IMG/VR virus record: IMGVR_UViG_3300045972_000348
Location: 1-48,193 of that record
DNA: 48,193 nt
Reading direction: 5' to 3' (one strand)
Source of the DNA: a virus
Shown in pieces: positions 1 to 48,193 of this stretch. Numbering within the stretch: the first letter of the stretch is position 1; every line of letters starts with the position of its first letter. A program made the position numbers and the translations under genes. The notes beneath the pieces were generated by a model, which was given only the letters and a program-made list of their open reading frames with translations, searched no databases and had not been told where the DNA came from.

Positions 1-1
1 C

Positions 2-1939
2 ACCCTCGACGCCCCGCGCGTCGCCTCGCAGGGCATGCCCACCCCCTACGAGCAGGCGAACCACCGCGCCGACCAGTACGGAGAATCGGTCATCGGCGAG
101 GCCGCCACCGCAGCCTCGAAGCTGACGCAGCAGCTCGGCGGCATCCTGCTCGACGAGAAAAAGAAGGCCGACCTCACCGCGGTGCAGGAGGCCCTCAACG
201 CGCAGCGCGAGGCCAACGACTCGAATCTGGAGTTCCTGCGTCGGGCGCAGGGCAAGAACGCCGCGGTCGTGTCGGGCGAGGTCTACAAGGACGCGACCGA
301 GCGGACCCGGAAGGCCATGGGCGGCCTGGCCAACGACGAGCAGAAGACCCTCTTCGCCGACGAGGCGAACAAGGAACTGCTCCAGCTCAAGCGCATCGGC
401 GAGGCGCACGTCGGCCAGCAGATTCAGGCCACCCGCGACCAGACCCTCAAGTCCGGCCTGGCCATCGCGACCAAGCGAGCCATCACGGTCGGCGTTGACG
501 CCCCCGACGTGCTTCAGTCCGAGGTCGAGCGCATCGAGCGCGACGTCTCGGTGTACGGGTCGGAGTCGGGCTGGGACGGGGACAGCATCAAGGCCTTCAC
601 CAGCGAGACGCTCTCCAAGGTCTATGGTGGGCACGTCCGCGAGCTGCTTGCGCGAGGCCGCACCGAAGAGGCGCGGGACATCCTGACCGACCCGAAGGTC
701 GAGGCGGCGCTCGGCGACGACGCTGCCGTCCTCCGCGGGCGCGTGCGCGACATCCTCGTCGACCAGGGCGGCGAGCGCGATGCGGCCGACGCCCTGGCCC
801 GCCGGCAGAACAAGGACAAGACGTACAACATGACGGCGGCGCTCGACGACGCCGACAAGAAGTACAAGCCCGGCACGCCCGAGAACAAGGCCATGCGCGC
901 CTCCATCACCTCGCGCGCGTCGGTGGCCGAGCAGGGCCGCCGGCTTCAGGAGGGGCAGAACTGGGACAAGGCCGCCAGCCTCTACCAGGCCCAGTCGTCG
1001 CTCCCCGGCAACCGCTCGGTCTACGAGCTGAAGATGAGCAACCGCGATGCCTGGGACGCCCTGACGCCAGACCAGCAGCACGCCCTGGAGCAGCGCGAGC
1101 ACACCGACAAGAACGCAAAGGACTCGGCGCCGCTGACGAAGCTGCAGGAGGAGGCCCTGGCCCGCCTGGAGAACGACATCGTCGACCGCCCCGACTGGTG
1201 GGGCACCGCGCCCGACAGCGCCCTCACCTCGAACCGCGACTACAACGTCCTGCCCGAGCGGTTCCGCATCCAGCTCCTGGGTCAGGCGTCCCGCGCGAGG
1301 GCAGAGAAGGCGAACCCCGAGGGCGCGATGAAGAGCGCAGAGTCCACCATCCGCGCCCGCGCCCAGAAGATTGGGTACCTGTCGAGCGACACGGTCGGCA
1401 AGCCCTTCGACAAGTGGCCCGACGACGACAAGGCCAAGTGGGTGCCGCTGACGGACGCGGTGCGGCCCCAGGTCGTGGCGTGGCGCATGGACGAGAAGAC
1501 GAAGAAGACCCCGCTGCCCGGCGCGATGGTCGAGGGCTTCGTCGACGAGGCGCAGCGCACGGGCACCATCAAGGGCGGCAGGTGGCTTGGCCTCCGCGAC
1601 GCCCACGGCATCGCGCCCGCGGACGCGGCCGCCCGGCCGGCCAAGGAGCAGGCAGAGCACCCGTACAACATCGACCCGACCGACGACGAGGACACCATCG
1701 GCCGGAAGGTGCAGGGCGCTCGCGGCAAGAGCGAGAAGGCCACGCCCGCCGCCTACGCGCCCGAGGCCCTCATCCAGGCGGCCCGCGACTGGCGCCGCGC
1801 CCAGGCCGGCCCCGACCCGCAGACCAAGGTCGGCATCGAAGAGGGCCTCAAGAAGCTCGGCAGGGCCACCACGCCCGACGTCATCCAGCGGGTTTGGGAG
1901 ACGACTGTCCTCGGCTACGCGCCGACCCAGGGGAAGTAG
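2..1939 (+). CDS. Internal virion (ejection) protein, T7 gp15-like; 3' part of a gene split by the window ends
   Basis: This frame is open from base 2, and the first ATG in the window (35) is unlikely to be the true start. Joined to the ATG at 48162 across the window ends, it gives one protein of about 656 aa whose N-terminus contains the short motif APRVASQG, a style I recognise from podovirus internal virion proteins. The protein is hydrophilic, Ala/Glu/Lys/Arg-rich and mostly predicted helical, with no membrane segment and no visible enzyme motif. It lies directly after a gp14-like gene and ends 3 bases before the giant ejection protein, matching the T7 order gp14-gp15-gp16. The likely role is a structural part of the ejected core or periplasmic tunnel. 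The assignment rests on order and composition rather than a catalytic signature. Confidence 0.75.
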   Translation, partial: TLDAPRVASQGMPTPYEQANHRADQYGESVIGEAATAASKLTQQLGGILLDEKKKADLTAVQEALNAQREANDSNLEFLRRAQGKNAAVVSGEVYKDATERTRKAMGGLANDEQKTLFADEANKELLQLKRIGEAHVGQQIQATRDQTLKSGLAIATKRAITVGVDAPDVLQSEVERIERDVSVYGSESGWDGDSIKAFTSETLSKVYGGHVRELLARGRTEEARDILTDPKVEAALGDDAAVLRGRVRDILVDQGGERDAADALARRQNKDKTYNMTAALDDADKKYKPGTPENKAMRASITSRASVAEQGRRLQEGQNWDKAASLYQAQSSLPGNRSVYELKMSNRDAWDALTPDQQHALEQREHTDKNAKDSAPLTKLQEEALARLENDIVDRPDWWGTAPDSALTSNRDYNVLPERFRIQLLGQASRARAEKANPEGAMKSAESTIRARAQKIGYLSSDTVGKPFDKWPDDDKAKWVPLTDAVRPQVVAWRMDEKTKKTPLPGAMVEGFVDEAQRTGTIKGGRWLGLRDAHGIAPADAAARPAKEQAEHPYNIDPTDDEDTIGRKVQGARGKSEKATPAAYAPEALIQAARDWRRAQAGPDPQTKVGIEEGLKKLGRATTPDVIQRVWETTVLGYAPTQGK

Positions 1940-1942
1940 ACC

Positions 1943-4900
1943 ATGTCCGACACGCTCGACTTCTCCGCGGCCATCGCTGCCGCGCCGCTCGCCTCGTCTC
2001 CTGACGGCCTCCCGCAGCCCGTCCAGCCCGTGCCCGGCACGCCCGGCGCGCCGCCTGCCGCGGGCAATGGCGGGGCCTGGGACCTCCTGAACGAGAACCC
2101 CGACGAGCTGGGGGCCGACCTTCGCCGGACGTACTTCAAGGTCAAGGCCGCGAAGGCCATCCGCGACGAGGAGGCCGCGCAGGCTGCGGCCGCGCCCCCG
2201 CCTCCGACCGTCCCCGCGGCGCCGGCCAAGCTCGACTTCTCGGCCGCCATCGGCGAGGCGCCCCTCCAGGCCCAGGTCGACCTCGACGCGCGGAAGAAGG
2301 ACGAGGCCCGCCAGGCCGAGCTGCTCACCTGGCGCGTGGCCAACGAGAAGCGCGCGCCCGAGGAGCAGGCCGAAATCATGCGCCTGTCCGTCGCCCTCGA
2401 CTGGCACCCCGAGGTCGTGGCCGGCGACCTTCCGGGCGCGCGGAACAAGGCCCTCGCGGCCAAGCTCGACACGGCCACCGTCGTCCGCGACCATCCCGCC
2501 CTGGCCGAGCTGCTGGGCGACCCGAACACCACGGCCCTGGTCCGCGGCGACACCGCGCGCCTGACCGGCCTGTCGTGGCTGCTGGGCGACTGGGAGCTGG
2601 ACCCGACCGCGCCGGCCAAGGGCGGCACGCTGCTGCGCCAGAACGCCCCTGGCGTCGTCGAGGCCATGCTGCGCCAGCGGAGCCTGGCCCGCGAGAACCA
2701 CGGCCTCCTGCTGCAGCTCATGGCGGCCGGCTCCATGAAGGACGCCCTGGCCTCCAAGCCGCTCAACCCCTCGGACATCCCCGTGCCCGAGGGCATGGAC
2801 CCCGAGACGGCCCAGGCCTACCGCGAGGCCAAGATGGCCAGGGCTCGGCCCATGGCCGCGAGCGGCATCAGGCCCGAGAGCCTCTACGCTGGCCAGGCCC
2901 AGAAGGACCCCGCCGAGCTGGAGGCCATCCGCGCGCGCATTCGCGCCAACGACCTGGAGCTGTCCGGCCTCCGCAACGGGGGCGACGGCATCGACGAGCT
3001 GAGCTGGTACAACCCGGCCAAGTACCTCCTGAAGACCGCCCGCGTCCTGACCGACATGGGCCCCGAGATGGCCAAGGGCGCGGTGGCCACGGCCCTGCCC
3101 ATCCCTGGCGCGGCCGAGGCCTTCTGGATGCAGGAGGTCACCCCCGGCATCTACTGGACCCTGTCCGAGCTGAAGGACCCGGCCACCGGCCTGCCCGTGC
3201 TCACCGACGAGGAGGCGCGCGGCTACGCGGCCACGGCCGGCCTCCCCACCGCACTGTCCTTCACGGCCTCGCTGGGCTCGATGGGCCTGGCCGGCAAGGG
3301 CTGGCTCACCTCGAAGCCGCTCGTCGAGAAGGCCCTGGCGAAGCTGCTGCCGGCCTCGGTCGAGAAGCTCCTGTCCTCGCAGGCTGCCTGGGCCTCGGTC
3401 GGGCGCGCCGCCTACAGCTACGGCACGCACCAGCTCCAGGGCGGCGTGATGATGGGCGTGCAGTCGGCCATCACCGCGGCCACCGTTGAGGCGGCCAAGG
3501 CGTCGCACGGCCAGGAGGCCGACGCGGGCGCCATCGCGGCCGCGGTCGAAGAGGGCTTCGTCACCGGCATGAAGGACTTCGTCCTCATCGCTGGCTGGGG
3601 CCCGATGCGCCAGTACTTCGGCGAGCGCGGCCGCATCTCCGCGTCGCACGAGCGCGCCCAGGTCATCCTCGACATCAACCAGAACACCCGCGAGAGCAAG
3701 TTCGCGAAGACCGACCCGGAGGGCTTCGAGAAGTACGTCGCCAAGGTCGGCAAGGGCAAGACCTTCTACGTCGAGCGCGAGGCCATCGCCGAGCTGGCGC
3801 AGAAGAACAAGCTCCCCGCGCGCGAGGTCGCCGCCGGCATCATGGGCGACAAGGGCGAGGCGTGGGACCGGGCCGAGGAGCAGAAGACGCCCCTGGCCAT
3901 CCCGGCAGAGAAGTGGGCGACGAAGGTCGTCATCCCCGAGCACGACAAGGTGCTCACCGAGCACACCCGGATGTCGCTCGAAGACGCGACGCCGGCCCAG
4001 CTCCGCGAGCAGATGAAGGGCATCGTGCGCCGCATAGAGGAGGCGCGAGTCCTCCGCGGCGCGACGTTCGAGGAGGAGGTCCGCGACCTCAACGCGAAGC
4101 TCGAAGGCGCCGCCCGCGCGTCCGGCATCAAGCAGGAGCAGGCGCAGAGCTGGGCGAGCACCGTCAGCCAGTACGTCGCGACGATGTCGCTCTACCTCGA
4201 CAAGCCGGTGCGCGAGACGATGGTGCGCGTCGGCCTGCCGTCGCTGCACCTGTCCGGCCGCAACGTGGTGACGGGCGAGAGCCTGGCCGCCTACCGGGAG
4301 CGCACGGGCGCCCCGAAGAAGGCGCCGGCCGGCGAGCTGGCGAAGACTGGCGAGGCCGTGCGCCCTGCCCCGGAGGCCGTCAAGGCCGAGGCCCCGGCGG
4401 CCGTCGCGCTGCCCGAGCTGGAGGCGCCGGCCCCCGCGCCCGAGCCCCGCCGCGCCCCCGCGCCCGAGCTGGCGCGCGAGCTGGGCGACCTCGACCCGGG
4501 GATGCAGAAGGCCGTGCTGGCCAACCTCCACAAGGAGCTGGGGGTCACGGCCGAGGAGGCCAACCTCATCGGCCAGCGCAACGTGCGCGCCGAGGCCGAG
4601 GTGGACCGGCTGTGGGGCGAGCACCTGGCCTCCGAGCGCAAGGACTGGGAGACGCAGGGCTTCGCCCCCGAGAGCCTTGACGAGGACGGGGTCTACGATG
4701 ACTTCGTCGCCCGGCTGCGCGACCAGCGGCCCGACCTCTTCGAGGAGCATTGGGGTCGGACGGCCAACCCGTTCGGCGTGCGGGGCTACTTCATGTCCGG
4801 CTCGAACCAGCCGGGCGAGATTCGCGCCCTCGCCGACCAGGGGCAGCACATCGGCGTGGCCGCGCCGGACCTCTCGAAGAACGCCATCTCCGAGCTGAAG

Positions 4901-7900
4901 AAGCTCAAGGGCCGCGACGTCAAGGTCTTCGTCGATAGCGGCGCCTTCTCCGAGGTCGAGTTCGGGGCGACCGGCCCCGTGGTGGCGAAGCCCATCTCCC
5001 CGGCCGAGTGGGGGAAGCGGCTGGCGAAGTACAAGGAGCTGGCCCAGGAGCTGGGCGACCAGCTCTACGTCGTCGCCCCCGACATGGTGGCCCACCAGGG
5101 CCCCACGCTGGAGCGGCTCACGACCTACGCGGCCGAGATGCGCGAGCTGAAGAAGCTCGGCGCCAACGTCATCATCCCGCTACAGCAGGGCGAGCTGCCG
5201 CCGGCCGCCTTCCTGGCCAAGGCCCAGGAGGTGCTCGGGTTCAAGGACGTCATCGCTGGCATCCCGTCGATGAAGGACGCCATGCCGCTGGAGGTCATCA
5301 GGACCTTCGCGACCGAGGCGAAGCCCGAGCGCGTCCACCTACTGGGCATCGGCCCGCGCGCGCTGGGCGGGCGCTTCGGCATCATCGTCGACGCCATCGC
5401 CACCGCGAGCCCGAAGACCCAGGTCTTCGCCGACAGCGCGTACCTCGTCTCCCTCAAGGTGAGCGGCCGCGCCTTCACCGAGCGCAAGAACGAGCTGCGC
5501 GCCCGAGGCGTGGAGTCCGGCCGGGACCTGACCGAGCTGACCACGAGCACCACGGTGGCCGACCTCCAGGCCGGCGCGCCGCCGGTCAAGGGGCAGAAGG
5601 GCGGCGAGTCTGCCGGCTCGAAGGCCACCCTGCGCGAGCTGGCGTGGGACAACATCGAGAAGAAGGCGAAGGCCGGCGACGCCGAGGCGCAGAAGCGGCT
5701 GGCCCGCATCAACGAGCTGTCGGACCAGGCCTACAAGAAGAGGGGCCCCGAAGGCGACGCCATCCTGGCCGAGCGGAACCGGCTCCTGGCTGGCGACGAG
5801 TGGGTCGGCGCCGCGGAGCTGCGCGACGCCATCGCCGAGTCGAACCTGGCCGGCGCCATCTCGGTCGAGCAGGCCAAGGAGCTGAAGGCCCGCGTGGCCG
5901 AGGCCCTTGGCGAGGAGGGCGGCAAGGCCACCGACGAAGTGCTGCCGCCGCCGGGCGCTCGCGAGGGCGAGATGGCCCAGCTCCAGAACACGGCCTCCTG
6001 GCTGAAGGACGCCGAAGCCTGGATGCGGACGCAGGGCCACCACGAGGCCGACATCCAGGCCCGGCTGGGTGGCATGGAGGGCCAGCTCAAGCTGCTCCGG
6101 GTGCTCAACCTGGGGACGCTCAACCTCCGCGACGGCGCCCTGATGGACGCGGTCGCCGCCGAGGCTGGCCTTCCCCGCGGGGCTGGACTGAAGAACCCGG
6201 GCAAGAACCTGGGCGGCCCGCTGCGCGCCAATCAGGACGCCATCTACATCCACACCGTCGACTTCTCCGCGCAATGCGTGAAGCGGCTCGGCATGGCCGC
6301 GACCGCGAGCCATCTGGAGAAGCTGACCAACCAGGCACTCGGGCCCGAGGAGCGCATCGCCCTCACCGCGCTGTACCGCGAGGCCGGCCTCATGGCGGCC
6401 TGCCTGTACTGCTACGTCGAGGCTCCGCGCGCGAAGGCCAGCGAGTTCCTGAACAACGGGCTCCGCGCGGTCTTCGAGCGCGAGGCGCCGCTGCCCGAGG
6501 GGTGGAAGGGCGAGACGCTGGAGCTGGTGAAGAAGGCCCGCGCGGAGGCTGACGGGAGCGGCATCGAGCCGGGCGAGTTCTCGGTCGTCGGCTACATGGA
6601 CCCCGAGCTGGAGCAGGGCGGCGAGCACAAGGGCCAGGCCGAGCTGAACCCCGCCATCCACGAGCTGATGCTCGCGATGCGCGGCGCCGCGAAGCCCAAC
6701 CTCCCGAAACTCTATGAGGAGTACGTCTCCCAGGTCCTGAAGCTGAAGCCCGAGGAGGTCCAGCAGCTCAACGACTTCGCCGGCCTCCGCATCTTCAGCT
6801 CGTCCGACTTCCAGTCCGAGCACATCGTCGACGTCGTCCAGCTCGTCACGCACATGGAGCTGATTGGGCTGAAGAGCCACGCCTACACCAAGGTGGCCGA
6901 CTTCGCCCTGATGGCCGGCGGGACCGGCACCAAGATTGGCACCTCGGTCTTCGCCCTCGCGGCAGGCCGGGTCGAGGAGCGCGACGGCCACATGGTCGTG
7001 CTCCAGGGCGCGGGCAAGGGCGCGACCGAGGTGGAGCTGAAGCGGTTCAAGGGCACGGGCGAGGCCGCCAAGAAGCGCGCCTTCGACTGGCTCGACGAGC
7101 ACGAGCCCGAGGGCGGCTTCGCCCAGGACACCTTCCAGGGCATGGACTGGCAGGACGCGCAGTACCTGTCGGCCCGCTTCGATGACGTCGGCGGGATGTT
7201 CGTCTCGACGTCGTCCGCGCAGACGCGCTGGGCAATGAAGCAGCCCTGGATTCACCAGATCATCCCGTACCACGCGAGCGGCCTGCCGGCCGAGTACGCG
7301 CGCGCCTCGGGCTGGAAGGACTTCTCGCGCATCCAGAGCGAGCATTGGAAGGTCAAGCCGGCCGACGAGGTGACCGAGGTCGGGGCCGTCCACAAGCTCA
7401 CCGTCGACGGCAAGGAGGCCGGCACCTACCCGACCGCCAGCGCGGCGAACGCGGAGGTCAAGCGCATCCGCGCCGAGCGGAAGGCGGCTGGCCAGCCCAA
7501 GCCGAAGGTGGCCCTGGAGTCCACGCCCGGCGAGGTCCGCGTCGTGCGGGACGGGGTCGAGCTGGGGCGCTTCGCCAGCAAGGGCGAGGCAAAGGAGGCA
7601 ATGGACCCGCCGAAGGTGCGGATGCACGAGCTGGGGCTGGCCGAGGGCGAGGCTGCCGGCGGCGGCGCGCTGGCCGCGGTCGAGCGGTACGTCGCGCTCG
7701 TCGAGGCCCGGGGGCTCACGCCGGTCTTCGAGAAGTTCATGCGGAACGAGGACGGGTCGCTGAACCCCGACTTCCTCAAGCTCAAGAAGGACTACGCGCG
7801 CACCGACTCGCCCTTCCGCACGGTCAAGGCCTCGGGCCTCGACATGGCGCACGCCGACCGGCTCCTCGCTGCCTGGATGGCCGACCCGAAGCGCGGCAAG

Positions 7901-10900
7901 GCCGAGCCGAACATGGAGATGGCCGAGAAGCTCCTGGCCCTCATGGAGCATCGGAAGGTGCAGGGCAAGGACGCGGCGGGCGAGTGGAAGGTGCCCATCG
8001 GGCGCGAGGCCCTCGTCCACCAGCAGGCGAACAGCGACATCGTCAGCGGCGTGAAGAGCGGCCGGGTCGAGGTTGGCTCGGCGAAGCGGCCGGCCAAGCC
8101 GGACCCCCGCATCTCCGAGCCCCAGGTCGTGGCCTTCCTCGGCGACGCCCGCGGCGGGCGCATCGAGGTGAGCAGGCCGGCAGGCGTCCCGCCCAGGGTG
8201 GCTGCCGAGGGCGAGCTGGCGCAGGCCCCGCGGGCCGCCCGCTTCCAGAAGGCCGCCTTCGACGCGGTGCGTGCGGTGCTCAAGCCCGAGCTGCTGAAGG
8301 CCGACCGGCGCGCGCAGTACGAGGGCCAGTCCCGCTTCGCCGGCCATTGCGCTGGCGCCACCGACGCGCTCTCCGACCTTCTGGGCGGCCGCGCCAACGG
8401 CTGGACCCACATGGTCATCAAGCGGGAGTTCCTCGGCGGCGCGGACACCCACCACTTCCTGAAGAACGAGCTGACGGGCGAGGTCGTCGACCCGACCGCC
8501 GAGCAGTTCGAGGGCGGGGTCATCCCCTACGAGAAGGCCACCCGCTACGGGATGCCCCGCTCGTCGAAGCACACCGGCCCGACCAAGCTCTCGCAGGGCA
8601 TCCTGTCCGAGGTGGCGCGGAACCGCGTCCTGGGCCAGGTCATCCGAGGCCGGGCGCGCGAGCTGCTTCGCGCCAGCGGCGCGCTGGAGCTGGAGGGCGA
8701 GCTGGCGCAGGAGGCGCGAGCCCTTCCCGTCCGAGGCGGCTCGGGGCCTAATGGGGAGATGGTCGTCCTCTCCCTCTTCGACGGACTCGGCGGGGCCCGC
8801 GTTGCGCTGAAGAAGCTCGGCGCGGACGTCAAGTATTACCGCTCCGAGCTGACCGGCAGCGAGCCCTTCATCAAGGGCGAGGACCGGCGCTTCCTCCGCG
8901 AGACGAATAAGATTCACGCCTCCAACTTCCCCGACTCGGTGAACCTTGGCGACGTCCGCGGCGTGAAGTCCGGCAGCGTCCCGCATCAGGTCGACCTCTT
9001 GGTCGGCGGGTCGCCCTGCCAAGACCTGTCGCCCCTGGCCGCCGTCAGGAAGGGCGGGCGCAAGGGCCTGGAGGGCGGGAAGAGCAGCCTGTTCTGGGAG
9101 TACGTTCGCGTCGTCAAGGAGACGAAGCCCAAGGACATCCTTTTCGAGAACGTCGGGAAGATGGCCGACGTCGACCGCGACATCATCACCGAGGCCCTCT
9201 CCGAGGCTCTCGGCCGGAAGGTCGAGCCGGTCAGGCTGGATGCGGCCGACTTCTCGTCGATGCGGCGCGACCGCTACTTCTGGACGACCATCCCGGTGGC
9301 CGAGCGGGCCAAGCTCGACATCCCCAGCTTCGGCGACATCCTCGACAAGCAGCCCGACCCGTCGCTCTACCTGTCGAAGACGGCCGAGGCCATGCTCGAC
9401 CGGCCGGCTAAGGACGGCCGAACCCACGGGGAGCGACACACCATCGTGGCCGGCAAGCCCGGCGACCCGCACTACGAGCGGGCCACGACCATCACCAAGA
9501 ATTTCCACAAGGGCGTCCCGAACAACTCCCTCGTCGACTCCACGGGGCGGCGCCGGTTCATCTCGCAGGGCGAGGCCGAGCGGGCCTTCGGTCTGCCCGA
9601 GGGCACGACCAGGGAGGCCAGCTACCGCGCCGCCCTGCACGCGATGGGCAACGGCTTCTCGGTGCCCGTCGTCGAGCATATCCTGAAGGGCGCGTTCACC
9701 TCTGAGGAGGGCTTCCTCGACCAGGCCAGCCTGGAGGGCGTGGCCATCAAGGAGGAGGGCGGGGTCCTGACGCTCAAGAACCCCGAGACGAACCTCTACC
9801 TTCTGTCCACCGTGAAGCCCGGTACCCGCATGATGGAGGCCAGCCTGCTCGGCCTCGACCGCTCGGGCCCGGCCGGCTCCAGCTCCTACGAGCGGGCCGT
9901 CGCCGCGGAGAAGGGCAAGGGCTACTCCAGCGCGTACTACCTTCGCCTGCTCGTCGAGGCTCGGGCCCGCGGCTACGGGGTCGAGTCCGACGTCTCTCGC
10001 ACCCCAGCCACCGAGCGGATGTACAAGCGGCTCGGTGAGCTGGGCATCCCGTTCGAGAAGCGCGTCGACCCGGGGACCGACCTGTCCCGGTGGGTGCTCG
10101 ACGCCGAGGTGCTCGGCACCATCGACCTTGAGGGCGCATGGCGCGACCTCCAGGCGAAGACCCGCGCCTCCCTTGGCGAGCTGCGCCAGCAGAAGCGCGG
10201 CACCATCCGCTTCCGGCTCGGGCCCACCGGCCGGCCGGTCGACTTCGACATCTCCGCACTGCGGGGCGACGCGAGCACGCTCGCGCACGAGACCGGGCAC
10301 TGGCTCTCGTGGTCCCTTCATGAGGTGGCGATGGACCGCGGCGTGCCCGAGGGCGTCCGCGCCGACTACGCTCGCCTGCTGAAGTTCGCCGGCTTCGAGT
10401 CCCCCGAGGCGCGCGAGGCCGAGAACGCCGAGCGCACCATGCTCTCGAAGAAGAAGAGCCGGACGACCGAGGAGGACGCCCGCATCGAGCAGCTCTCCGC
10501 GAAGGAGGAGCGCATCTCTCATGCCTGGGAGCAGTACCTGGCCGAGGGCAAGGCCCCGAGCGGCGAGCTGAAGCCGGCCTTCTCGCGCTTCCGGCGCTGG
10601 ATGACCGAGGTCTACGGCAACATCGACGCCATCAAGTCCCAGTACCGCGAGAACTACAAGCAGGAGCTGGAGCTGTCCGATGAGGTGCGCGGCGTGTTCG
10701 ACCGGATGCTCGCGGTCGACAAGGTCATCGACGAGCAGCGCACCGAGGTCGAGAGCTTCGACTACTCGACCGTGCTGAACCTCACGCCCTCCGACCAGGC
10801 GAAGCTCGCCGAGCTGCGAGTCAAGCGGCAGGAGGAAGCGCGGGACCGGCTCGACTCGAAGGTCGTGAAGGACGACGGCCGCTCGGCCCGTGGCGAGCTG

Positions 10901-13900
10901 GGCGCCGAGCGCGAGCGCATCGAGCTGGAGGTGGAGCAGGAGCTGCGGGCGACCCCCGTCTACCTGGCCACCGAGTTCCTCGACAGCGGCTCGCTGCGGA
11001 ACCCCGACACCGGCCGACTCTACACGCTGAAGGAGCTGCCCGACGCGCTGAAGGATGGCCAGGGCAAGGCCCTGAAGCTCAATGTGCGCGACGTCGCCGT
11101 CCTGCTGGGCGAGGCCGAGGCCGCGAAGATGGTCAAGGCCGGCCGGGCCGTGAAGGAGGGGGGCGTCAACCCCGACGAGCTGGCCCCCCTGCTCGGGTTC
11201 GACTCGGGCGAGGCTATGGTCCGCGCGGTCGCCTTCACCCTGCCCGTCGAGAGGGCCATCGCCAACGAGGCGACGAAGCGGTTCGAGCAGACCTACGGGC
11301 CGGCCCTGGCGAAGGACACCGAGGCCCTCTCGCAGCACGGCCGCGACGCCATGCACAACCCGGCCGACATCGAGGAGGCCCTGCACGTTCGCGACGTCAT
11401 CGCGCGCGAGCTGGGCACCCCGGCCGAGAAGGGCGGGAAGCTCCCCCACAAGATTCTGAAGGCCAACGTGCGCCGCATCATCGAGGGCACCCGGCTGGAG
11501 GAACTGTCGGCGAAGACGTACCTCGTCTCCGAGCGCGAGGGCGCGAAGCGGGCCCACGAGCTGCTGGCCGAGGCGGCGCGCGCTGCCAAGAACGGCAAGG
11601 TCGAGGAGGCGAAGGGGCTCTACACCGAGGCCCTCCACGAGTGGGACGCGGTCGTCCTGGCCAAGATGCTCTGGGAGCGGGCCGACGCAATCACCAAGGA
11701 GATGGACCGCACCGAGGTCAAGATGAAGCGGCTGGAGCTGGTCGCCAGCTCGGCCAACCTGGGCAAGGCCAGCATCGGCTACAGCGACGCGGTCGACGCG
11801 GTCCTGAAGGCCACCGGCTTCCGCGACGGGCGCGGCCGCGGGGGCGCCATCGACGCTGCCCTGGCCTCCATGAAGGAGGACGGGGGCGAGGTCGTGGTCG
11901 GCGCCAACGGCCGGCTCGAAGCTGCCCTCTGGGACAGCGAGGCCATCCGCGAGCTGGTCGACCAGCCGCGCGCGTGGGAGTACCTGACCGTCGCCGAGGC
12001 CCGCAACGTGGCCGACGCGATGGAGAACATCCGGGTGACTGCCACCCGCAAGAACAAGGTCCGCGTCGGCGAGAAGGTCATGGACCGCCAGGACCTGTTC
12101 GACGCCACGTCCCTGTCCCTGGCGAAGACCTTCCCTGGCGAGGCGCGCGACCCCAAGGCCCTGGCGCTGTGGGGCAAGCTGAAGGAGGGCGGCCGGCGCA
12201 TCCTCTCCTCGGTCGACGCCAACCTCACCGAGATGGAGGCCATCGCCGAGCGGCTGGCCGGCGGCGACCGGAACCACCCGGTCTGGAAGCTGCTCGTCGA
12301 GGAGCGGCTGAAGTGCCGCGACCGCGAGCTGGAGCTGTCGGCCCAGTTCGTCGACCGCATCGAGACCATCTGGAACGTCCTGCCCGAGAAGATGCGGAAG
12401 AGCATGGGCGACGTCATCGAGGGGCTGGAGGTCGAGCTGCCGATGCCCGACACGGGCGGCATCATCAACCCGAAGTCGAAGATGACCCGGTCCCAGCTCT
12501 GGATGATTGCCCTCAACCTGGGCAACGACGGGAACAGGCAGCGGCTCGTCGACGGCATGGGCTGGTCCGAGGCGAAGGTCATGGCCGCGCTGGAGAAGCA
12601 CATGACGGCCGACGAGTGGCTCTGGGTCCAGGGCGTCTGGGACTCGCTGGCCACCCTCTACCCGCACATCGAGAAGGTCCACATCGCCGACCAGGGCCTG
12701 CGCCCTGCCGAGGTGGAGGCCGTGTCCTTCAAGGTCACGACCGCCGAGGGCTACGAGATGGAGCTGCGCGGCGGCTACTTCCCTGCCCGGTATGACCCGC
12801 GCGTCCCTGCCAAGGGGAACGTGAGCGAGCGCCAGGAGGCCGCGACGGTCGAGGCCATGCAGGGCCCCAACTACCGCAAGCCGAAGGTGCTCACCACGCA
12901 CGCGCAGAAGCGCGCCCAGGAGTTCGAGGCCGTGGTCAACCTCGACTTCGGCCTGGTGCCGGCCCACGTCTCCCAGGTCATCCACGATGTGACCCACCGG
13001 CTCTACGTCAAGGAGGCCGCGTCGGTCGTGCTCCACCCTGACTTCAAGACGCTCGTCCGCGGGCGCATGGGCCCCGAGTACGAGAAGCAGTTTCCGGCCT
13101 GGCTGATGGCCGTGGCGTCCAGCAACGCCGACTCGGCCGCCGCCGCGATGGGGACCATGAACGCGGTGCTTTCGTGGTCGAAGAGCAGGGCCACCATGGC
13201 GGCCGTGGGCGCCAACATCGCCACGCCGCTGGCCGACCTGACCAACCCGCTCCTCCCGCTCATGGCGGGCGAGGTGTCGGCCCGGCACCTGGCCCGCGTC
13301 ACCGCGAAGCTCGGCCGCAACTGGAACGAGTTCCGCACCTTCGCCCTGGAGAACAGCCCCGAGCTGCGCGCCCGCCTGAAGCACGGCAACAGCCTGGGCC
13401 TCGACATCGGGAAGATGCTCGACCACTCCTTCTCGCACGACATCGAGAAGTACGCCTACGCGATGATGGAGGCCAGCGACCGCGCCACCTCCACGCCGGT
13501 CTGGCTCGCGAAGTACTACCAGCTCATCGAGAAGGGCGTGCCCCACGCCGAGGCCGTGCGCGACTCGGACGCCCTGGTCCGCAAGTACTTCCCCTCCAGC
13601 GACCAGGCCTCGAAGGCCAATCTGCTGCGCGACAAGGGCTTCTGGGGCTCGGTCACCTTCCTGGCCGGCTTCGCCAACAAGCTCTACAACGTGAACCGCA
13701 GGACCATCACCAACGCTGCGGACGCATGGCGCGAGCCCGGCGCGACGAAGATGGACAAGGCCGAGGCCATCGGCACGGCGATGTTCGTGCTGGTGGGCCA
13801 GGCTGCGGTGCTCGGCGTGGCCGGCGACTTCATGTCGGGTCGCGGGCCGAAGAAGAAGGACGACGACGCGAAGGGCGTCGCGAAGTGGGCTGGCGAGCGC

Positions 13901-14269
13901 GTGCTTGCCACCATCCCCTACCAGCTCGGCCCTCTCGCCTCGGCCTTCAACCCGGGCGGGCGAGGCGGCCTGCCGGCGGGCTCCCTCCTGGGCAAGCTGC
14001 TCACCGAGGGCAAGAGTGCCTTCTTCGAGGACGGCCGGACGTCCCTCGACCCCCGCCACCACGGTCCCGCTGAGATTCTTGGCGCGCTGGGCGCGGGGCT
14101 CGTCTTCCAGGGCGCCGGCCTCAACCAGCTCACCAAGACCGGCCGCTACATCGACCGGAACATGAGCCGCGACTGGCGCGCCGGCCGCTACCGCTCCATC
14201 CCCTCGGGCCTCATCTTCGGAGACAAGGCGCAGACCGAGTCCGACAACCTCATCAACTGGGGGGAGTAG
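1943..14269 (+). CDS. Giant polyvalent ejection protein (4108 aa) with several embedded enzyme domains
   Basis: This occupies the gp16 position, last of the ejection proteins, and is several times longer than T7 gp16. Approximate layout by residue: 1-110 low complexity with a repeated LDFSAAI motif; 350-560 hydrophobic, membrane-active-like; 945-1185 TGT/DpdA-like (DSGAF, D998; ADSAY, D1164); 1425-1770 radical-SAM-like (C1445, C1487-x2-C1490); 2125-2225 YunG-like cysteine peptidase fold (C2136); 2270-2590 C5 DNA methyltransferase (SLFDGLGG, PCQ with C2359, ENV at 2402, GNG near 2569); 2610-2715 GNAT-like; 2755-2870 zincin (HETGH, H2782); then long helical regions and a hydrophobic segment near 3941-3966 with a basic tail. 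Polyvalent proteins are known to enter the host with phage DNA. That this one does so is inferred from its position. Individual domains range from strong (methyltransferase, zincin) to tentative (radical SAM, GNAT). Confidence 0.85.
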   Translation: MSDTLDFSAAIAAAPLASSPDGLPQPVQPVPGTPGAPPAAGNGGAWDLLNENPDELGADLRRTYFKVKAAKAIRDEEAAQAAAAPPPPTVPAAPAKLDFSAAIGEAPLQAQVDLDARKKDEARQAELLTWRVANEKRAPEEQAEIMRLSVALDWHPEVVAGDLPGARNKALAAKLDTATVVRDHPALAELLGDPNTTALVRGDTARLTGLSWLLGDWELDPTAPAKGGTLLRQNAPGVVEAMLRQRSLARENHGLLLQLMAAGSMKDALASKPLNPSDIPVPEGMDPETAQAYREAKMARARPMAASGIRPESLYAGQAQKDPAELEAIRARIRANDLELSGLRNGGDGIDELSWYNPAKYLLKTARVLTDMGPEMAKGAVATALPIPGAAEAFWMQEVTPGIYWTLSELKDPATGLPVLTDEEARGYAATAGLPTALSFTASLGSMGLAGKGWLTSKPLVEKALAKLLPASVEKLLSSQAAWASVGRAAYSYGTHQLQGGVMMGVQSAITAATVEAAKASHGQEADAGAIAAAVEEGFVTGMKDFVLIAGWGPMRQYFGERGRISASHERAQVILDINQNTRESKFAKTDPEGFEKYVAKVGKGKTFYVEREAIAELAQKNKLPAREVAAGIMGDKGEAWDRAEEQKTPLAIPAEKWATKVVIPEHDKVLTEHTRMSLEDATPAQLREQMKGIVRRIEEARVLRGATFEEEVRDLNAKLEGAARASGIKQEQAQSWASTVSQYVATMSLYLDKPVRETMVRVGLPSLHLSGRNVVTGESLAAYRERTGAPKKAPAGELAKTGEAVRPAPEAVKAEAPAAVALPELEAPAPAPEPRRAPAPELARELGDLDPGMQKAVLANLHKELGVTAEEANLIGQRNVRAEAEVDRLWGEHLASERKDWETQGFAPESLDEDGVYDDFVARLRDQRPDLFEEHWGRTANPFGVRGYFMSGSNQPGEIRALADQGQHIGVAAPDLSKNAISELKKLKGRDVKVFVDSGAFSEVEFGATGPVVAKPISPAEWGKRLAKYKELAQELGDQLYVVAPDMVAHQGPTLERLTTYAAEMRELKKLGANVIIPLQQGELPPAAFLAKAQEVLGFKDVIAGIPSMKDAMPLEVIRTFATEAKPERVHLLGIGPRALGGRFGIIVDAIATASPKTQVFADSAYLVSLKVSGRAFTERKNELRARGVESGRDLTELTTSTTVADLQAGAPPVKGQKGGESAGSKATLRELAWDNIEKKAKAGDAEAQKRLARINELSDQAYKKRGPEGDAILAERNRLLAGDEWVGAAELRDAIAESNLAGAISVEQAKELKARVAEALGEEGGKATDEVLPPPGAREGEMAQLQNTASWLKDAEAWMRTQGHHEADIQARLGGMEGQLKLLRVLNLGTLNLRDGALMDAVAAEAGLPRGAGLKNPGKNLGGPLRANQDAIYIHTVDFSAQCVKRLGMAATASHLEKLTNQALGPEERIALTALYREAGLMAACLYCYVEAPRAKASEFLNNGLRAVFEREAPLPEGWKGETLELVKKARAEADGSGIEPGEFSVVGYMDPELEQGGEHKGQAELNPAIHELMLAMRGAAKPNLPKLYEEYVSQVLKLKPEEVQQLNDFAGLRIFSSSDFQSEHIVDVVQLVTHMELIGLKSHAYTKVADFALMAGGTGTKIGTSVFALAAGRVEERDGHMVVLQGAGKGATEVELKRFKGTGEAAKKRAFDWLDEHEPEGGFAQDTFQGMDWQDAQYLSARFDDVGGMFVSTSSAQTRWAMKQPWIHQIIPYHASGLPAEYARASGWKDFSRIQSEHWKVKPADEVTEVGAVHKLTVDGKEAGTYPTASAANAEVKRIRAERKAAGQPKPKVALESTPGEVRVVRDGVELGRFASKGEAKEAMDPPKVRMHELGLAEGEAAGGGALAAVERYVALVEARGLTPVFEKFMRNEDGSLNPDFLKLKKDYARTDSPFRTVKASGLDMAHADRLLAAWMADPKRGKAEPNMEMAEKLLALMEHRKVQGKDAAGEWKVPIGREALVHQQANSDIVSGVKSGRVEVGSAKRPAKPDPRISEPQVVAFLGDARGGRIEVSRPAGVPPRVAAEGELAQAPRAARFQKAAFDAVRAVLKPELLKADRRAQYEGQSRFAGHCAGATDALSDLLGGRANGWTHMVIKREFLGGADTHHFLKNELTGEVVDPTAEQFEGGVIPYEKATRYGMPRSSKHTGPTKLSQGILSEVARNRVLGQVIRGRARELLRASGALELEGELAQEARALPVRGGSGPNGEMVVLSLFDGLGGARVALKKLGADVKYYRSELTGSEPFIKGEDRRFLRETNKIHASNFPDSVNLGDVRGVKSGSVPHQVDLLVGGSPCQDLSPLAAVRKGGRKGLEGGKSSLFWEYVRVVKETKPKDILFENVGKMADVDRDIITEALSEALGRKVEPVRLDAADFSSMRRDRYFWTTIPVAERAKLDIPSFGDILDKQPDPSLYLSKTAEAMLDRPAKDGRTHGERHTIVAGKPGDPHYERATTITKNFHKGVPNNSLVDSTGRRRFISQGEAERAFGLPEGTTREASYRAALHAMGNGFSVPVVEHILKGAFTSEEGFLDQASLEGVAIKEEGGVLTLKNPETNLYLLSTVKPGTRMMEASLLGLDRSGPAGSSSYERAVAAEKGKGYSSAYYLRLLVEARARGYGVESDVSRTPATERMYKRLGELGIPFEKRVDPGTDLSRWVLDAEVLGTIDLEGAWRDLQAKTRASLGELRQQKRGTIRFRLGPTGRPVDFDISALRGDASTLAHETGHWLSWSLHEVAMDRGVPEGVRADYARLLKFAGFESPEAREAENAERTMLSKKKSRTTEEDARIEQLSAKEERISHAWEQYLAEGKAPSGELKPAFSRFRRWMTEVYGNIDAIKSQYRENYKQELELSDEVRGVFDRMLAVDKVIDEQRTEVESFDYSTVLNLTPSDQAKLAELRVKRQEEARDRLDSKVVKDDGRSARGELGAERERIELEVEQELRATPVYLATEFLDSGSLRNPDTGRLYTLKELPDALKDGQGKALKLNVRDVAVLLGEAEAAKMVKAGRAVKEGGVNPDELAPLLGFDSGEAMVRAVAFTLPVERAIANEATKRFEQTYGPALAKDTEALSQHGRDAMHNPADIEEALHVRDVIARELGTPAEKGGKLPHKILKANVRRIIEGTRLEELSAKTYLVSEREGAKRAHELLAEAARAAKNGKVEEAKGLYTEALHEWDAVVLAKMLWERADAITKEMDRTEVKMKRLELVASSANLGKASIGYSDAVDAVLKATGFRDGRGRGGAIDAALASMKEDGGEVVVGANGRLEAALWDSEAIRELVDQPRAWEYLTVAEARNVADAMENIRVTATRKNKVRVGEKVMDRQDLFDATSLSLAKTFPGEARDPKALALWGKLKEGGRRILSSVDANLTEMEAIAERLAGGDRNHPVWKLLVEERLKCRDRELELSAQFVDRIETIWNVLPEKMRKSMGDVIEGLEVELPMPDTGGIINPKSKMTRSQLWMIALNLGNDGNRQRLVDGMGWSEAKVMAALEKHMTADEWLWVQGVWDSLATLYPHIEKVHIADQGLRPAEVEAVSFKVTTAEGYEMELRGGYFPARYDPRVPAKGNVSERQEAATVEAMQGPNYRKPKVLTTHAQKRAQEFEAVVNLDFGLVPAHVSQVIHDVTHRLYVKEAASVVLHPDFKTLVRGRMGPEYEKQFPAWLMAVASSNADSAAAAMGTMNAVLSWSKSRATMAAVGANIATPLADLTNPLLPLMAGEVSARHLARVTAKLGRNWNEFRTFALENSPELRARLKHGNSLGLDIGKMLDHSFSHDIEKYAYAMMEASDRATSTPVWLAKYYQLIEKGVPHAEAVRDSDALVRKYFPSSDQASKANLLRDKGFWGSVTFLAGFANKLYNVNRRTITNAADAWREPGATKMDKAEAIGTAMFVLVGQAAVLGVAGDFMSGRGPKKKDDDAKGVAKWAGERVLATIPYQLGPLASAFNPGGRGGLPAGSLLGKLLTEGKSAFFEDGRTSLDPRHHGPAEILGALGAGLVFQGAGLNQLTKTGRYIDRNMSRDWRAGRYRSIPSGLIFGDKAQTESDNLINWGE

Positions 14270-14272
14270 GCC

Positions 14273-15244
14273 ATGCCCGTCATCAAGCTCACCTCGTACC
14301 AGCTCCTGACGGCCGACCTCGCCAGCGACCAGGCCCTGGCCATCCTCCGCAACGAGGCCGACCTGGCCGCCCAGGCTGCCGCCGCCGCAGCCCAGCTCAC
14401 GGCCGGCGCGGCCCAGTCCACGGCCGATGCCGCCATCCCCAACGCGGCCGGCTCGGTGGGGTCCGGCAACATCGCGGACGGGGCCGTGTCGATGGGCAAG
14501 CTTGCCGTCGACGCCATCCGCACCAGCGACTACGCGGAGGACGGGAACGGCAACGCCACGTCCGGCGTGAAGATGTTTGCCGGGGCCAGCGGCGTCACGG
14601 CCCCGCTCCGCATCGCGCCGGGCGGCGCCCGAATCGGAAGCGTGAGCATGGACGAGCCCCTGGTCGCGTCGCTCAAGTCCATCGCTCGACTGGACTCGTC
14701 CGCGTCGAGGGTCTGGTATCGAGGGAACAACAACAAGGACGTGACTGGCGGCGCCCCCAACATCTCCGCGCTCTTCATCAGGGCGGCCCGCGAGAACCAG
14801 TCCTCTGGCCTGTTCGGCATCCAGCTCAGGCTCCAGCCGACCTCTCCAGACGACAACCTCGACGCCATGAGGTTCGTCAGGCTGGACGCCTACACGGGGA
14901 CCACGGGCGGGGCAACCCTCAGTCAGACGCACTTCGTCCCAATCTCGGACCGGCTCTACAACAGCGCGACCGACAGCGACTCCTCCAACTACGCATACGC
15001 CACCTACCACTTCACCGATGGTCAGTACTCCCTGTTTACGGGGAGCGGGAACCGATTCTTCTTCCTGGCCCGGCTCTACAACGCCTACGGGGCATCTGCG
15101 TCGGCGTGGTTCTACCCCAGCAGCAACACCTGGGGCGCGGACCTTGGGCGGAGCCTGACCACTTGCCCCTTCTCGGGCGGCAGCTCGCCCGGCGGCGGGG
15201 GCGGCGGGGGCGGCGGGGGCGGCGGGGGCATCCGCGTCAACTAG
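14273..15244 (+). CDS. Putative second tail fibre or spike protein with poly-Gly C-terminus
   Basis: The ATG lies 3 bases after the giant gene's stop, with a GGGGAG-type ribosome site overlapping that stop. The 323-aa product starts with an Ala-rich helical stretch (about 25-65) followed by a fibre-like segment (SGNIADGAVSMGKLAVDAI), typical of phage fibre N-termini. Residues 120-295 are rich in Ser, Thr, Tyr and Asn and look beta-structured, and the protein ends in a run of glycines before IRVN. It sits between the ejection genes and the lysis genes. A receptor-binding or fibre-tip role is plausible, but I do not recognise a specific family. Gly-rich tips occur on some phage adhesins, though the single long Gly run here is simpler than those. 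Confidence 0.55.
   Translation: MPVIKLTSYQLLTADLASDQALAILRNEADLAAQAAAAAAQLTAGAAQSTADAAIPNAAGSVGSGNIADGAVSMGKLAVDAIRTSDYAEDGNGNATSGVKMFAGASGVTAPLRIAPGGARIGSVSMDEPLVASLKSIARLDSSASRVWYRGNNNKDVTGGAPNISALFIRAARENQSSGLFGIQLRLQPTSPDDNLDAMRFVRLDAYTGTTGGATLSQTHFVPISDRLYNSATDSDSSNYAYATYHFTDGQYSLFTGSGNRFFFLARLYNAYGASASAWFYPSSNTWGADLGRSLTTCPFSGGSSPGGGGGGGGGGGGGIRVN
15191..15229 (+). repeat. Tandem 9-nt repeat encoding poly-glycine
   Basis: Four perfect tandem copies of GGCGGCGGG plus a partial fifth encode the Gly run at the end of the upstream fibre-like protein. Such a tract can slip during replication and change the tail length or frame near the stop. Confidence 0.85.
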
Positions 15245-15252
15245 GGAGACAC

Positions 15253-15684
15253 ATGGACTACACCCAACTGACGGCCGAGCTGGCGCGCGACGAGGGAGTG
15301 CGGCTCAAGCCCTACCGCTGCATGGCCGGCAAGCTCACCATCGGCATCGGCCGCAACCTCGACGACGTGGGCGTCTCGGCTCGCGAAGCCGAGGCCATGC
15401 TCCGGGCCGACATCGCGCGCACCGAAGAGGAGCTGGACAAGCTCATGCCCTGGTGGCGCCAGCTCGACGAGGTCCGGCAGCGCGTCGTGCTGAACATGGC
15501 CTTCAACATGGGGGCCGCCGAGGTCAGCCACTGGCGCAACTGGCACGCCCTCCTCCAGGCGCAGCAGTGGGGCGCCGCCGCCGACTCGATGCTTCAGACC
15601 CTGTGGGCGCGCCAGGTCGGGCCCCGCGCAACCCGCCTGGCCGCCATGGTGCGGACGGGCATCACCACCGGAGTGAATGCGTGA
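15253..15684 (+). CDS. Endolysin, GH24 lysozyme (T4-type fold)
   Basis: The 143-aa product would cleave the MurNAc-GlcNAc bond of peptidoglycan at lysis. It shows the GH24 N-terminal signature DEGVRLKPY...LTIGIGRN, with catalytic Glu13, then 8 residues, Cys22, then 5 residues, Thr28. The Asp of T4 lysozyme's E-D-T triad is thus replaced by Cys, a variant known in this family. Length is normal for a single-domain phage lysozyme. There is no signal peptide or N-terminal membrane segment, so export would need a holin. I chose the ATG at 15253, which follows a good AGGGAGA site. It overlaps the next gene by 4 bases (GTGA), consistent with a lysis cassette. Confidence 0.92.
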   Translation: MDYTQLTAELARDEGVRLKPYRCMAGKLTIGIGRNLDDVGVSAREAEAMLRADIARTEEELDKLMPWWRQLDEVRQRVVLNMAFNMGAAEVSHWRNWHALLQAQQWGAAADSMLQTLWARQVGPRATRLAAMVRTGITTGVNA

Positions 15685-15914
15685 CCATCCCCCTTCCCAT
15701 GTTCCGCAACAGCCAGGGCGAGCCCGACTTCCTGATGACCAGCTCGGCGCTGGCTCTGGCTGTCGTACTCGGCAAGGCGCTGGCCAGCGGCGCCGTCGTC
15801 GGGGCCTACCAGTTCGGCACCCTCGACGCGGCGACCGCGGGCGCCATCCTGGCCCCCACCTTCGTGGCCTACACGGCCAAGCGCATCCAGCTCGGGAAGG
15901 AAACGGCCCCGTGA
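15681..15914 (+). CDS. Small hydrophobic protein in the lysis cassette, possible holin
   Basis: The GTG start overlaps the endolysin stop by 4 bases; an in-frame ATG at 15699 is the alternative start. The product is 77 aa (71 from the ATG). It has two hydrophobic stretches, around residues 22-42 (LALAVVLGKALASGAVVGAY) and 48-64, separated by a short polar turn, and a charged C-terminus (KRIQLGKETAP). Small size, two possible membrane segments, a charged tail and placement beside the endolysin suggest a holin, but there is no diagnostic motif. The following gene starts inside its stop (GTGA). Confidence 0.55.
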   Translation: MTIPLPMFRNSQGEPDFLMTSSALALAVVLGKALASGAVVGAYQFGTLDAATAGAILAPTFVAYTAKRIQLGKETAP

Positions 15915-16231
15915 GCAGCGAGATGCTGTCGGCCGTGCGCGACCACATCCTCCTGATGGTCGCCATCGCGGTGGCCTACTGGTGGGCCACGCCCTACCTC
16001 GTCCGCAAGACCCTGGCGAACGGCGGGGGCGACATCATCAAGGGGCACATCCGCGCGGCCAACGCCGAGCAGTCCATCGAGACGGCCAAGGTCGTGGCCG
16101 CCGCCATCACCAACCACGAGGGCCGGGAATGGCAGCAGTACGGGGCGCTGGGGGAGGGCCAGACCCTGGTCCGCGAGAAGGTCGCCGACCTGGCCGCCCG
16201 GCTGGACGTCCACCTGGCCCGAGCGGGGTAG
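15911..16231 (+). CDS. Small membrane-anchored protein of the lysis cassette, possible spanin or holin partner
   Basis: The start is a GTG overlapping the previous stop by 4 bases, with an ATG four codons downstream as an alternative. The 106-aa product has one N-terminal hydrophobic segment (about residues 12-30, ILLMVAIAVAYWWATPYLV) and then a hydrophilic, largely helical domain. This N-in, C-out topology with a helical ectodomain resembles an inner-membrane spanin, and the position after endolysin and holin candidates fits. No partner outer-membrane lipoprotein nested in another frame is evident. The function is inferred only from topology and order. Confidence 0.5.
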   Translation: MSSEMLSAVRDHILLMVAIAVAYWWATPYLVRKTLANGGGDIIKGHIRAANAEQSIETAKVVAAAITNHEGREWQQYGALGEGQTLVREKVADLAARLDVHLARAG

Positions 16232-16234
16232 GGG

Positions 16235-16402
16235 GTGCCGCTCCTGTGGGACTGGGAGCCGACCGACCCTGACGAGGAGCTGCCCGAGCTGCCCTGGGCC
16301 TCGGGCGCCCAGCTCCTGCGGGCCTGGTTCCTGGCCCTCAAAGCGAAGGGCCCGGGGGGCAACCGCCCCCGGGCCCCTAGGCCCTCCAGAATCAAGCGGT
16401 AG
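16235..16402 (+). CDS. Small hypothetical protein (55 aa) at the end of the late block
   Basis: A GTG 3 bases after the previous stop opens a 55-codon frame ending TAG at 16400-16402. The product starts MPLLWDWEPTDPDEELPELP, acidic and Trp/Pro-rich, then becomes basic at its end. It belongs to no family I recognise. A perfect 11-bp hairpin (16348-16376) lies inside the frame, so the frame may instead be the untranslated tail of the late transcript. Confidence as a real gene is modest. Confidence 0.4.
   Translation: MPLLWDWEPTDPDEELPELPWASGAQLLRAWFLALKAKGPGGNRPRAPRPSRIKR
16348..16376. terminator. Perfect 11-bp GC hairpin, possible transcription pause or terminator
   Basis: GGGCCCGGGGG pairs exactly with CCCCCGGGCCC across a 7-nt loop. 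No T-run follows, so it is not a classic intrinsic terminator. It lies about 70 bases upstream of one that is. Confidence 0.5.
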
Positions 16403-16445
16403 GGCCCTTCCCCCGCCATTCCCAAGCCCTTCCCCGGCCACCTTG

Positions 16446-16473
16446 CCCTCTGGCACCCGCCAGGGGGCTTTTT
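16446..16473 (+). terminator. Intrinsic terminator of the rightward late transcript
   Basis: A 9-bp stem (CCCTCTGGC with GCCAGGGGG, one G-U pair) with an ACCC loop is followed directly by CTTTTT. It stands after the last late gene and before the integration module, and is the clearest Rho-independent terminator in the window. Confidence 0.85.
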
Positions 16474-16673
16474 CGTCCTCCAAACGGCCGATATTCGGTG
16501 CCCGTCGACCCAGTATGCAGGTTTTCCAGTCGTGCTTCTTAAACCGCTCGAACACCTCTCCTAGAAGGATTCCCTGCGTTTGCTGCTTTTCTATTCCCCA
16601 GCCCTTCCCAAGCGTCCCCTCCCGTGGTAGTGCTGTTCCCCAGCCGGTAGCCGCCGGCCCCAAGGAGGACACC
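16474..16673. other. Non-coding, comparatively AT-rich gap upstream of the integration genes; candidate attP or promoter region
   Basis: About 200 bases lie between the late terminator and the small zinc-finger gene. Composition is visibly less GC-rich than the surroundings, with patches such as TTCTTAAACC and TTTTCTATT. No convincing -35/-10 pair or long direct repeat is visible. Its position next to the integrase gene makes it one of two reasonable places for attP, the other being the gap after the integrase. This is inference only. Confidence 0.35.
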
Positions 16674-16916
16674 ATGAGCCACCTCGTCACGCTGCGCCTG
16701 GCCTACTGGCGCCAGGTCATCACCGACACCCCCTGCCCCGAGCCGCTCTGCGGCGCGAAGGAGGGCCAGGGCTGCGCCGGAAGCTGGGAGCCCGTCGTCC
16801 ACCAGCGTCGGCTGCGCCTTGCCCTGGCCGTCCGCAACATCGCCGAGGCCGCTGGCCTGCCGGTCGACTGCCAGAGCATCGTCGAGGAGCAGGGCAAGCA
16901 CGGGAAGGAGAGCTGA
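16674..16916 (+). CDS. Small zinc-finger-type protein upstream of the integrase
   Basis: The 80-aa product starts at an ATG with a strong AAGGAGG site. Residues 20-48 contain CPEPLCGAKEGQGC followed by a downstream His, an arrangement matching small phage zinc-finger DNA-binding proteins of the type CPxCGA-x-GxxC-x-H. The likely role is DNA binding, perhaps as a recombination directionality factor or regulator because it sits 2 bases from the integrase start, but it lacks a recognisable excisionase winged helix. The zinc-ligand reading is from the motif; the partner role is inference. Confidence 0.6.
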   Translation: MSHLVTLRLAYWRQVITDTPCPEPLCGAKEGQGCAGSWEPVVHQRRLRLALAVRNIAEAAGLPVDCQSIVEEQGKHGKES

Positions 16917-16917
16917 C

Positions 16918-17937
16918 ATGGCCTGGGTCACGGTCGAGGGCTGGGCGGGTCGGGTCTGGGTCGCGGACAACGGAAAGCGGACCTTCTACATCAGGCAGTA
17001 TCGGGACGGCAAGCCGTGGGAGGTCTCGACGAAGTGCTCCCGGCTGCCGGGCGCGCTGAAGGAGCTGGACCGCTTCGAGAAGGACCCCGCCGGCTACCGG
17101 CCGCAGGGTGTCGGCGAGCAGCTCGTGCTCGACGAGCAGCTCATCACCCGCTACCGCGCCTGGTGCGAGGACACGGCCCGGCAGGACGGCAAGGAGCTGG
17201 ACCCGCGGTGGCTCGACGCGAAGGAGCGGTACCTGGGCTGGTGGGCCGAGCAGCTCAAGGGCCGGCCGCTCGGCGCGGTGAAGCTCTCGCGCATCTTGGA
17301 GCTGCTCGTCGGCACGACCAGCCGGCGCGACCGCACCGTCTCCATCAAGCACCTCTACTCGTACCTGCGCCAGACCGACCAGCTCGCGGCCGCCGAGGAC
17401 CCCACGCTCGACGCGCTGCCGGTGGCGCAGTCGAAGCCAGAGCAGGACTCGACGGGGGAGTCGAAGGTCATCCCCGAGGCCGACTTCCGCGCGGCGCTGC
17501 CGCACCTCGACCCGGTGTTCGCTGACGCCTGCTGGATGATGGCCGGCACGGGCTGCCACCTCTCCGAGGTCATCCGCTACATCAAGCTCGGCGTCTGCGA
17601 GGAGGGCCAGGTGCTCGGCTTCCGGCACAAGGGCGGCCACATCCACCGCGTGCGCGTCGCGCTGCCCACCTGGGAGGCGGCGAAGCGGCTCAAGGCGCAG
17701 GCCTGGGCGCCGAGCCGGAAGGCCTTCTACGATGCCATCAACAAGGCCTGCGGCGCGGCGAAGGTCGAGCCCTGGACGCCTGGCCGCTTCCGGCACACCT
17801 TCGCGACGACCGCCATCGCGTCCGGCGTCGACCCCGAGGCCGTGGCGCGCGCGCTGGGCCACAAGTGCTCGGCCACCACGCTGCGCTGGTACGCGACGAC
17901 GGCCGTCGTCCAGGGCGCGCAGGGTGGGTACCTGTAG
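16918..17937 (+). CDS. int: Tyrosine recombinase (phage integrase), active-site variant
   Basis: The 339-aa product would integrate and excise the phage genome at att sites. The start is the ATG after GGAAGGAGAG, only 2 bases past the upstream gene. Residues 70-165 form a core-binding-like helical domain, and the catalytic domain follows. Visible active-site elements are a beta-hairpin Lys (K238), R292-H293 in GRFRHTFAT, H315 in ALGHK, and the nucleophile Y325 in TLRWYAT. The usual box I Arg (as in TGLRxSE) is replaced by His in TGCHLSE (H214), and the usual His before LRHT is Gly (TPGRF). I recall related integrases with TPGRFRHS/T motifs, so this may be a natural subfamily rather than a dead enzyme. 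Confidence 0.88.
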   Translation: MAWVTVEGWAGRVWVADNGKRTFYIRQYRDGKPWEVSTKCSRLPGALKELDRFEKDPAGYRPQGVGEQLVLDEQLITRYRAWCEDTARQDGKELDPRWLDAKERYLGWWAEQLKGRPLGAVKLSRILELLVGTTSRRDRTVSIKHLYSYLRQTDQLAAAEDPTLDALPVAQSKPEQDSTGESKVIPEADFRAALPHLDPVFADACWMMAGTGCHLSEVIRYIKLGVCEEGQVLGFRHKGGHIHRVRVALPTWEAAKRLKAQAWAPSRKAFYDAINKACGAAKVEPWTPGRFRHTFATTAIASGVDPEAVARALGHKCSATTLRWYATTAVVQGAQGGYL

Positions 17938-17966
17938 GCACTCGGACGTACCCAGGTCAGGCGACT

Positions 17967-17999
17967 GCGGCCCTTGTCCCTCCCGGGTACAAGGGCCGC
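17967..17999. terminator. 11-bp hairpin after the integrase gene, probable terminator
   Basis: GCGGCCCTTGT pairs perfectly with ACAAGGGCCGC across an 11-nt loop, 29 bases after the integrase stop. Only a weak T-rich stretch (TCCATTTC) follows, so termination efficiency is uncertain. An attachment-site core here is an alternative. Confidence 0.55.
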
Positions 18000-18041
18000 T
18001 CCATTTCGGCATCCAGCCGGAATTGCATCGGAAGGAACCCC

Positions 18042-18443
18042 GTGAAGATCAAGCTCGCCCGCATCCGTGCCGCCCGCCGCGTCCAGCTCGTCGAGCGGGC
18101 CGCCGGCCCCGTGCTCGTGGTCGACTACCGGGGCCTGAAGCACACCTCCGACATGGTCGCGGTCTGGGACGAGCACATGGCCGTGCGCCAGCTCGTGGCG
18201 GCGCCGACCGTGGTGGACGCGCGCGGCGCGCGCTTCAACCGCCACTTCTTCGAGCACCTGGCCGCGCTGCCGCCGCCCGCGCTGCCGCCGGTTCGCGCCG
18301 CCTTCGTCGGAGTGGGGCCGAGGCTGGTCGCCAAGGCGAAGAAGGCCGGCCTCCCGTGGGGGAGCCGGCCTTCGTTCGCATCGCGCCTGCTGGCCTTCGA
18401 CTGGGTGACCGGGCCGCTGCTGCTCCTGTTCGGCCTCGACTAG
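18042..18443 (+). CDS. STAS/SpoIIAA-like small protein of unknown function
   Basis: The GTG at 18042 follows a GAAGGA site and gives 133 aa. An alternating beta-strand and helix pattern (VLVVDYRGL near 24-32, TVVDARGARF, VRAAFVG) and the short C-terminal helix with FDWV resemble compact STAS-like domains that end in LDWL-type helices. Such domains act in protein-protein regulation. A regulatory or host-derived role next to the integrase is possible, since cargo genes often sit near attachment sites. The similarity is by eye only. A strong hairpin lies inside the coding end, and its stop overlaps the stop of the opposite-strand gene (shared CTAG at 18440-18443). Confidence 0.55.
   Translation: MKIKLARIRAARRVQLVERAAGPVLVVDYRGLKHTSDMVAVWDEHMAVRQLVAAPTVVDARGARFNRHFFEHLAALPPPALPPVRAAFVGVGPRLVAKAKKAGLPWGSRPSFASRLLAFDWVTGPLLLLFGLD
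18341..18373. terminator. Long GC hairpin inside the STAS-like gene end, terminator-like in both directions
   Basis: GAAGGCCGGCCTCCC pairs with GGGAGCCGGCCTTC, leaving one bulged C and a short loop. TTCG-type flanks, not a T-run, follow. It falls between converging transcripts, where a bidirectional terminator would be expected, although here it is inside coding sequence. Confidence 0.55.
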
Positions 18444-18649
18444 GCGAGCACCAGGCGCGCCAGCTTCCGCAGGGCCTTGGCCTTGACGACGAGCCGGCGC
18501 GCCTGCTTCTCCAGGGCCCGCGCCTCCTTGTTCGCCTGCGCCGGCAGGCCCAGCCGGCCCGCCTTCGCCATCTTCGCCTTCGCGGCGCGCGCCTTGGCCG
18601 CGTTGGCGCGGACGGCGACGAGCTGCTTGACGCTGAGGGTCCTCTTCAT
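18440..18649 (-). CDS. Small basic Ala/Lys-rich protein (69 aa)
   Basis: The product has many Lys, Ala and Arg residues spread over continuous helix-forming sequence (ANAAKARAAKAKMAKAG) and no Cys. Such a composition suits nucleic-acid binding or a short basic coiled coil, but no family is recognised. It starts 4 bases inside the preceding gene (ATGA) and ends in the shared CTAG with the converging rightward gene. This is the last gene of the leftward block. Confidence 0.6.
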   Translation of the reverse strand: MKRTLSVKQLVAVRANAAKARAAKAKMAKAGRLGLPAQANKEARALEKQARRLVVKAKALRKLARLVLA

Positions 18650-19026
18650 AGCCGCTCCTCCTTGACTGCGTGGCGCACTAGGCGCGGGCCACTGCGGTCG
18701 ATGATGACCTCCTTCACCCCGGGCAGCCCGGCCAGGACGCGAGCGATGACGCCGCTGGCCTTCCGAAGCTCGGCCAGGTCGCCCGGCGACAGCGCGGCCC
18801 CATCGCCCTGCGGGCCCGACATGACGCCCTGCCTCGCGAGCTGGCGGGCCTGCCGCTGGATGCGGAAGAGCATCCCCACGCCCATCGGCGGGCCCTTGCT
18901 GCCGGTGAGCTTGCCGCTGATGAGAGCCGCCTGGCCCTCCTCGCCGGTCGCTGTCGGGTTCGACAGGAAGAAGTTCATCATTGCCTGCTGCCGCTGCTCG
19001 CTTTCGCGCCTGCTGACCTTTGCCAT
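18646..19026 (-). CDS. Hypothetical protein (126 aa), possibly DNA-binding
   Basis: The ATG follows a very strong AAGGAGGGGG site. The N-terminal half (RRESEQRQQAMMNFFLSNP, then MGVGMLFRIQRQARQLARQG) is basic and helical and could form a winged-helix-like fold, while the C-terminal part (GVIARVLAGLPGVKEVIID) is alpha/beta. No family is recognised. It lies just after a promoter-like sequence (19050-19079) and starts a two-gene unit with the small basic protein. A regulator is a reasonable guess only. Confidence 0.6.
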   Translation of the reverse strand: MAKVSRRESEQRQQAMMNFFLSNPTATGEEGQAALISGKLTGSKGPPMGVGMLFRIQRQARQLARQGVMSGPQGDGAALSPGDLAELRKASGVIARVLAGLPGVKEVIIDRSGPRLVRHAVKEERL

Positions 19027-19049
19027 GTGCGTCCCCCTCCTTGACGCGA

Positions 19050-19079
19050 ATCAATGGCACGGGTGCGATAGGCTGTCAA
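19050..19079 (-). promoter_or_regulatory. Sigma70-like promoter for the last two leftward genes, with overlapping direct repeat
   Basis: On the minus strand TTGACA (19074-19079) and ATTGAT (19050-19055) are separated by 18 bases. The -35 is part of a direct repeat of GACAGC spaced 11 bases apart (about one helical turn), similar to repeats near 21380 and 27930. The start codon of the 126-aa protein lies 24 bases beyond the -10. Confidence 0.55.
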
Positions 19080-19094
19080 CGTGCTGTCGGGGGC

Positions 19095-19499
19095 CTACCG
19101 GGCCAGGCGCCCCAGCGCGGACTCCACGTCGACGTAGTGCTCCACCTCGGCCAGCCAGTAGAAGATAGGGCAGTCGAGCGCCGGGTCCTTCCCTGGCGCA
19201 GCGCCGCCCACGACCATGACCCTGACGCCCAGGGCGATGGCCATGCCCAGCTCGACGTAGGCGCCGCGGGCGGCCGGGTCGTGGAGCAGGAGGAAGACCT
19301 CGGCCTCGGCCACGCCGCAGGCGTCGGCCAGGGCGCAGCCCCTGAAGTGGGCGTCGCGCACCGCGCTGGTCGCGCCGGCCATCTCGTCTTCGTGCGTCCA
19401 GTCGTGCGTGATGGTGTGCCCCATGGCGCGGAGCTGGGCCATCACGGCCTGGGCCTCGGCGCGCCGGCTCCACTTCGTCCCGACGTAGACCGCGCTCAC
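19095..19499 (-). CDS. Nucleoside 2-deoxyribosyltransferase-like protein
   Basis: The 134-aa product has the Rossmann-like layout of this family: an N-terminal strand (VYVGTKW), an acidic helix region with D59, a strand with VFLLLHDP, and the signature GAYVELGMAIALGVRVMVVGG, in which E83 corresponds to the catalytic Glu. Family members cleave or exchange the N-glycosidic bond of deoxynucleosides or nucleotide derivatives, and some relatives act on NAD-like substrates. The length fits. The GTG start overlaps the previous stop (GTGA). It lies two genes below the dATP/dGTP diphosphohydrolase-like gene, suggesting a small nucleotide-metabolism group. The exact substrate cannot be read from sequence. 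Confidence 0.7.
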   Translation of the reverse strand: MSAVYVGTKWSRRAEAQAVMAQLRAMGHTITHDWTHEDEMAGATSAVRDAHFRGCALADACGVAEAEVFLLLHDPAARGAYVELGMAIALGVRVMVVGGAAPGKDPALDCPIFYWLAEVEHYVDVESALGRLAR

Positions 19500-19681
19500 G
19501 GGGCCTCCGAGAAGTGGCGGGTCAGCTCGGCCTGCGACGCCGGCCGGGGAACGGGCGGGACGCCCTCGACGATGACGCCGCAGCGGCCGAAGGTGGCCAG
19601 GTCGGCGCGCAGCGCGCGCTCCAGCTCCGTGGTCGTGAGGCGCAGCTCCTCCATCACGGAGCGGTGCAGGATGTCGGTCAT
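19496..19681 (-). CDS. Small hypothetical protein (61 aa)
   Basis: The ATG at 19681 gives MTDILHRSVMEELRLTTTEL..., a helical N-terminus and an ECGVIVEG-like short strand (CGVIVEGVPPVP). There is no membrane segment and no known motif. It overlaps neighbours by 1 and 4 bases, which supports translation as part of the operon. Function unknown. Confidence 0.55.
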   Translation of the reverse strand: MTDILHRSVMEELRLTTTELERALRADLATFGRCGVIVEGVPPVPRPASQAELTRHFSEAP

Positions 19682-19857
19682 CACGCCCTCCCGCTCGGCA
19701 TGTCGCCGAAGATGGTCATGTGCATCAGGGCCCGGCGGGCCTGGAGGTCGCTCACCAGCTCCAGCTCGGGGCGAGGCGTGCGCCGGCCCAGCCAGAAGCC
19801 CAGGCAGAAGCACGCCGCGCCGAAGCACCAGCAGCTCACCACGAGGAGCCAGTTCAC
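19681..19857 (-). CDS. Small single-pass membrane protein (58 aa)
   Basis: The GTG start overlaps the upstream stop (GTGA). Residues 3-24 (NWLLVVSCWCFGAACFCLGF) form a hydrophobic, Cys-rich segment followed by a charged region, so the protein is likely anchored in the inner membrane with a cytoplasmic tail. It lies among nucleotide-metabolism genes. Function unknown. Confidence 0.55.
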   Translation of the reverse strand: MNWLLVVSCWCFGAACFCLGFWLGRRTPRPELELVSDLQARRALMHMTIFGDMPSGRA

Positions 19858-20456
19858 GCGGCCTCCGAGTCGGCGATGGTGTAGTGGCGCGGGTCCTTGC
19901 CGGCGGCCTTCGCCTTGAGGCTGGCGACGTGCGGCGTGAGGCCCGCGATGAAGGCGTCCATGTCGATGCTGGGCGGCCGGTCGTCGGTGAGCTTCCCGCA
20001 GGCCCGGGAGTCGACGATGATGTTGAGGCAGGCCAGGGCGTGCGCCAGGTGCGGCAGCCCGCTGTCGGAGTCCAGCTCCTGGCCGTTCTCCCACTTGGCG
20101 ATGTGCCGCTTGAGGGCGTCGAGGTAGATGGAGGCGCGCACGCCGGCCTTGCGCCAGTTCCACTTGCCGTAGGACAGCGCGCCGGCCAGGTGGGCGAGCG
20201 ACGCCAGGGCGATGGCCGTCTCGGGCACCAGGCTCATCGGCAGCTTCGTCGCGCCGATGGCGTCCTTCGGGTTCGTGTCCTTGGTCGGCTCGACGACCGG
20301 GCGGTCGGGGTCGGCCAGCTCGATGGCGGCCTCGAAGTCCGAGCAGAAGTCGTGGATGTTGCGCCAGGGGATCTTGTTCCCGGTCTTCGCGCAGACCACG
20401 CTGCTGCGGGGGGTGACCTTGCCCTTCAGCCTGCACTTCCGGCAGTCGTCGCTCAC
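19854..20456 (-). CDS. dATP/dGTP diphosphohydrolase-like protein (PF18909-type domain)
   Basis: The 200-aa product contains the family's characteristic core TNPKDAIGATKLPMSLVPE (from about residue 61), followed by a helical region with GKWNWRKAG, YLDALKRHIAKWENG and DSGLPHLAHALACLNIIVD, which carries acidic and His residues expected to bind metal. Proteins with this domain are common in phages and are linked to hydrolysis of purine dNTPs. The N-terminus has extra Cys pairs (C5, C8, C22) that may bind zinc. The GTG start overlaps the upstream stop. No PurZ-like partner is present, so a 2-aminoadenine genome is not indicated. Confidence 0.75.
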   Translation of the reverse strand: MSDDCRKCRLKGKVTPRSSVVCAKTGNKIPWRNIHDFCSDFEAAIELADPDRPVVEPTKDTNPKDAIGATKLPMSLVPETAIALASLAHLAGALSYGKWNWRKAGVRASIYLDALKRHIAKWENGQELDSDSGLPHLAHALACLNIIVDSRACGKLTDDRPPSIDMDAFIAGLTPHVASLKAKAAGKDPRHYTIADSEAA

Positions 20457-20674
20457 GGCTTCTCCTTCGGGTTGGTGGGGTTGCAGACGAACCGCTGGCG
20501 GCGGCCCGTGGTGTTGGAGTCCTTGATGGTGACGTCGAGCATGCGGACGACGGCCTCCCTGGCCGGCTCGACGGGGGGCGGCGGCGGCAGGCCACCCAGG
20601 ATGGTGCGGGCGACGACGGCCGCGGTGACGGTGGCGGCGGCGAAGCCCCCGAAGAAGGTCAGGACGTAGCTCAC
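20453..20674 (-). CDS. Small membrane protein (73 aa)
   Basis: The GTG start overlaps the sigma-like gene's stop by 4 bases. The N-terminal hydrophobic segment (about residues 4-28, with FFGGFAAATVTAAVVARTIL) is followed by a proline stretch (LPPPPPVEP) and a basic C-terminus. It is probably an inner-membrane protein of unknown role. Confidence 0.55.
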   Translation of the reverse strand: MSYVLTFFGGFAAATVTAAVVARTILGGLPPPPPVEPAREAVVRMLDVTIKDSNTTGRRQRFVCNPTNPKEKP

Positions 20675-21315
20675 GCCGCCACCTTCTGGGCCTGCCGGCG
20701 CTCGCGCCGCTTCTGGGCGCGCTCAGCGCGCTTCAGGGGCGAGAGGTTGGCGAGCCAGACCTTCGAGCGGGCCCGGCCCGACTGCTTCTTCAGGGCCGGC
20801 AGCTCGATGTCCTCGAAGCCGGCCACCTTGGTCAGCCGGACCAGGGTGGAGGCCACGGCCAGGGAGCGGCCGTCGAGCAGGGCCTCGACGCGCTCGCGCT
20901 CGGCCGCCGGCAGCCTGGCCATCCTGCGCTCCACCTCGGCGGCCTCCTCCTGAGCGATGAGCTGGTCCTCGGGACTGGCGACCAGGGGCGCGTCGCGGCC
21001 GGCGACGACCTCGCCCACGGTCACCTCCAGCCCGTTGCCGCTGGCGTCGAAGTTCATGCGGGTCGTCTCGTGGATGTCGCGGCCGCAGGAGCGGATGGAG
21101 ACGCGCTGCACGGCCCGCTTCAGCCGGGGCCAGGCCAGGGTGACGAAGAGGCAGCCGCGGGACGGGTCGAAGGCGCGGGCGGCGCCGTCCAGGGCCAGCA
21201 TGGCGTCGCTGTAGGCGTCGTCCCAGGCCGAGCTGGTGGGCGTCAGCCGCGTGAAGCGCCGGATGGCCTTGGGGATGAGGTCAAGGTGCGACGTGACGAG
21301 CTGCGCGTGGGTCAT
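20671..21315 (-). CDS. Sigma-70-family-like protein
   Basis: I chose the ATG at 21315, preceded by AGGAAG, giving 214 aa. Residues 8-70 resemble sigma region 2: a HLDLIPKAIRRFTRL helix, an acidic WDDAYSDAMLALDGAARAFDP segment, then GCLFVTLAWPRLKRAVQR, comparable to the family's core-binding and -10 recognition helices (the usual 'FDP..G..F.T.A' pattern is clear). Residues 140-185 contain a region-4-like LPAAERERVEALLDG segment, and the C-terminus is strongly basic. A likely role is redirecting host RNA polymerase to phage promoters. It is the first gene after a copy of the conserved 22-nt element at 21356, which it might recognise. That link is a hypothesis. Confidence 0.65.
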   Translation of the reverse strand: MTHAQLVTSHLDLIPKAIRRFTRLTPTSSAWDDAYSDAMLALDGAARAFDPSRGCLFVTLAWPRLKRAVQRVSIRSCGRDIHETTRMNFDASGNGLEVTVGEVVAGRDAPLVASPEDQLIAQEEAAEVERRMARLPAAERERVEALLDGRSLAVASTLVRLTKVAGFEDIELPALKKQSGRARSKVWLANLSPLKRAERAQKRRERRQAQKVAA

Positions 21316-21355
21316 GGTCTTCCTGCGGGATGAGGTGAGCAGCGGGGGTTCGAGT

Positions 21356-21377
21356 GTTTTACAGCATGGCCCTGACA
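21356..21377 (-). promoter_or_regulatory. Conserved 22-nt leftward promoter-like element, copy 1
   Basis: On the minus strand TGTCAG starts 16 bases before TAAAAC, with GGCC between them. It is ungapped against three other copies (22950, 27909, 31115). The predicted start of transcription is about 34 bases before the sigma-like gene. A box resembling CTATCA sits 11 bases upstream. Confidence 0.6.
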
Positions 21378-21410
21378 GGATGTTGATAGAAGATGTCGCA
21401 GTACCCTGCG

Positions 21411-21758
21411 TTAAGGCCGAACCAGCTCCTCGACGGCCAGGGCGTGGGCCTCGTGCTCCTCGGCCTTGGCCACGAGCTGGCGCGCCTGGTCCTCCTTCCC
21501 CTTCTCTCCCAGCGCGCGGGCCAGGCTGCGGTGCGAGCTGGCCTTCCGACGCAGCGCGGCAGCCTCCCGGTAGAGCTGCTCCCGCGTCTCGGGGTGCTCC
21601 AGGCGGGCCAGCTCGGCGGCGACGGCCGGCGGCAGCGGGTAGGCCGGCGCCGTGCAGTCGACGACCGGCACCCGGCCGGCCCGGCGCGCCGCCTCGACGA
21701 CGGGGCCCTCGAAGGCGTCCCGCTTCCGCTGCCACTCGATGCGCTCTGCCCTGGTCAT
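21411..21758 (-). CDS. Hypothetical helical protein (115 aa)
   Basis: The ATG at 21758 has GGGGGAC upstream. A longer frame reaches 21854 but would run through the terminator hairpin, so the shorter start is preferred. The product is charged and helical, with an Arg/Lys/Glu-rich C-terminal half (LYREAAALRRKASSHRSLAR and KAEEHEAHALAVEELVRP) likely to form a coiled coil. No family is recognised. It is transcribed leftward toward the sigma-like gene, with the conserved promoter element just beyond its end. Confidence 0.5.
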   Translation of the reverse strand: MTRAERIEWQRKRDAFEGPVVEAARRAGRVPVVDCTAPAYPLPPAVAAELARLEHPETREQLYREAAALRRKASSHRSLARALGEKGKEDQARQLVAKAEEHEAHALAVEELVRP

Positions 21759-21767
21759 GCTGTCCCC

Positions 21768-21803
21768 CAAAAGAACGGGGCCCCGCCTCCCAGCAGGGCC
21801 CCG
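21768..21803 (-). terminator. Intrinsic terminator after the DUF932 gene
   Basis: On the minus strand CGGGGCCC pairs with GGGCCCCG (8 bp) and is followed by TTCTTTTGG. It lies between the DUF932 gene and the start of the 115-aa gene. Confidence 0.75.
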
Positions 21804-21954
21804 CGTGTGCTCGACCAGCGCATTTCCCTTCGCCCCGCGGCCGTCGAGCGCCACCGCGGAGCTGCCACCGGGCCCTTCTTGTGTGCGCGCCGGGACCGGG
21901 TAGGTGGCGCTTCAGGCTCTTCTCGGCTGCATCAGCTCCTCCCCTCGGGGCCGC

Positions 21955-22905
21955 CTACTGGATGGCCCCGTCGTCGTCGACGGTGAGGCCCGACAGCTCG
22001 ATGATGGCCTTCGAGGCGGCCTGGACCTGGCTGTCGCCGAGCCAGATGCTCTTCAGGCGGGCCAGGGCGGGCTGCCCGTTGCGGACGGGCCGCTGGTGGG
22101 TGGCCCACTCGGTGGCGGCGTTGAGGGCGTCCCAGGCCGTGGCGCCGAAGGTGCCCGTGCCGGCGCCGAAGAGGCGCAGCAGCTCGACGCGGGCCTTCTC
22201 CGAGCGGGAGGTGACCTCGCCCGTCTCGTCGGCGGGGTAGAGCCGCTCGGCGACCTGGGCCATCTGAGCCGCCGCGAAGGAGGTGGCCAGCAGCCGCTGC
22301 GCGTTGGCCTCCACCAGCTCGAAGCGGCGCATCGACGCCTCGATGCCGTCGAGGATGTTGGCGGCCTCCAGCATCTGCTTGGCCGTGTGCCGGTAGGCGG
22401 CGGCCTGCATCCCGATGATGTGGGCGGCGCCGTTCGAGCACCAGCGGCGCATCAGGGTGTCGGCGAGCTGGAGGCGAGCCGTGCCGTCGAGGGTGTCGCG
22501 CCAGACGACCCGGCGCAGCAGGACGTCCTCGGTGCCGTTGGGGCCGGGCAGCACGATGGGCTTCGGGAGCTGCAGCTCGATGGCGCGGTGGAGGCCGCGG
22601 TCGAAGGTCGTCGCGCTGACGGCCTGGAGCTGGCCGTCGCGCAGCAGCTCGTCGAGCGGGCCGACGAAGGCCTGGACCTGGGCCGGCTCGTACCGCTTGC
22701 CGACGACGGAGATGGCCTCCTGGGTGTCGACGCGGACCACGACCTGGGCGGGGGCCTCGATGTACTCGGCGCCGTCGTTGACGCGGACGAGCGCCGGGCG
22801 CATCTCGACGGCGAAGGAGAAGTCGGGACCGGCGAGCTGGAGCAGCTCGGCGGCGCTGCGGGCGCCTCGGACGTCGATGCGGGAGTGGCTGTTGGGGCGG
22901 TTCAT
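21955..22905 (-). CDS. DUF932 family protein
   Basis: The 316-aa product starts at an ATG after GAAGGAGA. It matches the layout of the DUF932/TIGR03299 phage-plasmid family: an N-terminal beta-rich part, VVGKRYEPAQVQAFVGPLDELL (the family's 'vgkrY.pvqn.eaf.fld'), a middle with long helices, and a C-terminal WDALNAATEWATHQRP segment (family 'Tpwda.navtEy..H'). Members are common on phages and plasmids but biochemically uncharacterised; some are linked to recombination or anti-restriction loci by neighbourhood. Here the gene is a single unit with its own conserved promoter element upstream and terminators on both sides, suggesting independent control and high or early expression. Confidence 0.8.
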   Translation of the reverse strand: MNRPNSHSRIDVRGARSAAELLQLAGPDFSFAVEMRPALVRVNDGAEYIEAPAQVVVRVDTQEAISVVGKRYEPAQVQAFVGPLDELLRDGQLQAVSATTFDRGLHRAIELQLPKPIVLPGPNGTEDVLLRRVVWRDTLDGTARLQLADTLMRRWCSNGAAHIIGMQAAAYRHTAKQMLEAANILDGIEASMRRFELVEANAQRLLATSFAAAQMAQVAERLYPADETGEVTSRSEKARVELLRLFGAGTGTFGATAWDALNAATEWATHQRPVRNGQPALARLKSIWLGDSQVQAASKAIIELSGLTVDDDGAIQ

Positions 22906-22949
22906 GGGGGCTGCGTCTCCTTCCGGCGTTGTGCCGTCGTTGTGCTCAC

Positions 22950-22971
22950 TCTCTATCGCGTGGGCCTGACA
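22950..22971 (-). promoter_or_regulatory. Conserved 22-nt leftward promoter-like element, copy 2
   Basis: On the minus strand TGTCAG is followed by GCCCACGCGA and TAGAGA, aligned without gaps to the other copies. It lies 45 bases upstream of the DUF932 start codon. Confidence 0.55.
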
Positions 22972-23063
22972 GCCCCTGGAAACACCTTCGAGATACACCC
23001 GGCAGGGGCTGACGGGAAATCGCTGCGCCGCAGCACTTCGACCGTTCCCCCCTGCTTCCAAGA

Positions 23064-23113
23064 CCAAAAGAAGAGGGCCTCTTTCGCACCCGAGCGGGTA
23101 TCGAAAGAGGCCC
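23064..23113 (-). terminator. Intrinsic terminator ending the upstream leftward operon
   Basis: A perfect 12-bp stem (GGGCCTCTTTCG with CGAAAGAGGCCC) is followed on the minus strand by TCTTCTTTTGG. The loop contains a small CCCG/CGGG stem. It separates the replication operon from the DUF932 unit. Confidence 0.8.
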
Positions 23114-23143
23114 CTTCACCGGCAGGCTGTTGACTGCGCGCCG

Positions 23144-23356
23144 CTACTGTGGCTGGCGATGTGGGTCGTCCGAGGTGCCGTGGTGCCACCACTTCGCCAG
23201 CGGGACGACAGCTCCGCACCGGCTGCACCGCACGCCGCGCTCGCCCGCGTGGTCGACGATGAGGCCGCCCTGCACCTCCACGTTGCGCCCCGAGCTGGCC
23301 AGCCGCTTCGGCTTGCGCGTCGAGCTGCCGCTCCTGATGCCGCCCCAGCGCGCCAT
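23144..23356 (-). CDS. Small zinc-binding-type protein (70 aa)
   Basis: The N-terminus is basic (RWGGIRSGSSTRKPKRLAS), and the C-terminus has CSRCGAVVPLAKWWHHG, a CxxC pair followed by two His that could complete a zinc site. No enzyme motif is present. It is the last gene before the terminator at 23064. Possible roles are nucleic-acid binding or regulation; none is proven. Confidence 0.55.
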   Translation of the reverse strand: MARWGGIRSGSSTRKPKRLASSGRNVEVQGGLIVDHAGERGVRCSRCGAVVPLAKWWHHGTSDDPHRQPQ

Positions 23357-23357
23357 G

Positions 23358-23546
23358 TCAGCGGTCCTTCATCACGGTGCGCCAGGTGTCGGCGCCCGGG
23401 TTGATGGTGGCCGGCGTGGCCGGGACCGACAGGAGGTAGCCGCGCTCGCACTTCGGGCACCCGTCCATGCGGCGCCGCTCGGCGATGCTGCGCTGCTCCT
23501 CGGAGCGTGCGCCGCAGCGGTCGCACTCGTAGCAGTAGGTCGGCAT
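23358..23546 (-). CDS. FmdB-like zinc-ribbon protein (62 aa)
   Basis: The start at 23546 gives MPTYCYECDRCGARSEEQRS..., closely matching the MPTYxYxCxxCG opening of FmdB-type ribbons, with the second Cys pair CPKC at about residues 30-33. These small ribbons are often annotated as putative regulators. A longer in-frame start adds 9 residues but lacks the family's usual N-terminus. It ends 2 bases before the start of the next gene. Confidence 0.7.
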   Translation of the reverse strand: MPTYCYECDRCGARSEEQRSIAERRRMDGCPKCERGYLLSVPATPATINPGADTWRTVMKDR

Positions 23547-23548
23547 GG

Positions 23549-23683
23549 CTACCTCCACCTCCACTTCATCCACGCCCAGGCCAGGCCAGCGAAGAACAGG
23601 GTGCCCAGGAGGCTCCCGATGGCGAGCCCGGTGACGATGCGAGCGAGCTGCTCCACGGTGATGTCGACGACCTTGGTGTCCAT
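23549..23683 (-). CDS. Small membrane protein (44 aa)
   Basis: MDTKVVDITVEQLARIVTGL leads into a hydrophobic segment (about residues 17-38, GLAIGSLLGTLFFAGLAWAW) and a short basic end (KWRWR). A single-pass inner-membrane protein with the basic tail inside is likely. Function unknown. Confidence 0.5.
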   Translation of the reverse strand: MDTKVVDITVEQLARIVTGLAIGSLLGTLFFAGLAWAWMKWRWR

Positions 23684-23691
23684 GGCGCCCC

Positions 23692-24390
23692 CTACTCGCA
23701 GGCCGCCGCGAGGCGCGGGACGATGTCGCCGATGCAGAGGCCGGCGCGGAAGAGGTCCCACCCGTCGTTCAGGCAGTCGCGGTCGAGGATGACCGGCCTC
23801 ATGTAGCCCGGCGTCTTCGTGGGCGCGTGGATGAGGATGGCGCCCTCGACCCGGATGTCCTTGGCCTCGGCCAGGAGCTGGCGGTAGCTGGCCATCTGCC
23901 CGACCTCCTTGGCGCCCACCATCGAGCCCGTCTTGTAGTCGAGCAGCCAGGGGTCGCCGGCCTTCACCTTGTACTCGGGGATGTCCCGCGGGAAGACCAC
24001 GACCCCGTCCGGCGTGCCGCCGAAGTTGAAGGCCGCGGAGACGAGCGGCTCCTCGGCGAAGACGAGCTTGGGCTCGTGCTTCAGGTACCACTCGCGGATG
24101 GCCGCGTAGGTGGCCTGGAGCTTCTGCCAGTCCTCGTCGCTCACGCCCTCGGGCCGGTCGGTGTCGACCAGGGCGTTCGGGAGCTTCGTCTCGCACAGCT
24201 CGTGGACGAGCGTCCCGTGGTCCCCTGCCGACTGGCGGGTCTGGCGCCAGTCGCGCCCCTGGCGCGCCTCCTTGGCGGCCCAGGAGCAGAGGATGTCGCT
24301 GTCCATGGTGGCGACGTACTTCAGTACGCTGGTGGAGCCGGGCAGCTTCTTCCCGGCGGCGCTTCGGTACCCCATCATCGGTCGGGCCAT
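23692..24390 (-). CDS. PD-(D/E)XK nuclease, RecB/Cas4-like exonuclease
   Basis: The 232-aa product shows the fold's elements in order: HGTLVHELCE (H63) near the start of the core, GGTPDG (D128), LLDYKTG (D151, K153), and the QMASYRQL helix (Q165, Y169). These match metal-binding and catalytic positions of RecB/Cas4-type nucleases. No four-Cys iron-sulfur cluster of true Cas4 proteins is seen. A role in end-resection for phage recombination or replication is likely, given the neighbouring prim-pol/helicase and SSB-like genes. Start: ATG at 24390, directly before the stop of the next gene. Confidence 0.82.
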   Translation of the reverse strand: MARPMMGYRSAAGKKLPGSTSVLKYVATMDSDILCSWAAKEARQGRDWRQTRQSAGDHGTLVHELCETKLPNALVDTDRPEGVSDEDWQKLQATYAAIREWYLKHEPKLVFAEEPLVSAAFNFGGTPDGVVVFPRDIPEYKVKAGDPWLLDYKTGSMVGAKEVGQMASYRQLLAEAKDIRVEGAILIHAPTKTPGYMRPVILDRDCLNDGWDLFRAGLCIGDIVPRLAAACE

Positions 24391-24696
24391 CTAGTTCTCC
24401 TCGTTGGTCAGCGTGGTGCGGCGGGTGTTCCAAGAGAGGGTGGCGGCGACCTCGCGCGCGATGGCGGTTCGCACGCCGGCCAGGGCGAGGCGCGGGTCGT
24501 TGCTCCGGGTCGCCTCGACGCAGGCCATCATCGCGGTCTGGGTGAGCTGCTCGCGGTCTGCCGGCCCGAGCCCCTTCGAGCCCTTGGCCAGCCACCCCGA
24601 GATGAGCCTCCGGTGCTTGACGATGTAGGCGGCCACGGCCTGGTCCTCGGCCTTCGAGCTGCGCTCCAGGGCGACGACGTACTCGACGAGCCTCAT
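24391..24696 (-). CDS. Small protein resembling sigma region 2 (101 aa)
   Basis: The ATG overlaps the prim-pol stop (ATGA). A helical segment with LGPADREQLTQTAMMACVEA, followed by SNDPRLALAGVRTAIAREV, resembles the 'DreDl.Q.a.laa..A...fDp' portion of sigma region 2, but there is no region 4. A stand-alone sigma-like or anti-sigma role is speculative. Being co-transcribed with replication genes, it could instead be a DNA-replication accessory. Confidence 0.45.
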   Translation of the reverse strand: MRLVEYVVALERSSKAEDQAVAAYIVKHRRLISGWLAKGSKGLGPADREQLTQTAMMACVEATRSNDPRLALAGVRTAIAREVAATLSWNTRRTTLTNEEN

Positions 24697-27071
24697 GCTG
24701 CGTCCTCCTCGGAGGTCAGGATATCGAAGGCCTGCTGGAGGTCGGGCTCGCGGGCCACGGCCTCGGCAAGCGGGAGCTGGCGCCTGGCGTCCCAGGGGAC
24801 ATGGTCCCCGCGGAGCCGCGCCTCGCGCTCCAGGCCGACGTAGACCCAGGGCCTGGTGGCCAGCACGCCGCCGGCCACCTTGGTGCGCTCCCAGCTCGGC
24901 GCGTGGCGCTCCATCTCCTGCGGGAAGCGCCCGGTGCCGAGGGCCTGGAGGCCGCTCGTCTTGCAGAAGGCGCGGTAGGTCGCGTAGACGGCCGAGACGC
25001 CGGCCATCTCGGGGCGGCCCGGGATGTCGAGGTGGTTGTAGGCGGGCAGGCCCCGCTCGTGCTCGGCCACGTTGGCCAGCCACACCGCGTCGAGGGAGCT
25101 GGCCTTCACCGCGTCGACGAACTGCTCGACCGAGCCGCGGGACGCCTCGACCGCAGCGGTGCGCGCCAGGTTCGAGTAGACCTTCATGGCCAGAGCCGGG
25201 TCGACGGTCAGCGTGGCCAGGTGCCAGGCGAAGCCCGCCAGCTCCTCGCGCCCAGCCTGCGACCACTCGTTGGTCGTGAGGTTGAAGAGCGAGTTCATGC
25301 GGGCCGTGTACTCGGCGGCCGGCTTCTCCATCTGCTTGAAGAGGACCCAGCGCGTGTCGGCCTCGCCCTCCAGGGTGACGGGCAGCGTCTGGTTCGACGT
25401 CGCCATCATCTTGATGCGGTTCGTCACCGGGAACGCGGCGGCGCCCTTGGCCTCGTGCATGAGGCGCGGCTCGCCGGTCAGGTACTTCAGCGTCGAGGTC
25501 GCGTGCGCCACCTCGCCGGCCTCGATTTCGCCGACCGTCAGGAAGAGCTTGGTGACGAAGTGGCTGGTGAAGCGGCCGCTCACGTCCTCGTTGCGGACGG
25601 TGGCGCAGTTCTCCTCGCCCATCATCTCGGTCATGGCGCGAGCGATGAGCGACTTGCCCGTGCGCTGCGAGCCGTAGAAGACGGGCACCGTGCGGAGCAT
25701 CCGAGCTGGGTTCTGGGCAGCGAAGGCCAGCCAGTTCAGCAGCCAGGCCTTCCCCTCGGGGTCGCCGGCCGTCAGGAAGCCGAGCACCTCATCGAGCACC
25801 GGGAACGTGGCCGGCGCCGGCACGACGCGCGAGGGCTTGTAGTTGTTGAGCACGAGGTCGCCGTGCTCGTCGCGGAAGCTCGCCGGCTGGGCCGGGTCGC
25901 AGTCGACGCGCGCCGCGATGGGGATGGCCCAGTTCTTCAGGGCGCTGCGGGCAGCGTTCGCCGTCATGCCGGCAGCCACCAGGGTGCCCACCGCGGCCTT
26001 GTCGTTCATCGGGTTGGCGAGCTGCCATGTTCCGTTTCGTCGGTCGCGCGCCACATAGGCCTGCATGGCCTGGACGTAGGCCAGCGGCGCGGTGGCGGGG
26101 TTCGGGCCTGGCCGGACGGGCGCCTCGGCCTCCTCGGGCTCGTCGGCGGCGGGCTGCGCGGCCTCGGGCGTGAAGGCGGGCAGAGCCGGGAAGGTCTGGA
26201 CGTCGTGCTGGCGGTCCAGGCCGGCGCCGAGCTGGGCCTCACTGTTCTGGATGGCGCGGCGCAGCTCGTACTCGGTCCAGGGCGGGGTGGCCAGGCGCTG
26301 GGACCACTCGTTCAGGGCCTCGTAGGCCTCGTCCTCGCCGCGCGACATCTCCTTCGCGTGGAAGGCGGCGGCCATCATCACCGCGTTGCCGCCCGCGCCC
26401 TGGATGCTGGGCTCGTTCAGCGTGGCCATGTAGCGTGCGCGCCGCTCGGACTCGAAGGCCACGTTCTGCGGCAGCTCGATAGTGACGAGCCCGGCCGGGC
26501 GCGCCTTCTCCAGGGCCGCCGCGTTGTGCTGGCTGACCATGGAGTCGAGGAAGTCGGGCTGGGCGGCCGGCTGGGCCAGCAGCTCCAGCCAGGGCGCGGG
26601 GAGGTCGGCCATCACGTCGGGGCAGCCCTGCGCCCAGACGTAGGAGATGCCGTCGAGCACGGTGGGCGGGAGCACGACCTGGCCGCCCTGGCCGCGGACG
26701 TCGATGGCCGGGCCCACCTTGGCCACGCTGTTCTTGATGACCACGCCGGCCGGGATGCGGAAGAAGCGATGCTGGCCGCCCGAGGGCGTGCAGCTCGTGA
26801 GCGTCGGGGGGAGCCAGGGCAGCGCGTTCAGCGAGTCGATGCCGCGGGCGTCCGGCTTGACGTCGAGGTCGATGACGATGAAGCCCTCGCCGGTCACCGT
26901 GCCGATGCCGTGCCCCGTGCTGGCCGCCAGGAAGGCGCGCTCGACCTCGATGCGGCTGCGGCCGACCTGGCCCTGCCAGCCCGAGTCGACGGGCAGCTTG
27001 CTGTTCGGGCGCTCGACGATGGGGTGGAACCCGAGCGCGTGAAGGCGCGCTGCCTCGGCAACGTGGCTCAC
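24693..27071 (-). CDS. Bifunctional prim-pol and SF3-type helicase
   Basis: The 792-aa product starts at a GTG overlapping the upstream stop by 4 bases. Residues 1-200 form a prim-pol domain (PF09250-type): IVIDLDVK carries catalytic D68 and D70, and TPSGGQHRFF carries H101. A middle linker is Pro/Glu-rich (about 310-345). The C-terminal helicase (about 420-640) has a Walker A loop, VPVFYGSQRTGKS, near residue 470, an acidic LFLTVGEIE segment and a sensor-like MMATSNQ. These features match virus-type primase-helicases with a DUF5906/D5-like ATPase. It likely makes primers and unwinds DNA at the origin. No separate DNA polymerase is visible, so the host polymerase presumably extends. Confidence 0.88.
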   Translation of the reverse strand: MSHVAEAARLHALGFHPIVERPNSKLPVDSGWQGQVGRSRIEVERAFLAASTGHGIGTVTGEGFIVIDLDVKPDARGIDSLNALPWLPPTLTSCTPSGGQHRFFRIPAGVVIKNSVAKVGPAIDVRGQGGQVVLPPTVLDGISYVWAQGCPDVMADLPAPWLELLAQPAAQPDFLDSMVSQHNAAALEKARPAGLVTIELPQNVAFESERRARYMATLNEPSIQGAGGNAVMMAAAFHAKEMSRGEDEAYEALNEWSQRLATPPWTEYELRRAIQNSEAQLGAGLDRQHDVQTFPALPAFTPEAAQPAADEPEEAEAPVRPGPNPATAPLAYVQAMQAYVARDRRNGTWQLANPMNDKAAVGTLVAAGMTANAARSALKNWAIPIAARVDCDPAQPASFRDEHGDLVLNNYKPSRVVPAPATFPVLDEVLGFLTAGDPEGKAWLLNWLAFAAQNPARMLRTVPVFYGSQRTGKSLIARAMTEMMGEENCATVRNEDVSGRFTSHFVTKLFLTVGEIEAGEVAHATSTLKYLTGEPRLMHEAKGAAAFPVTNRIKMMATSNQTLPVTLEGEADTRWVLFKQMEKPAAEYTARMNSLFNLTTNEWSQAGREELAGFAWHLATLTVDPALAMKVYSNLARTAAVEASRGSVEQFVDAVKASSLDAVWLANVAEHERGLPAYNHLDIPGRPEMAGVSAVYATYRAFCKTSGLQALGTGRFPQEMERHAPSWERTKVAGGVLATRPWVYVGLEREARLRGDHVPWDARRQLPLAEAVAREPDLQQAFDILTSEEDAA

Positions 27072-27409
27072 GAGAGGTCCCCGACCAGCGTGGTGAGGAA
27101 GGCCAGGAGCTGCGGCCCGTACTGCTCGTCGCACGCCTGGCCGAGGCTCCCCTGGGTCAGCTCGTGCATCAGGGACGCGATGGTCACGCGCACCGGGGAC
27201 CACGAGTCCTCCAGCCCGTAGCAGGAGCAATGGCTGGCCTCGACCGTGAAGAGGCCGGCCTCGTCGCGGCAGAGGACGAAGGCCTTGCCGCAGTAGTCGC
27301 CGTCACCGTAGACCGCGAAGAGGACGATGGAGTCCTCGGGCTGCTCGATGTGGAAGTCGCGGAAGACGTCGGCCGCGGTGCGCCAGCGGCCCATGAAGAT
27401 GGGGGTCAC
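27068..27409 (-). CDS. Conserved hypothetical phage protein (113 aa) with HCSCYG motif
   Basis: I chose the GTG at 27409 because AGGAG lies 5 bases before it. The product has a FRDF...LFAVYGDGDYCGKAFVL segment, then ASHCSCYGLEDSW, a Cys/His/Trp cluster I have seen in uncharacterised phage and mobile-element proteins. It is alpha/beta with no membrane segment. It lies directly upstream of the prim-pol gene with a 4-base overlap, so it may assist replication, but the function is unknown. Confidence 0.6.
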   Translation of the reverse strand: MTPIFMGRWRTAADVFRDFHIEQPEDSIVLFAVYGDGDYCGKAFVLCRDEAGLFTVEASHCSCYGLEDSWSPVRVTIASLMHELTQGSLGQACDEQYGPQLLAFLTTLVGDLS

Positions 27410-27513
27410 GGTTGCTCCTGAAGATGGTGGGGATGGGGCCCTACAGCGCGTGCTTGCGTGTCGCCTGGTCCGAGATGCGCGCCCCCTCGGCCGGCTGCCT
27501 CCCGCCCCCGCGG

Positions 27514-27873
27514 TTAGCTGTCCTTCAGGCCCTCGACGCCGACGCTGAACGTCTTGAACTGGCGCGCCTTGCCGTCGCCGCCGACCTTCGGCGGGAGCAG
27601 CTTCTTGCTCTCGAAGGTGAGCTGGAAGCGGGTCTGGCCGAGGACGATGCTCTCCTCGACCTTCTTGACCTTGGCGGCCGCGTCGAACGGGAGGGGCACG
27701 TTGTGCTTCTGGCCGTCCTCGTCCACGCCGATGAAGAAGTTGTCCTTCGAGCCGAACTGGTTGGGCTTGTCCCAGACCGGCATCTCGGTGACGGTGACGG
27801 TGATGCTGTCGCCGACCGACTTCCACTTGAAGAAGTTGAGGTTGTTGTCGCGCTCGACGGTCTGCATGGCCAT
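27514..27873 (-). CDS. Possible single-strand DNA-binding protein (119 aa)
   Basis: The start is the ATG after AGGAGG. Beta-rich sequence (LNFFKWKSVGDSITVTVTEM, NFFIGVDEDGQKHNVPLPF, TRFQLTFESKKLL) suggests an OB-like fold that could bind single-stranded DNA, and the aromatic and basic residues fit. No acidic C-terminal tail typical of bacterial SSB is evident beyond EGLKDS. It is the first gene of the leftward replication operon, downstream of the conserved promoter element at 27909. The SSB identity is inferred from position and composition. Confidence 0.5.
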   Translation of the reverse strand: MAMQTVERDNNLNFFKWKSVGDSITVTVTEMPVWDKPNQFGSKDNFFIGVDEDGQKHNVPLPFDAAAKVKKVEESIVLGQTRFQLTFESKKLLPPKVGGDGKARQFKTFSVGVEGLKDS

Positions 27874-27908
27874 GGTTCTTTGCCCTCCTGGGGCGGTTCG
27901 TGTGCCTG

Positions 27909-27930
27909 GTTCTAGGCCCTGGGCCTGACA
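27909..27930 (-). promoter_or_regulatory. Conserved 22-nt leftward promoter-like element, copy 3
   Basis: On the minus strand TGTCAG is followed 16 bases later by TAGAAC. A second CTGTCA box lies 11 bases upstream, giving a direct repeat. The downstream sequence (27901-27930) matches the copy at 31107-31135 at 27 of 29 positions. It would drive the SSB-like/prim-pol operon. Confidence 0.65.
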
Positions 27931-27935
27931 GGACA

Positions 27936-27964
27936 TTGACAGGATTTCGGCATAGGAGTAGCGT
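27936..27964 (+). promoter_or_regulatory. Sigma70-type rightward promoter, divergent from copy 3
   Basis: TTGACA (27936-27941) and TAGCGT (27959-27964) are separated by exactly 17 bases. The start would fall near 27971, 26 bases before the ATG of the rightward 138-aa gene. The -35 overlaps the upstream box of the leftward element, so the two promoters could be regulated together. Confidence 0.75.
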
Positions 27965-27996
27965 GTGGGTCAGCAGCTCACCCAAAGGAGCACGAC

Positions 27997-28413
27997 ATGG
28001 CCGCCACCGCAGTCACCCGCGTCTTCCTCGCCGATGGCTCGCCCCTCGGGCACCTCGAAGGCTTCCACGACCCGCGCTGGCTGAAGAGCAACGACGTCTT
28101 CGGCCTCGACGGCATCCGGCTCCCCTGGAACACCAAGCTGCCCGAGGGGCTGGTCTTCGAGCAGCTCCCGCCCGGCGGCAAGGTCGCCAAGGGGCTGCGC
28201 GCGATGACGAAGGCGGCCTACGAGGCAAAGGAGGCCCGCGAGCGCGTCGTCAGGAACGCCACCCTCAACGCCGCCACCGCGAAGGTCTACGAGGCCCTGG
28301 CGGCCGCCGGCCTCGCGCCGGGCCGGGTCGGGGGCTACGGGCACGGCTCGATGAGCATCAGCGTCGATGGCGTCAGCGTCTCCATCGGCCTCACGGCCCA
28401 CTTCCACGAGTAG
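27997..28413 (+). CDS. Hypothetical protein (138 aa), divergently transcribed
   Basis: The ATG follows AAAGGAG. The N-terminal half (VFLADGSPLGHLEGF, VFGLDGIRLPW) is beta-rich, then come a helix with KAAYEAKEARERVV and a Gly/Ser-rich C-terminus (GGYGHGSMSISVDG). No family is recognised and there is no clear helix-turn-helix. It has its own promoter opposite the replication operon, a position where a lysogeny or early regulator is often found, so a regulatory role is possible but not shown. Confidence 0.6.
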   Translation: MAATAVTRVFLADGSPLGHLEGFHDPRWLKSNDVFGLDGIRLPWNTKLPEGLVFEQLPPGGKVAKGLRAMTKAAYEAKEARERVVRNATLNAATAKVYEALAAAGLAPGRVGGYGHGSMSISVDGVSVSIGLTAHFHE

Positions 28414-28449
28414 CAGCTCACCCCAACGTCTCGAAGGGAGGTGACCAAC

Positions 28450-28629
28450 ATGGACAAGCCCCAGCGCATCCCCGGCGTGATGTCGACCGACGACATCTGC
28501 CGGACCATCATCCTGGCCCTCAGCTCGCCGCTCTACATGGCGAGCCGGCCCAGCCGGGAGCACGTTCTCCAGCTCGCTCGCGAGCACGGCATCACCGCGG
28601 AGCAGCTCCTGCTCTGCCGTATGCCGTAG
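28450..28629 (+). CDS. Small hypothetical protein (59 aa)
   Basis: The ATG at 28450 lies 8 bases after AGGGAGG; a GTG 9 bases earlier is within the ribosome site and is less likely. The product has MSTDDICRTIILAL and a C-terminal helix (SREHVLQLAREHGI), with no membrane segment or known motif. It is co-transcribed with the 138-aa gene and followed by a hairpin terminator. Confidence 0.5.
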   Translation: MDKPQRIPGVMSTDDICRTIILALSSPLYMASRPSREHVLQLAREHGITAEQLLLCRMP

Positions 28630-28649
28630 CAGCACGCAGCTCGAAGCAC

Positions 28650-28681
28650 CGAAGGGCCCCCAGGACATCGGGGGCCCTTCG
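28650..28681. terminator. 12-bp hairpin between converging genes, probable bidirectional terminator
   Basis: CGAAGGGCCCCC pairs perfectly with GGGGGCCCTTCG across an 8-nt loop. It lies between the end of the rightward unit and the end of the leftward 101-aa gene. There is no long T-run on either side. Confidence 0.65.
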
Positions 28682-28685
28682 TCGT

Positions 28686-28991
28686 TCACGGCATGAGCCG
28701 CCAGAAGTACCAATGCCGGTAGCGGTCCTCCCACGGCAGCGCGTGCGAGGCGGCGGGGTTCAGCTCCTGCATCTGCTCGCGCTTCCAGAGCTGGATGTCG
28801 ACCTGGGGGCCCATGCCGAACCCGCACGAGTCCTTCAGGAGGAAGTAGGAGCCCTGGTTCAGCGTCATCCTGGCCGTGCGGTAGGTGGGGCCTACGAAGC
28901 CGGCCGGGCAGCCAGGCCAGGCGCACGGCAGCGGGTCGCCGTCGAGGTTCACCTGTCGCTGGTGCTTGCAGTCGTCGTGGCGGTAGGCCAT
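28686..28991 (-). CDS. Hypothetical protein (101 aa)
   Basis: The product has CKHQ near the N-terminus and CAWPGC about 13 residues later, a possible metal site, then aromatic-rich, polar sequence ending WYFWRLMP. No family is recognised. The ATG overlaps the stop of the upstream membrane protein. It is last in the leftward operon that ends at the 28650 hairpin. Confidence 0.5.
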   Translation of the reverse strand: MAYRHDDCKHQRQVNLDGDPLPCAWPGCPAGFVGPTYRTARMTLNQGSYFLLKDSCGFGMGPQVDIQLWKREQMQELNPAASHALPWEDRYRHWYFWRLMP

Positions 28992-29488
28992 CAGAAGGTC
29001 CCCATGAGCTGGAGCCGGACAGAGGGCTCGGTGTCTGCTGCGATGCCGAGCCAGAAGGGCCCAGCGACTCGGTAGGCGAGCTGGCCCCCGTAGCGGAGGG
29101 CCAGGCTCGGGCTGGCGCCCACGCTGGCGCCCAGGAGCCACCTGGGCTGCGACGTCGTGATGGTGGCCGAGTGGAGCTGCTCCTCGACCTTGCCCTGGCC
29201 GTCCTGCACGCGGTCGGTGACCACGGGGCCGCGCTCGACGGTGCGGACCACGATGCGCTCGGGCCCGGCTGGTCCTGGGATGGTGCGCGTCACGACCTGA
29301 ACGCGGACGGGTCCCTCGACCTTCTTCTCGACGACGCGCTCGCGGTACTCGACTCGGTCGCGGTACTCGACCTTCGTCTCGACGCGGGCTGCCTGCGAGG
29401 CCGTGTAGCGCCCCGCCGCGAAGGCCCCGGCACAGAGGGCCAGCGCGGCGAGGGCTAGGAGGACCAGGCGCTTCAGGCCTTCAGCCAC
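28991..29488 (-). CDS. Membrane-anchored protein with helical stalk and beta-rich C-terminus (165 aa)
   Basis: The GTG at 29488 gives an N-terminal basic residue and hydrophobic segment (about 9-30, LVLLALAALALCAGAFAAG), then a charged heptad-like region (YRDRVEYRERVVEKK), a Gly/Pro linker and a beta-rich C-terminal part (WLLGASVGASPSLALRYGG). Such proteins can span the periplasm like spanins or anchor surface structures. The start lies 16 bases inside the upstream coding frame. It is transcribed leftward with early genes, not with the lysis cassette. Confidence 0.5.
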   Translation of the reverse strand: MAEGLKRLVLLALAALALCAGAFAAGRYTASQAARVETKVEYRDRVEYRERVVEKKVEGPVRVQVVTRTIPGPAGPERIVVRTVERGPVVTDRVQDGQGKVEEQLHSATITTSQPRWLLGASVGASPSLALRYGGQLAYRVAGPFWLGIAADTEPSVRLQLMGTF

Positions 29489-30102
29489 GTCTTCACCATG
29501 ACGTAGGCCGTGCAGGCGCCCACCAGGGCGGCGTTGTTGTCGCCCCACTGCTTCTTGGCCTCCATGGAGCAGCCGTCGCAGGCCTTGTCGACCTTCTGCG
29601 CGACCAAGGCCAGCTTGGCCTTGGAGTCGTCGAGGGCCTTCTGCATCTCGGCCCGCTCGTTGACCAGCTCGTCGACCTTGTCGCTCAGCTCCTCGCTGGC
29701 GTTCTCGGCCTCGACCAGTTCGCTCTCGGTCTCGGCCAGCTCCGAGCGCAGGGAGGCCAGCTCGGCGCGCAGCTCGGTCAGCAGGGCCTCGCCCTTGGCG
29801 GCGCGGCGCTCCAGCTCGGTCATGGCCTCGTGCGCGGCCTGGAAGAGCTGGCCGTGGGTGAACTGCACGACGGGCGGCGGCGCGTGCCGGAAGCGGCTCA
29901 GGAAGTGCTGACCCTCCTCGCCGCTGTCGCGCTTCACGGTGACGAGCCGGTCCAGCTCGTAGTGGCCGGCCGCGGGCCGGGGCTCGATGGCCAGGACCTC
30001 GTACTCCTTGCCCTTGGTCAGGCCCCAGTTCGGCTCGCAGACCGTGAGCTTGTCGCCGACCTTGGTGTTGATGAGCTGCTGCTTGGTCTTCTCGTCGATC
30101 AT
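29473..30102 (-). CDS. Coiled-coil protein (209 aa)
   Basis: The ATG follows AAGGAGG. Residues 1-70 are a small beta-rich domain (DKLTVCEPNWGLTKGKEYEV), with an SH3-like look. Residues 90-180 are a long heptad-pattern helix (ALLTELRAELASLRSELAET and EELSDKVDELVNERAEM) predicted to form a coiled coil, followed by a Cys pair (CDGC) and a weak hydrophobic C-terminus. The function is unknown. The shape suggests a structural or scaffolding protein. Confidence 0.6.
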   Translation of the reverse strand: MIDEKTKQQLINTKVGDKLTVCEPNWGLTKGKEYEVLAIEPRPAAGHYELDRLVTVKRDSGEEGQHFLSRFRHAPPPVVQFTHGQLFQAAHEAMTELERRAAKGEALLTELRAELASLRSELAETESELVEAENASEELSDKVDELVNERAEMQKALDDSKAKLALVAQKVDKACDGCSMEAKKQWGDNNAALVGACTAYVMVKTWLKA

Positions 30103-30386
30103 CGCGTGCCCTCCTTGGGCGTGTGGTAGCGGGAACGGCAGGGACTGCATTGCGGCACGTTGCGGACCTCGCAGCGGCCGCGCTTCATGCGTCGGAACGT
30201 GGTGGGGAAGAGCAGGCCGCACCGCGAGCAGACGGTGAGCAGCGAGCCCTTCGGCGTGAGGTACTGGTGCTTCAGGACGATGACGTCGCCCAGGCTGTAG
30301 GCCCCGTGGTTCACGACCGTCCTGATGGTCGTGTCGGGCTCCAGGCTGGGGCGGGTGGGTGCGGTGATGGTGACCGACAGCGGCAT
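30099..30386 (-). CDS. Small two-knuckle zinc-ribbon protein (95 aa)
   Basis: The product has CSRCG (about residues 54-58) and CSPCRSRYH near the end, with a basic segment between (TTFRRMKRGRCEVRN). Four Cys in two CxxC pairs could bind one zinc ion. The N-terminal 45 residues are beta-rich. A role in nucleic-acid binding is plausible. It overlaps neighbours by 4 bases and 1 base. Confidence 0.6.
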   Translation of the reverse strand: MPLSVTITAPTRPSLEPDTTIRTVVNHGAYSLGDVIVLKHQYLTPKGSLLTVCSRCGLLFPTTFRRMKRGRCEVRNVPQCSPCRSRYHTPKEGTR

Positions 30387-30565
30387 CAGGCGGCTCCTTT
30401 GGGCTTGTGCGGCAGCTCGCCCTCGAACGGGCGAAGGACGTTGAAGGGGCAGACGCGCATCGAGCAGGCGTCGCAGCGCATGGGGCGCAGGTCGCAGGCG
30501 AGCGGGACCAGGGGGAACTGGGCGTTCGGCTGTTGGGCCGGTGGGACGAGGCGAAGGTGGGTCAT
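30386..30565 (-). CDS. Small Cys-rich protein (59 aa)
   Basis: The core contains MRCDACSMRVC with a further upstream Cys, consistent with a metal-binding knuckle, inside a Pro-rich sequence. It starts within the stop of the HNH nuclease gene (ATGA). Function unknown. Confidence 0.5.
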   Translation of the reverse strand: MTHLRLVPPAQQPNAQFPLVPLACDLRPMRCDACSMRVCPFNVLRPFEGELPHKPKGAA

Positions 30566-31107
30566 GCGGCCTCGCACAGCTCGGGCTCGAAGTGGGCCTG
30601 GTAGCGGTCGACGTAGCGGGCCGTGGCGCGGAGGTCGCGCGAGCTGTCGCGGCAGAGGCCGATGGCCGTGTTGTGCTGGGGGCAGACGATGCCGCGGTGG
30701 CCCGAGGGGTCGTGCGCGTGCTTGTCGTGGTCGTGGTCGAGGCAGGTGGGCTCGCGCTCGCAGCCATCGATGGCGCAGCGGTGGCCCTGCGCGGCGAGCT
30801 TGGCCTCCCAGTCCGCGGGCGTCAGGCCGAAGCGGGTGCTGAGAGTCCAGACCTGGCGGCGGGTCCAGCCCGGCCAGGCGGGATGCTCCAGCTTCGCGGC
30901 GGCCCGGTTCCTGGCGCGGGCGTTTGGCCTGCCCTGGGCGGCCAGCACGCGGCGGGAGCAAGTCCAGCCCGGTGGGGTGCGGTACAGGCGCGCCCCCGGC
31001 CCGCACACCGAGCAGTTCCCGGTCGCCGAGCCATCAGGCGCGACCTTGGCGTCGCTGATGCGGTGGCGTGGCGCCTTGGCTGGCGCGGGCTGGATGGCCA
31101 GGCTCAT
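30562..31107 (-). CDS. Recombination endonuclease VII-type HNH nuclease
   Basis: The 181-aa product carries the Endo VII fold signature: CAIDGC (C111, C116), LDHDHD with the catalytic His region (124-128), GIVCPQHN (C142, H145, N146) and a C-terminal helix. The second zinc knuckle has His145 in place of the usual Cys, a conservative zinc-ligand change. An extra N-terminal Cys pair (C32, C35) and C50 precede a basic linker. Endo VII enzymes resolve branched DNA before packaging. It is the first gene of the leftward operon, directly downstream of promoter-like copy 4. A homing HNH role is a possible alternative. Confidence 0.8.
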   Translation of the reverse strand: MSLAIQPAPAKAPRHRISDAKVAPDGSATGNCSVCGPGARLYRTPPGWTCSRRVLAAQGRPNARARNRAAAKLEHPAWPGWTRRQVWTLSTRFGLTPADWEAKLAAQGHRCAIDGCEREPTCLDHDHDKHAHDPSGHRGIVCPQHNTAIGLCRDSSRDLRATARYVDRYQAHFEPELCEAA

Positions 31108-31114
31108 GTGCCTG

Positions 31115-31136
31115 GTTTTAGGCCCCGGGCCTGACT
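31115..31136 (-). promoter_or_regulatory. Conserved 22-nt leftward promoter-like element, copy 4
   Basis: On the minus strand AGTCAG is followed 16 bases later by TAAAAC. If TAAAAC is the -10, transcription would begin at about 31108, one base from or at the ATG (31105-31107), so the message may be leaderless. Confidence 0.6.
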
Positions 31137-31166
31137 TGCCGGCAGGCTCTCGGCACACAATCGACA

Positions 31167-31193
31167 GGACCAAGGCGTCCGATGCCTTGGTCC
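31167..31193. repeat. Perfect 10-bp palindrome with GGACCAAGGC arms
   Basis: GGACCAAGGC and GCCTTGGTCC are separated by 7 bases. It is probably a protein-binding site, since its half-site recurs nearby at 31221 and 31349-31377. Confidence 0.85.
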
Positions 31194-31348
31194 CCTGTTT
31201 TGCGCCTGAATCGAGGGGTAGGACCAAGGGGACCTATCGCGACTAACCCGAGGCTCCCTACCGCCAGAAAAACTATACGGAGAAGCTGAACCGAAAAAAA
31301 TACGGCAGCCCCTCCCTTCTCTTCTTTTCTTTAAAGGAAATGGTACTA

Positions 31349-31377
31349 CCTTGGTCCAGTTGGTCCTGTGTTGGTCC
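31349..31377. repeat. Cluster of three TTGGTCC boxes
   Basis: TTGGTCC occurs at 31351, 31360 and 31371 (spacings 9 and 11 bases), with the same half-site in the palindrome at 31167 and, reversed, at 31221. Iteron-like or operator-like. Confidence 0.75.
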
Positions 31378-31582
31378 CCTACCATCGGCGGCCCACCCGA
31401 CCGCGAGCCTGGCCATCCCTCAGCAGGAAATCGGCAGCGGCTCACACGAAAGTTCTGTGCCACTCCTGCTTGTAGATGTGAGGGGTGCGGCGCCGCCGAC
31501 CCGGGTCGCGAGCCCACCTCCCAGGCCATCGCTAGAGCTGGGAAGCCGCGCCGCCCCCTCGTCTACTTGCCTGGGAGGCGTG

Positions 31583-31798
31583 ATGTGCGACGGGTGCAGC
31601 GGTGAAGGTGGCGAGGAGGCTGGCCTGTCCGAGGCGGCCTACGAGGCGGGGCTCGAAGAGGGCTTCGACTCGGGCCACGCGCAGGGCTTCGCTGATGGCT
31701 TCGCGGACGGCTTCTCCCGCGGGTTCAGCGACGGCATCAAGTTCAAGGCGGGCCACATCGTGGTGCCGCTCCACAGCCAGCCGGCTGCCGCAGCCTAG
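31583..31798 (+). CDS. Small GF-repeat protein (71 aa)
   Basis: The ATG follows GGGAGG with 5-base spacing. The N-terminus is MCDGCSGEGG, the middle is a regular Gly-Phe repeat (GFADGFADGFSRGFSDG), and the end is hydrophobic then Ala-rich. The GF repeat suggests an aggregation-prone or interaction segment. No family is recognised. It lies alone between two intergenic regions and is transcribed rightward. Confidence 0.5.
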   Translation: MCDGCSGEGGEEAGLSEAAYEAGLEEGFDSGHAQGFADGFADGFSRGFSDGIKFKAGHIVVPLHSQPAAAA

Positions 31799-32164
31799 GC
31801 AATCGGCTCTCACGCGCGCCGCGCCACCTGCTTCTCGGGTTGGGCGGCGTCTGGCTTGAGAGGGTGCGAGTCACAGCGCACCCAGTCAGCCAGGCAGGGC
31901 AGCATGGGAACGGCTTGGGAACAGCACACAGCACACTCAATGATGTCATGTGCTTAGGCTGCTGGATGCACGACTGTGAGCCGTGTGATGTGCAGGGCAG
32001 GGCAGTCAGGCATGGATTGTCTCACCCATAGGTAGTGTACCCCCCTACCTTTTCGTGACGCTTTCCTCGACCCCCCCCCGGCACCCCCAGAACCGGCCAG
32101 CACTCGCCCTAGACCTCGACGCGGACAAATTCTGCGTCCAAACGGAACTTCACCCACAGTCAAC
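31799..32164. other. Intergenic region upstream of the late operon
   Basis: About 366 bases show no convincing gene. A 7-bp inverted repeat (GGGTGCG at 31862-31868 with CGCACCC at 31877-31883) is visible, as are a tandem CAGCACA pair near 31921, a weak promoter candidate (TTGGGA at 31915 with AATGAT 18 bases on) and a run of C near 32073. The late promoter should be here, but I cannot place it firmly. Confidence 0.4.
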
Positions 32165-32551
32165 TTGACGACCCGCTCCCAGACCCTCGCCGCCGCGCGC
32201 ACCATCAGCTCGAACGACGAGTTCGTCGCCGCCCTGCGCGCCCGCCACCCCGAGGCCCTGGCGCAGCTCGACCGCATCATGTCGGGGGACGTCCACCGCA
32301 ACGACTCGGCCATCCTCCAGGCCATCAAGCTGCAGTTCTCCTTCGCCGAGCCGGCGCCGAAGCAAGTCATCGAGCACCAGGGCTCCGTGGGCATCTCGGT
32401 CATCGACCCCTACGCGGAAGGCCCCGAGCAGCTCGCGGGCCCCGTGGTCGAGGCCCTGCCGGCCGCCGCGCCAGTCGTCGCCCTGCCGCCGCGCCGCCGC
32501 CGTCCTGCCGTCGTTCCTGCCACGCCGCCCTCGGGAGGGGGCACCCCATGA
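32165..32551 (+). CDS. Putative terminase small subunit (128 aa)
   Basis: The frame starts at TTG (32165) with no good ribosome site, so the start is uncertain (ATG at 32279 is internal). The helical N-terminal half (RTISSNDEFVAALRARHPEA, QLDRIMSGD) could bind DNA, and the C-terminal half is Pro/Ala-rich. It opens the late operon, three genes before the large terminase, where the small subunit is expected. No sequence signature is decisive. Confidence 0.45.
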   Translation: MTTRSQTLAAARTISSNDEFVAALRARHPEALAQLDRIMSGDVHRNDSAILQAIKLQFSFAEPAPKQVIEHQGSVGISVIDPYAEGPEQLAGPVVEALPAAAPVVALPPRRRRPAVVPATPPSGGGTP

Positions 32552-32829
32552 GCGTCAGCTCGTCCCTGAAGCGCCAGCTCGACGACTTCGAGCGCCCGGC
32601 CCGCCCGGCCCTCGGCACGACCGGCCAGCCCAAGGGCCCGGCCCGCCAGCTCCCCTACGCGCAGCGCCTGCGCCTGGCCCGCCTCCAGCTCGCCGCCGCC
32701 GGCCACGCCCAGCTCGACGCGGAGCTTGCCGACGCGCAGGCCTCCCGGTCCACGACCCTGCGCCGCGCCGCCCTGGCCTTCCTGCTGGCGGTCGGCTTCG
32801 CCCTCGCCCTGGCGGTCGCCTTCGCGTGA
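32548..32829 (+). CDS. Small protein with C-terminal membrane anchor (93 aa)
   Basis: The ATG overlaps the upstream stop (ATGA). A basic, helical N-terminus and middle lead to a hydrophobic C-terminal segment (about residues 73-93, ALAFLLAVGFALALAVAFA), the layout of a tail-anchored protein. Function unknown. Confidence 0.6.
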   Translation: MSVSSSLKRQLDDFERPARPALGTTGQPKGPARQLPYAQRLRLARLQLAAAGHAQLDAELADAQASRSTTLRRAALAFLLAVGFALALAVAFA

Positions 32830-33353
32830 GCGTCCCCGGCTCCATCCTCCTCGGCATCGACGGCGGCCTCGCCCACATGGGCCTGGCCGTCGCTGTCGTT
32901 GGCAAGGACAAGCCGACCATCATCTGGTCCGGCGTCATTGAGACGGTGAAGCAGTCCGAGGGCACCGCGGCCGCGGACAACGTCCGGCGCGCCCGCATCA
33001 TCTGGGACGGCCTCGACGGCGTCGTGCGCCTGCACAAGCCGGTGGCCCGCATCGTGGCCGAGGCCATGAGCCACCCGCGCGACGCGCGCGCGGCCGCGAT
33101 GCTCTCGATGAGCTGGGGCGTCGTCTCCGCGGTGGCGGCCCAGCACGGCCTGGTCGTCGACGCCGCGTCGCCCATGACGCTGAAGCGCCGGCTCACCGGC
33201 AACCAGACGGCCAAGAAGGACGAGATGATTCAGGCCGTCCGCGACCAGTACCCCGAGGTCAAGTGGATGCCGCGCCGCGACCTCCACGAGCACCAGGCCG
33301 ACGCGGTCGCCGCGGTCCACGCCTTCACCTGGGGCATGGAGGTGCCGGCGTGA
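32826..33353 (+). CDS. RuvC-like Holliday junction resolvase
   Basis: The 175-aa product has a RNase H-like fold start: LLGIDGGLAHMGLAV with catalytic D12, a central acidic residue in IVAEAMSHP, and a C-terminal acidic cluster in EHQADAVAAVHAF. These positions match RuvC-type metal ligands. Length is close to single-domain phage resolvases. It would resolve branched DNA before packaging, which fits its place between putative TerS and TerL. GTG start overlapping the previous stop by 4 bases (GTGA). Confidence 0.8.
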   Translation: MSVPGSILLGIDGGLAHMGLAVAVVGKDKPTIIWSGVIETVKQSEGTAAADNVRRARIIWDGLDGVVRLHKPVARIVAEAMSHPRDARAAAMLSMSWGVVSAVAAQHGLVVDAASPMTLKRRLTGNQTAKKDEMIQAVRDQYPEVKWMPRRDLHEHQADAVAAVHAFTWGMEVPA

Positions 33354-33508
33354 GGCGCCCCCACTTCCAGTTCGACCGGACCCCGCTGGAGCTGGCCGGC
33401 TTCGGCGCCCACGCCCACCTCATCGCGGAGGCCTGCCGTCCAGTCGGCTTCTACGTCGCCATCTACCTCGGGCCGTTCGTCTTCATGGCCTCGTGGAGCT
33501 GGCGTTGA
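33350..33508 (+). CDS. Small membrane-associated protein (52 aa)
   Basis: GTG overlaps the RuvC-like stop (GTGA). The protein ends with a hydrophobic, aromatic segment (VGFYVAIYLGPFVFMASWSW). It also overlaps the terminase start by up to 16 bases. The tight overlaps favour translation. Function unknown. Confidence 0.5.
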   Translation: MRRPHFQFDRTPLELAGFGAHAHLIAEACRPVGFYVAIYLGPFVFMASWSWR

Positions 33509-34848
33509 GCAAGCCCGTCTCCCTCGGCTACCGGCCGCGCAAGTGGCAGGCGCGCGTCCACAAGGAGCGCAAGCGGTTCAGCGTGCTGGTGCTCCATCGC
33601 CGCGCGGGCAAGACGGTCTTCTCCATCTGGGAGCTGCTGCTCGGCGACCCGGCCCGCGGCCTGAAGGGCGCCCTCTCCACGCCGGACGGGCGCTTCGCCT
33701 ACGTCGCCCCCTACTACTCGCAGGCCAAGGCCGTGGCCTGGGACGTGCTGAAGAAGGCGTGCCTGGCCATCCCCGGCACGGTCGTGCGCGAGAGCGAGCT
33801 GAAGGTGGAGCTGCCGAACGGCGCGACCATCCGGCTCTTCGGCGCCGACAACGCCAACGCGCTCCGCGGCCTCGGCTTCGACGGCATCGTCGTGGACGAG
33901 GTGGCCGACATCGAGCCCGGCGTCTGGGGCGAGGTCATCCGGCCGGCCCTCTCCGACCGCATCGGCTGGGCCCTGTTCATCGGAACGGCGAAGGGCATCA
34001 ACCTCTTCAGCGAGCTGTACTACCGGGCCGTCCGCGACCCCGACTGGTACGCGGTGAGCCTCAACGTCTACGAGACGCAGGCCCTGCCCGCGTCCGAGAT
34101 TGAGGCTGCCCGGCGCGAGATGTCCCCGTCGCAGTTCGACGCGGAGATGATGTGCGTCTTCTCGGCCGGCGGCGTCGACATCCTCATCCCCGCCGAGCGC
34201 GTGGAGGAGGCGGGCCGCCGCGTCCTGGCCGAGCGCGAGTACCGCTGGGCTGGCAAGGCCCTCGGGGTCGACCCGGCGCGCTTCGGCGACGACGCCACCG
34301 CGCTCATTATCCGGCAGGGCCCGGTGGCCTTCGCGCTCGCGGAGTACCGCGGGCTCGACACCATGGAGGTGGCCGACCTGGCCATCTCCTTCGCCCAGGA
34401 GCACTCGGTCGACACGACCTTCGTCGACGAGGGCGGCCTGGGGGCCGGCGTCGTGGACCGCATGCGCCAGCTCGGGCACGGACCCGTTGCCGTGAACTTC
34501 GGCACCCGCTCGCCCATCGCGAAGTACGCCAACACGCGCGCCCGGCTCTGGGGCGAGATGGCCGAGTGGCTGAAGACGGGCTGCATCCCCGACAGCCTCC
34601 AGCTCAAGACCGACCTGTCGGCGCCGACGTTCAAGTTCGACATCCAGCAGCGCATCGTGCTGGAGAGCAAGGCCGACATGAAGAAGCGCGGGATGGCCAG
34701 CCCCGACCGCGCCGACGCCCTGGCCCTCACCTTCTACTCCCCCATCCCCGCGCGCGAAGAGCTGGACGGCATCAGTCTCCCCCGCCGCACCGATTCGCAC
34801 CGCTGCCACGGGGCCGAGTACGAGCCCTTCGCGGTCGAGGAGTCCTGA
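33493..34848 (+). CDS. terL: Terminase large subunit (packaging ATPase and nuclease)
   Basis: The 451-aa product has an ATPase half with a Walker A-type loop HRRAGKT (about residues 35-41) and Walker B VVDEVADI (D135, E136), followed by a nuclease half with GVDPARFGDDATAL, TTFVDEGGLGAGV and a late acidic RADALALTF, matching the RNase H-like metal-binding positions of TerL. It drives DNA into the prohead and cuts concatemers. The start is uncertain: GTG at 33493, or TTG at 33505 that overlaps the upstream stop as TTGA. Confidence 0.92.
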   Translation: MELALSKPVSLGYRPRKWQARVHKERKRFSVLVLHRRAGKTVFSIWELLLGDPARGLKGALSTPDGRFAYVAPYYSQAKAVAWDVLKKACLAIPGTVVRESELKVELPNGATIRLFGADNANALRGLGFDGIVVDEVADIEPGVWGEVIRPALSDRIGWALFIGTAKGINLFSELYYRAVRDPDWYAVSLNVYETQALPASEIEAARREMSPSQFDAEMMCVFSAGGVDILIPAERVEEAGRRVLAEREYRWAGKALGVDPARFGDDATALIIRQGPVAFALAEYRGLDTMEVADLAISFAQEHSVDTTFVDEGGLGAGVVDRMRQLGHGPVAVNFGTRSPIAKYANTRARLWGEMAEWLKTGCIPDSLQLKTDLSAPTFKFDIQQRIVLESKADMKKRGMASPDRADALALTFYSPIPAREELDGISLPRRTDSHRCHGAEYEPFAVEES

Positions 34849-34850
34849 CC

Positions 34851-35255
34851 ATGTGTACCGCCCCCAGCGCGGCGAAGCGGGCCGCGCAGTTCCGAGAGCA
34901 AGTCGACGCGAAGCGGGCCGAGGACGAGGCCAAGCGGCTCCTCATCGAGAAGGACAAGGCCACCGACGTGATGAGCGCGGAGGCCATCGCGGCCAGGCAG
35001 CACCAGGCACAGCAGACCCGTTCGCTCGACGGCATGCGGTCGACCTACCTCACCTCGACTCGCGGCCTGGAGGGCGTGCAGGGCGCCGGCCTGAAGGGCC
35101 CGCCCCCGCTCGGCGCCGACCTCCCCATCATCGCGACCTCGGACGCCACCCCCGAGGCACAGAAGAAGGCCGAGGAGGAGACGAAGCGCAACGCCGCCCG
35201 TGCGGGCGCCGGCATCAGGGACCGCAACAACAGTGTCTCCGTGAGGCTCAATTGA
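34851..35255 (+). CDS. Hypothetical helical protein between terminase and portal (134 aa)
   Basis: ATG at 34851, 2 bases after the terminase stop. The product starts MCTAPSAAKRAAQ and is Ala/Glu/Lys-rich and helical, with a Gly-rich middle and a basic end (GIRDRNNSVSVRLN). The opening Met-Cys resembles several podovirus virion-associated proteins, including the gp14-like gene here. It may be a minor structural or connector protein, but no clear family is seen. Confidence 0.55.
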   Translation: MCTAPSAAKRAAQFREQVDAKRAEDEAKRLLIEKDKATDVMSAEAIAARQHQAQQTRSLDGMRSTYLTSTRGLEGVQGAGLKGPPPLGADLPIIATSDATPEAQKKAEEETKRNAARAGAGIRDRNNSVSVRLN

Positions 35256-37003
35256 TCCCCGCCCCGCCCGTCAACCGGCTCCCGCGCATCCCGCGCAAGC
35301 AGCGTCTGCTCCAGCGGTACGAGGCCCTGAAGTCCGAGCGCAGCCCGTGGGTCGCGGTCTGGAAGCAGCAGGCCGACTACGTCCTGCCGCGCCGCTTCCG
35401 CGACCAGGCCAGCCAGCGGAACAAGCCGGCGACGAACGAGAAGCTCATCAACAACACCCCGACGCAGGCCGCGCGCACGCTGGCCTCCGGGCTGATGTCC
35501 GGCCTCACCTCGCCGGCCAGGCCGTGGTTCCGGCTCGGCGTGCCCGACTACCAGGGCGGCCGCACGGGCGCGGTGAAGAAGTGGCTCGACGACGTCGAGA
35601 ACGTCCTGAAGGAAGTGCTCATTCGGTCCAACGTCTACAACGGGCTGGCGCACATCTTCGGTGACCTGGGCGTCTTCTGCACCGCGGCCATGCTCATCGA
35701 GGAGGACGACAAGGAGGTCGTCCGCTCCTACGTCCTGCCGCTCGGCAGCTTCGTTCTGGCCTGCTCGGCGCGCGGCCAGGTCGACACCATGATTCGCGAG
35801 GTGCCGATGACCGTGGGCCAGGTCGTCGAGCAGTTCGGCCTCGAGTCCTGTTCACTGCCAGTGCGGGACCTCTACAACCGCGGCCAGCTCGACACCGTCG
35901 TCGAGGTCATCCACTCCATCGAGCCCAACCCGAACCACGTCCCGGGCTCGCCGGCCGCGCGCTGCATGGCCTGGTGCTCGCTCTGGTTCGAGTACCGCTC
36001 CAACGCGCAGGACGACAAGTTCCTGCGGGTGGCCGGCTTCCATGAGTTCCCGGTCATGGCGCCGCGGTGGAACGTCACCGGCACCGACACCTACGGCACC
36101 GGCCCCGGCTTCGATGCGCTTGGCGATGCGAAGGCCCTCCAGCTTCTGGAGCGCCGCAAGGCCATGGTCATCGACCGCATCACGAACCCGCCGATGGTCG
36201 CACCCTCCGCGCTGAAGGCGGGCCGGCCGTCGCTGCTCCCGGGCGACGTCACCTACCTCGACCGCGTCGCTGGGGGCCAGGGCTTCGAGCCCGCCATCAC
36301 CATCAACCCCCAGGCCATCGGCGCCATCGACGAGGTCATCCGGCAGCACGAGGACCGGGTCAACCGGGCCTTCTACGCGGACCTCTGGCTCGCCCTCTCG
36401 ATGGACGACCGGAACCAGCGCGCCACCGCGCGCGAGGTTGCCGAGCGCCACGAGGAGAAGCTCATCGCGCTGGGTCCGACGCTGGAGCGGCTCCACGACG
36501 AGCTGCTCGACAAGCTCATCGAGCGCGTCTTCAACATCTGCCTGCGTCGCGGCCTGCTGCCGGCCCCGCCCCAGGAGCTGCAGGGCCAGACCATCCGGGT
36601 CGAGTACATCTCGGTGATGGCGGCGGCCCAGCGGCTGCTCGGCGTCTCCGCGGTGGAGCGGCTCGCCAGCTTCATCGGCAACCTGGCCGGCGCGAAGCCC
36701 GAGGCCCTGGACAAGCTTAACGTCGACCAGCTCGTCGAGGACTACGCGGAGATGCTGGGCACCTCGCCGGACCTCCTCTTCAGCAAGGACGAGGTCTCGG
36801 AGATGCGGGCCCAGAAGGCCGCCGCGCAGCAGAAGGCCCAGGAGCAGCAGCTCGCGCTCCAGCAGGGCCCCGAGATGGCCAAGTCGGCCGAGCTGCTCTC
36901 CCGCACCGATGTCGGCGGGACCAGCGCGCTGAACCGGCTCCTGGCCGCGCAGGGTGGCGGCGGGCCGCTGACCGGCGGGAGCGGGCTCCCCGTCGCCGCA
37001 TGA
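35252..37003 (+). CDS. Portal (head-to-tail connector) protein
   Basis: The 583-aa product matches podovirus head-tail connector proteins: RLLQRYEALKSERSPWVAVW and ADYVLPRRF at the N-terminus, RTLASGLMSGLTSPARPWF, and a C-terminal crown-type helix (TAREVAERHEEKLIALGPTL). The portal ring gates packaging and anchors the tail. The first in-frame start is a TTG at 35252 that overlaps the upstream stop as TTGA; no nearby ATG or GTG exists. The C-terminus is Gln-rich and then Gly-rich. Confidence 0.92.
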   Translation: MIPAPPVNRLPRIPRKQRLLQRYEALKSERSPWVAVWKQQADYVLPRRFRDQASQRNKPATNEKLINNTPTQAARTLASGLMSGLTSPARPWFRLGVPDYQGGRTGAVKKWLDDVENVLKEVLIRSNVYNGLAHIFGDLGVFCTAAMLIEEDDKEVVRSYVLPLGSFVLACSARGQVDTMIREVPMTVGQVVEQFGLESCSLPVRDLYNRGQLDTVVEVIHSIEPNPNHVPGSPAARCMAWCSLWFEYRSNAQDDKFLRVAGFHEFPVMAPRWNVTGTDTYGTGPGFDALGDAKALQLLERRKAMVIDRITNPPMVAPSALKAGRPSLLPGDVTYLDRVAGGQGFEPAITINPQAIGAIDEVIRQHEDRVNRAFYADLWLALSMDDRNQRATAREVAERHEEKLIALGPTLERLHDELLDKLIERVFNICLRRGLLPAPPQELQGQTIRVEYISVMAAAQRLLGVSAVERLASFIGNLAGAKPEALDKLNVDQLVEDYAEMLGTSPDLLFSKDEVSEMRAQKAAAQQKAQEQQLALQQGPEMAKSAELLSRTDVGGTSALNRLLAAQGGGGPLTGGSGLPVAA

Positions 37004-37368
37004 GCCGCCGCGCCGGCAGCCTGGCCAACCGGGCCTCGCAGGGCATCCTGCAGAACCGCGAGCTGCTCGTCGCCGAGCGGGCCAAGAACGACCTGGCCGC
37101 GGTGATGTCCACGGCCGAGGGCCGGCGCTTCGTCTGGGCCCTCATCGAGCACGCCGGGGTCTACGGGCCCAGCTACGCGAGCGAGGCCCTGGCCACGGCC
37201 TACAACGAGGGCCGCCGGTCCATCGGCATCGGCCTCCAGGCCCGGTGCCAGGCCGACGTCCCCGACCTCTACGTCACGGCCCTGAAGGAGCAGCTCACCG
37301 AGCTGCGGGCCGAGGCCATTACCCGACACGCCGCCGCCGAGGCGGCCCCCGAGGAGCTTGACCAATGA
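37000..37368 (+). CDS. Bbp19-like head/tail-associated protein (122 aa)
   Basis: The ATG overlaps the portal stop. The product has VMSTAEGRRFVWALIEHAGV then AYNEGRRSIGIGLQ, close to the pattern of Bordetella phage Bbp19-like proteins found after the portal gene. It is helical with an acidic C-terminus. The exact virion role is not known. Confidence 0.75.
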   Translation: MSRRAGSLANRASQGILQNRELLVAERAKNDLAAVMSTAEGRRFVWALIEHAGVYGPSYASEALATAYNEGRRSIGIGLQARCQADVPDLYVTALKEQLTELRAEAITRHAAAEAAPEELDQ

Positions 37369-37991
37369 GTGAAGTCGCTGCCCCAGCCGCCCCCGCCGCC
37401 GCGCCGGCCCCTGCCCCCGCGGCCGCGCCGCCGCCCGCGCCTGCGCCCGCCGCCGCGCCGGCCCCTGCCCCCGTGGAGTCCCTCATCCCGACCGAGGCGC
37501 CGCCGCCCGTCGAGGTGCCGGTCGAGGTGACCCTGCCCGAGGGCGTGGCCCCCGACGACCAGCTCCTGGCCAGCTTCAAGCCGCTCGCCAAGGAGCTGTC
37601 CCTCGACTCGGCCAAGGCCCAGAAGCTCGTCGACCTCTACGCGGGCGCGCTCAAGGCCCACGCCGACAAGAGTTCCGCAGCCTGGGCCGCAGAGCAGTCG
37701 AAGTGGGCCGAGACGGTGAAGTCCGACAAGGAGCTGGGCGGCGCCCAGTTCGACTCGACGAAGGTGGGGGTAAAGAAGTTCTTCGACACCTTCGACCGCG
37801 ACGGGTCCATCCGCAAGGACATCACCTCGCTCGGTCTCGGCAATCACCCCGCGCTGGTGCGCCTCGCTGCTCGCGCGGCGAAGCTCATCAGCGAGGACTC
37901 GGTCGCGGGCAGTTCCGCGCCCGCGGGCGACGGGCTGTCCAGCGACGACATCCTGGCCGCCCGCTACCCAACGATGTTCCCGAAGCAGTAG
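37365..37991 (+). CDS. Scaffold-like protein with Ala/Pro-rich N-terminus (208 aa)
   Basis: ATG overlaps the preceding stop. Residues 5-37 are an Ala-Pro repeat (PAPAPAAAPPPAPAPAAA), which is flexible. The rest is a helical, acidic region (SFKPLAKELSLDSAKAQKLV) followed by a conserved-looking core (KKFFDTFDRDGSIRKDITSL). The position between portal and capsid and the acidic, helical nature fit an assembly scaffold. The assignment is from order and composition. Confidence 0.65.
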   Translation: MSEVAAPAAPAAAPAPAPAAAPPPAPAPAAAPAPAPVESLIPTEAPPPVEVPVEVTLPEGVAPDDQLLASFKPLAKELSLDSAKAQKLVDLYAGALKAHADKSSAAWAAEQSKWAETVKSDKELGGAQFDSTKVGVKKFFDTFDRDGSIRKDITSLGLGNHPALVRLAARAAKLISEDSVAGSSAPAGDGLSSDDILAARYPTMFPKQ

Positions 37992-38091
37992 CACCCCCGT
38001 CCCCCGCAGTTCCCCCAGGGCCCCTCGGGCCCGAGCTGCGCCCGGCATCCTGCCGATGCGCTGCCGCAACGCTACCAAGGAGATGTGACGC

Positions 38092-39141
38092 ATGGCCGCA
38101 ATCGGCACGCTGTTCCCCACCCTCGTCGACCTGGCGAAGAAGTCGAACCCCGATGGCGGCATCGCATCGGTCATCGAGCTGCTCGCCAAGAAGAACGCCT
38201 TCATGCAGGACCTGGCCTTCAAGCCGGGCAACCTGCCCACCGGCCACCGCTTCAGCGCGCGGACCGCCCTCCCCTCCCCGACCTGGCGCAAGCTGAACCA
38301 GGGCATCGCCCCGAGCAAGGGCCAGACCGACATCTACGAGGAGTCCTGCGGCATGCTGGAGGGCCTCTCCAAGGTGGACGTGGCCCTCGCCGAGCTGAAC
38401 GGCAACGCCGCCGGCTACCGCGCGGATGAGGACAACGCCTTCGCGCAGGGCTTCGGCCTGGAGATTGCGTCGGCGCTGCTCTACAGCTCCACGCAGGGCG
38501 GCACCCTGGCCGGCTACGTCGGCGGGCCCGAGAAGATCATGGGCCTCACCCCGCGCTTCAACGCCACCTCGGGCAACCCGGCCTCCGGTCAGATCATCAA
38601 GGCCGACGCCGGCATCACCGCGTGCGCCGCGAACAAGGGCACCAGCATCTGGCTGGTGGGCTGGTCGCCGGACAGCGTCTACGGCATCTACCCGAAGAAC
38701 AGCGTCGCCGGCTACAAGACCGAGGACCTCGGCAAGCAGCTCGTGCGCGCGAGCAACGACACCTCTGCCGCGACCGCCGAGTTCCTGGCCTACGTCACGC
38801 ACCACAAGTGGTCGCTCGGCCTGTGCGTGCAGGACTACCGCTACGTCGCGCGCATCTGCAACATCGACACGGCCGCCTGGAACGGCGCCATCACCGCGAA
38901 CACGCCGGACCTCGCCAACTCGATGATGGACGCCATCGCGGCCATCTTCGACATGGGCTCGTGCCAGCCGGTCTTCTACATGACCCGCGGCGCGTTCACG
39001 ATGTTCAACAAGCAGCTCAAGGGCAAGAGCGCGAACTGGCTGGAGTACATCGAGCGCGGCGGGCAGCTCGTCCCGCACTTCCTCGGCGTGCCCATCCGCA
39101 TCGTGGACGCCCTGTCCCAGACCGAGGCCGTCGTCAGCTAG
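38092..39141 (+). CDS. Major capsid protein
   Basis: ATG after AAGGAGATG. The 349-aa product has an HK97-like arrangement for a podovirus capsid: an N-terminal helical arm (TLVDLAKKSNPDGGIASVIE), a long alpha/beta middle (ESCGMLEGLSKVDVALAELN) and a C-terminal domain ending in a strand segment (GVPIRIVDAL). It lies after the scaffold-like gene and before the Bbp16-like gene, the BPP-1 order. A 100-base gap before it holds a GGGCCC inverted repeat and the ribosome site. Confidence 0.88.
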   Translation: MAAIGTLFPTLVDLAKKSNPDGGIASVIELLAKKNAFMQDLAFKPGNLPTGHRFSARTALPSPTWRKLNQGIAPSKGQTDIYEESCGMLEGLSKVDVALAELNGNAAGYRADEDNAFAQGFGLEIASALLYSSTQGGTLAGYVGGPEKIMGLTPRFNATSGNPASGQIIKADAGITACAANKGTSIWLVGWSPDSVYGIYPKNSVAGYKTEDLGKQLVRASNDTSAATAEFLAYVTHHKWSLGLCVQDYRYVARICNIDTAAWNGAITANTPDLANSMMDAIAAIFDMGSCQPVFYMTRGAFTMFNKQLKGKSANWLEYIERGGQLVPHFLGVPIRIVDALSQTEAVVS

Positions 39142-39178
39142 TCGCTGGCGCGCCACCCCACTCAAGGAGCACGAACAG

Positions 39179-39598
39179 ATGATCCTCGACAACGCTCTCT
39201 GCTTCAACGCCACCCCGCAGGCCATCTCCGGGGCGACCACCACGGTGGCCACCGACCACTACGATGCCGGCTCGGCCGTTCGCCTGGAGTCCAACCGCGT
39301 CTCGACCGCCGTGTCGGCCGTGGGCGGCACCTCCCCGACCCTCGACATCGAGGTCTTCGGCGACAGCACCAACGCCTTCTCCAGCGAGAAGTCGGTGGCC
39401 AAGCGCAGCATCGCGGCGGCCGACCTCGTGGTCAACAAGGTCTACCACCTCGACATCCCGCCGGTCGCGCCGTTCCGGTTCTACCGCGTGAAGTACACGC
39501 AGGCCGGCACCTCGCCGACCGCCACGGTCCAGAGCTTCCTCGCGGACGAGGACCTGAACCAGACCGACGTGCTCCTCGCGGGCGTCGGCACCCCGTAG
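39179..39598 (+). CDS. Bbp16-like virion protein (139 aa)
   Basis: ATG after CAAGGAGCACG. Features such as LDIEVFGDSTNAFSSEKSV and PPVAPFRFYRVKYTQAG match small beta-rich proteins encoded directly after the capsid gene in BPP-1-like phages. The likely role is capsid decoration or stabilisation. The family is recognised by eye. Confidence 0.75.
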   Translation: MILDNALCFNATPQAISGATTTVATDHYDAGSAVRLESNRVSTAVSAVGGTSPTLDIEVFGDSTNAFSSEKSVAKRSIAAADLVVNKVYHLDIPPVAPFRFYRVKYTQAGTSPTATVQSFLADEDLNQTDVLLAGVGTP

Positions 39599-39610
39599 TC
39601 CCCTCCCCCT

Positions 39611-39647
39611 GAAGGGCCCCTGGGCGAAGTCGGCCCCGGGGCCCTTC
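39611..39647 (+). terminator. 10-bp hairpin after the capsid genes, possible attenuator
   Basis: GAAGGGCCCC pairs with GGGGCCCTTC across a 17-nt loop, followed by C-rich sequence rather than T. It may damp transcription between the capsid genes and the tail genes. Confidence 0.55.
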
Positions 39648-39688
39648 CCCCCTTCCAGGCCACTCCCCGCGCTCGACAGGAGCCGCAC

Positions 39689-40306
39689 ATGCACACGCAT
39701 ACGCAGTCGCAGGATTCCAACCAGAGCAGCATCACCATGCCGACCGGGGATGTCCTCCACGCAGTCGGCGTCTTCGAGGTCTGGACGACCGGGCCCGATG
39801 GGCTTCCGGTCCCCGGCCTCATCAACCGAGACGGCACCAAGATGTACTGGACGACCGCGAACAACGCGATGTCCAGCGAGATGCTCAACCTCGTCCGCGA
39901 TGTGGTCTGGCGGCTGGCGGCCAACCCGAGTGGCCCGACCGGCGGGCTCTGGACGACCGGCCCCTACATCGGCCTCGCCACGACCGGCATCAACGCGGCC
40001 TCGACCCTCGCCTCCAACCTGAACGAGCTGGCGGGCGGCGGGTACGTCCGCAAGGCCCCGGCCTGGGCGGCCGGCATCACCGGCCAGGTGACGAACACCG
40101 CGAGCCCCGTGACCTGGACCGGCGGCACCGACATCTCCACCTCCCAGAGCGGCATCTCGCACCTCTTCACCACGCCGGCCGCGTCCGGCACGGGCGCCGC
40201 GCCGAACAACAAGCTGCTCACGTTCGCCGCGCTGAATGGTGGCCCGTTCGGCCCCATCGCGTCGGGCAACGCCCTGAACGTCGTCTACACGCACACGCTG
40301 AGCTAG
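39689..40306 (+). CDS. Virion surface protein A, related to the following lipoprotein-like protein (205 aa)
   Basis: ATG after GACAGGAGCC. The product has VGVFEVWTTGPDGLPVPGLI, then a region with YIGLATTG, LNELAGGGYVRKAP and a Ser/Thr-rich beta end. The pattern (YI.L.T, then GGY.R, then W) recurs in the next protein, suggesting a duplicated domain. It may decorate the head or form part of a fibre. No functional motif is seen. Confidence 0.6.
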   Translation: MHTHTQSQDSNQSSITMPTGDVLHAVGVFEVWTTGPDGLPVPGLINRDGTKMYWTTANNAMSSEMLNLVRDVVWRLAANPSGPTGGLWTTGPYIGLATTGINAASTLASNLNELAGGGYVRKAPAWAAGITGQVTNTASPVTWTGGTDISTSQSGISHLFTTPAASGTGAAPNNKLLTFAALNGGPFGPIASGNALNVVYTHTLS

Positions 40307-40313
40307 GACCGCC

Positions 40314-40913
40314 ATGACCAAGACCATTCACGCCCTCGCCATCGCCCTGGCCCTCCTCACGCCGGGCTGCTTCACCAAGTCCGAACCCGCTCGCACCGAC
40401 CGCGTCGAGCTGGCCATGTCCGCGCCCATCGTGGAGCACGGCTACCTCTGGGTGCAGCACCGCGCCAAGGATGGCCAGCTCAAGTGGGAGGGGCCCGCTC
40501 ACAACGCCCTCACCTACTGGGGCCAGCAGCGCATCCTGAAGTGCTACCTGACGGCCACCGGCTGCCCGACGTCGAGCGCCCACTACATCGCGCTCCTGAC
40601 TGCGACGCCGGCCGGCAAGGGCACCGCGTTCGGTAGCGAGCTGGCCTCCGGTGGCTACGGGCGAGGCAACGTGGCGGGCTGGACCTGCACGAGCAACGCT
40701 GCGAGCGACAATTCCTGCAACTCGGGCACCGTCAGCTTCACCAACGGCTCGGGCTCGACGTGGACCGCCGTCACGGCCATGGCGGTCGTGGACACCGCGA
40801 GCGGGGCACCGTCCACGCTGGGCTACATCTCGTACATCGCGCTGTCGACCACGCGCACTCTCCTGGCCGGCGACACCCTCCAAATCGCCCCGTACACGCT
40901 GACGCTCCAGTAG
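40314..40913 (+). CDS. Putative lipoprotein paralogue of the upstream surface protein (199 aa)
   Basis: ATG at 40314, preceded by AGCTAGGACC. An N-terminal basic residue and hydrophobic stretch (TKTIHALAIALALLTPGC) end at C19, a lipoprotein-type signal, although LTPGC differs from a standard lipobox. The rest resembles the previous protein: HYIALLTATP, LASGGYGRGN, then a Ser/Thr-rich beta region ending in TLQIAPYTLTLQ. A signal on a late structural paralogue is unusual; a host-membrane role such as exclusion or receptor blocking is possible. Confidence 0.6.
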   Translation: MTKTIHALAIALALLTPGCFTKSEPARTDRVELAMSAPIVEHGYLWVQHRAKDGQLKWEGPAHNALTYWGQQRILKCYLTATGCPTSSAHYIALLTATPAGKGTAFGSELASGGYGRGNVAGWTCTSNAASDNSCNSGTVSFTNGSGSTWTAVTAMAVVDTASGAPSTLGYISYIALSTTRTLLAGDTLQIAPYTLTLQ

Positions 40914-40940
40914 CGGCAATCCTCCAAGGCGCGGGCGCAC

Positions 40941-43900
40941 ATGGCTATCACGTTCCTCGGCGTTGGGACCGCCGGCTATCAGCCGGCGGCTCCCAGCGTG
41001 CAGGGCGGGCTGGGGGCACAGGACTTCTCTCTCCTGTGGCTCAAGGTCGGCCAGGCGTCCGTGTCTGGGTGGACGAAGCTGACGGGCGACGCATCCAACA
41101 GGTTCCATTACCGTCGAGGGACGTACACCGCTCCTGCCGTCTATGGAGTGATTTCGTCATGGCGGGGCGTTGAGACGACCGACGTTCAGGCCAACCTCGT
41201 CCTGGTCGGCACCCCGGCCACGTCCAGCAGCAAGGTCATATACGCCCCGACCGCGCCCGCCATCACGGTGGCGTGGTCGGACTCGGTAGTCCTGTACGCG
41301 GCCCTTGGCAGCATCTACTCCGACAGTAGCGACGGGACGGTAGACCTGTATGACCCGGCATCGGGCCCTACAACCGAAACCGCGTTCTCGGTCAAGTACA
41401 GTGACAACGGTGACGAGACCGCCTTCCTTCTGGCGTACGGGGTAGAGGCGGCCTCGGGCACCTACGGGCCGTCCACGGGTGGCACCGTGGGGTATGGCGC
41501 CACCGACATGTACAGCGTGAACTGGTCGACCCAGCTCATCGCGCTGGCGGCCGGGGGCGGAGGTGGCGGCGGGACCACCATCACGGAGAGTGCGCTGTCC
41601 GACACGGCCGTGGGTTCGAACACGGTCAGTGAAACGCTCCAGCGCAACATCGAGCACCCCGACGACGCGGCCACGGCCAGCGACGCCCAGGTCAGCAAGC
41701 AGGCCAGCATCAACGCGCCCCAGGACACGGCCTGGGGAATCGACACGGTCACGGACCGCAACACGATGGCCGTGGACGAGCATCCCGATGACGCGGCGAC
41801 CGCCAAGGACGTCGCCGCCCTGCGGTCCGGCAGCTACGTCCCGCCCGTCGCGGTCGAGACCGAATACCTCGACCAGGCCATCCCGACGAGCTTCCTGTTC
41901 AACAGGACGAACGCCAAGGTCTCGTACATCCACGGCAGCGTTTACCTCGCGCCCTACGTCTTTGGTTTCAACCGGGACTATCCGCTCGACCACACCGCTG
42001 TGCGGGTGAAGGTCAACCCGACCGTCGACACCAACTACGTCCCCTTCTCGCCCTGTGACCCGCTCAACGGCACGACAAGGCTCATGTTCATGGCCGACGC
42101 GAAGGTGTGCGACGGCAAGATATTCGTTGCGGGTCGGACCAGCCTGGCCGTGGACGACGGCACGCCCTACACGTCCGGTGAATACACCTACCTCATTGTT
42201 TCGATTGACCCCGAGACGCTCGCGGCAACGGAGGTGGGGCGCTTCCATCACAGCTCGCTGACTGCATACATCGGGGACTTTTACAACGAGTCGCACATCC
42301 AGACCCTTGAAGTGGACGACACCCACGTCTACTGCACGGTTCGGGGCTGCATCTTCAAGGTGTCTCGCGCGGACGGGACGTACACGGTAACGCTCCAGCT
42401 CCACACGAGCGACCCGCTCTGGCCCGACACCTCCTTCCCGGTGGGGTCGTGGGGTGGACTGTCCGTCAGCGCAACCCACAACAACCTGAACGGGGTCCAC
42501 GGCAGCGCCAGCGACGCCGACTACCTCTACTACTCCGAGAACCATAACGGCCGCGGCTATCAGTGCACCTACAAGTACCGCAAGAGCGACATGCGGATCG
42601 TGTTCGCCAGCGTCTCGGGCTCCGCGACCGATGACGCCTGTCTGACGGACGACTACTTCGTCAGCTCTCCCGAGGGCGGCCTCCCCTACGCGGTGGGGAC
42701 GGGGGGGAACAACGGACAGGGGCAGACCTCGGACCCGCTCGGCACGCAGGCGCCGGCCCCGCTCGCGCCCTTCGGCGGGGAGGCGGGCCTGTTCGCCATG
42801 AGCCGCAGCACGGGCCAGGTCCGGTGCCTGGGGTCGCTCGACCAGGACATGGACGACTTCCTCGCCAACACCTCGGGGGGTACGCCGGTCATCAAGAGCT
42901 ACGGGGTGCTTCAGTACAAGGGCTACCTCGCAGACATGAAGTTCGGGAAGCTCGGGAACGCCCCCACGAGCTGGCGACACCTGTACGTCATCCGCGCCGA
43001 CAGGCAGTCCATCGACTCCTGGCCCCTCTTCAACGAGAGCAACGTCTCCTGGGCTCGCGGCAGCTATGGCGGCGTGCTCCCGCACGCATGGCGCCAGCGG
43101 CTGGTCCGGCGCGTCTGCCGGTTCCCGAGCTTCCCGTCCGGCCATGGCGAGATCAACGAGTTCGTGCTCGATGACAACAAGGTGGATTGCTACGCGTTCA
43201 CCTGGGCGACGCCGGCTGGGTTCCTGCACCTGCCCGGGGTCATCCCCACCGACACATGGGAGCGGACGCTCAACGACACGGCGGCCGCGAGCGACACCGT
43301 CATCGACGGCCTGGTCACCAAGACGTCGGGCGCCGACTCGACCGGCGCGGCCGAGGTTGCCGCCGGGCTCCCAGTCATCAACGCGCCGGACTCCACGACG
43401 GCCAGTGACGTGTCCCTTGTCACCCGCCTATTCGGCGCTGCCGACTCCACGGCCGGCGCGGATGGTGCCTCGCTTGGGCACGGGACCGCGCTGTCGGACG
43501 TCTCCCAGGCACTGGAGGAGATGCTCGTCAAGCTGTGGCTGGGCACGCTCGACTCCAGCTCCGGTCTTGAGCAGGCCCTCTCGGTGCAGTTCGTCTCGGT
43601 GTCGGACCTCACCGGCCAGACCGACATCACCGCGGGGGCGACGCCGGCCAGTGGGCAGGACGCCACCGAGGTGGCCGACTGGGCGTCCGGCGTCGTGCTT
43701 GTGCTGGCCGACGACGCGACGTTCGGCTCGGACTCGACGTGTCTCGTGGTGGCGGTCCGCGGGACCGGGGACGCGAACTACTCCACTGACGGCGCGTCGG
43801 GCTCTGCCTTCACGGCGACCTTCGTGCGGGTGGACGACTTCACGGGCGACGCCGACCTGTCGCGCCTCATCTCCCGTGTCCTCCAGAACGACGCCACCGG

Positions 43901-44117
43901 GGCGGCAGAGGCGCAGCTCGTAGGCGCCCTGGCCAGGGTCATCGACTGGACCGCGGGCGCCGACCTGGCCGTCGTGAGCGGCATCGACTGGCGGCTCGCG
44001 GTCCCGCGCCCCGTCCACCTGACGAAGCAGCACAGCCCGCTCGTGCGGGGGCGCCCGGCTCCCCGACCGCCCCCCGCCGCCGGCCGCCATCACCCCACCA
44101 AGCCGCGCCCACGTTGA
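40941..44117 (+). CDS. Large tail fibre or spike protein (1058 aa)
   Basis: ATG at 40941 (weak ribosome site). Residues 1-200 are a beta-rich N-terminal domain, followed by a Gly linker (LAAGGGGGGGGTTI). Residues 215-290 and 770-1000 are repeats of Asp-Thr-Ala-type units (DDAATASDAQ, DDAATAKDV, DTAAASDTV, DSTTASDV). Between them, residues 300-765 form a large non-repetitive domain that looks beta-propeller-like and includes VKVNPTVDTNYVPFSP and YLYYSENHNGRGYQ. The C-terminus is basic and Pro-rich. It probably binds the host receptor. The codon use in the middle part looks less uniform than in neighbouring genes. Confidence 0.75.
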   Translation: MAITFLGVGTAGYQPAAPSVQGGLGAQDFSLLWLKVGQASVSGWTKLTGDASNRFHYRRGTYTAPAVYGVISSWRGVETTDVQANLVLVGTPATSSSKVIYAPTAPAITVAWSDSVVLYAALGSIYSDSSDGTVDLYDPASGPTTETAFSVKYSDNGDETAFLLAYGVEAASGTYGPSTGGTVGYGATDMYSVNWSTQLIALAAGGGGGGGTTITESALSDTAVGSNTVSETLQRNIEHPDDAATASDAQVSKQASINAPQDTAWGIDTVTDRNTMAVDEHPDDAATAKDVAALRSGSYVPPVAVETEYLDQAIPTSFLFNRTNAKVSYIHGSVYLAPYVFGFNRDYPLDHTAVRVKVNPTVDTNYVPFSPCDPLNGTTRLMFMADAKVCDGKIFVAGRTSLAVDDGTPYTSGEYTYLIVSIDPETLAATEVGRFHHSSLTAYIGDFYNESHIQTLEVDDTHVYCTVRGCIFKVSRADGTYTVTLQLHTSDPLWPDTSFPVGSWGGLSVSATHNNLNGVHGSASDADYLYYSENHNGRGYQCTYKYRKSDMRIVFASVSGSATDDACLTDDYFVSSPEGGLPYAVGTGGNNGQGQTSDPLGTQAPAPLAPFGGEAGLFAMSRSTGQVRCLGSLDQDMDDFLANTSGGTPVIKSYGVLQYKGYLADMKFGKLGNAPTSWRHLYVIRADRQSIDSWPLFNESNVSWARGSYGGVLPHAWRQRLVRRVCRFPSFPSGHGEINEFVLDDNKVDCYAFTWATPAGFLHLPGVIPTDTWERTLNDTAAASDTVIDGLVTKTSGADSTGAAEVAAGLPVINAPDSTTASDVSLVTRLFGAADSTAGADGASLGHGTALSDVSQALEEMLVKLWLGTLDSSSGLEQALSVQFVSVSDLTGQTDITAGATPASGQDATEVADWASGVVLVLADDATFGSDSTCLVVAVRGTGDANYSTDGASGSAFTATFVRVDDFTGDADLSRLISRVLQNDATGAAEAQLVGALARVIDWTAGADLAVVSGIDWRLAVPRPVHLTKQHSPLVRGRPAPRPPPAAGRHHPTKPRPR

Positions 44118-44131
44118 ACCGGAGAGCTGTC

Positions 44132-45061
44132 ATGCCTATCATCTACTGGGAACCCTCGGACGACGCTGGAACGCAGGGCTACGAGATTGAGTCCGCGCTC
44201 AACGTCGCCGGCCCGTGGGCCCCTCTGGGCTCCATTAGTGACCAGCCCCGCACCTCCGCGAATCCCTGGTACATCGTCGGCCCACCGGCCCTCTTCTTCT
44301 ACGAGGATGCGCCAGGCGACGCGGCGAGCTGGTACAGGATTCGCGCCTACAGCCCCGCCAACCAGGCCAGCGCCTGGTCCGACCCGTTCCAGGCAGAGCA
44401 GGCCAGCTCCTCGCTGACCACCAGCGAGCTGGACGTGGTGCGGATGGCGCTGGCCCAGGTGGGCGAGACGGGCTCCATCCACAGCCTGGCCGCCCCCTCC
44501 ACCAAGGCCGAGGCCGTGGGCGCGCTCTTCTACCCGCGGGTCCGCGACCGGCTCTTCTCCTCGTACGCCTGGACGTGGGCCACGCGCCGGCAGGCGCTGG
44601 CGCCCTCGACCGAGACGCGGTCTGGCTGGGCTTACGCTTACGCCCTGCCGGTCGACTGCCTGCTCCCCATCGACATCGACCTGGGCTACCGCGGCTCGCC
44701 CGGCCGCACGAGCTACCCGCTCTGGTCCGCTACGTTTGGTGCCGCCTCGGCCCGGTTCTCCATCGAGGCCAACGGTGAAGGCGACGGCAGGCTCCTGCTG
44801 TGCGATGTCGCGGCGCCCGCCTCCCTGGCGTACGTCGCGCGCATCGAGGACCCGTCGCTCTGGGAGCTGAGCTTTCTGGATGCCGTGGCCTGGGCCCTGG
44901 CGGCCCGCCTGGTGATGCCCCTGGCCATCAAGCCGGACCTGGCCCAGGTCGCAGCGAACGGGGCGCGCCAGGCGTTCCTAGAGGCCGTGGCGGTCGACGC
45001 CAACAGCGTCCGGCTCGACCGCGAGCCCGAGTCCGAGGTCATCACCGCGAGGAGCTGGTAG
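44132..45061 (+). CDS. Tail adaptor (tail tubular A-like) fused to an FN3-like domain (309 aa)
   Basis: The ATG at 44132 follows GGAGAG; a TTG 18 bases upstream also opens the frame. Residues 1-95 look like a fibronectin type III domain (WEPSDDAGTQGYEIESA, WYRIRAYSPANQASAWS). The rest matches T7 gp11-like tail tubular proteins: LTTSELDVVRMALAQVGETG, AVGALFYPRVRDRLFSSYAW and LDAVAWALAARLVMPLA. It would join the portal to the tail nozzle. The added N-terminal domain is the odd part. Confidence 0.82.
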   Translation: MPIIYWEPSDDAGTQGYEIESALNVAGPWAPLGSISDQPRTSANPWYIVGPPALFFYEDAPGDAASWYRIRAYSPANQASAWSDPFQAEQASSSLTTSELDVVRMALAQVGETGSIHSLAAPSTKAEAVGALFYPRVRDRLFSSYAWTWATRRQALAPSTETRSGWAYAYALPVDCLLPIDIDLGYRGSPGRTSYPLWSATFGAASARFSIEANGEGDGRLLLCDVAAPASLAYVARIEDPSLWELSFLDAVAWALAARLVMPLAIKPDLAQVAANGARQAFLEAVAVDANSVRLDREPESEVITARSW

Positions 45062-45064
45062 CCC

Positions 45065-47140
45065 ATGGCCCTACTGCGCCAGTCCAGCTTTGCCGGCGGC
45101 GAGGTTGCGCCCGACCTGTCGGCGCGCACCGACCTCCCCGCGCGCGCCCAGGCCGTCCGCACGCTCCGCAACTTCATCCCGACCCCGACCGGCTCCGCTG
45201 TGAACCGGGCCGGCTTCCAGTACGTCGGCGCGACGAAGTACCCGACACGCTACACGCGCCTCGTCCCCTTCACCTTCTCGACGTCGCAGTCCTACGTCCT
45301 TGAGGTCGGGCACCTGTACGTCCGCATCATCCAGGGCGGCGGCTACGTCCAGAGCGGCTCGGTTGTCGAGGTGACGACCCCCTACACCGAGGCGCAGCTC
45401 CCCTCGCTGCGCTACATCCAGAGCGGCGACACCGTCACCTTCACGCATCCCGCCTACCCACCGAAGGAGCTGCGCCGCCTCTCGCAGACGAGCTGGACGC
45501 TGGCCGACTACACCGTCGTGCGCGCCGCCGTGGCGCCGAGCACCCCGTGGTTCACGACCACGCTTCAGCAGACCGACGACACCACGCACCTGGCGAAGAC
45601 CTGGGACTGGGTCGTCACCTCGGTCGTCAACGACGAGGAGTCCCTGCCCTCGGCGAAGCTCTCGCCAACCAGCACCGGCAAGGTCGTCGTCGCGACCGAC
45701 CGGGCCGTGGGCCTGCAGTGCGGCGCGGTGTCCGGCGCCTCGCTCTACCACTGGTATCGCGGGCGCTACGGCAACTACGGCTACATCGGGAACAGCAAGC
45801 AGAACGCCTTCCTCGACGAGGGCCAGATTCCCAACTTCAGCGACCAGCCGCCCAACTCCCGTAACCCCTTCGCCGGCAACGAGTACCCGGCCGTCGCCTC
45901 GTATCACCAGCAGCGCCTGGTCCTGGCCAACCAGCCCAGCTACCCGCAGCGCGTGATGGCCTCGAAGACCGGCGCCATCAAGAACCACGACTACAGCATC
46001 CCGCAGAAGGACTCGGACGCCATCGACTTCACGGTGTCCTCGCGCCAGTACGAGGAAATCCGCGCGCTCGTCTCGCTGCGGCACCTCCTCGTGCTCACCG
46101 CGAACACCGAGTTCGCCTGCGACGGTGGCGAGAAGGCGTTCTCGCCGACGAACATCAACCTGACGCCGGTCAGCTACAACGGCTGCGCGCGCCTGGCGCC
46201 GCTCGTCCTGAATAACGTCGTGCTCTACCTTCAGGCGCAGCAGGCCGCGGTGCGTGAGCTGTCCTTCGACGGGACCAAGGCGGGCTGGGGCGGGAGCGAG
46301 GTGTCCCTCGCGGCGAACCATCTGCTCGGCACGGCCGGCCGGACCATTGTCGACTGGACCTACCAGCGGCTGCCCTACTCGGTCATCTGGGCCGTGCGCG
46401 ACGACGGCAAGCTCCTGTCGCTCACCTACCACGCCGACCTTCAGGTCGTCGCGTGGGCGCAGCACGACACCCAGGGCTTCTTCGAGTCGGTCTGCTCGGT
46501 GCCCGAGGGCTCCGAGGACGCGCTCTACGCGGTCGTGCGACGCACCGTGAACGGCGAGACCATCCGGTACGTCGAGCGGATGGCCACGCGCAGGGTGAGC
46601 GACGTCGACCTCTGCTGCTTCCTCGACGCCGCGGTCTGGTACTGGGGCGCGCCGGCCAACCAGTTCGACGTCAGCCACCTGGGCCAGACGGCCAGCGTCA
46701 TGGCGCTCGTCAACGGGGTGCCGGTGGGGCCGCTCACCTCGGTCGCCGGCATCGTCACGCTGCCGTCCATGCCGCCCGGCCCCAACTGCTCGGTCTTCCT
46801 TGGCCTGTCCTACAACTCGGACATCGAGCTGCTCGACCTCTTCAAGGCCGAGGGCTACACGACCGCCGAGCTGGGGGTTCAGGTCAAGAACGTCTCCCGG
46901 GTCATCTGGGAGGTGGACAAGACGGCCGGCCTGTCGGCCGGCGAGAGCGTCGACGACCTCCAGGTGTGGGTGCCGTCGCTTGGCTGGGTCGTGCCGGAAG
47001 CCGGCCTGATGTCCGAGAAGTTCCTCGTGCCCATCACCAGCTCGTGGAACCGCCACGGCCGAGCCGTGCTGCGCCAGTCGCTCCCGCTACCCGTGACGGT
47101 CGTCGGCGTGAGCCGCGACGTCGAGATGGGGTCCATGTGA
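45065..47140 (+). CDS. Tail nozzle (tail tubular B-like) protein (691 aa)
   Basis: ATG 3 bases after the adaptor stop. The opening LLRQSSFAGGEVAPDLSART and LRNFIPTPTGSAVNRAGFQ are typical of podovirus tail nozzle or stabilisation proteins, with a beta-rich middle and conserved blocks such as RQYEEIRALVSLRHLLVLT and YSVIWAVRDDGKLLSLTY. It forms the lower tail tube through which DNA and ejection proteins pass. Length fits the family. Confidence 0.88.
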   Translation: MALLRQSSFAGGEVAPDLSARTDLPARAQAVRTLRNFIPTPTGSAVNRAGFQYVGATKYPTRYTRLVPFTFSTSQSYVLEVGHLYVRIIQGGGYVQSGSVVEVTTPYTEAQLPSLRYIQSGDTVTFTHPAYPPKELRRLSQTSWTLADYTVVRAAVAPSTPWFTTTLQQTDDTTHLAKTWDWVVTSVVNDEESLPSAKLSPTSTGKVVVATDRAVGLQCGAVSGASLYHWYRGRYGNYGYIGNSKQNAFLDEGQIPNFSDQPPNSRNPFAGNEYPAVASYHQQRLVLANQPSYPQRVMASKTGAIKNHDYSIPQKDSDAIDFTVSSRQYEEIRALVSLRHLLVLTANTEFACDGGEKAFSPTNINLTPVSYNGCARLAPLVLNNVVLYLQAQQAAVRELSFDGTKAGWGGSEVSLAANHLLGTAGRTIVDWTYQRLPYSVIWAVRDDGKLLSLTYHADLQVVAWAQHDTQGFFESVCSVPEGSEDALYAVVRRTVNGETIRYVERMATRRVSDVDLCCFLDAAVWYWGAPANQFDVSHLGQTASVMALVNGVPVGPLTSVAGIVTLPSMPPGPNCSVFLGLSYNSDIELLDLFKAEGYTTAELGVQVKNVSRVIWEVDKTAGLSAGESVDDLQVWVPSLGWVVPEAGLMSEKFLVPITSSWNRHGRAVLRQSLPLPVTVVGVSRDVEMGSM

Positions 47141-47610
47141 AGCCCGACATCCACCCAGCCACCGAAGCCGACATCCTTGCCCTGGCCCCCGTGATGCGGG
47201 CGCCGGACGCCCTGGAGGCCAGGCGCGCCGCCGGACTCAGCCCCGAGGGGGCCCTCCGCGAGTCGGTGGAGGCCTCGAAGGGCCGGGCCTGGGCTGCCTG
47301 GTTCGACGGCCAGCCTGCCTGCATGTTCGGCCTGGCGCAGCCCTCCATGCTGCTCGACGCGGGCATCCCCTGGCTGCTGACCGGGCCGGCCGTCGAGAAG
47401 CACCCGAAGGCCTTCTTCCGCGAGGCCCGCCGGGCCGTCGAGCGGTGGGGGCGGCTGTTCCCCGTGCTCTTCCAGCTCGTCGACGTCGAGCACGTCGGGG
47501 CCCAGCGGTTCCTGGGCGCCCTCGGCTTCGAGTTCGAGGCGCCCGTGCCGCACGGTCCAGAGGGTGCCCTCTTCATCCCCGCCATCCGCAGGAGCTTCGT
47601 CCATGTGTGA
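47137..47610 (+). CDS. GNAT-like virion protein, T7 gp13-like (157 aa)
   Basis: GTG overlapping the upstream stop (ATGTGA). The product shows a GNAT-like layout: IHPATEADILALAPVM, AWAAWFDGQPACMFGLAQ and FLGALGFEFEAPVPHG. Proteins of this kind (DUF2833-like) occupy the T7 gp13 position before the gp14-type ejection protein. Whether it acetylates anything is unknown; an acetyl-CoA-binding loop is not clear. Confidence 0.7.
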   Translation: MKPDIHPATEADILALAPVMRAPDALEARRAAGLSPEGALRESVEASKGRAWAAWFDGQPACMFGLAQPSMLLDAGIPWLLTGPAVEKHPKAFFREARRAVERWGRLFPVLFQLVDVEHVGAQRFLGALGFEFEAPVPHGPEGALFIPAIRRSFVHV

Positions 47611-48154
47611 GCCCGTCTCCATCGTTGCTGGCGGCATGGCCCTCTACGGTGCCATCTCGAAGGGCCAGGCCGAGAAGGAGGCGGCCGACGCGAACGCCTC
47701 GGCGCTGCGCCGCAACGCCCAGCTCTCCGAACTGGCCGCCGCGGACGCGCGCGCCCGGGGCGAGGAGGCCGCCTCCCGCGTCGTGATGCAGGGCGAGAAC
47801 GTCAAGGGCGTGCAGGAGGTGGCCTACGCGGGCCAGGGCGTCGACATCTCCAGCGGCTCGGCGGCCCGCACCGTCGCCGACACCGCGACCATCACCAAGA
47901 TGGACGAGGTCACCGCGCGCAACAACCTCCAGCGCGAGGCGTGGGGGCTCGACGCCACAGCCCGTAACCAGCGTGCGGCCGCCCTGGATGCCGAGGCGGC
48001 CGGCCAGGCCGCGCTCGTCGGCGGCATCATCGGCGGCGCGGCGGCCGGCGCTTCGTCTGCGATGAGCGGCGCGGCGGCGGCCGGCTACTTCAAGCAGACC
48101 TCCGTGCCCACCATCATCGACCTCTCGTCGGCGCCCAACTCCCGCATCGTCTAG
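47603..48154 (+). CDS. T7 gp14-like internal virion protein (183 aa)
   Basis: ATG overlapping the GNAT-like gene's end by 8 bases. The product begins MCEPVSIVAGGMALYGAISK, a typical start of podovirus ejection proteins, then a long Ala-rich helix (KEAADANASALRRNAQLSEL), a beta-turn region (YAGQGVDISSGSAART) and a hydrophobic Gly-Ala stretch (VGGIIGGAAAGASSAMSG). gp14-type proteins form an outer-membrane channel during DNA ejection. Confidence 0.8.
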   Translation: MCEPVSIVAGGMALYGAISKGQAEKEAADANASALRRNAQLSELAAADARARGEEAASRVVMQGENVKGVQEVAYAGQGVDISSGSAARTVADTATITKMDEVTARNNLQREAWGLDATARNQRAAALDAEAAGQAALVGGIIGGAAAGASSAMSGAAAAGYFKQTSVPTIIDLSSAPNSRIV

Positions 48155-48161
48155 GAGCCCC

Positions 48162-48193
48162 ATGGCCTTCCCCGTCCCCACCCGCGACGCCCC
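48162..48193 (+). CDS. 5' end of the gp15-like gene, interrupted by the end of the window
   Basis: ATG with GGAG 5 bases before it, 7 bases after the gp14-like stop. The 32 bases read MAFPVPTRDA and leave two bases of the next codon, completed by base 1 of the window, after which base 2 continues in frame to 1939. This junction gives the complete gp15-like protein and shows that the window ends are adjacent in the genome. Confidence 0.85.
   Translation, partial: MAFPVPTRDA

Follow-up and report, generated by a model that had tools for sequence, protein, structure and literature searches.

The 48,193-base window analyzed here (IMG/VR record IMGVR_UViG_3300045972_000348 over its full length; GC about 70%) encodes a giant protein of 4108 aa that is very likely a polyvalent ejection protein, with terminal parts shared among podoviruses and an exchangeable middle part. 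Several unrelated domains lie in the one polypeptide (C5 methyltransferase, zincin, YunG-like, TGT-like, and CxxC). The reading as a whole, a frame plus DNA- or RNA-modifying cargo, is one that we favor with some reservation, and anti-restriction as the purpose of the cargo is a tentative proposal. The open reading frame is exactly the one claimed in an earlier note. The features, all on the plus strand, are as follows.

35 to 1939, plus strand: upstream neighbor, a 634-aa protein in the structural-lysozyme position (phrog_1044, 1.6e-8, N-terminal part only)
1943 to 14269, plus strand: 4108-aa giant gene, BPP-1-type polyvalent ejection protein (open reading frame, codon-position GC, synteny, homology to cultured-phage giants)
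2339 to 2581, plus strand: shared N-terminal frame, with a probable LPD22 domain at residues 133-213 (Pfam 5.2e-5, under the cut-off)
3485 to 4072, plus strand: further part of the shared frame, conserved N-terminal residues 515-710 (blastp/phmmer, E to 1e-7)
4775 to 5497, plus strand: TGT/DpdA-like domain, residues about 945-1185, cargo (phrog_887, Myxococcota homologues, HHalign, low-confidence barrel-like model)
5972 to 7912, plus strand: CxxC domain, residues 1344-1990, cargo, with C1445, C1487, and C1490 (conserved family; stand-alone relative L201, 4e-23)
8255 to 8557, plus strand: YunG-like domain, residues 2105-2205, cargo (phrog_12251 1.7e-10, Pfam YunG 0.0033)
8750 to 9712, plus strand: C5 DNA methyltransferase, residues 2270-2590, cargo (Pfam 1.2e-25, phrog_116 1.5e-43, TIGR00675 1.4e-25, PDB DNMT3A 9e-14)
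9890 to 10072, plus strand: weak GNAT-like stretch, either cargo or linker, residues about 2650-2710 (phmmer 5e-12 to the relative L095 only)
10160 to 14002, plus strand: C-terminal core, residues 2740-4020, beginning with the zincin motif HETGH at 2782 (phrog_9880 5.6e-141; alignment invariants; HExxH in relatives)
45065 to 47140, plus strand: tail tube B/nozzle-type protein, phrog_376 (5.2e-163)
47564 to 48154, plus strand: internal virion protein, phrog_418 (2.8e-19)

In the record, genes for terminase and the major head protein come before those for the two tail tube proteins (A, then B) and the internal virion protein; across the contig ends follow the 634-aa protein, the giant gene, and another late gene. 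The order that runs from the tail tubes (A before B) through the internal virion protein, the lysozyme-position protein, and the giant gene to a tail fibre or other late gene is that of BPP-1-like podoviruses; it was shared with BPP-1, Carin1, HU1, AF, CP2, vibriophages, and others. The giant gene adjoins late virion genes, as expected of polyvalent proteins, and this synteny bears out the position of last ejection protein in a podovirus that had been proposed for it. An integrase gene (16819-17937) suggests a temperate lifestyle, and the phage is probably a temperate BPP-1-like podovirus. No end repeats were found in this metagenomic record. Because the contig ends (48154 and 35) fall between two genes that are adjacent in relatives, the genome is probably nearly complete and circularly permuted despite the missing repeat. 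For the C-terminal core, the best match among genomes was to a Myxococcales MAG contig, at 33% identity, which makes a myxococcal host likely. A DNA-level search with the whole giant gene gave no match among 50,697 phage records. Elsewhere in the window, two minus-strand stretches resembled, by eye, a nucleoside deoxyribosyltransferase-type protein (19095-19499) and a DUF5664-type dATP/dGTP diphosphohydrolase (19854-20456).

Both ends of the giant protein were recovered in relatives. In the cultured relatives tested, LPD22 scored strongly at the N-terminus, and the weaker match of the giant protein lies at the corresponding place. Residues 515-710 matched Carin1, a Nostoc phage, BPP-1, and IMG/VR giants. 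The C-terminal core, which contains one hydrophobic segment (residues 3940-3965, by hydropathy), was 22-25% identical to the giants of cultured phages. Its relatives comprise at least 588 IMG/VR stretches and at least 219 genome stretches, and those studied were the best 80 of the former and the best 80 of 219 of the latter. HExxH was present at the zincin place in every one of the 88 frames covering it, from a set of 92 relative frames. The HETGH motif is conserved, which confirms the zincin of the earlier note, but the zincin listed there as an effector domain was ruled out as an extra effector, since HExxH belongs to the core of every relative. Full-length relatives measured 1839 to 4254 aa; thus, a length of 4108 aa is great yet sets no record. 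The N-terminal and C-terminal parts are probably a common frame, for head packing and for passage through the tail/envelope with the DNA.

Between these parts lies a variable cassette (about residues 710-2735). The cassettes that 50 relatives carry at the same place contained ART-PolyVal (21/50), PBECR5 (five), and GGDEF (five), with LPD3, GNAT, Zeta, MuF_C, and RadC among the further contents; the effector of the BPP-1 cassette is PBECR1. Compared across relatives, the region has the character of cargo swapped between phages. The earlier claim of a polyvalent ejection protein is supported by gene order, by LPD22, by a zincin common to all relatives, and by the swappable cassette. In this view, many podoviruses (588 or more IMG/VR stretches) have in common an ejection protein that is a delivery frame with a swappable cargo slot, an idea open to testing through the cultured relatives BPP-1, AF, and Carin1.

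That misassembly joined unrelated genes into the giant frame is extremely improbable. The metagenomic origin of the record, its ends without repeats, and the observation that the identical set of cargo domains was seen in none of the relatives compared would suit such an origin, but the frame is single and open, both of its ends come from one ejection-protein family, and its insert occupies the place at which relatives carry theirs. CxxC and GNAT-like stretches also co-occur in the relative L095. Moreover, codon-position GC was even throughout (third position 0.93-0.98 in all 300-codon blocks), so the open reading frame reads as a single coding gene. An antisense frame of 3223 aa beneath it (5339-15010, minus strand) is most likely a by-product of the third-position GC of 0.96.

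Two of the relatives deserve a remark of their own. In Nostoc phage Nsp-JY18 (L010:829-12867), a 4012-aa relative is annotated as "lysin"; LPD22 aside, its long cassette is without a Pfam family. Limnohabitans phage DC33 (L012, PQ492659.1) has a 3125-aa BPP-1-like giant, yet its taxonomy line reads Inoviridae, a classification that looks wrong given this gene.

Within the cassette, the C5 DNA methyltransferase claimed earlier was confirmed by the profile and PDB matches (values above), and its identity is certain at the level of sequence. Motifs I (2279), IV PCQ (2358), VI ENV (2402), VIII (2441), and X (2569) occur in proper order, and the domain is predicted to be intact. No C5 methyltransferase match was found in the other giants of the set; some of those giants do have a distinct gene with a domain of this type in their vicinity. 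The phage of L052 (G009) carries a stand-alone phrog_887 (DpdA2-like) gene (L102:1501-2244) directly followed by a frame matching C5 methyltransferases (2079-3608), and it also encodes a 4254-aa giant protein. The YunG-like domain is likely from its phrog_12251 match, which agrees with the proposed YunG-like peptidase, but Pfam YunG did not reach its cut-off (18 bits vs. 27). Candidate catalytic residues, chosen by eye, are C2136, H2170/2171, and D2183. For the GNAT-like domain of the earlier note, similarity was found only to a stretch of L095, no Pfam match was obtained in the giant protein, and the assignment is weak.

The TGT-like domain is probably a distant DpdA/TGT-type barrel related to phrog_887/DpdA2-like proteins. 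In a single-profile test, phrog_887 matched the record over part of the profile (4.8e-5); among 30 other records, it matched the phage of L052 alone, in a separate gene. Stand-alone homologues were found in two Myxococcota genomes (4e-45 and 1e-16), one of them beside a RadC-like ORF. With these homologues included, HHalign against nine phage phrog_887-type proteins scored 29.6 (maximum of 100 column shuffles, 19.4), whereas the domain of the giant protein alone gave P = 0.045, so that the similarity became clear only after the Myxococcota homologues were added. Against thirteen cellular TGTs the score was 18.2, within the shuffles (maximum 25.9), which counts against a nucleic-acid-modifying cargo. 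Pfam TGT (PF01702) did not match the giant protein. The evidence for the TGT-like domain of the earlier note is, therefore, moderate: the phrog_887 match and the HHalign score beyond shuffles speak for it, but the Pfam result does not. The order of motifs is shared, by eye, with phrog_887/DpdA2-like proteins at very low identity, and divergence in that alignment was too great for use in scans. Some phage phrog_887-type genes adjoin a VUT/DUF165-type or 6-carboxytetrahydropterin synthase gene. Such neighbors are expected for deazaguanine pathways.

The AlphaFold model of this domain (single sequence; mean pLDDT 58) showed alternating strands and helices and was barrel-like. A TGT-specific fold could not be read from it, as it matched barrels of a general kind, deoxyribose-phosphate aldolase among them (TM about 0.44). 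Among candidate relatives, a weak match in L213 was set aside because it fell on what looks like a universal-stress-type protein. A tblastn search with residues 901-2110 against phages gave no match. Single-sequence IMG/VR scans with the TGT-like and TGT plus CxxC regions returned no relative, because the exact 8-mers used are strict.

The CxxC domain is a new family, real but rare and almost confined to such giant genes, as judged from nine sequences (the giant protein and eight other IMG/VR contigs). All eight contigs carry the domain within a giant frame of 2737-3687 aa; a BPP-1-type core is present in L080, L095, and L099, and in the L117 giant the domain is combined with ART, Zeta, and LPD38. 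Conserved features are D-x4-C, CxYCYVE, RxFS-x-SDF, TK, and IP-x-H. The cysteines are spaced C-x41-C-x2-C in the giant protein and CX8CX2C in the simplest members, L101 and L201. L201, from Moorella phage MTATph1, is a stand-alone protein of 231 aa; it was reached with the divergent query L117 (2e-4) and, in a small-scale comparison, matched the profile of the family (4e-23). It is unannotated (L201:1399-2094), has a second cysteine-rich C-terminus, and is the smallest family member. The L080 domain as a query gave no match in cultured phages, a pattern scan of 84,980 genomes gave 70 pattern matches with none confirmed, and a search of 195 Myxococcota genomes found none.

The earlier note had called this domain radical-SAM-like; a conserved family was indeed recovered, but the enzymatic label is unproven. 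A radical-SAM-type Fe-S enzyme is a somewhat doubtful reading. It agrees with the three conserved cysteines (one, then CxxC) and their CX8CX2C spacing in L101 and L201, with a Pfam GP88 match of L117 (1e-5), and with the order of FSxxD and (Y/L)TK motifs that the family shares, by eye, with GP88 and DUF5131 proteins. Yet the domain of the giant protein matched neither Pfam nor NCBIfam, no DUF5131 match was obtained and the HHalign comparison of the family with DUF5131 was not significant, the PDB yielded no match by sequence or fold, and the spacing differs from the canonical CX3CX2C. The AlphaFold model built from the nine sequences was poor (pLDDT 70, pTM 0.58), and the PDB search with it found no fold relative. 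We therefore treat radical SAM as a lead rather than a result for this otherwise conserved family.

Of the six enzyme-like domains claimed in the earlier note, then, the C5 methyltransferase is certain and the YunG-like and TGT-like domains are probable, but radical SAM is unproven, GNAT is weak, and the zincin is core. By analogy with polyvalent proteins, JC1, and P1 DarB, the giant protein would travel inside the phage head and leave it together with the DNA, and both packaging and injection are probable on that ground. A search for virion proteomics found none on this phage and none on the giant protein of BPP-1, where coverage is of head proteins only. After entry, the zincin probably frees or processes the cargo, in line with the zincin processing that Iyer et al. 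proposed for polyvalent proteins (PMC5512222). The cargo would most likely act early and on nucleic acids: the C5 methyltransferase may methylate the incoming DNA and so protect it from restriction, the TGT/DpdA-like domain may act on guanines of DNA or tRNA, and the remaining domains may add modifications or target host molecules.

TGT-like enzymes in general have tRNA as their target. This, together with the cargo of relatives, which is mostly of toxin/effector type (ART, PBECR nucleases, Zeta), is what one would expect of a cargo that, soon after infection begins, acts on the host (its tRNA, proteins, or chromosome) or on resident elements rather than protecting phage DNA. We consider that reading rather unlikely, as DNA protection is what C5 methyltransferases typically provide and DpdA-type phage enzymes shield DNA (PMC6884629). 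Host targeting and DNA protection can be compatible, as tasks of different domains of one chain. Very unlikely is the most far-reaching version of DNA protection, in which an injected DpdA-like base exchange, a cytosine methyltransferase, and a new radical-SAM-type Fe-S enzyme would modify incoming DNA at two bases before phage gene expression. If packaged base exchange were true, it would be a new route of DNA protection at entry.

The giant protein very probably belongs with the polyvalent proteins that Iyer et al. (2017) described and forms no new category. The earlier suggestion of an unusual, perhaps undescribed combination applies to the cargo set but not to the class or the number of domains, both already known, with 2 to 15 domains per chain in the account of Iyer et al. 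(PMC5512222). Shared with those proteins are many unrelated domains per chain, the zincin, a probable LPD domain, and a place among virion genes; the methylases treated there at length are adenine-specific, whereas a C5 enzyme is present here. The main text of PMC5512222 has no mention of queuine, TGT, radical SAM, or YunG. In the main texts of open-access papers, no polyvalent protein was found described with a TGT-like or a CxxC domain, and full-text search of the same scope returned no LPD22 in other phage papers; given that scope, such absence is weak evidence. The TGT/DpdA-like domain and the CxxC family would then be two added cargo types for which no description was found.

BPP-1 Bbp10, Carin1 gp32, AF_016 of phage AF, HU1, and CP2 ORF24 (phrog_9880) have the same genomic place, zincin, and C-terminal core, along with an N-terminal LPD22 whose counterpart in the giant protein scores under the Pfam cut-off. 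They differ in length (about 2000-2900 aa) and carry one recognizable effector (PBECR1, PBECR5, or LPD23) or none, in contrast to the 2000-residue multi-domain cassette found here. The Bcep22-like podovirus JC1 also has a giant protein at the end of the virion gene block and a methylase-related anti-restriction idea (PMC9144972). Its 4515-aa DarB-like protein was found in virions by mass spectrometry (51 unique peptides; PMC9144972), and P1 DarB is located in the virion head (PMC9024508), whereas packaging of the present protein is deduced. The DarB type fuses an adenine methylase to an SF2 helicase; Pfam detected no such architecture in the giant protein, giving a C5 methylase and no helicase. 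The CxxC relative in MTATph1 (CDS0078, WPA89565.1) differs in being stand-alone and in its additional C-terminal cysteines. Finally, the phage phrog_887/DpdA2-like proteins (PMC6884629) agree, by eye, in motif order with the TGT-like domain and, once its Myxococcota homologues are included, score above all shuffles against it; the domain differs in its fusion into a giant chain and in having stand-alone Myxococcota proteins as its nearest homologues.
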